A DNA stretch of 64,000 nt from Maylandia zebra (taxonomy: Eukaryota; Chordata; Actinopteri; Cichliformes; Cichlidae): assembly GCF_041146795.1 (NCBI RefSeq), contig NC_135177.1, positions 18,985,560 to 19,049,559 of the forward strand, read 5' to 3'. Below, one piece after another: positions 1 to 64,000 of the stretch. How positions within the stretch are numbered: the first letter of the stretch is position 1; each line of letters opens with the position of its first letter. The position numbers were made by a program, and so were the translations under genes. The notes beneath the pieces were generated by a model. That model saw only the letters and a program-made list of their open reading frames with translations, had not been told where the DNA came from and searched no databases.

Positions 1-1493
1 TTTAGTTTTGGGGTTTTTTGGGGGGGGGGGGGGGGGGGGCATAGACTGTTTATGCCTCTGTAAGTGACAGAACTTAGGAATTCAGCAGGGAATCACATAA
101 CTGTTTCTCCCACTGTATACACACTGCCCCAAAAATAAAGAGATAAAGGAACACCTTTTAATCAGATTATAGCATCACATCGCTTCTGGGATATTGATTA
201 GGTCTTGTTAATGAGATTAAGAACAGGTGCACTAGATGGACAACAGTAACTAAACTTCATGAGGGTGGCCTGAGGGCCCGACGTACTCTAGGGGAGGGGG
301 CATCCCTCAGGACACCATCCATCATCTCATTAGCAGGATGTCCCAACATTGTCTATACTGATATAGATTTCACAAAGTTGTCCTTAGGCTTCTCGGTTAT
401 TCTCTCAGAAAGTTAATGAACATGATTGGTATTCTGAGTACTGCATTTCATAAATTGTGCTTGTGTGTTGATATTGTATTATACTTTAATTTGTCCACAC
501 ATAATATATTGTAATAGTGTTTGGGGTGCTGTGTCTTCATAAAATTATATTAATTCAAAAGACATTTTTGCAGATAATGAATTTTTCAAATAGACTTTCC
601 TCTTTTTGTAAAATACTAAATCTTGACAACATTTAATCTGAATACATATTGCATATCTCTTTTTATGTAGAAGTATGTATATTTAATTGGTGATTTACTA
701 GTTGTTTTGCAACATTTCTTTTATGTCTTTTTCAGATGTACATACTTACTAAACAAGACACCATGGTGATTTTTATTTACCCTTATGCAGAAAGCAAAAT
801 ACACATCAATATTGAGAACCTCTTTATTGGAACAAACTATCACCAGTTCTTCAGTTCACAACTGCATTTTATTCTTTCAAAAACAATTAAAAACTATGTT
901 TATTTCTAATAGCACAAATATATATTTATTATATTTGTAAATGATTGTATGTAACTTGTCTGTTCCAGCTGCTTACCTGTTCATGTTATAGGGAAGGTGG
1001 TTGTTCTTATTCTTAAACTGTACATTATTGTTGTTGTTGATTCTATGTGTGTGCAAATAAAACGAAACAGAAAAAAAAAATACACCATGATTTTTTTCCA
1101 ACTGAGATTTGATGGTAGCAGTGCACACGTACGTGCGGTGTGTTCGGATACAGTGTAGCTTTTAGGTTGTGCTGCATAAATAATCCATTATTCATATACC
1201 GTGTGTAGCTATGATTTATATTCACTAAACTTTGTTTCTTTCTTTGGGCAAATATTTTATGTTATAAATATCCTAAAATTAATGCTACCTTGACTTGTTA
1301 CAAGCAACAACAACAACAACAACAACATGTTTTCTTTTCTTTCTTTCTTTTTTTTTTTTTAAGTCTTAGCAGCTGTTTCTAATTTTAACAGATCAAACTA
1401 ATTTTAGCACTCTGTCTCCATCTTTGGGGCAGTTGTGTTAATGCACATTGAAAATCATGGCACTTCCATAGGTAACCCCTGACACTTATAAAC
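1..1493. other. Upstream flank, no coding gene recognised
   Basis: This stretch is AT-rich non-coding DNA. It holds a homopolymeric G tract at 20-39, a CAA microsatellite near 1305-1326 and a pyrimidine tract near 1336-1362. An AATAAA hexamer at 1056-1061 is followed closely by an A-rich run, which could mark the 3' end of a + strand transcript from a gene left of the window, but no coding exon supports this. The proximal promoter of the paraoxonase gene should lie in its right end; no clear TATA box was identified. Confidence 0.4.
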
Positions 1494-7205
<5,712 letters not shown>

Positions 7206-7429
7206 TGCCGTTGATCACTGTTGCTTAATGAATACAAATGTTGTAAAGGGATGGAAAAAAAAAAAAAAAATTAAACATGTTTTTTGCCATTTATAAAAAA
7301 ATAGTGACCTTGTAAGACAGGAAACCATTCGACTGTCAGCTTTTGTTCCTGTAGATGCCATATGCAGTGTCATTTCCACATTTTGTTCTCTCGGTACATT
7401 AAAGCAGCATACGCCTTTGGACAATTCTT

Positions 7430-10400
7430 TTACCCTTTCTCATCGTTTTCCAACAGCAATTCTTCTTCAGCCACCTTGGAAATCCTAAACCTAGTCTCCC
7501 CCCCATCAGGATGCTCTACAGTTTCCTCTTCTATTTTGGCAGGTCCACTGAGGGCAATATCACAATCTTCTGAATCAGCAGCACAGCTGTCCTTTTGTTC
7601 CTCGTCAGTTTCCACACGCACTTCAGGGTCCCCCATGCTTTCTTGCAATAACGGGAGCATCTCGTCTTTTGTGTCATTGTCCCCCTCGGCCTTTGCATTG
7701 AGGAATACTTCGCTGATACTGATCATACGTCTGCGCCTTGGAGAGTGCTCCAAGTTGTGGATAGAGGTGCCGTGGAGGTCACTGCAGCTCTTTGAGCGAT
7801 TCATTTTGTCTGCTGGCGCTGGTTTGTGTCTTCTCATTCCAATCTCTTTTATGACAGTATTGTAGTCTTCCTCCTTTTCAGATAAGAAGCCAAAGATGTC
7901 AACAACGTTGGGCTTTACATTTCCATGTGGCTTGTCCTCTAAAGACACTAGCTCCTCATGATAGAAGTTTCTGTGCCTGCGTTTTTGCCATTTTTTCTTT
8001 AGTACTTTGGAAGCGTCAACTACCATGTGGACATTCCAGCTGAAGAACAGGGACAGCCAAGCTAGGCCCATGCAAATCCATAATTCTTTACCTACTATGT
8101 AGAGGCGGGGGTAGTTTATGTCTGGATTTACGCCTAAAATGAGTTATGGGCTAAAATTACTTGGATATCCTCAATTCAGAAATTCAAATTGTGCCAAATG
8201 TAAAAACCTACCTGCCACATAATCTCCAAAGCCAACTGTTGTGAGTGTGATGAAAGAGAAGTAGAAACCTTCTAAGTAGGTCCATTGTTCCATGGACATG
8301 AAAACAAACGGCGGAATCACCAGATGCACCAACAGCCCCCATAGAAGGAACAAGGCTATACAGGTATACTGGACTTTTTTCTGACAAAACAGAGGAAAAA
8401 AAAAAAAATTATTTGACACTGAAACTTCATAATTTCAGATAAACACTAATTGTTAGTCAGACCTTACCACTGATATGCCTTTGTCTATCATCACCCCAGA
8501 CAGACGCTTGGCCCGGTCTCCAAAGAATGAACCCAGCTCACTTATCCATACCAGACACAGAGGGATCCCACACAGACCATAAAGGATGCAGAAAATACGT
8601 CCACCTTTTGTCCTGGGGGCAATATTACCATAACCTGTAGATACAGTGAGAAAATATTCAATCACACCAGTCCATGATGTGATAAGTATTTTAGGAAGAT
8701 TTTCCTCTTCTGTTTGTTCTATCAGGGTCACGGGGAGGGCTGAAGCCCATCCCAGCTACCACAGGGCGAGAGGCAGGGTACACCCAGGACACACTGCCAG
8801 TCTGTTGCAGGGCTAACACAGAAAAACAACCATAAACCCAACAATCATGCAACCCTCATGAGCAAGCACTTGGCAACAGCGGAAAGGAAACACTCCCTTT
8901 TAACAGGAAGAGCCTTCAGCAGAACCAGGTTCAGGGAGGAGCAGCCAACTGCTGTGACCGGTTGGGGGTGAAGGGAGGAAAACAGGACAAAAGAAACACT
9001 TTGGAAGAAAAGCACAGATCAATAAAAGCTAATGATTAAATCCAGGGTGGTGTATAAACACACAGTGAGTTAAAAGAAAAGTGAATGAAGAAAAAAATAC
9101 CCTCAGTGTATCATGGGATGCCCCAAGCAGCCAAGCCCTGTTGCTGCATAGCTAAGGGAGTATTCATGGTCACCTGATCCAGCCTTATGATAAGCTTAAA
9201 AGAAAAAAAAAACTTTCCTTTTTGATAAAGTGTAATCTAAGTGTAGGAAAAGTAGGGAGGGTGTCTGTCTCTCTGCTGCTTTATATATGGAAAACAAAGT
9301 CCTAGAAGACTCTTGAACTAAAAAACAATGAGGATTAGGATTTACCGTCTCAGTTATGCTCTGGTTTCTCTTTATAACGTTCTTTATTGGACATTTTGCA
9401 GGAAAACTCCAGTGCACAAACATTTCAGATCCAAATCACGATAATTTCCCAACTTTTGAGACAAAGCATTTCCTGTTCTGAAACAGTCACAGCATCAGAG
9501 TACCCATAGCTTCATCCCTGTAGTAACTGTTGTGAAGCTTATAATGTGTCTTATAAACAAACAATCACAATTAGGCCCAGAGAAATGCAGCTTTTAGTGA
9601 AGAGGCATCGTGTTACATGAATATTATCCCAGCCTATCCAGCTTCGAATATGAGAGGCGGGGTACACCCTGGACACATCGCCTGCCTGTGGCAGGGCCAG
9701 ACATGTTGTTAAAGCAAGTCGATTGGGCGTTCCTGAGTCAACCCTATTGCCAAAGAAATGGCAGCAACCAGAAGAAGAAGAAGAAGAAGTGGATGCTATT
9801 ACAACATGAACATGAAGTGTGTCAACTTCTGAGTCTTTCATACCTATAGTGGTGACAATGGAGGCAGCGAAGATGGCAGAACTCCCCCAGTCCCACGGAC
9901 TGCGATCCTTGTCCCCGGAGATCGCCACGCCTTGCCCGGCAGCCTCTGATACTACCTTTAGAAAGTTAACACAATCAATCAGTCCCAGAAAAAAACATAA
10001 ATCTAATACTTCTGCTACTACTTTACTTATTTATTTGTAACCGAATAACTGGAAATATTTACAACTCCTCAAAGTCTTAACTAAAGGCTCAGGCTACCGA
10101 CGGGCACGCGTTGTGCCAGCCTTTGTGTTTTTGTTCTGTCCTTGATGTTGCATGGCTGCTCCACACCCAGCGCACACATCAGTGTTTTGTTTGAAGTTTC
10201 ACAACTTTTCTGTGCTGTTAAATAAGAGGATTTTCACTTCCCCCGCTCCCTCTGAGAATGTTTAGCTTGATAGTTACTCTTTACACGTTTGCATTTCTGT
10301 TCAAAATCACGTAAAACCGGTTTGATACATCCGGACATGTGGAGGCAATGACATTTTCCTTTCCTTTCTAATGTCCACGCTGGAATGTAAGATAAGCAAT

Positions 10401-10660
10401 ACAGTATGTAACGAAATGAAGCCTCTGTAAACAAAAGCTCGACTTGTTACCTTTACATAGAGATGGGTTCATCATACCTTCAGTATCTCAGTCAGATTCT
10501 CTTTAGTCAAGTTAAATTTCTTCAGAATGTCTTCCTTTTCTTTAACATAGAGGTCTCTGGCTGATTTCCAGTTTCCTTCTTCAAAAATTTGGAATATCGC
10601 GCCTCCAATCGACAGATAAAAAATTATACACGAAGTTAAAAGCGGACCTTTATCAGCCAT
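7430..10660 (-). CDS. kcnk5: Two-pore-domain potassium channel, TASK-2/KCNK5 type, five exons
   Basis: K2P channels carry background K+ current; TASK-2 is opened by alkaline pH and acts in epithelia and chemosensory cells. Exons in transcript order: 10478-10660, 9844-9955, 8468-8634, 8212-8380, 7430-8133; 1335 bases, 444 residues (human KCNK5 has 499). The N terminus GPLLTSCIIFYLSIG is near-identical to KCNK5 from memory. TM1 spans about residues 7-27. The first selectivity filter TTIGYG (96-101) is split by an intron, and the second, TTVGFG, lies at 201-206. HLVIPPFVF marks TM3 and LAWLSLFF marks TM4. A basic stretch KKKWQKRRHR follows TM4, then an acidic cytoplasmic tail with KSCSDLHG and SPRRRRM. 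Fish carry kcnk5a and kcnk5b and I cannot say which this is. Its stop lies about 225 bases from the convergent paraoxonase stop. Introns hold repeats. Confidence 0.93.
8727..8815. repeat. High-copy teleost interspersed repeat in the kcnk5 intron
   Basis: The stretch from GGGTCACGGG to GTTGCAGGGC, including GGGTACACCCAGGACAC, has the wording of a very common fish interspersed repeat. A second, more diverged relative lies at about 9628-9712 in the same gene (AGGCGGGGTACACCCTGGAC). Assignment to a named family needs a repeat library. Confidence 0.6.
8815..9190 (-). mobile_element. L2-type LINE 3' fragment, antisense to the + strand
   Basis: Read on the - strand this matches, with divergence, the 3' untranslated part of the L2-type LINE at 59912-61892 in the same window. 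Shared stretches include AACCCAACAATCAT, ACTCCCTTTTAACAGGAAG, GCATAGCTAAGGGAG and GGTCACCTGATCCAGC. Unlike that copy, this one runs uninterrupted through the point where the inverted-repeat element is inserted there (here about 9061-9075), so it serves as an empty site. Confidence 0.75.
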
Positions 10661-10917
10661 ATTAAAGTCATAACTTCAGTCCGAGCACGCTGACTAAGTC
10701 ACATTCCCGCAGAGGGCTGTCCTAATCCTACCTGGCCTCTTCCTGGTTAACATAATGGGTTCACAGCTGGGATGGAATTAAACTCAGAACAAATAAAAAA
10801 CAAAACATATACATGTAAAAATATATGTATGTGTCTTCTAATTAGATCAAGTATAGAAAGTCTTAAAAAAACAAAACAAAACAACAACTTAAAAAACCCA
10901 AAATTGGTCATAATCAG

Positions 10918-11200
10918 TTAATAAGATAAGATAAGATAACCTTTATTAGTCTCACACTTGGGAAATTTGTTTTGTCACAGCAGGAAGTGGACAGTGCAAA
11001 AGTTATGAGGCAAAAATTAGAATACAATAAGAATAAATACAGTACACAACTGTACAGAATAGAATAAAATAAAATACTATATACAGTAGAATAAAATAAA
11101 ATAAATATACAATAAGATAAAAATAGAATACAAATACAAATACAAATACTATATGCAACTGAGTAAAAATACAACGATGACAGAAAGGATTATTGCACTT
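10918..11200. repeat. Interspersed repeat tail with AGATA units and AATAA-rich tract
   Basis: The stretch opens with repeated AGATA units followed by ACCTTTATTAGTCTCACAC. On the other strand this reads as a typical fish retroelement 3' end (GGGACTAATAAAGG-like text followed by TTATC repeats). It continues into a low-complexity AATAA/ACAAATA tract around 11040-11165. It is a fragment only and the family is not named with certainty. Confidence 0.6.
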
Positions 11201-14200
11201 AATGTGATATTATAGGTTACGTTCTGTATAATGATAACACACACACCACTTTTATAAGAATCATAGCTTCTAAGCTGTTAGGCTTTCTTAAAAAATATGT
11301 TTATTTTTGTTGCTTTCTCTTTATTTTTTGACCAATAGATCTTTAAGTTGATCTTGTAGACCTTGCTGAGTGTACGTCAAATTTTAATAGATTGTTAAAC
11401 TGACCTCCCTCTTTATCACTACAAGGTTTTTCTTTCATTTTTTTAAATCAGAATTAATTCAAAACATATCGAGCTATGGTGTTGACAGATTGAACGACAC
11501 GCGCGCAAATATTACCAAAATCATAACCTTTTTGTGGGATAAGTAATAGCTAAAGTGGAGAACTAAAACAAAATTATATTATCTAACCACTTCCGCTTTA
11601 ATGAAAACGTTCAGCAGGGGGCAACGTGACTTCATTAACGCCGTTCCACAGTGTGTTTAGGGAAACGGTCGCTCTTATCTTGTGCAGGAGTTAAATGTTT
11701 CCACACTGGGCGGATCCTGGCTGCTTTGTGTGATAATAAGGGTTGAAATATTTGCATTTGAAAACTAAATAGAATTTCAAGTTTCCTTAAATTTATAGAT
11801 TACAAAAATCGAATCTCAATTCAAGCTTCTTTTTTAATGTTTAAAGTCGTTTGAAGTGAATGTTCCACTCCACATCACTGGAGTAAATCTATAAGGCCGG
11901 GTATGTTATAATATCCTGCTGGGACAGAGCCAGCATAGACCTCTGGGCTTTAGGTAACGCGGCGACAGATGCTCCAGCTGCATCAGCTGTTAGATTGAGG
12001 TCTATTGCACCTTTTGGGATTTCACTCTGCATTTTAAAGAAGACATCCCAGGTCATCAAAGGGCGCTGTCTATTTGTGAGGGCTGATTTAGTACTCTGTG
12101 CATTCACTTACTCTAGGGGACCAATGCAAACCCATGACAGGCCGTGACAAGAGGGAGCCATTTATTTATTTATTTGTGTATTTTTTAGAGGACACACGAT
12201 AACACATGAGATCAGAGGGACAAATCATGCAGTAACACGACTTTTATTAACTCCTGATACATATACAGAAACACGTCTCAGTAAATATAAAAGTTCCTTG
12301 GTGACTGTAAATACCACCATTACCTGCACTTTCACACATGCATGCACAACAGCGCCTCTGTGTGGAGTCAGCTGTAAAATAAAAACAAAACACACACAGA
12401 CACAAATAGCTCTAGTGACTTATGATATCACATTGAAAGTTTCCAACAGTTTACTAGAAGAAGCTGTTCAGGTACTCAGGCCCTAAAGTTGTCATATAGT
12501 TGGCAGAGCAGCCCCGAGTCAGTCCCCTCAGCAGTGCCGCTTACACTCATCTGTAAAGACAGGCTCAAACAAAAATGTCTTTGCGTGTGAGAAAAAAGAT
12601 CTTTGCTTTACAGACTGTGTGAGAACTAAATAAGAACCCCATGAGGATTTTGAGCAAAGCTCCCACCTCTGATCTCCACCCATCACCATAGTGCTTCGTC
12701 ATTGTGACTGCGTCACCGCCTCCCTGTGGAAACCCCATCGATACTTTCCAACTAGTCTTGAAGGTAAACACCGGAATTATGGCAGCAAGCTGAAGGTGGA
12801 GAAGACGCACAGAGGAGACTGCTACGTGTTCAGGTATGACCCGCAGTCTTAGACACTGCTTGTGTTTAGGTTGCACACCTTTTTTTCACCTGCAGGAGCT
12901 TTTCGCGGCGTGTTTTCTTCACGGCGGTGGTTCGTGAAGAGTTCACTGCAACGCATTTAGAAGGATTATGCGAGGTCAGGAGTATTTGTGGTAAGGAAAA
13001 CAAAAAGATAAGTAGAACTGCTGACCTACTGCAGTAATATGACTTCATAACAAGAAAGAAAAATGCCCACAAATGAATGCAGAGGTGTGTCGTTAGGCTG
13101 CTCCCAGTACCTCAAACCTCCCGGGCCCTAAATACTTTACATACTTAGCATAATAGGAAGAATGCAGGTAGCAGCAGTGGTGTAGTAACTGTGTAAAAAC
13201 TCAACGCCTGTTTGTTAATGTGGAGAAAAAGAAGCCGAGAAAGAAAACATTTGGTGATGTAATTACTTTGAGCGGACAGCTGATAAGTCACCTATAACCA
13301 GGCCCATTCCCCTTCCTTTCATGTGCTTCAAATGATGCTAGCACTGCATGCTACTTCTTAACAGGCAGTGCCATTTATTAATATCATGTATAATATTATT
13401 GTCTACCTCAGCTTTTAACTAAATCCTTAAAATCTGTACTGTTTAAACAGAAAAGTGTTTTTTTTATTGATGCACTTTTGTCCCCCTCTTCCTCTTTCTG
13501 TCTTGACCTGGTCACTCCATCTGCGACTGCGCATGCATTATGAAATGACCTTCTACGTGGATATAATGTGAGTATTATCCCATTTAATTTGAATGAAAGG
13601 CATTCGTGCTGTGCTTTGTGAGTGCTCTGCTGAAGCCCTACAATGATTTTTTTTTACCCTGTCATGTGCACCAGTGATGTCCTCCTAATGCACCTGAATG
13701 CAATTCATAGTTAATGCAGAGTGTTTGTATAATTAAATAGCTGCACAGATGCTTTTCACTTATATTGAGGAAGCATTTCCCTAAAGACGTAGCTCATCAA
13801 GCTTTAGAGAGATGATTAAATATTCATTTATTCATTATTTCTATTTTAAACCATTCACTTTGGGTTCAGACTCTATCAGTATTTTTTGGGGTAGTGGATG
13901 TGAGGGAAGAGTCAGCTCTGACACTTTCTTTCTATCTGGGAAAAATAAAATTTGGGGGTTAAAAAAATGTTTTAGAATTGAGAAGATTGCTTTTGTTAAG
14001 GCTTTGATCTGAAAAGGCTATAGTGTACTTCCTGTCAAAAATTATGGCACATAGTTTTTGTTTTACTGCTGGTTACTCGAAGCCTAGTTAAATTTTGGGA
14101 GGAGTTGTTTAATGGTGTCACCCTGAGGTATCTGGACGCAAGCAGGTCTTTATCTCTCATGAACACCCGCTCCCAGCATGCATTACACCTCTAGAATTGG

Positions 14201-15309
14201 CGGTGATCCTCTCTTACTCATCTGATATAATTTACGCTGAACTGCTTGAACTAGCTGATCTTCCGCCTCAGTGTCTTTTTTTGTTTTTGTTTTGTTTGTT
14301 ACTAGACTCAAAATATGACTTACACATGGATAAAAGTGAATAATGGAAAGATGATTTTAGTGAAAGGTTTACTGTGGTTTATGATACAAAGATGAGACTG
14401 GTTTTACCATCACACTGGTTACTGAAATTAAAAGCTTCCATTCTGGGAGTTTACATGCAAAACTACATTGAAGTCAACCACCAGGTGGCAGTGCAAACTA
14501 ACCCAACACACCTTTGTACAGTAGCTTCAGCAGATCACATCTATTCTTCGTTGGCTGAGAACACATTTTTGCCACAATTTGTTCAATGTTCCACCAGCCA
14601 TTAAAATCAGATGACATCCAAACACATGTATGTAAGCATGTTGCTTCCAATCTGACTTCCTCAACAGTATCTTTATCAGAATTTTCTCTCTTTTTTCTCC
14701 TTATGAAAGGAGATTGATTGTTATACTGCATTGATTAGCCGTACAACATGATTGAAGCAAAATAAAGAAGACATTTTTAACTCTTGTTTTTATAGTTAAG
14801 ATTAAAATAAACAAGTAAATACATTCAAAGTGAAAATTGCACCACAGAGGGGCAGAAGGATAGAGCATCACTACAAAGTGGAGTGCAGAGCACAACAATC
14901 GTTTTACCTTCATTAATAATAAATTGATCATTTAAATTCACTCTCGTTCAGCTGTTTTCCTGCTCTGTACCTTTCATAGCGTAATTTATTGTCCTTAAAG
15001 TGCAAGAGAGTCAAATGTGTCCTAGTAGAATAAGAAGGGGCAACTTGTCCGTGGGAAGGAAAGGGCAGACGCATGGAACATTCCCGCTTCATAAATTCTT
15101 CATAACATAATGGTGCAAAATTAATATTGATGTACTCTTACCATCTATCATGTTAGTGCTTTTGAGAGCTCAGTTTCTGAGCTAAAAAACAACAGAGAAA
15201 ACCTCCTGCAACTGTGCCTCTCTCAGATGCACTCCAACTTCACATTTTAAAGCATTTTTTTAAGCTGCACATATTGTTTTACATAAGATGTAAATGGAAG
15301 GGTACAGGG

Positions 15310-15357
15310 CGTGTGTGTGTGTGTGTGTGCGTGTGTGTGTGTGTGTGCGTGTGTGTG
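15310..15357. repeat. GT dinucleotide microsatellite
   Basis: GT units with two GC interruptions. Short open frames across it are low-complexity artefacts. Confidence 0.95.
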
Positions 15358-16949
15358 ACATGCGTACCCAGATGTAGTCACGAAAGTCAAAGAGAGATGA
15401 ATTGGGTGGAAGTGGTATGGGGGGCGTTACATAATCACCGTGCGATAGTGCCAGAGAGGGATAAAGATGTTCCAAACAAACATAACCCCCATGCACTCAG
15501 CTGGAGTGATGCACGGCTCCGTTATATGCGCGTGTTTGCTTGCGCTTTTGAACAAATGTAGAAGAGCGGCAGGGGAAGCAGAATGTTTGCGTCAGTGTTT
15601 TGGGTGTGTCTACTGTGTGAGTGCATGGAGGTGGGCCATCTCAGGGTCTGCGGTTCCAGGCTGTCACTGTCTCAAGAGACTGGGTCTGCCAGTGCTCTGC
15701 ACCTCTTCTTCTTCTCCTCCCCTTTGTAGTCTGTCTCTCCTCCCTCTCCTGGGTCCAGCTCAACACCTGCTCCTTGCAGTAGGCCTAGGGCTGGGCAGGG
15801 GTTCCTAAGCAACTGGAAGCAACGCAAGTTGTTCATATGGGTTTTGTTTGCCTGCCTTGCTCCCCTTCCTCTGTTTTCTCCTCAGTAGCGACACAAAACT
15901 TACATCCTGCCTGTGCGCAACCCTGATTCCTGTTAATGTGTTATGTCAAAGTAAATGTTTAACAAATGCCAGTCGGTGTGCTGTTATGGTGTCCTCGCTT
16001 TGCTTTGCGATCAAAGTCTAAAGAAAAAAAAAAGCACACAGACGCACACAGACTGTTACTGGCCTGGAGAGATATTTTCTGTTCACTTTCATCATTCGCC
16101 CCAACGGTAAGAGCTTCGGACTTTACGGCAACCCGGTATTATTTTAGTTGGAATTGCAGGATAACCTTTTTTTTGCCGGTAAGATATTTTATCTTCTTCA
16201 GCATATAATAGTGCTAGACATGACATGACACTGATAACGCCCGCCACATGAACTTGCCTGTGTAGGACAAAGGTGATGGCGCCTCACCCCCGTGTGGTTC
16301 TGAGAATAATGAGCCCCCTTCTGCCTATGAGCCGTATGTCGCTAATGGGGTCAAGCAGATGGGTGGGGGAACCGTCATGTGGTCCATAAAGACTGCTTGT
16401 GTGTATGTGTGTGCCCAAAAACAAGACCCATATGTGTGTGAGCTTGTTTTTGAATTTTGAGATGTAGATCGACGGGTGGGTGTGTCTGGGATTGTAGTTT
16501 TCAGCTGGGCAGAGTTTTAAGCTGTTCCTCTGTCACGTCTGCATTCTTGAGACCCTTACCTATGTTGTGTTGGTGCCTGCCTCCTCCTGCTTCTAGGCGT
16601 TGCACAGTACTAATGATCGCTCGCTTTAACCGAGCCACACCACGCATGCACTTTTAAAAGGGGTCAATACAGTGAAATGAATCAAAATATGGGTTTTTAC
16701 TTGGCAAACCCACATAGCCTTACTAAATTTCATTCATGAGCAATTTCTAAAACCATCTTAAATGTTCTAGACGTCATTATTATGCACCATTTTTATATTA
16801 AATCAGAATTTCTCTGGAGCTGGCCTCATCAGCCTTATATGAAAGTTGTGTGCATCTCCTCCGCCTTGGCATGGGTTTGTAAGCCACGCTGGTTGGTGCT
16901 CATTCGCTCAGCTGAAGTCCAAGCCTCGGCGTGAGACTCCACCCCTTTA

Positions 16950-17091
16950 CGAGCATCGGACACCTTCAAGCACAACAAAGCATGTGTCGCTCAGCAGCAT
17001 TGTTTCTCGTGTGAACGCGCGGAATATCGCATTTTTTTTCTGTCCGTCTTTGCGCCATCCAGTCTCCTCCTTGATGCTGATCCCGGAGTAG
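16950..17091 (+). promoter_or_regulatory. Possible non-coding first exon and promoter of epb41
   Basis: A locally CpG-richer stretch ends at GGAGTAG followed by a good donor GTAAGC at 17092-17097, on the same strand as epb41. The first coding exon of epb41 begins with an acceptor (CGCAG, 22421-22425) only eight bases before its ATG, so an upstream non-coding exon must exist. This is the best-looking candidate but no transcript evidence is available, and the exon start is a guess. Confidence 0.3.
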
Positions 17092-17289
17092 GTAAGCCGC
17101 ATTTCAGGCTCGCATGCGCCGGGGCTGTGGAGATGAGTTGGTGTGTGTTTGTTTTGTTGCACATTCGGCGCCATTTTCGTGCACAGATTGTTTAAATACC
17201 CCGGCATGTAGGTCCGACACAGCCCGTAACTGTTTCAGGGAAGGAGGGTGAAAAAGTTACATTTTAGATTATTTTAAACGTAATTGATC

Positions 17290-17291
<2 letters not shown>

Positions 17292-17352
<61 letters not shown>
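17292..17352. repeat. ATT trinucleotide microsatellite
   Basis: About twenty perfect ATT units. Confidence 0.95.
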
Positions 17353-17353
<1 letters not shown>

Positions 17354-19360
17354 GCGTAATTAATGAATTTGTTCCGCTTGAGGATTGTTTAGTTTAAAAC
17401 AACCAAACAAAAAAAACACCTTTAGAAACGAACAGTAGTGTGGAGGCAGGGTGTGTTGTTGTTTAGTGTAAAATAAATAAATAAATGCACTGATCGCTCT
17501 GCTAAAAGAGGGCGCATTTAGACATTTCGGGAAAACCCACTTTGCAATTTTCCCTCTTTTTATTATAGTAATCCTGATATATTATGATTGAAAAAAATTG
17601 ATAAACATAGATTATAACAAGAGAAAAAACATAGGTTTTCTATAAAACTGTTTTTTTGTTAATTTATTTTATTTCATTAATTTTTTTATTGTCTGACAGG
17701 TACATAAAGAGCTTTAAAAGTATTGACTGGGATGCCTGAGAATGGCCGCCCTGTTTAGGTCTCTTAAATCATACTTAAAATGTGTTATTGCTGATGATGC
17801 TCTTGTGTCTGTCTTCTCTGTTCAGATGTTCAGTTGTTGCTTGTTTGTTTATTTTTAATTGGTGCTGCTCTGCTTTGGATTTCATATTTTCTGCTCGCTT
17901 TTGCACCGTGAGGAGTGTATTAGGGGTTAAAAGATGCCCATCTTTACCACAGGGCTTCTTGTGCCTGTGTCTGTCTTGTTCCTGCCTGCGTACTTCGGAG
18001 CAACTCATCCAATAAGCCTCACCTCCATTGATGATACTGCTGAATATATATAGTCAGATAATCTTTTATGAAGCGCTGCAGATGTGACCTAGGGCGGATG
18101 AGGGAGAGTGTCGCGGATTGAACTAATGCAGCAGAACTGGCAAGTGCTGGCATGAGCAACAGAGGTAAACACGGAGGTTAAAAATAACAGATAAGACCGA
18201 GGGTCTCCTGCACTGCTGAATCAGCAGTGTTGTGGACACAGAGTTGCTGAAGTGATACGCAAAGATGTTTTTGGTCTTTCTGTGTGAGAGTGAGGTCATC
18301 CAGGTCCCAGAAGAGCTTGCTGATGTTAATCCTCTTTTGGGAGTTATGATGCATTCGAGCAGTTAGACTACTACTGTGTTGTATGAGCATTACCAAACAG
18401 GGAACAGACTCTGCATCCCTTAGAGCCATTTGCTCTTTCCTTCATGAGTTAGGACAGTGATTACGATTATTAAACACCAAGGAAAAAGTAAATTTAACAT
18501 AACCTTTTCACAAATAATTCTAGGATCAAATTAGACATTTTTTTCACTTAATGACAGAAAACTGAGTAATGGCACAAAGCTGATTCTGAATCTTATAACG
18601 TGTCTGTATTTCTATGTCTCTGCAACATGGAAAGAAGCTTTCGTTCACAATGTACAGAAATATTATGACTCTAATCGGCGGCGGCTGAGGTAATGTTGGA
18701 AAAGGATTCGAAATTGCTTTCAGGGCAACCGCAGTAAATCAATCACGGTACTTCATTGTTTTCCCATGTCGGTTCATGTTACAGCATCACACTCACAGAC
18801 ACCATCTGTGTGTATTGATTGGTGTGGCACTGAGTTTGGGATAGGTTTACACTGATAGCCAGACTGAAATAAACCATTGGAAACCAACACCGTTTGTTCG
18901 ACCGTCCTCCGGTTCACACGGGAGATTGTGGACCCAATCTTTGATTGCTACATTTCATTTGTTGTAGTCAGTCTATGCTTCCTGTCCATAATCCATAACT
19001 ACACAGTAGCAATTTACATCCTGTGATCATTTAAGAAACGTGTTTATGAAAACTGTAAAGACGAAATATGGATATAAATCCCTGCCCGTGTGCTTGTATT
19101 CACAGTGTTGCTAGGCAGGCTTCTATGTTAACCGCACACGAATAGGTTAGCGAGGCACGTGTTGGCGTGTATGTTGTCATGTGTGCCTCTGTTTGCAAGG
19201 AGAGGTTAATGGGAGCCACCATGTGGCGGAGGGGCTGATATCTTGGTCTTCAGTTCATTTCTGTTGATTTTCAGCCAGGTAGGCGGGGCTCCACATAAAA
19301 CCATGAATCAGCACAGCGGATCACCACTGTGCTTCTGCCAGCTTTTCTTTTTCCTTGCTC

Positions 19361-19361
19361 A

Positions 19362-19393
<32 letters not shown>

Positions 19394-19412
19394 CACACAT
19401 ACACACACATAC
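19361..19412. repeat. ACGC / CA compound microsatellite
   Basis: Five ACGC units pass directly into CA repeats with single T interruptions. Confidence 0.95.
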
Positions 19413-20639
19413 AGATGCATGTAGGATGAGGAGCACAGAGCTGGCGAATCAGGGTGGAGGGCGACAGGGAGAGAGAGAGATCCTGTGGGCAGGTAGATGG
19501 AGATAATCTCACTTGGTCACTTGGGGGCTGATTAACTCTAAACTCCTTCTAATTCCTTAAGCCTACTGTCAGTGCCCAGGAAACATGCTTTCGTTGTCTT
19601 CTAGTATTTATACGTCGTTGCAGTTATTTTGGGAGCCACGCTTATTTTAAGTCAGCGGTCAGTGCTGATAATGACGGAGCAGTGCACTCGTTCAGATTAA
19701 ATCCATTTTCAAAAACTGGGCTTTAAGTGGAATTGAGTGTGCAGTTGCGATGGTGCACACATGTATACATACACGTGTTGTGAACAGGAATAGATATGAG
19801 GTTGTCTGTAAAGGCCAACTAATGAGTCCCAGCTTCTTGCGCACACGTTGCTATTTATACACTTTACCTCCTCCTCCTCCTGCGTCTCTGCAAGCTCGTC
19901 TTCATTCAGCCCTCTGCTTTTATTTTATTACACATGCACACAGCGGTGCTGCTGCAGCGTCACTGGTAAACAGTGTGACGGTTTTAGTAGCGAGACAAAT
20001 ATATTTTCGGAGTGTGAGAATGATAAATAGAGCTTTGATCGTGTGGCTGGGTTAGCATCAGTTCAAGCAGTTATTCTAATAACTAATAACTAAGCATATG
20101 CAATTTTTCTTGTAAGTCAGGTTCACTCAATCATATCACCTATTTTCAGATTTTTAAATAACCTTCAGATGAATTAAGAGCATAATAAACTCTAAATCAC
20201 ATCCTCTTTTGACTCCAGTTCTGTTCACACCTGATCCAGCAGCTCACTTATGCTGGAGGGTGGCCTGCTTCATCTATAATTTAGCTCATTAGAGACACTA
20301 ATTATATGGTATTGAGGGCAGTTTTATCCCTCTCGGTGCAGCAACATTTCATCCATGTGTAAGAGGAGGAGATATTAGTCACGTTGCTAGAAATTAACTG
20401 TGAGTTGAGATCCTGTGGCGTGACGGTCGCCGTCTCAATTGGTCAGGATGCAGGTTGGGCCTGCTCAGCTGGGTGACAGCAGAGATGTTAGATAGGCAAC
20501 ACAAAATGGAGGAGGCAGCAGACACAAGCTCAGCTGGTCCATTAGGAGCATGTCTGCTTTCTGACAATCAGAATTGAGATGACAGAGCACTAAAAGACCC
20601 AAAGGAGACTGTGAGCATTGATGCATACCACTATCTGTG

Positions 20640-20703
20640 TGTGTATGTGCATATGTGTGTGTGTGTGGTGACCTAGGGAATAGGCCTACGGGGGGGGGGG
20701 GGG
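20640..20703. repeat. GT repeat and poly-G tract
   Basis: An interrupted TG repeat at about 20640-20668 is followed by a G homopolymer at 20690-20703. The latter is a likely assembly or sequencing weak point. Confidence 0.9.
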
Positions 20704-22425
20704 TCTTATGGGGGGGGAAGGGTAGGCAGGATTAGTTATAGTGTTCAGCCCAGTTATTGGTCACTGGACACAAACAATGGGAGGGCTAAAGAGGATTTGT
20801 TCTTATGTGTACCCCCCTCCTCCTCTCCCGCTGTCCTGTAGTGCCAGTGGGAAGTGCACGGTATAGAGGTCCAGGCTGCACCCAACGGGGGCGGCCCCGT
20901 GCATCTGGAAGATTGGCCCGTCTGCCCGTCTAGCGTTTTCCCATCCCCCACCCCTCCCCCAGCCCAGGGTGGGACTTGAACTACATATGGACGAGACAAA
21001 AACACAGCCACATTCGTCACCAGTCAGACGAGACCTAGTTCAGGGGAGCGTGCACATCGGCACAGTCGAAATAAGGAGCTGATCTGCGATGCGAGTGGCT
21101 GTAACTTGCTTAAGCGAGGTGTTGTGCCATTGCACAATACCTGCAGTTTTTTTTTAGTCCCTGTGTGATTTAATCAGCTGGTTAGAAGTTTCTAAATATA
21201 CCAGATCTGTCCTCACACTGCCACCGCAGAGGATCAAAGTTGTGTTCATTAAAGGGCCCAAGTACTGGGACTGCGAGTCACATCATTTTGATTGTAATAA
21301 CACGGGCAGGTATGCTCGCTCTGTTACATACTGACAGAAGTCAGCCTCACCTTAACCGAGTGAGGTTGAAAAGTACAAGAGGTAAAATGAGATGGACGTG
21401 AAACCACTAAGAAATATTTTTTTAAATCTCGATGTGTTAAACTATTTGAAATTGTGTGAGTAATCAGGTGGCTTATTTACTCATTACTAGCAGACATATA
21501 CAATAACAATACTGTGCAGAGCAAAATGTGACTGAAGTAAGAGTTAATTTATTGACCTGCAATTTTAGACATTAGGAATGACTTTTAAAAAACTTTATAA
21601 GCTTTTTATTGGTTTATTTATGTCTTTATTGTCATATTGTTCTAGTGCCTTAGATGACCTAAGCATGAGGGGCGTGTGTGATTTGAAGAGCCAGGCATGC
21701 CCAATGTAGACAGTGCTAATAGGCAAATCCAGAGCAGAATGCCTCCTTTGTGTCAGTGAGCTTTAATGAGCCTGTTGTGAGATCTCTGTGCAGACAGAGA
21801 AACACTCTGCAACAAGGAGGACCATTGTGCGATGAAATGATGTTTGTGCATGTGTAAATACGTGCGTGTGTTTGAGTCACGGCGTAGTCTGTAGGTGGCA
21901 GTTGGCTCCATGTTTCCTGGAATATTAATAAATAATAGGCACTCTTAAGGAGTAGGCAGCTAACGATACACTGAAGCAATAATGAAAATTACAGTGAAAA
22001 ATAGCTTATTGTTAATTAAGAGTGTAAGCCAAAATGCAGAATATTTAAGAGAAAATAAGCAGGAACGGGTAGAAATAATCCTGTTTGTGTCATAAAATAA
22101 AACATTATCTGTTCCGCTGGCAATCTGAGCCGAGGGCGATGACTGAAAGGCAGATTAGATAGAGCTTAAAACAGGAAATAATCCACAGATTTTAGTAAAT
22201 TTTGTGTAGCTGATGTGATAGTTGCTGTCTTGATTAAAAAGTCACTAGTTTTACCTGTAAAATGTCAAAAAATGGTTTAAAAATGTCCTAAAATTTATTT
22301 AAAAAAAACTTTTGTTCCAAAACTGCGTATGTGTAAATGAAGTGTTAAGTTAACCTGGTTTGTTGGACACCATCAATGCTGTGACCTTTCTTCATCTATG
22401 ACTCCCTTCTGTTTCACCTTCGCAG

Positions 22426-23741
22426 TGGCTACCATGACAACAGAGGCAACTGCCGTGACTGAGGCAGACACTGAGGGCAAGCAGAAGACCAGTAGTGCTG
22501 AGCCCGAACCAGAGAACAAGCAGAAGGCAGAGGCGGCTACATCTGACCCAGAGGGAGAGAAGTCGAGCACAAAGGCCCAGGAACAGGTCACTGAGCCTGG
22601 GCCTGCCGAAGCAGCGACCTCCCCTGAGGAGGAGCAGCTAAAGCCTCGTACCAGAACCTCTGCTGGCAAAGGCCTTTCTCGTCTCTTCTCCTCTTTCCTC
22701 AAGCGCCGATCGCAGTGCTCAGAGGAAGAGGTGTTTGAGGCAGAAAAAGCCAAAGACGAAAAGGCAGACAAAGAGGAAAAAGTAGATAAGAAAGAAGAGG
22801 AGAAGGTGGAAGAAGGGAAAAGTCAAGACAAGGAGGCCAAAGCAGAGGAGGAAAAACCAGAGGTGAAAGAAGTGAAAAAGAAAGACGACAAAGCAGAACC
22901 TAAAGAAGAGAAAAAGAACGTGGAAGAAAAAGTAGAGAAGAAAGGTAGCAAAAAGAAAAAGAAAGAGGCCAAGAAAAAAGCAGAAGAAAAGGATGAAGAG
23001 AAAGTAAAAAAGGAGGAGACAAAAAAGGGGGAGGAAAAGTTGGTGAAAAAAGAGGAGCAAAACGAGGAAGGGACAACACAGCAGACTGTAGAAAAGGAGG
23101 AAAAGCAAGTGGAGAAAAAGGAAGAGAAAAAGAAGGAAACTGCTGAGGTCAAAGGCAAGGCGGCAGACGCTGGAAAGAAGGAGGAAGAAAAGGTTGACAA
23201 GAAGGTGGCAAAGAAAAAAGAAAAAGAAGAGAAATTAAAGAAGAAAGAGGAGGAGAAAGCAAAAAGGAAAGCAGAGGAAGAAGAGAGGATAAAAAAGAGG
23301 GAAGAGGAAAAAGCAAAGAAGAAAGAAGAAGAAAAAGCCAGAGAAACCGAGAGAGCGAAGAAGAAAGAGGAGGAAAAAGCTAAGAAGAAAGAAGAGGAAA
23401 AAACGAAAGAGGAAAAAGCAAAAACAAAAGAAGAGGAAAAACCAAAAGAGGAGTTGAAGAAAAAAGAAGACGAAAAGGTGAAAGAAGAAGCAAAGAAGAA
23501 AGAGAAAGAAGGGGAGGAAGCAAAGCCGGAAGAAAAGGAGGAAAAAGAAGAGAACAAAGAGAAGAAAAAAGACAAGGGAAAGAGCAAAGGAAAGAAAGAG
23601 GAGAAGGAAGTGAAGGAAGTGAAAGGACCAAGTGAGGAGCAGGTGAAAGCACCGATTGCTGCTCCTGAGCCCGAGCTTAAAACTGAGCCAGATATTGAAC
23701 AGGCTGCTGATCAGCACTCTATAAGCAGCACAGAGGCGCAG
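22426..23741 (+). other. epb41: epb41 exon 1: Lys/Glu-rich headpiece (436 codons)
   Basis: The exon starts after an acceptor, carries eight non-coding bases, the ATG at 22434 and 436 codons up to donor GTGAGT at 23742. Residues about 1-85 are ordinary acidic sequence ending in [20 protein letters not shown], a serine- and arginine-containing stretch. Then about 270 residues are almost only Lys, Glu, Ala and Asp in KKEEEK-like blocks, likely a charged single alpha-helix or disordered region. Mammalian 4.1R has a much shorter N-terminal headpiece. Long - strand open frames here are mirror images of the GAR/AAR codons, not genes. Confidence 0.85.
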
Positions 23742-26700
23742 GTGAGTCCTAACAATCTCACATTTAGAGTACTTGTTCTAAGATTCGCTGTGATTAAGAT
23801 GAAAGTAGAACCAGTAGGCAGTTGGCTTAAATTAGCATGATCACTGGAAATGTAAAGATATGGCAGCCTCTCCTAAACAGACCTCCAAAACTTACGGGTC
23901 AAACAATATATTTTGCCTGTATATTTCTACCAAAAAACAAAGCTAACACTAAAAACAGACCGTATTTATTTGGAGTAATGTGCAGTTCTATTTTTAAGCT
24001 GACTGCCGTGATTTCAGACTGTTTGCAATGTCCTTGTGATAACAAGATCCCAGGAAGCCTGACCTTGATGGAAAAGAGGTATTACAGACTTTCAGAGGTG
24101 CTGTAGACCGACTCCAGACGGATTTATCTAACTCCTCTAACTGTATTTTCTAAAACAAGGGCTAAAAAAGAACATCACTGCAGACAAAGGTTATAAAAAA
24201 AGCACTTCATGCTGCTGATTGGGTTTTGCTTTCTAATGAATTTTTTATGTGGACAGCTTGCTCAGTGAGCATCACTGTGCTCACTTGGGCTTAAAGGCTG
24301 GTCTGAAACAAAGATGACCCATGCTGGTTTGAACTAACGCTAGTATCAACCGCTCGGGTTCATCCTGGGTTATTTGAGTACTACCTTAGTATGGTGCTCT
24401 GTATAATGTCTCCCACTTTCTCTTTCATCTTTGTAACACACTTTGGCAATTGTCTGGTTTTGACTATTTTAGCCAGCCCAAGAGGAACACAAGGAAGAGG
24501 CTATGATAAAAGAGCCTGAAGCAGTGGAAGAAGTGAAACAGGAGGACACGGAGAAAATAGAGGAAGAACCAGCAGAAAAGGAAGAGCCAATCAAAGAAGA
24601 GGAAAAGGAACAAAAGCAGGCAAAGAAAGAGAAGCCTGCAAAAGAAAAGACAGAAAAGAAGACTGAAGAGGTTAAAGGCTCTAAACGTCAGAAGACCATG
24701 CAGTGCAAAGTCACCCTGCTGGACGACGCTCAGTTTGAGTGTGAACTTGATGTAAGCAAACCCTCCCAAAATGCACCACTGTTGCGTTTGCTTTTCTGTG
24801 ATGATAAACATGGAAACTGAAGAGTTTCTCTTGCCGTGTGTCCCATGTCTGCGTTTCTCTTTCTCATTTAGAAACATGCTAAAGGCCAAGAACTTCTTAC
24901 AAAGGTGTGTGACCATGTTAACCTCCTGGAGAAAGACTACTTTGGCCTGGCTCACTGGGAAACCCCAACCAGCAAGGTAGGATGGTTTTACCCTTCTGTA
25001 GTGTTAATTACTTGGAGCATAACTGGATGTTATGAATGACAGTGCAAAAAAAAGTGAGCAAATTTTCTTGCATTTCTTCCGTTTTGCTCAGACATGGTTG
25101 GAACCCACCAAAGAGATACGGAAACAGGTCCCAGGTGCTGTCTATGAGTTTACATTCAACGTCAAGTTCTACCCTCCTGATCCAGCTCAGCTTACTGAAG
25201 ACCTAACCAGGTGAGCAAGCATCAGCTTGGAGGAATGGATCAACATGAGGCAATAGGGAGCTTTTGCACTGCATTTATTCAACCCAGGATAAATGTTCAT
25301 AGACTCAATTCCTTAATCGTTTCACACCTTTTCCAGGTACTTTCTGTGTCTCCAGCTGAGAAAGGACATTATGCTTGGTGTTCTTCCCTGTTCCTTTGTC
25401 ACACTGTCCCTGCTGGGCTCCTACACAGCCCAGTCAGAACTCGGAGAGTATGACCCCGAGCTCCATGGAACAGACTACGTTAAAGATTTGAACCTGGCCC
25501 CCGGACAGAGCAAAGAGCTGGAGGAAAAAGTGATGGATCTGCACCGCACATACAGGTCATTAAGGAGTTGTCTAGACACGCCCTTTTCACAGTGTTCATT
25601 TAAGCCCAGTGTGCATACATTGAAGGAACCTAATTCATTTTCGAAGCTGCTTGAAGATGATTGAGCCTCAAAAATGATTCTGACAGTAAAATACGTCTTT
25701 GAATTAAACGTTATCGTGTGTGCCTCCAGATCAATGAGTCCAGCCCAGGCAGACCTGCTGTTTCTGGAAAATGCCAAGAAGCTCGCCATGTATGGAGTTG
25801 ACCTGCACCAAGCCAAGGTATGTTTATTTTTATTTTTAAAATTATTTTACTGGTTTGGATGAATGGTTTGCTTCTTAACACGTGGTCCAGTCTTTTTCAT
25901 AGAAGCATGTCACGAGTATGTATGCATGTATTGATTTTTATTCGATTTTAAAATGCTCTTTTTACAATAGCATCATTGTATTGCAGCAGTAGCATCCATA
26001 TTTAATTACAAAATTGATGTCATCCCCCTTTGGAAAAAAAAAAAGAGAGATTAATAACATCCTAAACTCCATGACCTCAAACAGCATTCGTGTTTCGTGA
26101 GAAAGTCTGCCCCCCGGTGACTGATTATTGCAAGAGCAGGCTGGCGGTGTTTGGTCAGGGCTGTAAATGTTCCGTGGTGTTTCTTGCATGCAGGATCTGG
26201 ACGGTGTTGATATAATGCTGGGCGTTTGCTCCAGTGGTCTGATGGTTTACAAAGACAAGCTGAGGATCAACCGTTTCCCTTGGCCCAAAGTGCTCAAGAT
26301 CTCATACAAACGGAGCAGCTTTTTTATCAAAATCAGGCCGTCAGAGGTAAATCTCACTTTACATAGTCTGTATGTTTGACCTGTATTGATTTTTGTATTG
26401 TTCTATACAGATCCAATTTCCATAGATTTCCTCTGAGCTTAGCTTTGAAAAATGTAAAGAACTGATTTCTTTTAATAACCAATAGATTGTGTGTGTGGGG
26501 GGGTTTACTCTAACCCCCTAGACTTATTTATTATTTCTCAGCAGAAGTGGCTGGTATAAAATGTAATAGTACTGTTAGTTTATATTGCTATTGGTTTTCT
26601 TATACACATAAATGTAACTGTACGACTGAGCCAACTGATTGCAAGAATGATAAGATACATCCAGCTTTTCAGATGTCTTTCAGTTTCTTTCACTATTTAA

Positions 26701-27386
26701 AGAAAACTGTGTTTCACAATTGCAGAATAATGTCGCTATGGAGTCATTGAATTTGACTTTTGTTTCTTTGCTTTTAGCAAGAGCAGTATGAAAGCACCAT
26801 TGGTTTCAAGCTGCCCAACTACAAAGCCTCAAAGAAGCTGTGGAAAGTTTGTGTTGAACATCATACCTTCTTCAGGTAACAACGCTTTGATTCTGAGTGA
26901 CACTTAGGTCCTCCCTATCCACTTGTTAATTGGCTAACTCCTCACTCCACCTTAAGCCCTGTATTGGCACCACAGCAGTTTTAACCACAGAGGAAAAGCT
27001 GAACACTCTTAAAGCTTTTGTCTGTTTAATGAGATAAATCCAAACATGTTGCTAATCTTTTTACATAACACGAATCCTTTTTTTTTTTTTAAAGAAGACA
27101 GTGCAGGGTTTATAATTTTGAATCCACAGTGTTCATGTAATGGTCAAATAATGTGTAGATTAAAATGTAATTCTTATATCTCTTGCTCAGGGTTTCAACA
27201 GTGGAGCCGCCCTCTTCACGTCGCTTCCTCGCCTTGGGCTCTAAGTTCCGGTACAGCGGTCGTACTCAGGCCCAGACCCGCCAGGCGAGCTCCATGATCG
27301 ACCGGCCGGCACCTCGCTTCACACGATCTGCAAGCAAGAGGCTGTCTCGCAACCTAGATGGAGGTATGCGTGAGTGTATGTTGTCA

Positions 27387-27423
<37 letters not shown>

Positions 27424-30400
27424 TGCAATAAACCACAGGTCCAATAAGGTGCCCTCTGACTTCTTTTGCTATAGAACCTGGAGATGAAACTCTCCAGTTT
27501 CTGCAGGTAGTCTCGGCATCAGCCAGGACTCAGGTTGATGATTGGTCACTGCTGATGGTATCTGAAAGACCCCAGCCTTCTTCCGAATTCACAGGTACTT
27601 CGAAGTGTGTGAAGTGATGCCTTTTGGCATACCTTCTACTCGCAGATTGCTTTGTAGGATCTAACAGCCTTTTTGCATCATTTTTCCATTCATCTTTGCT
27701 TCCATACCTGCAAAACTGTTGCTGTTCAGCACAGTTAGCTTGTCTGGAAAGTGACCTATTCTGATACATGAGATGGGACACGTACCCTGTACTTTCCCCG
27801 GTGTGACTCCACAGTATTGTTGGTTACTGAAATCTGAAAGAAATTAAATAAATTTCCTCACAAATGTAACTCTAAACAGGTATTTCCAGTCTTGAGGCTC
27901 TTGTTCCTCTTTTTTTTCATTTCATAACTTTGCACTTAACGTGTGTTGCACAACCGCTTTCATTTGCTTATTTTCATTTGCCTTTATGCTTGAATTTTTG
28001 ACTGACTGACCTCCCTCATCACTGCCCCAGTGCCCATCATTGTAACGGGTTCCATCTGGAGCCTGTTTGTGTTCCAAAGTGCAAAAGGCATCTTTCATTC
28101 ATCTTTATACTAACTTCGCTTTACTGGACTCACAGAAGTCTGGCACAAAAGCTTGAAATCTTGCTTGCTTGAAGCGCTGTGCAGCATTCACAGCCGGTCG
28201 TCATCTCTGCAGCAAAACCATTACATAACTGGCATCACCTCGTCATGTCTTCACAGCCGGAAGGGAGTTTGAGCAGAATTTCACTCAGTCCTGGGAGGAG
28301 GAGGAGGGGCGTACTGTTGGCACGGAGACTGGGACTGCTGGTCCTCAAACCATTATCCAGACAGTCAGTCAGCCATGGCTGGATCTGGTGAGCGATGACG
28401 ATCACCAGCAGAGGAGAACGGAAGATGAATGGTTTATTCTTCTGGATCATCAGCCTCATATTCCATTTATCTCACCCTTTGATTTTGTTGAAGAGCCAGG
28501 TATCTACCTTTATAGTGCATGGGTAGCGTCAAATATCGCAAATTTAACATGCACTTCATTCATGTTGCCACCATACTATATGCACACGGCACTACTCAGT
28601 AAGAAACCAGGCGCGTGGCTCCACGTGGCCTTCTCGTTTCAGCTGGTTGAAGTTTGTTGTTGTTTGATCACCTGATACAAAAAATGTTGCACCTTGTTTT
28701 TTGATGTCAGCTGAAACTAGCTTGGCAAAAACGAGCTCTATGGACCACCAACTGGAACCAGTGGTGATAAAACAGGATGACTGGTTCCTGTACTTTGACC
28801 GTCTGCTCAGCGTGTCTCCCTCTGAGCATTTTGAAAAACTTCAACGTGAGTTTCTTTGTCTGGCTTTCTGCAAAAACCTTCACACTTTTTTGGGTAAAAA
28901 ATGGTAAAAAAAACAATTAATTGCAGCACTTAAATGGTTTGTTGTATCACTCTTCCAGTCTCTACCACGGAGGGGGAGGAGGAGGAGCAGGTCATAAGCG
29001 TGAAAGAACAGCAAATGATCACTGAGGAAATGATTGGGAGGATGCGGGAAACAGTGATGTTGGTGGATGCATTTACAGAGAAGGAAATTTTGGAAGGAAG
29101 ATTGAGGGACGTGAGGGATCTTGAGGAAAGGCTACAAGAAATTGATGAAATTGCAGGGAGAATTCAGCATGCAGTAGAGGAAGAACTGGGGGAGGAAGAG
29201 GTAGAAAAGCTAAAACAAGAAGAGAGAGACATGGAGCAGAAACAGTTGATCCAAGCCAAAGGTGTAACAGAAATGGTGGTGAGGAAATCTGTGAGGAGAA
29301 GAGTTATAAAAGAGGGTGAAGAAGGCGAAGTGGACGAATTGGAAGAACAAATAAAAGAGGTGTTTTTAAAGGACTTGTTGCCTGAGGAGGAAGACATCAT
29401 GGTGAAGCGGGAGAGCGAAAAACAAGTGGGCAAGAAAGTGGTAGAAGCGTTAAGGGAAGGAGAGAGCAATTTGGAGCAGAGACAGTCAATCCAATCCAGG
29501 GTTATAACGGACATGGTGGTGAGGAAATCTGTGCGGAGAATAGATATAAGTGAGGGTGAAGTGGATGACTTGGAAGAACAAATAAAACGGGTGAAGTGGG
29601 AGGGTGAAGAAGACACAGACGATAGCTTTAGAGAGAAACTGCGTGAAATGGAACAGGAGTGGCAAGATGCAGACGTCGCCGGCTCTGCTGCTGTCGCAGG
29701 ATACAAGAAGGTTCAGCATAGGACTGAGAAGATAGTGACTATTGTACAAGAGAGGGGGCAGCAGCAGGAAGGCATGGAAGACGTGCAGGGACAGTCTAGT
29801 GTTGCATCAGAGGAGATGTTAGAAAGACAGGAACTGTGGCGTAAGACAGAAGTGGTGGAGGAGAGGCCACATAGGGAGGTTCCAGAGAGGTCAGAAGGTC
29901 TGTCTCAGGCGAGAGTTGATGATGTTTGGTTCATACTTTTAGATCAGCCTCCACACAAAGCTGGTTTCAAAACACCAGGTAAAGTATGCTAATCCCTCTG
30001 ATATTCTAATATCATCAAAACCATAAAGACATACATGTCCGGAAGCACTAGCATTATATTAACCAAACCGGCTTTCGTTTTGCTCTTTTCTTTTGCTTTG
30101 ATTTCTGCAGTGAGGTGTAAGATATACTCGACTTTAGATTTTCATACGGCCTATGTATTTTTTAAAGAGAGAATAACCACCACTGCCCAGCTTCTCTTCC
30201 AGCTGGGCATTTGTTTTCCGTCGCGCTCAAATATTCTGTCTTCACTTTCCTACATAGTTGCCGATGTGGAACGTGTTCAAGTGGACAAGGGTGGTCATTT
30301 CAACCCCGAGAAAGAAAAACCACATATCAGCGTTGAACGGGTTGATGACTGGTTTGTGTTGCTGGATTTTATTCCCCGACAAAAGCTTTTTGGGCCATCA

Positions 30401-33400
30401 GGTACTGCTCGGTCTTGTTTTTGTTTTGTTTTTTGAAACTTCCTTGTGCTTTATTTTGTCCTTACTCGCTCATGAAAGAATTGCATGTTAATGCTGGCGA
30501 TTAAAGATGCCTCTCCTGACTCTGCTTACCAGTTACTCACATGGAAGAGAGGAAAGAAATAGCAATCGAAGACGGATCGAGATATATAGGAGAAAAGCTA
30601 CAACACCAAGTGTCAGACAAAGTTGATGATTGGTTTGTGTTACTGGATGTTTTTTCAAGACAAACGTCACACGCACCACCAGGTATTCATAAAAGTCCCC
30701 TGTGCTGGCTCACAGCTTTAGCAGAACCAATTATTCTAAGCACTGCAGGTACTCTTATTTTCAAAGTCCCTGAGCTTTTTCCTCTTTTTTTTTTACTAAG
30801 TCACCTTTTCAGAGCGAATTGCTGCTCACCCAGAGGAACGTGCCTCTCTGATTGAAGTAACAGCTCTTGAGCAGAGAGAAAGAAGAGTTGACATTTTGGT
30901 TGAAGGTGCTGACGCAAAACAAATGCTGCCAGAAAGGGAGGGGGTAGCACTTCTACAGGATGTGAAAGAGCGAGAAGATGACTGGTTTGTGCTGCTGGAT
31001 GTTCCCATTAGGCAGCCCTCATTTGTGGCACCAGGTAGAGCAGATTTTCCGCTGCACTCCTGCTGTTTCTTCATTCACTTTTTGCCTCAAGTGTCATACA
31101 GCGAGTTTTCCGTTTCTTTGTTGGTAGCTTCCATGGCTGAGTATGTTGAGGTTTACACCAGAGAGAGTGTTTCTGCTTTGACTGAAGCAGAGGCTGTTGA
31201 TTCCAGGCGGGAGCTTGTAGTTGAGGATGCTGCTGTGGAGAAAGTGGAAGCAGTGGCTCCCAAGCAAGGTATTCCAGATGTCCCTATAAGTATCTGCAGC
31301 TCACAAATGTGCTTTTATAAGATCAACAAAAGATTTATCTTGTGCTTCATAGTAGCCGGTGTTGAAATCAAAATTTTGTTTTGCAGTTTCTATGTCGATG
31401 CAGACTAAAATCTATCCAGATGTTTCAACTGAAGTGAAAAGTATAGAGCAGAGATTGCTTCAGATTGACCAGGTTACACCACAGCCTCCCCAGCCAGAGA
31501 GAGAGGATGACTGGTTTGCTCTGTTTGGTACTGCACGTGATGAAGTCATGATACCAACAGGTATTACAGTAAATTCAGACTGAAACATAATATTCTAAGA
31601 GGACTATGGTGGTCATAGCAGTATCACTCAACGCCTTTGACTCTGTCTGTGCCAGTGACTCCAGCTCAGATCGTTCCAGAAATGAAGACTTTTGAGGTTG
31701 AGGTGACCGAAAAATGGAAGAAGACAGTAATTGGTGCGGACAGCGGGCAAGACAGGACAAGTGTGTCTGAAATTAGAGCGAGCCAAATTGCCTCCCTCTC
31801 TGAGAGAGAAGCTGATTGGTTTGTCCTGTTTGAAAAGCCTGTGGTCGTACAACCAGGTAGATTTCTACGCCGAATGGGTGCTGTGTGAAGCTGTGCGCAA
31901 AAAGTTTGCATCAGATGTATTTACGTTTATGTTTGTGTTTGTTGCTGTAGTCAAACCTATTATTGATCTAGTGGCAACCACTGAAGCAAGAGTGAAGATC
32001 GTGGAAGGTGTGAGGCCACCTGTGGAGATGGTGAAGATTGAAATGGCAAGAGCAGGAAAAGTGGACGATGATTGGTTTGTGCTGCTGGATGTAGCAGCAA
32101 AAGCACCAGGTATTCTGCTGCTTGTATGGCCATGCGGCTTTGCTATGAGATGCTATCAGACTGAATAACATGGCAACTGTGCTCGACTTCTATTATGTTG
32201 TACTAGGAGCACATTATAAACGAATGCAGAAATACTGCACCAGCCTTAGTTATATTGTGTTTGTATGGTGGTGCAGTATGTCAGGGGAAAATGCTCATTT
32301 AAGATATTTAGGTAGAGGGAATATTTAACTTCATGCAGATCTCATTTTAGTTTTTTTTTCTGTACTCTGTCAGCGGCTGGGGTGGAACGCATCCATATAT
32401 ATCCTGATGTAAGACCTGCTAAAGAGCTTACACTCACAGAGCAGACAGCACAGCAGACAATTACAGTAGTGGAGAGAGTACGGCAGCAGCAGCAGGATGT
32501 GGTGCAGCCACGTCCAGCAGTGAGAGAGGTGGAAGATGATTGGTTTACTCTTCTGGATAAGTCCCTTAAGAAATCAGGTATAATCCCAAAGAGCTTGGTA
32601 TGCCAATACATACGAAACATTTCTCGCTGAGGTGAGTAACACCTGGTTGTGTGTTTGTATTAGCCGCTGTCTCGGAGCGCGAGCAGCTCCCAGCACAGGT
32701 CACAGTTCCTGCTCCTGCCGCGGCCACGAAAAAGATTACGATTTCTGAGACGAGACCGGGGTTTGAGAAACGGATCCTGGAAGAAAGACCCTCGCAAACA
32801 CGTGTCAGTGATAATTGGTTTGTTCTACTCGAGGGTGACCTCAAAGCGTCAGGTATTTTTTTCCTTGTGTGGAGTTTTTTCGTTTTGTGTGTGGCTAAAA
32901 AAAACCTCACACGGTCATGCCTTGTTTGCTTCATAAAAACACTCATTTCTAACAGCTGCTACCTCTGCAGACTGGCTCACAGCTAGCATTTTCCATTATT
33001 CACGGACCTTCGATTGAAGAAATAATGCTTTCTTAACGTCGTCATTTCCCTGGTTCAATCTCATTTAGCTTTATGCCTTTTTGCAGCATTTGTTTGGAAT
33101 ATAACAAGAACCGCTTTTACTGATCCACTTTGTGGACATCTGCTTCTGGCCCACATCACATCCTTACGCTTATGCGTGCTTGTCCTTTTAAATGAGAGCA
33201 AAGGAAACAAATGAGGTACAGTATACCTGTGCAGCATTGAGGCTAAGTGTGCCATATGCTTGTTAAGCTGTTTTATTTTTAATGCTATATCTGTTTTCGT
33301 GTGCATTTTACTCACCGTGATCCTCACAAAACTCTCCACTCGCAGCCTGCTCAGTGCTAAAACCCAACATTCACTCATTTCCATTTTGTCTGCGTTTTGT

Positions 33401-36400
33401 CTAGCTGCGAGCGCCCAGAGGGGCACGCGCCCTGTCAGTGCTCCGGTCTTCTCCCAGGCTGCTCTGATGGAGGCGGGAATCCCCATGGCCACTCTCGACC
33501 AGCCTCAGACCTCCACTCCAATCAAAACCAGCCGCCAGGAGGAACGGAAGCTGCAGGTCACCGTAGAAGCTGTGGAGCCCTCAAAAATCGAAGCCGGGGC
33601 TGACGCCAAGGTATTCAGTTACTCTGATTGCTGTTGTAAATGTTGGTAATGTAATATGTGTGGAAAAAAGTGATAACAAATGTTGTGTTTTCATAGAAAG
33701 TCTTTTATTGTGAATGGTACAACGCCTTTGTGGTGAAAGATGCTAAAGTATCTGAGATCGCTCTCTGTGTCTGAGTGTGAACTGTGTATCTCTTGCTGCT
33801 GTAGCCAGCAGTGTGGAGGGACCAGAGAGAACTAGACTCATCACTGATATCCACCATGAATGGGGACATCCAGGTTAGTGTCAGATGCAGGCGTCTTGTA
33901 TGTCAGAAGACGTGCTTATACCACGGTTGAGATCTGAGTGTTAACGCCAACATTCAGGGGATGCTAACACGTCTTCCTCTCTCCTCCCCTGGGGTAGCAC
34001 GAGTCTGAGACGACGAGCACGGAGGTGGTGCGAATGCGAAAGGTCAGATTCTTAGTGCCGTACATGCTACCGTAGCCATTTTCTCCACCTCCATTTCTGA
34101 TGATAAAGAGCTTCTCATCCCAAAGACTAATATCACCCTCTTCTCATGTTGTGCTTCCACACAGCTAGGTCGTAAATGAAACCTACATCAGGTTCGATGC
34201 ACAAGAAATGTTTTTATTTATTTTTTATTAATTTCATAAAAGGTAGAAAATATAACAATGGCTAGATCGCAAACAGTTTCACAGTCTCAGAGTACGTTAA
34301 CACCTACTGGCTGTTTTTAAAAGTTGAAACAGTTACATCATTTCTTCCCATTGCTTGCTGTTCTTAACACTGGAATGCACACATGCATGATTATAGATTA
34401 AATGCACTAAAGAGGCATGGTAACTGGTGTTTTATCACATTTATGTCACTCCATCACTTTTTTTTCTTTTCTCGGTATAAGAGTAGAAATCTTCGGTCAG
34501 TCCTCCAGAGCCATCTGTTCTTTGCTTTGTTAGTGTAGTGCAGATTTTGGTCCCTTATGGTCACACAAACGACTGTGCATGCACTCTTACTCTTACTTTC
34601 TCTGTTTTATTAACACATTAGTGAACTTCGTAGTGTGCATGGAAGAGGTGTGGTTGATGCCAGCATAAAGGGAAACTGAAACAAACCCACCTTCTTTTTT
34701 TTGTTCTTTTCATTTTTCACAGAAAAGAGCTAAGAAAATTGAGGGTGACTCAATATATATCAGACATAGCCAATTAATGTTGGAGGTTGGTATCCCTTCT
34801 GGAGACGTCGGTCTCCAGCTGCATTTTCTTGCTCTTTGGCGCACCGGCTGCTGTTTAACATCACGCTTGCATGCGGCATGATTCACACTTTTCTCGTCGG
34901 CGTTAACGAGCGGCTGTAGATTACATGAAAAATGTGTGTTTGTGTGGGGCAACCGACTCTGATCCGATTGATTCAGGAGAGTGCTGTTGAGTTTAGAACA
35001 ACAAGAAAAAATGACTGGGTTCAATCTGAACTTGTTCAGGATGCTGCACTCCTGATAATCCACAAACTGTTCATAGTGATTCACCGTGCGGTGTTGGTGC
35101 GGCACCAAGGTCTAAGAACGGTGAAGCTTTCCTTAATTGTTTTTTTAATGGCAGGTTTCATTCCGAGCTCATGTTTTATGCACTTATTTATTCAAGATCA
35201 TCAGTATTCTCCTGTTCCTGCTTTTGCTCTGTCCTTCATCTCATTTTCAGACTTGTCAGTAATGCATTTCATTTTCTTGACAATTATGGAAATGAGTGTT
35301 TTAGTCTGTAGAAATGAAAATGTGTGTGTGTGGGGGGATCCCTGCTGTGTTGTGTATGAAAGAAATGCCATTTGGTGAAACATTTATCATTAAGTTGCTC
35401 TTTTGCACCACAACAGCTCATGATTTACAGATATATAGTTTGCAGTATGTTCTGTTTATTTGCTATCACATCCTGCGGTTGCCTGTAAAGATCAACTTGG
35501 TGCTAAATGTTGCCAAATCAGCGCTTTGACCGTTGTTCATTTGTCTTAAATGAACGGGGATTTCATTTGGAACAAGCCTTCATCTTCAAGAGCTTTTACA
35601 ATGTCTGCTGTCACCGTCTTTCTCCTGCTCTTTGGTTTGCAGCCTCTTCTCTTAACATGTTTCACTGCGAGCCTAATGCTGTGAAATAGATGCTCAGTGT
35701 TGCGCTGTATAGTTTAGGCCCTCTACCCAACCACGGCTCCAAATGACTCCAAATATTTATCAGCTTGATAAATCGCGGCTCCAGCTCTGCTCTCATGAAT
35801 CAGCTGCCAGGTTTAATTTGCATTTTGAATAGGGGACACTGATAATTTTTTAAGGAATCTGAAACATTTATGTTTGCTTAGAATCACGTTAACCCCGCTT
35901 CTGCTTATTTAATCATCAATAAATCAACCAAAGTTGCACAAAACAGCAAAAAAACACCAAATAATCTGACTTTTTTTTTCTTTTAATCTCTCCCTCTCTA
36001 CGACACATCTTCTGCCTTCCCTCTCCCTTCCCGGACAACCTCTGTGTACTTTCTGTCCTTGTATTATCCTCTTTCTCCATCCTCCATCCTTTTCCCCCCC
36101 CTCAACCGCAACGTCTTTCCCATCTCGACTTTCCTCTGTAAAGGATTTCGATAAGCCTCAGGAGGTGCTGCTCAGGCATCACGCCAGCATCAGTGAGCTG
36201 AAGAGAAACTTCATGGAGGCGGTCCCAGATCACAAGCCAAGTGAGTGGGACAAGCGCCTGTCCACACACTCTCCCTTCCGCACCCTGGGAATCAACGGTC
36301 AGCCTCTGCCCAGCGCGGATGGGGTAAGTCTGGCACAAAAAACAACTGATCCTTTTAGTTCATTTAGTCTATCAGTTGAAGAATTTGAGAGAAAAAATAG

Positions 36401-39400
36401 TAAAAAAATAACATCTAATTTGGCTAATTAAGATGAGCAGTTTTGGAACTGACTTGGCACTTACTTGTGTTTGAGTAATGCTTAAAAAGAAGAAGAAATT
36501 GTGAAGAGGAGTCATTCAGGCTCTTTCTGATGTAGACAGTGTTGACAGTTTGCGTGTGCATGTATCTGAGCTGATGGCATGCGGTATGCATTAATTGAAT
36601 GTGTATGAAGAATGCAGCCGGACTCGTTGACTTTTATATTTGTTCATTCACATAAAAGACCGCTGTGGGTGAGGCATCTTTGGCACAGGTTTTCCTCCCT
36701 GAGATGTCACTCGGTCTGAATCAGACCTGCTTAGGATGCCTCTGAAGCCCAACACGTTTGTACTGCATGACTGACAGACCTGACTTTTACAAATTTGCTG
36801 CATGACTAAAAGGCAACCCACCTTCAAGACGTTTTGCACGTGCTGGCGCTGAACAGTATTTCCCCTCTTCCCTCTCTTTTTCCTCTCTTTTTTTCTTGGC
36901 TTACTTTCTTTTTACGCTGCTTTCACCTTTTTCATTTTGCTGCTTTCTCTGAGCATCTTTGTTTGTTTTTTATGAAGAGATGAGGCCTCATTCACAGTTG
37001 TATCAGCAAACAGCTAATACAACATTATTATTATTATTAATATTGTTATTGACATGAGTAAATATTTGAATGACAGTATTTCAGGTAATTGAAGCTTTTC
37101 ACGGATGGAAACTCAGTTTCAATTTAGTCGCTGTCACATGAGTAATTATGTAATCTGTTGACGTTCACTTGACATGCATTTGCATCAAGTGCTTCATGAT
37201 GACTTGGACACAAAGATTATTACATTTGAAAACTTAAATTCCTTCAAAAATATCATATTGTCAGTATGCACTTGAGTTTTCAAAGAAAAACGTACAGGAG
37301 GGGCCATAATTTCTTGGAGATAGACATTTGTTTTTAATAGTTTCGCAGTGGATTTGAAATCAAGTCATCAACATGTGATTGAAGTGCCATCTGTCAGCTT
37401 TAATTTAAGGGCTTGTACAAAAGTATAGCATTATCTGTTTAGGAATTACAGCCATTTTTATGCACTGTCTCCACAACATTTTCATGGCCAGGTGAAACTT
37501 GTGCCCTTATTATTTCTCGACAGATGAAACAGACGTAACATAACAAGTTGAGTCAAAATGTTATTCAAAAATATGAGGCTAGAGCAAGTCAGGGGACTGT
37601 CATTAGGCTGAACAATCCGATCACACCTATCAGAGAAATAGCAAAAACCTACAGAGTGGCCAAATCAATAATCTCGGACGTTTTATAAGATAATGAATTC
37701 AATGGCCAACTCAGCAACACCGAGATGCCTGAAAGACCACAGAAAACAACCAAAGTGGATGATGAAATATTTCCAAGGTTAAGAAAAAACATTTTCACAA
37801 CACATAAGCAAGTTAGCAAGGTAAGAGTATCAGTGTCCGAGTGTATTATCAAGAGGGAAATGAATGGAAATACAGAGGCTTTACAGCTGGGTGGTTAAAC
37901 GAGAAGGCTGAATTAGACTTTGCCAGAAAACATCTAAAAGAGTTTGGACACATGAAACCAAGATGAACTACCAGAATGATGGGAAGAGAAAAGTATTGAT
38001 AAGGAGGGAAATAGCCAATGATCATAAGGCCATCAAGGAAAAGAAATGAGATACTCTTCCACGGCCAGTTGATCACCTGATCTCAGCCAAACAGTTTTGA
38101 TTTTCTTTTTACTGGAGACAAATTTCAAAGATGCACAAATAGACGTAAACAGAAGATTTGATGTCAGCAGGTTGTAGACTTGAACATTTTTATTCAAGTG
38201 AACAAACCTGATATTTAAAATTGGCAAAAAAAAGTCATTATCTTTAAACCTCACAACTTGTTAAACACCTTGAATTGCTGGAAGTCTGCATTTCAGTCAT
38301 ATTGATTTAAAATCCACTGTGGTGATGTGCATAGGCAAACTACAAACACTGTTCCTTTGTCCAACAAATTATGGACCAACTGTACTGACAGCTCACAGCG
38401 AGCAGTTTGGAAATGAAACAGAACAATTGTAGAAAGTCTATGAGCCAACAACCACACGACTCATAACAGGAGTAATATTATTTTTTATAATTTTTTTCCA
38501 AGGCAGCTTATCGTCTTATTTACAACTCACTACTGTGAGAAAAGTAAACATCAACTTTAAGCAGAGCTAGATTTGATTCTGCTGCTTCTAACGGACTGAT
38601 AATTGAATTAAAATAAAGTAAAAGCTACTTGTTAAAACAACCAGTTAAACTTTAGCTTCTGAGCTGCTGACATTATGAACCTTTATGACAGCTTGATGTC
38701 ACTTGAGATGCATAGCATTGTTGCTATCCATCAGCTCTCAGCTGCATCAGCTTTAGCTGATGAGATAGTTTTAAATAAGATACCGCAAGTGTGAATGACT
38801 TTTCTGTCTTTTCAAGAGAAGAAAGAAAAGTTTGTTGTTCATGGAAACAAATAAAGTGCATGTTAAAATGCATGTAACATTTCAATGCTCTGAAAACAAA
38901 CGAAAAGTGAATAAAATCTGGTTTGTTTTCTAATAAAGGCTTTAAAATGTTAGAATTTTATCAGCTGTTGCACAAATTCAGATTTGACAAATTCAGTTCA
39001 TTATCGTATTTTAAAATTCCTCCCTCTCATCTTTTCCCCCCTCCTCCTCCTGCTCATCCTCGTCCCCCCATCAGTTTGTCATCCGCCTTCCGCGCGGCCC
39101 CCTGCTCGACTTCTACTCCAAACGCAGCTGAGGGGGTCGTCTCAACCCTGCGGAGGCCCCACACAAGGTGTGAATGTGACCCACGGAGACCGCACCCTGC
39201 CCATCTACCCATCAGCCTCTAGCTTTCTCTTCTCCTCTTCTCCTTCCTTTGCTTCCTCTGCAGCATCACTCCAGCATTTTCACCTCTCATCCTCTGCTCC
39301 ACTTGAGAAGCTGCCCTCTTTTTTTTTTTTTTTTTTTCTCTCAGGCTTCCTTTGAACTGTTGAGACTTTGATTCCCTGTTTCCTCCACTGCGGCACAATT

Positions 39401-42400
39401 CCCCCACCCCACCCCTGGTTTCTCCAACCAGAATCAGACCTCTCCTTCTCCAAAGACTGATCAGGACTGGAAGTGATAACGCAGTGCTGTTTGCATTTTC
39501 TGTGACGTCTTTTGGACTTTTAAAGATACAAGTTTTGACTTTTATCCAGAGGTTTTTAATGTTTGACCGCATCACTTTGAGCCTGCTTTTATACACGTGT
39601 TGAGGTTCATTTATATTGTCAGTAGTCTTTAAAAAAAGAAAAAGATGACCACTGTGACTTTTTTCCTGAGCTCACATGCACTAGAAAACAGCAGTCTTGT
39701 TAATGGGGGAAATGATCAGTACCCTTTCACACTATAGTATTTCTTGAGGCAGCTTAATTGTTATTCTTAATAACCTGTTTGTCCTCCACCAGTATTTGGA
39801 AAGGGAGTATGTAGCAGCTGCAAGAGATTCCTTGTTGCATGACTTTTTGACAATCAACGTTGACCAAAGAATAAAAGCCATTCCATATTCAGTTCATATG
39901 CTTCTTATTTCCATTTATGGAATTGAATTATTTCATATAAACTTCAGGTTTCATAATATTCCACTGGTCCTTCCTCTCCAAATTTAAACAGGAGAATTGA
40001 ATCATGACGCATTCTATTTATTGTTAAGATGCATGCCATAAAGTTGTAACCATTCATAAAACTTGCTCATCTACTTTTAGCATGCACCATGTAGAAATGA
40101 TTGTGGCCATTGTGTGTTGTTAAGCTATGGCATTAAAACAGGGCTGATTTTTATTACATAAGTGCAATCAGATAACCAGAGTCTCTGCAGTACCTCATAA
40201 AACCTATACTTTGTGCAGCCTAATCCACTCTATGTACATATTTTTAGCTTGCATGCATGTGTATTTATCATTTTCACAGTATCAGTTGGAAATACTTCAC
40301 ATAGTAACTATTTTATGTCTTTTTTAGAGTGTGTGCATTAGACCCCTAAGCAATGGTTCAGACACAAAGACTGCACATGAGGAAACCAGCAGTAGTTTGG
40401 AATTTACAGACCTACCCATCAAGAGCGAGCCCGAGAGTGTCGAAGTCCACAGCGCTACTGTTGAGAAAGAGTTACGTGATCAGGAAGAGGTTGTAGTGTT
40501 TGAGGCGAACTTTGTGCCAATCGTAGAGGTGGAAATGGCACAGCTGCCTCCTTCCTTTGATCCCTCCTGTAATGCTTTAGAAGTGATCCCGGAAGAAGAA
40601 GGATCGTGTCCCGGAGTGTCGGCTGACTCTGGGAGGATAGCTGGATCTTCCCCAGCTTCCTATTTCTGGAGCGATGGTCCACAGGTCATGCGCTGTTTCC
40701 AGGTAGCCTCCTGACTCCCTCGGGGTGATGCTGATTATTTCCCTTCTTGGCTGACACACTCCTTTGCAGCACCGATACAAATAAAAAAACTTGTGACTCT
40801 CCTAAGGTGGTATTCGGTTTGGTGTGAAAGTGCTTGTTATTGTCAGATGGAACTCAAGACGCTGCAGAGGTGCTGCACAGTGGTGTGCTAAGTTTTTAAC
40901 GACGGTGACGGGTCACTGTAAAAATCTCTGCTACAAAACCATTACTTTTGATCATCTTTCTAACGCACCTGTGCCGTTTATTCACCGTTTCTCTTGGAGT
41001 GGTTGGTGGTGGGAAGTGACGTTAACACGTTGATTCTTCTGTTTCGAATACAATAAACTAATCTGGTGAGAGGAAATAGCGGTTGTGGTGAAAGTCTAAT
41101 TAAAGAAAAAAAAGGCAATAGCTAATGCATGGTGTGAAATAAAGTGTTTGCTGTGGTGCAAAGTGTCTGGTTAAACAGCCACTCATGGGGCTGTGCTCCA
41201 TTTCACAGCCCCCTCTGGTGCAGACGCAGACTGTCACCATCACAGCCGTCTCCAGCCCCTTACCCAGTGGCATCTCCACCACAGAGGTCCCTATCATCCC
41301 GACTAGGACCTTCACCTATGAGTCTTCAAAGGTAGGGGCTCCAGCAGCTGCTCAGCCCAGATCTGTCTCAGCTATAGGCAGTCAGGTTTGCATGGTGGAG
41401 GTGGCTTCAAAAACTCCCAATAAGGAGGTCTGGGAGGATCAGTAGAAGGGCTCCAAAATAAGAATGAAGCAGCCTCGTGCCTTCCTCGGTGAAACCTTGA
41501 TGTCACATGATTTAGAAATGATTATTCAGTACATCCCCCTTTTTTCTTCTTTCCTTCAGGTGACCGTTGATGGGACAGAGGAGGACAAAGATTGCTCAAC
41601 AGTATCCAGTTCCCAGACCATTACCTCAGAGACCACCAGTGGCACCTCAGTGACGACTACCACCACTCACATCTCAAAGGTCAGCAGAGCAAATTAGGCT
41701 CTCGCCTTTCCCGTTCTATTACTCTTTATATGCCTAATATAGATTTTCCTTCCTGTACAGGTAGTAAAAAGTGGATCTTCAGAAACTCGCGTGGAGAAGA
41801 GAATTGTCATAACCGCAGACTCTGACATCGACCAAGATAAGGTACAAAATCTACACACAGGTTTAGGCGTAAGGCGGTATTTGCTCTCTTGGCTGAGTTT
41901 TATATGGAAGCTTGTTTGTGCAGTAAAAGGAAAGAAAGCCTTAACTCAAAATTTCAACAACTGGAAGGAAATTCCAAGATAGTTAGCAAAGACGTTACAC
42001 AGAGTGCGGTGCAAAATAACAGCATTTCATTCCAAATTTTTCAGATGCAAACTTGTCGTGTAATCGTCTCTGAGGTAAAACAATATTATTTAATCACTGC
42101 ATATTCAGTACGGGTGCGCATTTTGAGCTACGAGTGCACTTGCTGCCAAATGCAGTGCTGTGATTAGTCAGATCTGTATTTTTTACATGTGAAAAATCAA
42201 AAAAATTGAGGTTGAACTGGAAAAATAAATGCCACAACCTCATCCCGCAAAATCATGTGAGCGGTTGAGGTGAACAGCTGCATTAATAGTAGGCGAGTCC
42301 AAAAAATATTTTTAATGCACAGAATATTCTAATCTTATCCAATTTTTTTTCAGCACCGAAAACAAGCTTCCTTAGTTTTAGATACTACTCTTTAATCTGA

Positions 42401-42550
42401 AATATGAAGTTATAGTGTTTTGCTTAAATTTGTACTTGCATCAACTCTTTAGCGCTTAATGACGAGGACAGTTTTGTTTTAGCAACTTGAGATCATATAA
42501 ACAAAACATGTCTGTTGCAGGAGAAGCACGGCGGAGCATCAGCATTGTAA
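22434..42550 (+). CDS. epb41: Protein 4.1R (band 4.1), giant form with DDWF exon array
   Basis: Protein 4.1R links the spectrin-actin skeleton to membrane proteins (glycophorin C, band 3, p55). I placed 32 coding exons totalling 6918 bases, 2305 residues, phase-consistent from ATG to TAA. Order: Lys/Glu-rich headpiece (exon 1), FERM and FA (exons 2-9), DDWF array (10-22), linker (23-25), spectrin-actin-binding segment (26-27), extra exon 28, C-terminal domain (29-32). Assignment to 4.1R rather than 4.1G, 4.1B or 4.1N rests on wording such as [20 protein letters not shown] and [16 protein letters not shown], which match human EPB41 better. The start ATG at 22434 (context GCTACCATGA) follows an acceptor at 22425. 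Human 4.1R is about 860 residues; the excess here is the headpiece, the array and exon 28. Alternative splicing is expected, so the full-length form may not exist as one transcript. Whether this is epb41a or epb41b is open. Confidence 0.9.
24473..27363 (+). other. epb41: epb41 exons 2-9: FERM and FERM-adjacent domains
   Basis: Exons: 24473-24751, 24872-24976, 25092-25210, 25337-25555, 25730-25817, 26194-26346, 26778-26875, 27191-27363. The FERM lobes follow in order: F1 from [11 protein letters not shown]2 from [17 protein letters not shown]3 from [14 protein letters not shown]. Landmarks are [61 protein letters not shown], and in [21 protein letters not shown]. The internal ATG at 24698-24700 (KTMQCK) sits where the downstream start of the 80-kDa mammalian isoform lies (MHCKVSLLDD), so a short isoform without the headpiece is plausible. 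The exon 5 donor GTCATT is weak. Introns hold nothing I recognise. Confidence 0.92.
27391..27421. repeat. GT microsatellite in epb41 intron 9
   Basis: Uninterrupted TG units about 30 bases after the exon 9 donor. Confidence 0.95.
27475..32852 (+). other. epb41: epb41 exons 10-22: tandem array of DDWF-motif exons
   Basis: Thirteen consecutive exons, all entering and leaving in phase 1, lie in 5.4 kb: 27475-27594, 28257-28499, 28711-28845, 28959-29978, 30258-30401, 30533-30682, 30813-31034, 31128-31268, 31387-31560, 31656-31856, 31951-32109, 32374-32577, 32664-32852. Twelve carry one acidic-aromatic motif near the 3' end of the exon: [45 protein letters not shown] twice, [54 protein letters not shown]. 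The motif is followed by 8-20 residues, often ending in Pro, then the phase-1 donor. The sequence before the motif is variable, acidic and probably disordered. Exon duplication is the obvious origin. I do not know this array from human 4.1R; a counterpart in other 4.1 paralogs was not excluded. Confidence 0.85.
34786..36143 (+). other. epb41 intron 26
   Basis: A 1.36 kb intron between two spectrin-actin-binding exons. Its donor is GTTGGT. The 3' end has a long pyrimidine-rich tract (about 35970-36140). No gene or named repeat seen. Confidence 0.6.
37295..38382 (+). mobile_element. Degenerate Tc1/mariner-like DNA transposon in epb41 intron 27
   Basis: The ends form imperfect inverted repeats flanked by TA: the left end reads CAGGAGGGGCCATAATTTCT and the right end, reverse-complemented, CAGTTGGTCCATAATTTGTT. 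Both continue to a shared inner stretch around AGTGGATTTGAAATCAA. Flanking TA lies at 37293-37294 and 38383-38384. The + strand interior, read across frames and many stops, resembles a Tc1-like transposase (KPTKV-like DNA-binding region near 37740-37800 and [14 protein letters not shown] near 37815-37855). It is dead. Confidence 0.65.
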
Positions 42551-44320
42551 CTGAACCACACCTTGTTCCTTTGACCAATCACCTCCGATATCCCCAGCAC
42601 TCAACACACAGTGACCAGCTGTACTTGCGCACACATATCTTAAAAAACAGGAAAAAAAACCCACTCATAACTCTGCAGCTAAAATGATTGATAACAGCGT
42701 ATATTAATTCCTAATAGTCTGTTTGTTTTCAGTTTTTGTATTTTTTTCAGGCTGTTCATTGTAGGCAGAGCTGCACAGTCCTCAGATTATCCTAGTGTTG
42801 TAAAAGTTTAGCGAGTACACGTTTATTGGTTAAATCCCAGCATTTGCAGTTGTGTGATCTCAAGTTACGTTTGCTTTTAAATACTTTTTTTTCCTAGTGG
42901 TTTTTACATTGTTGATTTTATACAAATTTACTGTTTCCATTATAGTTTAGATGCCATTATCAGCATTTCTTCCCACGGTGCTGCTAGGGGAACGTTAAGA
43001 CCACATTCAAGGGAACTCTCTTTTTTTTTTTTCTTGTTGTTTACTTGTCTATTTAATTCAGGAGAGACTTTTTATTTTAATGAAATGACATACCTCACAT
43101 CTCTATGTGGACAAAGATATTTTCTGCTCAAATTTGGACAGTTTGTTCACGTCTCAGGTACAAAAATAAAGAAAGAAATAAAAAAAAAAACCAAGTTAAT
43201 ATTTTCTTCCCCAACCAGCTTAAGAACCAGTAGCCTACATATTCTTGTAAAGTTTGAATTTTTAAAAAATTGATCTATTTTGAAATATTTCTCTATTTTA
43301 TAGAAGTAATGCTTTTTATAGTATTTGTACAAATGTGAGGTTTTTAAGTTATTCATATCTGCTCATGAAAATGTAGGTTACCATTTGTGGTGTTTTACTG
43401 AATTTTGAGGTCTCTATTTAAGACTCGTCTTGCCTGAATCACCCTGAATCATTCTTATTCGTTTCCTCTCGTAGTCCACCAAGTACATCCGACTTTACAG
43501 AACTCACAGATAACAGTGGAGATTTACTCAGCTCTGTTTTTGTTCATTTTAATAGAAGTCCTACCTGCTTTGAACATATTTGGTTGATATGAAAAGTTTT
43601 TACAGGTTTTTGGTCTGTTTATCTCAGGTTTTGATATTCTTTGTAAGACTACAGACCTCCGTATGATTGTATGAGGAATGTCCATGTATTTATTATCCAC
43701 CTCTATTGTAAATGTACATGTATGTTCAGTCAAGTGAGGTCAATAAATATAAAAGCTTGTCTGTCACAATAGCCACACATGTAAGCCATGAAGGCAGCTG
43801 CCCGATAAATGTGGCTTTTCCTCTCACGGGAGCACACGTTGTCTTTTTTTTTTTTTTTTTCTACGTGTTCTACTATACAGTAATTTATTTGTTAAGTAGG
43901 AACTGTTTCATGTGATTTGATGTATTGTGATGTTTCATCACAAGCTGGTTTCCAGGCTTCCACCATGTTAAATACTACATTCATAATCAACCAAGTTTGT
44001 AAAGCCTTTTTAACCACGTAGTCTGAGTAGGTTGCTCTCACTTGCTGTTTTTCCTGTACTTTTTCATAGAGAAGAAAACATACGAATCTTTTCTAGATAG
44101 CATGTTTGGTAGCATTTTTTTTTTTTTTAAACAAAAAAAAAAAAAAAAGCCATTGCTATTATAGCTAAAACTCAATCACATCTGCATTTTTCCTCCCTCG
44201 ATAAAAAAGTAGTTTCACATTAAGAAAAAAATAATAGTTTTTAGAAAATTGAAAATATTGTTGCTTTGTGACTTATCCCTGTCTTTTTATGGAAAATAAA
44301 ATAAAATAAGCATTATTTTG
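42551..44320 (+). other. Probable epb41 3' untranslated region
   Basis: AT-rich sequence after the epb41 stop with no coding exon. Poly(A) signals AATAAA occur at 43742-43747 and 44295-44300; either could end the transcript. Contains T- and A-homopolymers near 43841-43860 and 44117-44149. Confidence 0.5.
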
Positions 44321-44504
44321 CATGTTGTTGGGCTGTCTGTGAATGAAGCACGTCATATTAAAAATGAGCTCTTGGTAAGTAATAAATATTTAATGCCAGT
44401 CTTTTTTTTTTTTTAATTTAATGCCAGTCACTTGTTTTGCAGTGGATGTTGCACGTTCAATACCAAACTCTTAAAAAAAAAAAGAGAGTCACATCTGTCT
44501 AGAT

Positions 44505-44891
44505 CAGGGATGTCAAACTCATTTTACACAGTCAGTCCGCTTTGATCTTAAGTGAGCCGAATCAATGAAACTGATGGATGTTTAAAATTACAGTAGTTCT
44601 GGAAGTTCATTGCCCAGACTATTCTGTAATTATACAATATAAAGTTTTCATAACTTCAGACACCTAAAAAAAAAAAAAATCATAGTAGGTAGTGGAAAAA
44701 ACAAACTTTTATGTAATTATTAATTATTGTGATGAATTATGAATGGGAGATCTTTATCAATAAGAAATGCTGTCAAAACTATGAAAATACAGTTAAAAGT
44801 TCAAACTTTCTGAACTTTTTTTCCCAGTGGACTGGATTGGAGTCTTTGCCGGCCACTTCTGGCCCCAGAGCCTTATGTTCTGACACCCCTG
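44505..44891. mobile_element. hAT-type MITE with perfect 8-base target duplication
   Basis: The element starts CAGGGATGTCAAACTC and ends GACACCCCTG, inverted and near-matching ends of the abundant hAT-like class. It is flanked by the direct repeat GTCTAGAT at 44497-44504 and 44892-44899. It is 387 bases long with no coding capacity. Confidence 0.85.
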
Positions 44892-45548
44892 GTCTAGATC
44901 GTTATCCCATTATTTAAACATATACAAACAGAGCCCTCAGGAAATGATTGTTAGAGCTGTCTAAACAAGCAAATACACAGCCACTATATCTCATGAAACT
45001 GAAGAGTAACATTTAAAACAAGCATAGGTCCTTTTGGCTTTTCTTTATCTCTCTAATTTGGTATTCACTGGTTGTTGGTAAGAGCACCTGAATCTATTTG
45101 CACATATTACAAGAACAACATCTAAGCACATTCCTACATGTGTTCTGGATTTAATAGTTACATTTTCATGAGGCTTAATCACTGATAAGGCAAACCTCTT
45201 GGGGCTGGTGGTGAGACATTCTGTTACATTCAACTAAGCCGCAAAGCAAACTGCAGTAAAAGTCACTTTTCAATCTAAAAGAGAAACCCCTTTATTTTGA
45301 AAAGATGGACTGACATCAGTTAAGGTTCAACCACATGTCTGAAGCTCAATTAATTAGTATAATTAAAAACTGCTCAACTGTAACTGCCTCCTAAAAGAGG
45401 GGAAATGGCTGAATCTGAAAGTGCTTATCAACACAGAGGTGAGTTTGGAGAACTGTACAGGTATTTATTGGTTATACACAATCAATTGCTTCACGCAAGT
45501 TGTAAACAACAAAGTCTCTGAGTCCACTGTCTTTGTCAAAGATGGCTT

Positions 45549-48372
45549 CTAGCGAATCACCTTTACTGGGCTCTTGAAACTTGATGCTGCCTGAAGCTGG
45601 AGTTGATAAGCCATCGGGTGGATTTTGAAACCATACAGCCTAAAAAAAAAGAACAAAAATAAATAAATAAATTCCTCGCTTTTCAGAGGTCAGTGGTTTG
45701 GTGTCGTTTGAAAACTGAGTGTAACATTGATGCAAAAGAACAAACCTTGGCACAAACTGATTGGCGGGTCGCTTTGGGCGGTACTCTGGGTGCACCATGA
45801 ACAGCATGTGAGGGAACCCCGTGCCAAAGTAGGCTCCATCCGTGTGGTGGTGCCTAGAGGATTTAGGGGTGTACACATCCATGCACTTTGGGCAATAAAG
45901 CTTCACCATCGCTTCTCCCGGTATATCCGATAAACCTACGTTACGCAGGAGAGAGAGAAAAGAAGGGATAGTCACAAATATCACAGTGTGTTGTTTAGTT
46001 CAAGTGATCCCCCCCAATGAGAAGATCAAAAACAATCAGACCTACCAATCGGAAGCATTGGCTGATTCTCACAATACACTCTGGGGCAATAGCCAAAATC
46101 CCCCTGCTGATACTTTTCCAACTACAAAAAAAGAACAAACTTAAATCACTCGTGATGATCATGTTGTGGTGCCTGTAAGAGGTTGTTGCAAAAACTATAA
46201 AATAAGAGCCCACCATTTGTGCAATGCCTCTGTTTGTGAGGATGTAACGTGCATGTATAAGTCCGTACAGCATCTCTGCTGCCTGCTCTATCAGGTCGCT
46301 CTGGTTTGGATTATCTTCAAGCTCCTCATCTGTTTAAATAGAAACAATTTAGCCTGTTTAACTATTTTACTATCTCATTTTATGAGAGAAGTGGTTTGCA
46401 CCACTTTAAAATCTCACCTGGCTCCAGGTCAAGAATCATATCCAGAGCCTGGCGGTAATGAGGCACCTGCTCATTCAACCCCGTCAGGTTAAACTTGTCC
46501 TGTATGTAGTCTTCATCAACCTAAAACACAGCAGCAGAAGGAAACCAAAGGCTATTAATAGCACAAGTTACTGTTGCAGCATTGCACTGCACAGCACACT
46601 GATATAGAACCATTATACAAAAGTTTAACAAGATTACTGCGATGCAGCCAGCTATTTTTTGGCATTTTTCATTTAAGCATTTTTACTTGATGCCCTTTTT
46701 GTACTCTTAGAAAGAAAACCCACCGTGCTCTTCACAAACAGGCGAGGAGAGCAGTTGCAACAGTCAGGTCTTAACTATATGTAGCTGAACTGAAAACTAC
46801 GTGTGTGTAAAATGTCCAAGGTGGCATCTTCCAGCCCCAAAGATACCAAATAATAAAATAAATAATGCAGACCAGAAAGTAAATGACGCAGCAGATTATC
46901 CTGGTTACAGGTTACTGGCCATAGTGTGACCTTGACCCCAGGTTGATATCCAGTAGGTGACGACCTACTCCATCATTTAAAGATTTCCCTGCAAGTTATT
47001 GAGACACTGCAATATAAATAACAGTACAGGGATATTTGACCAAGAGAGAAATTCAGACACTCAAACACAAAAAAAAAAAAGGGAAATGTGTTTTATTTGG
47101 TGGTTTCAGTTCTGAAATTACAACAGAACAGAAACTACTGGATGGAAAAAAGTAGCTGAGGTGATTAACTGATTTCTAACCAAAGGAACTTCCAAGAGTC
47201 CTTCTAATGTAAAGCTGCAGCTACTTCTAGCATCTACAAATTCATTTGAATTCAGTGTGTTGTTTGCCTAATAGATAACAGTTCAGATTTAAAACTTCAA
47301 ACACATTTTTAATGCATTTGAATTTTTCTTGTTTTTATGGAAGGTGGTCTAATAAATTCATTAAGCACATACACCTGGTAAGAAGGTAAAATATCATCTT
47401 TACATAGCCTGGTTAGTTTGATTTAAGCACATTCTGTACATTTCAGTACTCACATGTGTTATTCCACATAATATATCAAACAAAATCATGAGTGTGGTGG
47501 TCATTTTTGTCTTCTTTATAGCTGATGGCTTTAGTCCACCATACACGTCACACTTTACTGGTTTGGCAAAAGGTCCCAGTACGCTCTCAAACTGTTTTTT
47601 ATTTTTATTTTTTATGTTGTTAGCTGAGATTATAAATTTAGCAAAGTAATTTTTGATTGAGAGTAGCTTCACTACGATTTCCAAATGGTTTTGCAACATG
47701 CAGCATATCCTTAAGTACTGGCTGTTTTGATGTGTCACCACTATACTAGGCATTTATCTTTCAGTCTAAGCATGCATGGTGCAGGGTCTCAGAATCCTGC
47801 TGAACTCCGAAATGGTTCACAGATTACATCTGCATGATTTATAGAAATCTTTCAATCATAAAGTTCAAGTGTCTCCATGATCTTAATCAATAAATTATTC
47901 TTTAGGTGATGTTGTAACTATTAACATAAGTGTGCAAACAGAGAAAGTGATCATAAGAAACCAGCACACCACATCAGGTTTGATTTATTCAAAGAAAGTC
48001 TGTACGTATGGTCTGATGTGCAAATACATTTGATATATCTTGGTGCTGTGATGAATATGGACCAAAAATCAAGAAGTCAAGGTTCGATTTAATTTAATCA
48101 TGCGAACCACTAAGGAATTGTGTATTTATGCAGAGTGCTTGTGCTGCCACAGTGTAGAGCAGCCTGATGGTGTGGGGACATAATTTACGCTTCTGTATAC
48201 TCCGCCAGCAGGCGATGCGAATGATGAAGTCTGTGAAAAGCTTATGACAGTGCAACTAAAGCTTTGAAAAATAAAGAGTGAAAATGAAAATGAGACTGAC
48301 CTCGCAGAAGAACTCGTTCCCTCTGAGTCCACAGAACCACGATATCCAGGACACCTCCTCTGAGCTGCTCAT
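45549..48372 (-). CDS. csnk2b: Casein kinase II regulatory subunit beta, six coding exons, complete
   Basis: CK2 beta dimerises and holds two catalytic alpha subunits in the CK2 tetramer, setting substrate choice. Exons in transcript order: 48301-48372, 46418-46520, 46214-46329, 46046-46121, 45746-45935, 45549-45639; 648 bases, 215 residues, the same length as human. Visible features are the N-terminal autophosphorylation motif [15 protein letters not shown], the acidic loop DLEPDEELEDN, the four zinc-finger cysteines in GYCPRVYC and LYCPKC, and the beta-dimer/alpha-binding region [16 protein letters not shown]. The sequence appears almost identical to human from memory; the last residues are KVIR instead of KTIR. 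A - strand AATAAA lies 80-85 bases after the stop (45464-45469 on +). Adjacent to aif1, as in the tetrapod MHC class III region. Confidence 0.97.
46521..48300 (-). other. csnk2b first coding intron
   Basis: A 1.78 kb intron, AT-rich, without a recognised exon or named repeat. The open frame on the - strand at 47400-47753 has no recognisable motif and is best treated as chance. Confidence 0.6.
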
Positions 48373-48737
48373 CCTCCTGACAAACCAACATAGCCGCAGT
48401 GAACCAATTTACACCCAGAAAGGTTAAAAACAAAGGCAGTAAAACATTAACAGGGTTAGTGAGCCGAGCTTTATAAGTGAACATAGCACAACATTATTTT
48501 CAGCACAGATAAGGACTGCAGCTGACACCTGGGGTTTTACTAAAAATGTTAAACATAATCTTTAATTGAGCTTAGACCTGCCTCTCAAACCTGGGAAATA
48601 CGTCAGCTCTTGATTTAGCATGCTGGCTAGCGTTCATGCTAACACGTTCAGTACAAATGTATTACTGTAACGGCACATTAACATAAATACCGCCTATGTG
48701 TTTGTATAACTGTATACAAACATTCGCTTTCACTCAC

Positions 48738-48800
48738 CCTTCTTTTATATTAAATAACGCATCAATTTGGAAGCTTTGCTAAGCTGTCCTCCCTCCCAGG
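48738..48800 (-). promoter_or_regulatory. csnk2b non-coding first exon and core promoter area
   Basis: On the - strand a strong donor GTGAGTG begins at 48737, and the first coding exon starts with its own acceptor region around 48375-48390. A non-coding first exon ending at 48738 is therefore expected. Its start is not known; it probably lies within about 60-80 bases upstream, close to the hAT element boundary at 48866. Confidence 0.45.
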
Positions 48801-48865
48801 GTGACAAAATATAATTTCCGGTCATGCGTTCTTTTCAAAATAAGGTAGCCGACTACACATCCGGC

Positions 48866-50174
48866 TAGTGATGGCCAAATGAAGCTTTCTGAAAACGGTT
48901 CGTTACTCGAAGCTTTTCAACACAGTCCTTTTTGGTGACATCTTGTGGCCAAAAATATGAAGAGCAGCTTGAATCCACAAAATAAAACCAACTGCTTCAT
49001 AATGATTGTCCACTCTACAGAGTGGAATTCTGTCTGATATTGGGCTGCTGTTGTGTTGCTTTGAACGTGTATTTTTTTGTGTTAAAAAATGTGGTTTATT
49101 TGTTTAATAAATAATTTTGACCAGTAAACTTTCCTTGTTTAAACATGCACCATGGTGTGGTCTTTCTTTGCTTGTGACTTCTTGATGTTGGTAAATACAA
49201 TAATTGAAAAATACCACGTTACATATAACATATATATAATAATGCACATTATGGAGTATGCTTCTGTTGTGACGTCCTGCCTCCATGTACTTATGCAATT
49301 AATCGCTAGACGGGTATATTTATAAACAATATTATATTAGGGAAATTTTCCTATACATATTTTTGACCTGGGGGTAGAATTGATTGTGAGATGGAAAGGG
49401 AAAATGCTTATGAGGTTGCAAATTAAAAACATGATGCATTTAAGATAACACTTTTCATTTTTATTTAAGAAGAGAATTTGTTCCGCTGTGCGATGGCCGA
49501 ACCTGTTCCTTTTCGTGGAGATAATTTCTCCTGCCTTAAGGAAAATCCCTTCACATGGCACAGAAGATGCTGGATTGCAGAAAAACTGGTAGAGATGCAG
49601 TTATACAGTCTAACTGGGCCTCACAAACTATCAGCTAAAGAGAATAAATAAATTAAATTGCTGCACATTTTGTAGACTAACATTTTTAAGATTATTTTTT
49701 AAAATAAAATATATCTTTTTATAACATTAAATGTTACGAGTCAAATGAAAGTTTTTCTAAAGTTATTTAATGATATTTATATTATGAAAAGCAGATTTTT
49801 GACATTTTAAGTTTTTCCCGTTTCCAGATAAAATAAACACGCACAAAACAAAAGCAAACAGCCAGAACACAAAGCTGGAAAAACCCACCCGATTGACCAA
49901 AATCAACTCAAAATACTCCCACACAACAGAACCTCCTCTATTCCTCGTTGGCTCCAAATCTGATCAGTGGTTCGCTATCTGTCACCATCAAAACACTCCA
50001 CAAATCCCACGAATGATTCACCTGCTTATAAACCATTGAATCAGATACCGAAGCAGTTAGCTTCTAAATGAAGCTTCGGACGTCACTGATCACGTGACTC
50101 TGGCCAAACGAATCAAGCTTCGACACCGTGCTTCTGAAGCAGTGTGTTGATTTTTTTGACACACGCCATCACTA
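48866..50174. mobile_element. Non-autonomous hAT-like transposon beside the csnk2b promoter
   Basis: Ends are TAGTGATGGCCAAATGAAGC on the left and, inverted, TAGTGATGGCGTGTGTCAAA on the right. A subterminal AAGCTTC/GAAGCTT-rich stretch occurs at both sides. Flanking eight-base sequences CATCCGGC (48858-48865) and CATACAGC (50175-50182) match at six positions and may be a decayed target duplication. No transposase frame is visible in the 1.3 kb interior. Confidence 0.65.
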
Positions 50175-50182
50175 CATACAGC

Positions 50183-51049
50183 ATATATTAGGCGAAAGCG
50201 AAGGAGAGATAAGCCTACTACCGGTACAATTATCTTTTTGTTGTTTGTTTGTTTGCCATGTTCTCTAAGATCAACATCTGACGTTGCTATATTAGAAGAA
50301 AAGTGGCCACACTGTTGTATATTGTGAAACACCCAATTTTTTAAACTACTATAGTAAATAAATACAATCAAATCCAACAATAATGGAAGTAATACGTCAG
50401 ATCCAAATGAGACATGGTTCACCTTAGTTCAAGTAGGCTAATGTTATGATAATGTCAGTCATGCATCCCAAATTGAATGTGATAGTTAAGAGGTGTGCCT
50501 CTATCTCCTCTGTCTGTAAAATACCTTGATGCATGGAGGAGATGCAATGGAAACATACCTTTGATTTTGTTTTTTTTAAATTAATATGAAAGAATATAAA
50601 ATAAAAGCGAGCGAAAGCAGCTGTTTGTAGTTATATCTCATGTGTTTAATATTTTTACTTTTAGGCTCTTTTAGCTATAAGGGTTAAAAACAGAAAAGCA
50701 AAATGCAATGCAGTTTAATCTTTTCACTTTAACAAACACAACATGAGATCCGTGACTGTTTAACCACGTAATTTTTAATGAACTTGTAAAAATGTTGACC
50801 TTCTAACATGAACCACACTGATCACATATTTTGCCACTGCCATGTACATTTCACATTATCAGAGTACTTGAACAAACACCTAGAACAGTACAGTTCTAGT
50901 ACATGCAGGCTAGTTTACATCTCTTCATGAAAATTGCACATTTTACTTCATGTTTCATTTTTTTCACAACTTTACCTTTGATTGATTTTAAAATCTAGGC
51001 GGGGGGAAGGGGGGGAGGTTTATTGACAGAATTCAGCTCGGATGGAAGG
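50183..51049. other. Interval between the hAT element and aif1
   Basis: AT-rich DNA with a G-rich run near 51000-51018. It should include the aif1 3' untranslated region on the - strand; no other gene seen. Confidence 0.5.
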
Positions 51050-52654
51050 TCAGGGCAGGTCTGAAAAGGTTTTACGACGAGGTGGTCCAACTTCTTTCTG
51101 CTCTTCTTCCTTTGCCATGCCTTCAAACATCAAGATCCTTGAATAAAAACAAGACATTTTACATGCTTTAAAAAGCATTCTTGCAAACCTCAGACGTTAC
51201 GCATTTGTTTCTCTATTGTCGGTAAGCGGTAGGCCTAGATCTTTTTAGTTTCAGTTTATTTATGAAAATGCTTCTGTGCTGGAATTGAAATACAAGATTT
51301 CTTTTATTATTCCTTCTAAGAAAAACTCTTCTCATCTGTAAATGTATCTTATGGGTTGCTGTGCAAGCTGTTATTGTGAATAGTATTTATTTATGTAAAA
51401 TTGTTATTATCACAGTGAGATGGATAGGATCTTTTTACCCCACTGCCAACAACAAAACGACAAACCTACAGAGCATGTGCACGTAGCAAGTAAAGTGAAA
51501 GTAAATGAGAAGAAAGTGTTCATGTAAATGAAACTCATTCCCCAAGTTAACCAAACTGCAGAAAATATCTGAAGGACTACTTTGATATATAGGCTCAGTT
51601 TCAACATAACCAGTAATTTCACAAGTATAGGTTTCTGATGTCCAGTATTAGTTCAGTTTTTCAGTTGTTTGGGAAGTTCTTCTCACTATAACCTTATTTG
51701 ACCTTGGACTCCACTTGCAGTCTACAGCTATGCTCTGAATAGCAACTTATTTCATACTCACAGTTTTAAAATTGCATTTCTCTTTCCCAGCATCATATTG
51801 AGGAAGTCATTGTAGCTGATAGTGTCTTTTGAGCTACTTCCAACCACCTCTGCCATCATTTTTTTCAGTTCCAGGTGAGTCTTGGCCAATCCAAGTTTCT
51901 CCAACATCCTCTTCAAACCCATTATGTCTATAAAATTACAAGTGCGCAAAAAGAAAAACGAAGTAAAAAACATTACTGCTTGCTTAATCTGAGAGGTTTA
52001 TTTTGTTGTTGTTTTTGTCTGAGGCACTATTGAAAGTAGCACTTGCTTAATGTTGCTAAAAAAAATTACTTCAGGGCTGCACGGCTAGTGGCGTCCTACC
52101 TATTTCCCCTTTGTCGTTGAGATCAAACTCCATGTATTTCTCTGTAACATAAACAATAAGATTATTATTATTCCAAAATTTATGACTTTGCACCAATTGA
52201 ACAATGAACTGAAGTGTTACTGGTACCCCCTTTGAGACTCACTTTTAAACATTTCAAGCTTTGAGGCCAGGTCTTCCTCTCCTTCATATTTAGGATCTGT
52301 GAGAAAAGCCTAATAATGACATAAATACACAATTTAGCATCGCAGGGTGTCAGTCGACGTCTTGGACAGTTCTGTGTTTAGCTCACCTCGTTGATACCAT
52401 TTAGCTTTTCCTCCTGCTGAGACTTTAGAAGACCAAATGCTTTACCACCTGTGAAAAACCAATATTTTAGGAACAACAACAGCCTGAGAGAACTCTCACA
52501 AACAATCAATAAGAACTGGTAGTTTAATGGATGAATTAATAACATAAATGAATGATTAAATAAGTAAATTCAGTCTTGTATTGTTCAGGCTGGTTAAAGT
52601 GGCTTTAACAACCAAAGCTAACAGAAAGACAAACTAACCTTGAGCACAGTCCAT
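51050..52654 (-). CDS. aif1: Allograft inflammatory factor 1 (Iba1), six exons, complete
   Basis: AIF1 is a small calcium- and actin-binding protein of macrophages and microglia, linked to membrane ruffling and phagocytosis. Exons in transcript order: 52639-52654, 52387-52448, 52243-52309, 52100-52141, 51762-51927, 51050-51137; 441 bases, 146 residues (human 147). Recognisable stretches: [52 protein letters not shown] (first EF hand, loop starting at DLNDKGEID), [38 protein letters not shown] and the C-terminal [12 protein letters not shown]. The second EF loop (SSSKDTIS) looks degenerate. The first coding exon holds only five codons plus one base, which is why simple ORF finding misses it. 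Could be aif1 or its paralog aif1l; linkage to csnk2b favours aif1. Confidence 0.95.
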
Positions 52655-53441
52655 TTCTGTCAAGAGAGCTGAGAAACTGTGAAACCAACACAAACACAGG
52701 CGGAAGGTTACGATGATGCTTCTATAAACTGAACGAGAAGAGGAAGTGAAGTGACAAAGTTTCAGTTAGACAGAAGAGGTTCCTCTGTTACATTTAAGGC
52801 TGCAGAAAACGAAGCCAACCTGATGACACAGATAATAATTTAGGAGAACTGTGCATGCAGGACACACGTGTGATCTATCAGCTTATTTAAAATTCTATGT
52901 TTTAGGAAGAAGACGTATGTGGCAATAAGATCTTTCTTTAGTGCTCTAGTCTGGAAACTTTTGCTCATGAGGCATTTTTGGATTACATCATATTTTGTTA
53001 TTCACAGTTTTTTTTTCTGGGTGTGGGTTCCTTTTTATTCATTTAAATGAAAGAGTTATGCACATTTACACCTGGAAGTACCTCAAAGGTGAAATGTCTG
53101 TACCAGTGAACAGCTCCACTGGAACGGGTGGAAGTAAAATGGTTTAAGCAGTCACATAAGTCAGATCAATGTGTTTGGAGAGAACTTTAGTGCAGCTTTA
53201 TCACTTTCTTTTCCTTACTTTAAACATGAGCCCAGAAAGCAACTTGGCCACAAAACTGGCCAAATGTAATGCCTAGTTCTTGCCACACTGTGGTATTGTT
53301 GATCACATAATCAGGTAAAGAACATCCAAAAGACTCATGGTAGTTTCCAGTTGAGACTTCTATGTAACTTCAAGGAAGTGAAAATAAAAAGGTCTAGAGG
53401 TGACTGATCTTTGTCTCTTCACTAGCTGCATTACACAGAAC
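52655..53441. promoter_or_regulatory. Divergent promoter interval between aif1 and Ig receptor A
   Basis: About 0.8 kb between two outward-pointing starts, so promoters of both genes must lie here. Part of it (about 53330-53432, ending CTCTTCACTAGCTG) recurs at about 59690-59820 in the downstream duplicate. It is therefore probably the 5' untranslated region of the Ig gene. No specific binding site is claimed. Confidence 0.5.
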
Positions 53442-55836
53442 ATGTTACATTTATATCTTCAGGGTTACCTTTCTTTAATTCTGTTGAATGTCGCATCAGG
53501 ATTTGGAGGTAAGCAGTTCTGCAGATAATGTCTGGATCTGATTGGATAAAAATAAACGCTTTTTAACTATGCTTGCTACATTTGTAATTAAGTAACTAAA
53601 GGTTTATTCAGTGTACATCATCTTGGCTCCAAAAATTATTTAACAACAAATGCAATTTCATTATATGCCATGAATCTAAAAATATGCATACTGCTAATCT
53701 GATATTGCATATTTTGGTGTAAACTTTCTAACCAGCAAAAATGAGGTACTTGCTTCCTTGAATGCGATGCATGTATTAGTACATTTAGACTCATTATTTA
53801 ACTTTTGGCTTAACAGATACTGAGCCCATCTTAGCTGTTCAAGAAGAAGATGTAGCTCTCACTTGTTTCAGTCAAAATGACACGGATCCAAACAGCTTCT
53901 ACAGATACAGCGTGACAAAGTTTGCTACAGATCCTAATCAAGTGAAGGATATGTTTAAATGGCCCACACCGAGCAACGATGTGTATAAACGTGTAAAATG
54001 GGTAGCTGATGGAAATGGACAAAAATGCTTAACTCTGACAAAACTTCAAAAATCCGACGCAGGACTGTACACTTGTGAAATGTGGAAAGGATGGGACCGT
54101 GTTGCGGCCAAAAACATATCTTTGAGAATAAAAGGTAAAACTTTTTACTACTTTCTCTTTACTTTGCAAGCAAATATCTCACTGGTGAGTCACATGATTT
54201 GTTATGATCTTGCAGACTGCAAAGTCCTTGAACCTGTGAAGGCCGCACCCAGCATGCCTGCCAAGTTAAACTGCCCAGTAAACATGACAAGTGGACAACA
54301 AGAACCTCAAAACATCTCCTGGGCAATCCAGAAAGGAGACATGCGTGAATCACTCGACTCCAGCAAAGCCAAAACTGATGGTACATCTCTGACTTTCCAG
54401 TCTGTGAACACCAGCGACAGTGGCTGGTATACATGCAGTTACACGCTTGGTAAAACTCAGCGCTGCTTTGACACCAATCTACAAGTACAAGGTCAGTGAT
54501 TTTTTTCTTTGACATGTCAAAAGCAATGATCAAACATACACACAAGTAATATGTAAGATTCCTGTTTTTTCACACGAAGCTTTTGTGACCACAACGGTTC
54601 CGGTTATTCCAACAAAAACTCCGAGTCTGCCAGGTCTGTTTGCCTTTGCTGTCTTGCACATTCATTAAATCATATTTATGATTATATGTTCACTATATTG
54701 TTGCTTTAACTTTCGCCTTGTTCTCTTTAGCACCAAAAGCCAATGATATATCTCTGTCGCAAAGGAAGGAGGAGAGCAATGATGCTTTAATTGCAGTTGT
54801 GGTCTGTGTCATTTTGGGGATGATCATAATTGCTGCTGTGATTGGACTCGTTGTGTACCGCAGATGCAAAACCCAGAGAATCACACAGTTACACCAGAGG
54901 CGCTTTAACGGTTTGATCTGACTTTAAACTCTTTCATTCTTATCACACTGTCATGCAGTCACACTAACTTTACGTAGTGTTGAGTTGTTTAAATATTTCT
55001 GTTTTCTCGTTATTCAGGTAATTGTATGTCTACATATGAGATTGTTGCACCTTTGACGAGTGAGTGCAAACTCTCTTCTTACTGCGCTTTTTAGCCACTG
55101 TGATGCCTTTCTGTTCAACACTTGACTTGAACCTTTTTCTTTTTTCACAGATACTCCAGGCCAGCGAATCAACAGTCTGTATCAAATGCCAGACGAAAGC
55201 TTAGTTACCTGTAAGTTGTATGAGGTTTTGCCTCCTTTATGAAATTGTTCAAATCTTATCATGTCAACAAAAAACAACCCAACAACAACGAAAACCAAAG
55301 AAACCAAAACATTTTTCTCTCCTTTGTTGCAGTCCAATAATAAATATTTTCAAGTAAGGAAGAAGATTCTCCTTTGCAGTTATCTCATCTTTGCAGTGTG
55401 GGTTGGATTTTCAAAAGTAGATAAGTTTGCATGCTTATAATGTAACCAATCATGTTTTTGTAACTTTATTTCTTTAAAATCTTGCATGCATGTCTGTAGC
55501 AAGGCAAAGGAGGAGCTGATTTACTGTGCATTTCTGTTTCTTGAAATAGAAAAAAGTCTGTTTTCAAACAGGTTTTGTAAACCACATCTGTTGATGATTT
55601 TGAAGTTTGTGATAAAGACAAAGAATAGCATGTGGTTTCACTCTAGTTCACAGCTTGTAATAAATCATAAAAACTGGTTGTTGCAGTGGCTGCTTCTCTT
55701 TTTAAATGTAGTTGCTGTTGTTGTTCCTCATTACGATCATCCTGAACGACCTCGTACACATGAGTCTGAGGAGAAGAGCACCAACATTAGTGAAATAGGA
55801 CATGTGAGCTTGACTCGGCATGATCCTGTTTTTTGA
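53442..55836 (+). CDS. Two-Ig-domain type I membrane receptor with ITIM-like tail (receptor A)
   Basis: No named family recognised. Exons: 53442-53508 (signal peptide MLHLYLQGYLSLILLNVASG), 53817-54134 (V-like Ig domain, Cys pair ALTCFS and GLYTCEM), 54216-54491 (second Ig domain, KLNCPV and GWYTCSY), 54580-54633 (Thr/Pro stalk), 54731-54910 (linker and membrane span within ALIAVVVCVILGMIIIAAV), 55018-55059, 55151-55210, and a last exon most likely 55712-55836 after AAATGTAG. All junctions are phase 1. Several N-glycosylation sequons are visible (NDT, NIS, NMT, NTS). The tail holds STYEIV, which fits the ITIM pattern (S/I/V/L)xYxx(L/V/I), plus a second tyrosine in SLYQMP. This suggests an inhibitory leukocyte receptor. 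It lies next to aif1, the position of NCR3/LST1 in tetrapods; orthology is not shown. An alternative 3' end through exon 55334-55353 and acceptor 55686 also keeps frame. Confidence 0.75.
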
Positions 55837-55844
55837 TATCTTAC

Positions 55845-58085
55845 CATTTCAGTACTGGGCTGATCATTAGCTGCAGACCAAGAAGGAAAACATTGTGGTC
55901 ATTGTGGAAATATTCAATCTCCATCAAAGCCTTAGAGTAATTCATGTTGTAGCTGTTGTTTGGTTGTAATTTCTGGAGCACATTCAGTACCTGCATCCTT
56001 GTTGCGCGTCCTCTTGGTGTAAATGTAGAGCCCACCCGCCACTATCAGGATGACTAGAGGCAGTCCTACCCAGGCAGGTGTTTGCAGAGCTGGGGAAAGG
56101 AATAATTTTCCGATCAGTTTGGTCATGAATAGAAGGTGCATTCAGCAGACAAGGCAACAGTAAAGTAATTCATGCTTACGGTCAACGGCACGCCACTTTT
56201 TTGATGCCACCCGAGCGCCCTCTCTGTGCACAGAGCATGTTATATCTTCGTATGATCGCACTGATGACTCTGGGAGAAATAACTTCTTTATCAGAGTATT
56301 ATTGATATTCATTAATTCACTCTGCCAACCTTTGTGGGCACTTCCTGACCAAGTTAATTCAAAGTCATTTTCACATTCTGTGGCACAGGTAAGTGCACAG
56401 GTCAAGGTGAGATTCTCTCCTCTGAGCCCTGCAGGCATTGCAGTTACTGTAAAAATGTAGAACATGAGAGATGAAACATCAGATATCGATAGCTATCTCT
56501 CCATCTCTCCATCTCTCTCTCTTTCTCTCTCTCTCATATTTGTATGTGTATATATATACACTTGCATCTACAAAGTTTTAATACTTACCATCAAGGGTAT
56601 GCAGCCTGAATTTATTGAGCACATCTTTTTTATCAGTGGAGTGTGAACACTGGTAGTCTCCAGCATGCAGTGAGCTCAGTCTGCTAATGACCAGAGAGGA
56701 ATCTTGATTAACATGTGATGCTTTTATTTGGCCATTATCAGGTGAGCTAGCATCTCTCAGTTGCTTTTCACGCAAAGTCCACTTCATATCAGGAGAGGAA
56801 GTGTTGCCACAATTCAATAGTACTGACTCACCCACTGTGGCAAACACTTCCTCTAGTCCATCTGGGGAAAAGGGAGAACTGGTCACACTTTGTACGTACT
56901 GAGCAACATCTTTCATTTTGTGTACAGGCTGTGTAGCACCTTCTACTGTTGTCGTATAACTGATGGTGGCTTTAACAAGGTCATTCTGAGTTAGATGACA
57001 TCTCCATTTTCTGTGGTGGTCTGTCGATTTTGTATCAATGATCAGTTTAGAGAAGCAATTACGTGGATGTTCAATTACAAATCTGCTTCCATTTATTGGT
57101 GTATCATCCTCAGAGCTCCAGTTGATATGAAGCTCTTTGCGGTTGAAACAGGGGTCAGCTCCTTTATCTGTACTGAGGTAACAATGAAGCTCCATCTTTT
57201 TGTCATTTGCAGGAAGTGACCTTTCAGTAACTGGTGGATAAAAAAAAGTGAGCATTGTGATATTTTTGTTTACTATTTCTGTATGTAAAACAAAAAAAAC
57301 AAAAAGAAGGTGTGAAGCAAAAATACTTACTGCAAAGAATTCGAAGTGAAACACTTGACTTGAGCGTTCCACTCTTACACGTGTAAAGCCGTGCGTCATT
57401 GAGCACCAGCTGAGTAATCTGCAGAGAGCAGTCTTTGAGCAGGCGATACCTGTGGCTGCTTGGAGCTGTCGGTTTTTCTTTCTTTATAATCTCATCAGTT
57501 AAATTAAATTCTGCACTCATGTCCCAGCTGATAGAAGAACAGGTTTTGATAGAAGGGATACCACATGGCAAAGTAACATTATCTCCTTCTACAGCGACCA
57601 TTAGCAAAGGGTTCCCTGAAGAAAATTACAGAAAAATGCATTTTTTTTAAATGAAAAAGATTTCTTAAAATCTATATATGCCATAAAATGAAAACTGTAA
57701 CACTTGTGTACATGTGAGCAGTTCACAAAGGACTGAGTGAATATCTGAGATCACAATTATTTTGTGAGTTATTTTTATTATGGTTATTTTGCTATGATAC
57801 AATATAAGGTAAAAAAAAAATCAGTAACCACTGACTAATTATTTTTCTGTGACACCAACAAGTTTTGTCTCATAACGGTGCCTCGTGGGTTAGAAAACAA
57901 TCAGAAAGGATGAAATCAAGCCATGTCCAAGAGGGTTTTACAAGGTACCGCGTGTGAATATATTACATCATGTGTATATATATTTATAGGTGTTATATGT
58001 TTGTTTAATTACCAGTTGGATGATGTCCACTTGCTGCCTGTGTGAGATAAAAAAGACAGATTACCAACAGTGAGAGCGAGTCCAT
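55845..58085 (-). CDS. Four-Ig-domain type I membrane receptor (receptor B)
   Basis: No named family recognised. Exons in transcript order: 58013-58085 (signal peptide MDSLSLLVICLFYLTQAASG), 57331-57615 (Ig1, TLPCGIP and RLYTCKS), 56940-57230 (Ig2, ELHCYL and KWRCHL), 56589-56861 (Ig3, LLNCGN and DYQCSHS), 56180-56446 (Ig4, LTLTCAL and DITCSV), 55991-56089 (short linker and membrane span in LPLVILIVAGGLYIY, then KRTRNK), and probably 55845-55870. All but the last junction are phase 1. The cytoplasmic tail seen is short, without a signalling motif. After 55845 the true end is unclear: reading through the donor gives a tail ending at 55737-55739, antisense to the last exon of receptor A. An activating or adhesive partner for receptor A is possible but inferred only from pairing and opposite orientation. 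Confidence 0.7.
56499..56535. repeat. CT-rich simple repeat in receptor B intron
   Basis: CTCTCC units pass into CT dinucleotides between the third and fourth Ig exons. Confidence 0.85.
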
Positions 58086-58842
58086 CTTGCCGTTTCCAGA
58101 TTTTCTCTGTTATTGCAAAATGCTCTTATAGCAGAAGTTTTGCAAAACACTTTTCCAGGAAATGACACATGAAGATCATGTTTAACTGAGGAGAATGACT
58201 CATAAGAGAAATTTATATTTATGTAGTGATCGAGTCCGTCATGTTTATCCAAAATTGTCACAATCACTTTAAGTGTTGTGACTGTTGTGATTTACCTGTC
58301 AATTAAATTACTTTTAATAATAACGTCTACATTCCTTTTTATCACCAGGATGCTATTAATTGTGTAACAACCCAAACAGCAGATACTGCTGTATCCAGTG
58401 CTGTGGAGACTGCATTTTTAAGGTTTGTCCACCAGGTGGTGCTGTCAGATTCAGTGAAACCTGCAAAAAAGAAGGCTCTTTCACATTGTGGTGTCCAACT
58501 CCGTAGATACATTAACAGCATTCATTTTTACGACTTTTTACTCCTCTCACTTTAGTTTTTCATTTTGCAAAAATATAATTACTTATATGATCATTGTTGT
58601 AATTTCCCTCCACTACAGGTGAACATTAATGAGCACCAACAGTACAGTTATTCTGTGCATTGCCAATGAAGAAATAAAGACTTTGGTTTGGACATTTTAT
58701 TCAGTGATGGTGGAACAAATAACTTTGATAATAAAGTGTAAGAATGAATAAGAATAAGAAGAGAAAATATAAATATGTGAAACATAAATTTGCACATGCA
58801 TGGCCAACGCAAACAACAAGTCAGCAATACACCCACTGCAGC
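58086..58842. other. Receptor B promoter side and cyp21 fragment 3' flank
   Basis: The left part should contain the receptor B promoter (- strand). From about 58664 on, the sequence is nearly identical to 63504 onward and represents the 3' untranslated region of the cyp21 copy, with a - strand AATAAA at 58696-58701. Confidence 0.55.
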
Positions 58843-59289
58843 TCAGGGATTAGTCACAGGTCTTGGACGTGCTACAACTTCATAGGACTTGATTTTAAGC
58901 ACAACACTGGCAACTCCTCTCAGATCAGGCAGTGAGGTCTCGCTCTCAGGCAGGAGGAACTGAAAATCTCTCAGCAAGTAGGCACTGAACAGAAAAAGCT
59001 CCATTTTGGCCACAGACTCTCCCAGGCAGAGCCGAGCCCCCCCTCCAAAAGGGATCAGGTCACGGGTGGAGCCGCCTCCGCTTCCCCCTCCTTCATTCAG
59101 AAAGCGCTCTGAAAGAGAGAGTGTCAATACTTTATTTGAACTCTTCTGAGCCAAGTGAAATGAACACAAATCACACAGCGTTTGGGACAGTACCTGGTTT
59201 GAAGCTATATGGGTCAGGCCAAACTTCAGGATCATGATGTGCTCCAAAAAGATTAGGAATGATGACTGTGTTCTTAGGGATGAAATAAC
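58843..59289 (-). pseudogene. cyp21a2: Steroid 21-hydroxylase (CYP21) 3' fragment, two last exons only
   Basis: CYP21 is the microsomal P450 that makes deoxycorticosterone and 11-deoxycortisol in interrenal or adrenal tissue. Here only two exons are seen: 59194-59289 ([20 protein letters not shown]) and 58843-59108 (ERFLNEGGG, then heme-binding loop FGGGARLCLGE with its cysteine, ending RPRPVTNP and a stop at 58843-58845). Both keep frame and match CYP21 better than other P450s I know (TVIIPNL, GARVCLGE in human). No upstream exon (ExxR helix and earlier) was found between 59290 and the start of the duplicated Ig sequence at about 59690. The gene therefore appears cut off by the duplication breakpoint and cannot encode an enzyme. 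Confidence 0.75.
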
Positions 59290-59690
59290 CTGCAATGCTA
59301 AACATGAGGAGGAGTCAAATATTTGTCATGAGGCCAACTAAAAACAGTGTTAATAAGCAACTTAACAACATTAGAAAATGTGTACGTCAGACATTTGTCT
59401 GTGTATGAATGTTCATTTAAATAGAAATATGCTGTTTTTCCAGGTTTCATGTGTGTGTGTAGTTTATATTCTTATGTTTTCTTATCTTTGCAAATTTTCT
59501 TTCTGTACAAAAACAAAAAATAAGCAACTGATTATTTGTCGGTTGTTTGCTTTTTTTTGCTTTTTTTTTAAACTTCTCCGTAAGAACTCTCTGTTATTAT
59601 TTTTCTCTCCCAACTTTAACTGCAAGCGCAATGATTAATTGTATTTATTGGGCCAGTTTTGTGGCTTATGCAACAAAACTGGCAGTTATG
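59290..59690. other. Duplication junction region
   Basis: Between the truncated cyp21 fragment and the second unit lies AT-rich DNA without a recognised exon. One end is cyp21 intron sequence; the other passes into text resembling 53330 onward. The exact breakpoint could not be placed by eye. Confidence 0.45.
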
Positions 59691-59911
59691 GATCGCAGAA
59701 CAACCAAAAGACTGGTTATAGTTTCAAGTCGAGACTTCTGCGTAACGTCAAGGAAATGAAAATAAGTGGAAGCAAAAATAAAAAGGCCTGTGTGTGACTG
59801 ATCTTTGTCTCTTCACTAGCTGTTCCATTTTATGCAAAACCCGGAGAATCACACAGTTACACTAGAGGCACCTTTTTGGATTGATCTGACTTTCAACACT
59901 TTCATTCTTAT

Positions 59912-61892
59912 GAAAGAGTTGAAAGTCTCATGTCTTTTGACCAAGACATGTCCTTCAATGCACATATTAAACAAATGTGTACGACTGCGTTCTTCCATTT
60001 GCGCAACATCTCTAAAATTAGAAATATCCTGTCTCAGAGTGACGCTGAAAAACTAGTTCATGCATTTATTACTTCCAGGCTGGACGACTGCAATTCATTA
60101 TTATCAGGATGTCCAAAAAACTCACTGAAAAGCCTTCAGCTAATCCAAAATGCTGCAGCAAGAGTACTGACAGGGACTAGAAAGAGAGAGCATATTTCTC
60201 CTGTTTTGGCTTCCCTTCATTGGCTTCCTGTTAAATTCAGAATTGAATTCAAAATCCTGCTCCTCACATACAAGGTCTTAAATAATCAGGCCCCATCTTA
60301 TCTTAATGACCTTGTAGTACCATATCACCCTATTAGAGCACTTCGCTCTCGCTCTGCAGGCCTACTTGTTGTTCCTAGAGTATTTAAAAGTAGAATGGGA
60401 GGGAGAGCCTTCAGTTTTCAGGCCCCTCTTCTGTGGAACCATCTTCCAGTTTGGATTCGGGAGACAGACACTATCTCTACTTTTAAGATTAGGCTTAAAA
60501 CTTTCCTTTTTGCCAAAGCATATAGTTAGGGCTGGATCAGGTGACCCTGAATCCTCCCTTAGTTATGCTGCAATAGACGTAGGCTGCCGGGGGATTCCCA
60601 TGATGCATTGAGTTTTTCCTTTCCAGTCACCTTTCTCACTCACTGGTCGTGTCCAAATTCATGGGCTGCATCCTCCTGAGGCTGCATTTGTAAACCGATT
60701 ACATCACAGCGACGCGACGAAGGCTGTCCAAATTCGTAGACTCCTCCAAATGCAGCCGACAAATGCGTCCTCCTTTTCCCCGAATTTGAAGGATGGGTCG
60801 GGTGTGTCCTTCGTGGCCCACCTTATCCCAGAATTCATAGCGCGGCCCAGCCAAACTCCAGTTTCCAACAATGCTCCTAATTTTTACCAATGCTCCGCTA
60901 CTAAGTTTTAAAATTACTCATACTAATCTTTCTGGGTCACAAAATAAAGTTTTAACATATTTTCAGGCGAGAAAGTAGCTGTGTAAACATCAAATATCTG
61001 CTCGGTTTATCAAGATGTCACATATTTGCAAAAGTGCTTCGACGTTTTCGGAGACGTCTGCTACCCACCAGCTCGATAGCTAGCCGAGAGCTCGAGGGTC
61101 ACTGGAGCCGCCGAGAACGGCACAACTCCCGGCACATCACTTTCAGATCACCGCAGTCTACTCAGGTTAAACGTGATATATAAGTCACTTAGGCAACCTA
61201 AAAATGTTATTGTTGGGCTTTTTTCACTGTTTGATTTGTTCCTGAGTAAATCGGTTTGGCTGAGATTAAAGTCCTAGTTTTCACACAGCTGAATAAACGT
61301 CAAACAGAAAACTGATTAAACAGAAGTGTGAGACGGTTGAGAATTTACGCCAGTGTCCTGTTATATTTTAGATAGGAAGGAGCAGACGGCTGAGTTCATT
61401 AAACTCCACCGAGACAGCGGTGACGTAAATCAGAAGGCTAGACCGTCCAATTTCCACAGCCGTTTACTTCCGACCTACCCGACCTTCTGAGGACCCGGCC
61501 CACGTAGACCGCGAAGGCCGGGTCCTCAGGAGGATGCAGCCCATGAATTTGGACACGACCACTATGTGTTAGCAGACCTCTCTGCATTGAATCATATCTG
61601 TTATTAATCTCTGTCTCTCTTCCAGAGCATGTCTTATCCTGTCTTCCTTCTCTCACCCCAATTGGTCCCAGCAGATGTCCCCCCCTCCCTGAGCCTGGTT
61701 CTGCTGGAGGTTTCTTCCTGTTAAAAGGGAGTTTTTCCTTCCCACTGTCGCCAAAGTGCTTGCTCATAGGGGGTCATATGATTGTTGGGTTTTTCTCTGT
61801 ATCTATTATTGTAGGATCTACTGTACAATATAAAGCACCTTGAGGTGACTGTTGTTGTGTTTTGGCGCTATATAAATAAAATTGAATTGAAA
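59912..61892 (+). mobile_element. L2-type LINE 3' part inserted in the Ig pseudogene
   Basis: Comparison with the unbroken copy 1 (CATTCTTATCACAC at about 54934-54947) defines the insertion, flanked by TTAT at 59908-59911 and 61893-61896. It carries the C-terminal part of a reverse-transcriptase frame (about 59912-60526): SRLDDCNSLLSG, NAAARVLTGTRKREHISPVL, LHWLPVKFRIEFKILLLTYK, NHLPVWIRETDTISTFK. This is wording of fish L2/Maui-type LINEs (clade from memory). A 3' UTR and a tail ending TATAAATAAAATTGAATTG follow. It is 5'-truncated and split by an inverted-repeat element at 60645-61560. Confidence 0.8.
60645..61560. mobile_element. Non-autonomous inverted-repeat DNA transposon nested in the LINE
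   Basis: The two ends are perfect inverted repeats of 37 bases beginning GGTCGTGTCCAAATTCATGG. Target duplication is ACT at 60642-60644 and 61561-61563. Length 916 bases, GC-richer inside, no transposase. A 3-base duplication and GG-start fit the PIF/Harbinger superfamily, though the usual target is TWA rather than ACT. The independent LINE fragment at 8815-9190 runs through the same point without it, confirming the boundaries. Confidence 0.85.
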
Positions 61893-62936
61893 TTATCACA
61901 CTATCATAATGTAGTGTTGAGTTGTTTAAATGGTTCGGTGTTTTCTTGTTATTCAGGTAATTGTATGTCTACATATGAAATTGTTGCGCCTTTGGGGAGT
62001 GAGTGCCAACTCTTTTCTTACTGCGCTTTTTAGCCTCTTTGATGCCTTTCTGTTCAACACTTGACTTGAACCTTTTTCTTTTCTCACAGATAATCCAAGC
62101 CAGCTTGTCAGCAGTCTCTACCCAATGCCAGATGTAATCTTGGTTACTTGTTAGCGGTATCATGCCTTGTTTTCTCAATTGATTATGATTTTCAAATCTT
62201 AGCCTGTCGCAAAAAATAATTTCTCTCTTTTACTGCAGTCCAATATTAGCCACTTTCAAGCTAAAGAAGATTTTCCTCAGCAGTTATCTCATCTTTTTTT
62301 GTTTAGTTTGACTGAGTGTGTAAAATAAAATTTTAAAATGAATAATTTAAAAACCATATTATTGAAATAAAATGTGTTTTTCAAAATTGCTTACAATGTA
62401 ATCATACATTTTTTAAATTTACTTTAAAACATCTTGCATGCATGTCTGGCAAAGGAGGAGCTGATTTACTGTGCATTTCTGTTTCTTGAAATAGAAAAAA
62501 GTCTGTTTTCAAACAGGTTTTGTAAACCACATCTGTTGATGATTTTGAAGTTTGTGATAAAGACAAAGAATAGCATGTGGTTTCACTCTAGTTCACAGCT
62601 TGTAATAAATCATAAAAACTGGTTGTTGCAGTGGCTGCTTCTCTTTTTAAATGTTGTTGTTGTTGTTGTTCCTCATTACGATCATCCTGAACGACCTCGT
62701 ACACATGAGTCTGAGGAGAAGAGCACCAACATTAGTGAAATAGGACATGTGAGCTTGACTCGGCATGATTCTGTTTTTTGATATCTTTCAAAAATATCTT
62801 TCAGTACTGGGCTGATCATTAGCTGCAGACCAAGAAGGAAAACATTGTCGTCATTGTGGAAGTATTCAACCTTCAGATCCAGAATAAATCGGATTTATTC
62901 CCCAGATCCTTGTTGCGCTTCCTCTTGGTGTAAATG

Positions 62937-63285
62937 TAAAATGGCCTGTATTTATATAGCGCTTTTACTAGTCCCTAAGGAGCCCAAAGCGCTTTACATA
63001 TCCAGTCATCCATCCACCCATTCACGCACACATTCACACACTGGTGATGGCAAGCTACATTGTAGCCACAGCCACCCTGGGGCACCCTGGGGCACTGACA
63101 GAGGCGAGGTTGCCGGACACTGGCGCCACCGGGCCCTCTGACCACCACCAGTAGGCAACGGGTGAAGTGTCTTGCACAAGGACACAACGACCGAGACTGT
63201 CCGAGCCGGGGCTCGAACCGGCAACCTTCCGATTACAAGGCGAACTCCCAACTCTTGAGCCACGATCGCCCCATAGAACGGGGTA
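62937..63285 (-). mobile_element. tRNA-derived SINE
   Basis: Read on the - strand it starts GGGGCGATCGTGGCTCAAG. It contains a box A-like TGGCTCAAGAGTTGG (63248-63262 on +) and a box B GGTTCGAGCCC (63208-63218 on +). After a conserved body it ends AGCGCTATATAAATACAGGCC. That tail resembles the 3' end of the L2-type LINE in this window (GGCGCTATATAAATAAAATTG). It replaces most of the receptor B membrane exon in the second duplication unit. Confidence 0.8.
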
Positions 63286-63678
63286 GTAAATGTACTACTG
63301 GGTAGATTACTCACTATAGCTGATTAACTGACAAGCTGAATGTTTTAGTCGGACCAACACATATATATATATATTTAATTATCTGATATTTTTTGCATAG
63401 TTAATAAAGCTGCTTGTGACTGCACTCTAATGGGACATTTCTGACTGCAGTGTTTGTTTTAATTTCGCAAGAGTGGTCACCTATTGTCAGGGTTATCGCC
63501 ACTGAAGAAATAAAGACTTTGGTTTGGACATTTTATTCAGTGATGGTGGAACAAATAACTTTGATAATAAAGTGTAAGAATGAATAAGAATAAGAAGAGA
63601 AAATATAAATATGTGAAACATAAATTTGCACATGCATGGCCAACGCAAACAACAAGTCAGCAATACACCCACTGCAGC
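63286..63678. other. Flank and 3' UTR of the second cyp21 copy
   Basis: Begins with unique AT-rich DNA including an AT repeat near 63359-63374. From about 63504 it is almost the same as 58664 onward and should be the 3' untranslated region of the cyp21 gene on the - strand. Confidence 0.6.
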
Positions 63679-63944
63679 TCAGGGATTAGTCACAGGTCTT
63701 GGACGTGCTACAACATCATAGGACTTGATCTTAAGCACAACACTGGCAACTCCTCTCAGATCAGGCAGTGAGGTCTCGCTCTCAGGCAGGAGGAACTGAA
63801 AATCTCTCAGCAAGTAGGCACTGAACAGAAAAAGCTCCATTTTGGCCACAGACTCTCCCAGGCAGAGCCGAGCCCCCCCTCCAAAAGGGATCAGGTCACG
63901 GGTGGAGCCGCCTCCGCTTCCCCCTCCTTCATTCAGAAAGCGCT
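63679..63944 (-). CDS. cyp21a2: Steroid 21-hydroxylase (CYP21), last exon; gene runs off the window
   Basis: The exon has the same length (266 bases) as the last exon of the truncated copy at 58843-59108 and differs by very few bases: SYDVVARP here against SYEVVARP there. It holds the heme-binding loop FGGGARLCLGE with the axial cysteine and ends RPRPVTNP with a stop at 63679-63681. The acceptor lies at 63945-63946. The window ends 56 bases later, inside the preceding intron, so the rest of the gene cannot be judged. This copy may be the working enzyme gene, because it is not visibly cut. Confidence 0.8.
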
Positions 63945-64000
63945 CTGAAAGAGAGAGTGTCAATACTTTATTTGAACTCTTCTGAGCCAAGTGAAATGAA

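Follow-up and report, generated by a model that had tools for sequence, protein, structure and literature searches.

The locus examined here, a 64,000-nucleotide stretch of the Maylandia zebra genome (the window), raises the question of why a run of acidic exons lies in the middle of a protein 4.1 gene, and of which partner might bind the peptide motif that they encode. Matches to FERM_C (58.3 bits), FA (73.1 bits) and SAB (90.1 bits) were found in this order, all exceeding the Pfam cut-offs, which identifies the gene as a member of the protein 4.1 family. For the CTD, one exon (41758-41844 of the window) scored above the cut-off with 34.2 bits, covering model positions 52-80 of 107; model positions 79-107 were among the matches listed at the loci C5, C15, C18, C20 and C21, and absent from those for the array gene and C9. 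The closest paralog is C21, with identities of 94% in FERM_C (51 residues compared), 86% in FA, and 76% and 67% in the SAB pieces. The first SAB-region exon (34723-34785), which encodes 21 residues, accounts for the figure of 76%; the SAB-domain exon, matching PF04382, is located at 36144-36323. The gene may be a 4.1R, a label based on the SAB and U2 signatures common to this gene and its closest paralog, and on the general features of human 4.1R.

Thirteen consecutive symmetric phase-1 exons, named E1 to E13 (27475-32852; plus strand, as are all exons described here), are located between the FA (FERM-adjacent) exon upstream and a U2-type exon downstream. The FA exon (27191-27363; Pfam PF08736) ends in phase 1 after LDG with the donor GAG/gtatgc at 27363. 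Based on the exon borders, the flanking introns measure 111 bp (FA to E1) and 552 bp (E13 to U2). The U2-type exon (33405-33610) encodes RPVSAP, which has a counterpart in the C21 paralog, a weak match with E of 0.6-0.7. All 13 array exons are open, are bordered by AG and GT, have lengths divisible by three and are flanked on both sides by phase-1 introns; together they contribute 3102 nt without a stop, or 1034 mostly acidic residues. Each can thus be skipped without loss of frame, as the earlier note had proposed, and the frame is also kept when the FA exon is joined directly to the U2 exon. For E7, alternative in-frame acceptors are possible at 30801 and 30834.

A motif of the type D-x-W-F-x-L-[LF]-[DE] was identified in 12 of the 13 exons, the exception being E8 (31128-31268, 141 nt). 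It reads DDWFVLLD in E5 (30258-30401, 144 nt; Trp codon at 30350), E6 (30533-30682, 150 nt; Trp codon at 30631), E7 (30813-31034, 222 nt; 30983) and E11 (31951-32109, 159 nt; 32073). The other copies are those of E2 (28257-28499, 243 nt; DEWFILLD, Trp codon at 28430), E4 (28959-29978, 1020 nt; DVWFILLD, 29927), E9 (31387-31560, 174 nt; DDWFALFG, 31512), E10 (31656-31856, 201 nt; ADWFVLFE, 31817), E12 (32374-32577, 204 nt; DDWFTLLD, 32541) and E13 (32664-32852, 189 nt; DNWFVLLE, 32816), together with the divergent ones of E1 (27475-27594, 120 nt; VDDWSLLM, 27543) and E3 (28711-28845, 135 nt; DDWFLYFD, 28782), the latter with Tyr at +3. Over the 12 copies the consensus is approximately [DE]-x-W-F-[VILAT]-L-[LFM]-[DE], with Phe at +1 in 11 copies and Leu, Phe or Met at +4 in all 12. 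The thirteen exons, the motif in twelve of them, and the in-phase insertion of this repeated short linear motif between the FA exon and the U2 and SAB exons were all as claimed in the earlier note. Its wording that the exons end with the motif was too strong: the motif is situated towards the 3' end and not at it, the translations having from 11 (E11, E12 and E13) up to 22 (E2) residues after the motif Trp. The acidic stretch of E4, predicted to be helical, includes two tandem copies of one segment (29181-29362 and 29421-29593), and is followed by the motif in a tail modelled with pLDDT below 50.

The acidic-Wxx[LIV] context was found at 11 of the 18 Trp residues of the insert, versus 1.55 on average and at most 7 in 5000 composition shuffles. 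When the 962 Mb genome was searched with DDWFx[LF][LF][DE] as a strict pattern at the DNA level, six matches were obtained. Five of them lie in the array (E5, E6, E7, E11 and E12), whose other seven copies diverge too far to match; the reversed control matched once. Taken together, the shuffles and this controlled search rule out a chance origin of the motif copies. The sixth strict match, on C7, reads DDWFPLL and was set aside as chance, since it equals the control rate. Searching the whole genome with a 44-residue composite gave two matches at E <= 0.001, both inside the array. Among the best candidates scored genome-wide, all four matches that E12 gave up to E 10 lie in the array, and E4 matched itself and nothing outside the gene. 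Five of the 13 array exons were scanned against Pfam and no domain was found above cut-off; a Phage_scaffold match in array exons (E 0.43) was below it. No PDB sequence matched the exon profile up to E 10, while one 27-residue unit recovered six acetyltransferase sequences at E of about 0.5, judged to be chance.

The earlier note had also expected the motif to be kept while the spacers drift, and among the 12 copies of the array this is what was observed. The pN/pS of the motif codons was 0.28 over all eight codons and 0.21 with the free +2 column left out, versus 0.92 upstream and 0.91 downstream of the motif in the same copies. The value of pS was 0.67-0.75 in all four blocks, so that silent sites are near saturation in motif and flanks alike. 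A low pN/pS in the motif with silent sites in this state points to selection on the peptide, and not to homogenisation or fresh copying. Self-comparison of 27366-33403 (E <= 0.01) revealed repeats in the exons only, which with the near-saturated silent sites rules out a recent tandem duplication. The array is, with high probability, a selected multivalent motif array.

At none of the six other strong FA loci of the genome, the C21 paralog among them, was such an array found in the 30 kb starting at the FA exon; the layout is thus not the usual one of a 4.1 gene in this genome, and the amplified symmetric exons, 13 in number, are confined over this range to one of the two duplicates. Three stray matches of a loose regular expression, far downstream at C5, C15 and C20, were set aside, none being of the acidic-Trp-Phe kind. 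We read the array as a putative cassette of short linear motifs with multivalent action, which was amplified in a single member of a duplicate pair in the manner of piccolo b.

Whether the number of motif copies is adjusted by splicing was approached through the donor sites. G at donor +5 was present in one of the 13 array exons versus eight of the 12 other exons (Fisher p 0.0036, the other exons having been placed by eye), and this scarcity hints at array donors that may be regulatable. The hint is weakened by the nearly equal overall donor match, which was 6.5 of 9 for the array and 6.9 of 9 for the other exons. Regulation of the motif copy number by splicing is predicted, and seems somewhat more likely than not.

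Based on pattern comparison, the most likely partner among the classes tested is the Atg8 (LC3/GABARAP) family, which we consider possible at somewhat less than even chances. The LIR core [WFY]xx[LIV], with an acid or Ser/Thr at -1 to -3, fits 11 of the 12 copies (E3 fails); Atg8/LC3/GABARAP is therefore the most testable partner. The patterns of the non-Atg8 classes, FIR excepted, are the generally known ones. FIR, as [DEST][DEST][FWYILV]xx[ILV], fits eight copies (E3, E4, E10 and E13 fail), the dileucine pattern [DE]xxxL[LI] seven and DxxLL one, while clathrin box, LxxLL, KLC W-acidic, acidic-W-acidic and WxxF each fit none of the 12. Judged by their patterns, two GABARAP-selective sub-types do not fit the array motifs: the GABARAP-interacting motif (GIM) [WF][VI]xV occurs in none of the 12 copies, and the acid at +7 of the "LIR core + C-helix" type in two. 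In the relevant part of PMC7615515, the LIR rules are an aromatic residue at position 0, with Trp the most favourable, L at +3 and an acid at -1 to -3, and the array motif agrees with them. Val at X1 of the LIR packs against Tyr49 of GABARAP, and LC3B was bound much more strongly by PCM1 once its X2 residue had been replaced with Ile, Leu, Val or Phe (PMC6499816, in part).

About as likely as an explanation, the same multivalent array would dock a non-Atg8 partner to which W-F-x-L-[LF] presents a single, larger hydrophobic surface; such a partner could be an adaptor in trafficking, for instance, or a regulator of actin or of the membrane skeleton. The copies hold to Phe at +1 and to Leu, Phe or Met at +4 more tightly than the LIR rule demands, a sign of a more extended hydrophobic contact, and the dileucine pattern is present in more than half of them. 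A LIR binds the LDS of Atg8 proteins as a beta strand, whereas a single-unit model, of low confidence (mean pLDDT 65.8), gave a short helix across WFVL and no strand. Set against such a partner are the class counts given above, in which FIR and dileucine fit fewer copies than the LIR core does, DxxLL fits one and the other five classes fit none. An intramolecular regulator, whose motifs would fold back onto their own FERM/FA, or onto another 4.1 molecule nearby, and so adjust binding to the membrane, is improbable: the array directly follows the FA exon across the 111-bp intron, so that the motifs would be tethered beside FERM, yet the C21 paralog, for which no array was found, is nearly identical over the 51 FERM_C residues and no sign of co-evolution was seen in that piece. 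Still less probable is a motif that binds FIP200 (FIR) instead of Atg8, fewer copies fitting FIR than LIR even though the two patterns are nearly identical according to PMC7615515. That the array consists of non-functional or drifting exon remnants, with frames open by chance or exons hardly ever spliced in, has very little probability, since the nearly free evolution of the spacers is outweighed by the unbroken frame of 3102 nt, by the proper form of all 13 exons and by the strong selection acting on the motif.

In the preferred reading, that of a selected cassette of Atg8-binding motifs, single symmetric exons would have been amplified long ago, and each motif would serve for docking within a linker that is for the most part unstructured. 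Lying between the membrane-binding FERM/FA and the spectrin-actin-binding parts, this linker would form a multivalent scaffold in which exon skipping sets the number of motif copies. The motif Trp would fill hydrophobic pocket 1 of Atg8 and the +3 Leu pocket 2, while positions -1 and -2 are acidic. Through the insert, Atg8 proteins, whether lipidated or free, would be brought to the spectrin-actin membrane skeleton, a kind of recruitment for which giant ankyrins and RTN3L are the examples elsewhere. A selected multivalent motif cassette with the Atg8 family as likely partner is tentatively put forward as the best explanation overall. The complete proposal, a membrane-skeleton linker with a splicing-adjustable array of up to 12 tandem Atg8-binding motifs that couples to LC3/GABARAP with exon-by-exon valency, is a good deal more doubtful. 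Since each motif has its own frame-neutral exon, the gene would by nature supply graded doses of the peptide for multivalent docking at the membrane skeleton.

Open-licence PMC papers included none joining protein 4.1 with DDWF, none with DWFVLL, and none joining EPB41, LIR motif and GABARAP; in the sections of PMC6171929 on zebrafish 4.1B, duplicates of 4.1B are described but an array of this kind is not. The gene shares with mammalian protein 4.1R the layout of FERM, FA and SAB, followed by a putative CTD, and, as predicted here, extensive alternative splicing, the mammalian gene having 21 coding exons with a variable headpiece and exon 16 (PMC10887211, in part). In the main text of that paper "repeat", "autophag" and "LC3" have 0 occurrences each.

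Giant ankyrin-G binds GABARAP via an Atg8-interaction motif, described under the giant-exon domain (PMC9356056, in part). Like giant ankyrin-G and -B, the protein is a spectrin-skeleton adaptor with a large, possibly alternative insert and candidate Atg8-binding motifs; the ankyrins have one very tight LIR with C-helix and acid at +7, whereas the array has many core-only candidates (parts of PMC9356056 and PMC8727931). RTN3L carries six working LIRs in the region specific to its long isoform, and the long and short isoforms of RTN3 have different functions (PMC5517149, in part). In both proteins, which are membrane-associated, several short motifs, candidates in the present case, are gathered in a long region that is specific to one isoform in RTN3 and predicted to be isoform-specific here; the difference is that the six reticulon motifs were tested by mutation, whereas here 12 similar putative ones occur, one per exon, in a spectrin-actin linker (same part of PMC5517149). 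If the reading is true, up to 12 tandem Atg8-binding motifs would be twice the six of RTN3L, and with Atg8 as partner the spectrin-actin cortex would be linked to autophagy or GABARAP trafficking in a giant-ankyrin-like way through about twelve sites.

For the exon amplification itself, the closest likeness is piccolo b (pclob), in which a zinc-finger exon was amplified to 8 to 16 in different teleosts, in one duplicate only (PMC3484663, in part). In both genes a single exon type with a conserved core and diverse exon lengths was multiplied in just one copy of a duplicated pair; what is repeated is a zinc finger with the IZF motif in piccolo b, and here an eight-residue peptide motif, the exons scanned having given no Pfam match. 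In the same part of that 2012 paper the author was aware of no other extensive exon amplification in teleost ohnologs, esyt1b, with nine C2 domains instead of five, being a smaller case. Screening there was by Pfam domain counts, which a protein 4.1 array would escape. Next to piccolo b, the array would be a further case in fish of exons extensively amplified in a single member of a duplicate pair, and one in which the amplified unit is a short peptide motif invisible to domain-counting screens.

The array lies in a protein 4.1 gene on the forward strand, of which FERM_C, FERM-adjacent (FA) and spectrin-actin-binding (SAB) pieces exceeded the Pfam cut-offs. The FA exon ends at position 27363 (+) with LDG plus one base, and the U2-type exon (33405-33610, +), which carries the RPVSAP signature, begins with the remaining two bases of that codon. 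Thirteen exons (E1 to E13; 27475-32852, +) were identified between the two, all open, with AG/GT borders, lengths that are multiples of three and phase-1 introns on both sides. The earlier note's description of thirteen symmetric exons between the membrane-binding and spectrin-actin-binding parts thus agrees with the exon borders and with the FA exon upstream and the U2-type exon downstream. Spliced together, E1-E13 give an insert of 3102 nt (1034 residues) without a stop, with a pI of 4.6 and 220 acidic residues against 132 Lys/Arg. Since the FA and U2-type exons complete one codon between them, the frame is also intact when all 13 array exons are left out.

The sole exon of the C-terminal domain (CTD) over the Pfam cut-off in this gene lies at 41758-41844 (+). 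The end part of the CTD is found at the FA loci of five other contigs of this genome (C5, C15, C18, C20 and C21); at C9, as in the array-bearing copy, it is not shown. The CTD of the array-bearing copy looks fast-evolving or altered. The gene's headpiece (U1) is probably encoded by a 499-residue open frame at 22341-23840, which is extremely K/E-rich and contains tandem repeats with periods between 7 and 66 bp.

The motif, roughly [DE]-x-W-F-[VILAT]-L-[LFM]-[DE], was counted in 12 of the 13 exons, as had been claimed, E8 being the exception. Numbered from the Trp as 0, which is present in all 12 copies, it has D at -2 in 11 and at -1 in nine, F at +1 and L at +3 in 11 each, L/F/M at +4 in 12 and D/E at +5 in 10, while pairwise identity in the flanking columns is about 3-21%. 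The occurrence of this motif is real and exceeds chance. The outcome that would have counted against selection, motif residues evolving as fast as the spacers, was not observed within the array: over all pairs of the 12 copies, the eight motif codons gave a pN/pS of 0.28, or 0.21 when the free +2 column was dropped, against 0.92 in the upstream (-14 to -3) and 0.91 in the downstream flank (+6 to +11). The pS was 0.67-0.75 in all four codon blocks; silent sites are therefore about equally diverged in motif and surroundings, and the peptide is what is kept. The same silent-site divergence rules out recent duplication or gene conversion as the cause of the likeness. Self-comparison of 27366-33403 (E <= 0.01) confined the repeats to exons. 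There is good support for reading the array as a multivalent insert of peptide motifs kept by selection. All 11 copies with Asp at -2 encode it as GAT, whereas third-base variation is seen in most other motif codons; such uniformity goes beyond peptide selection alone and may reflect a constraint on the DNA or RNA itself.

In the genome (962 Mb, 63 contigs), a strict nucleotide pattern encoding DDWFx[LF][LF][DE] occurred six times, five of them in the array and one on contig C7; its reversed control matched once. The FA family search yielded seven strong and four weak loci. Besides the window's own, six strong loci were searched for the array over 30 kb starting at FA, the four weak ones being left out. 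These stretches reach a CTD exon at C5, C15, C18, C20 and C9, so FA to CTD is covered there; the C21 stretch includes FA, U2, the two SAB pieces and one of three CTD matches, the first, and ends just short of the remaining two. On the gene strand, a loose regular expression found only three stray matches at the six loci (C5, C15, C20), none of them acidic-Trp-Phe. With motif and whole-unit profiles the best hit there had an E of about 0.7 and lay on the opposite strand, whereas all twelve array frames scored 5e-6 or lower. The closest paralog is that on C21 (FERM_C 94%, FA 86%, SAB pieces 76% and 67%), in which the RPVSAP exon follows FA after about 1.2 kb with no motif in between. One of two close duplicates therefore has the array, and we infer that they are a pair from the teleost genome duplication.

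The array introns are short (86-662 bp) and E1 lies 111 bp downstream of the FA exon, which, on sequence grounds, makes it likely that the array exons belong to the same transcript. G at donor +5 was found in 1/13 array exons versus 8/12 other exons, placed by eye (Fisher p 0.0036), with overall donor match similar (6.5 versus 6.9, of 9). The +5 difference is at most a hint of regulated splicing, and a splicing-tunable number of motifs would be plausible.

Exon E4 (28959-29978, +; 1020 nt) contains an internal tandem duplication (29181-29362 and 29421-29593, 75%) and matched nothing but itself in the genome at E <= 0.001. Its low-confidence single-sequence model (mean pLDDT 57.3) shows helix up to nearly residue 295; pLDDT exceeds 70 in blocks only within about the first 90 residues, and the motif region is unstructured (<50). 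Speculatively, E4 might add length or self-association.

Elsewhere in the window, two adjoining open frames were found at 3382-4890 (+), of which the second (3856-4887) scores 69.7 bits against the reverse transcriptase family RVT_1; the first reads like part of the same LINE-type element, and a 214-residue frame at 59885-60529 (+) reads, by eye, like another piece of one. Immunoglobulin-domain frames at 53789-54499 (+) and 56578-57483 (-) probably belong to neighbouring genes, and a piece at 58843-59325 (-) scores 54 bits against the cytochrome P450 model, in its C-terminal part.

The array motif was compared with the LC3-interacting region (LIR), FIP200-binding (FIR) and GABARAP-interacting (GIM) motifs, whose definitions, like the +7 rule, were drawn from the literature, and with the dileucine, DxxLL, clathrin box, LxxLL, KLC W-acidic, acidic-W-acidic and WxxF classes. 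By pattern match, the LIR core plus acid or Ser/Thr fitted 11/12 copies, FIR eight, dileucine seven and DxxLL one; the last five classes each fitted none of the 12. Counted against LIR are a stricter conservation than LIR requires of Phe at +1 and of the hydrophobic residue at +4, a GIM pattern in 0/12 copies, acid at +7 in just two, and WFVL forming a short helix in a low-confidence model (mean pLDDT 65.8). Atg8 would be a tentative candidate partner and the first to test; a partner outside all these classes is likewise possible rather than probable.

Among known systems, RTN3L has six working LIRs, a number called unusual by its authors (PMC5517149). Giant ankyrin-G, like protein 4.1 a spectrin-skeleton adaptor, binds GABARAP via an Atg8-interaction motif (PMC9356056, PMC8727931). 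Teleost piccolo b, one of two duplicates, carries an exon amplified 8-16 times; the author of that 2012 study, who screened by Pfam domain counts, was aware of no other extensive case and names esyt1b as a smaller one (PMC3484663). No Pfam domain was found in the five of 13 array exons scanned, and a screen of that kind would probably have missed the array. From its sequence, the array would be an ohnolog-specific exon amplification, in a protein that is a candidate, and only a candidate, for LIR status.
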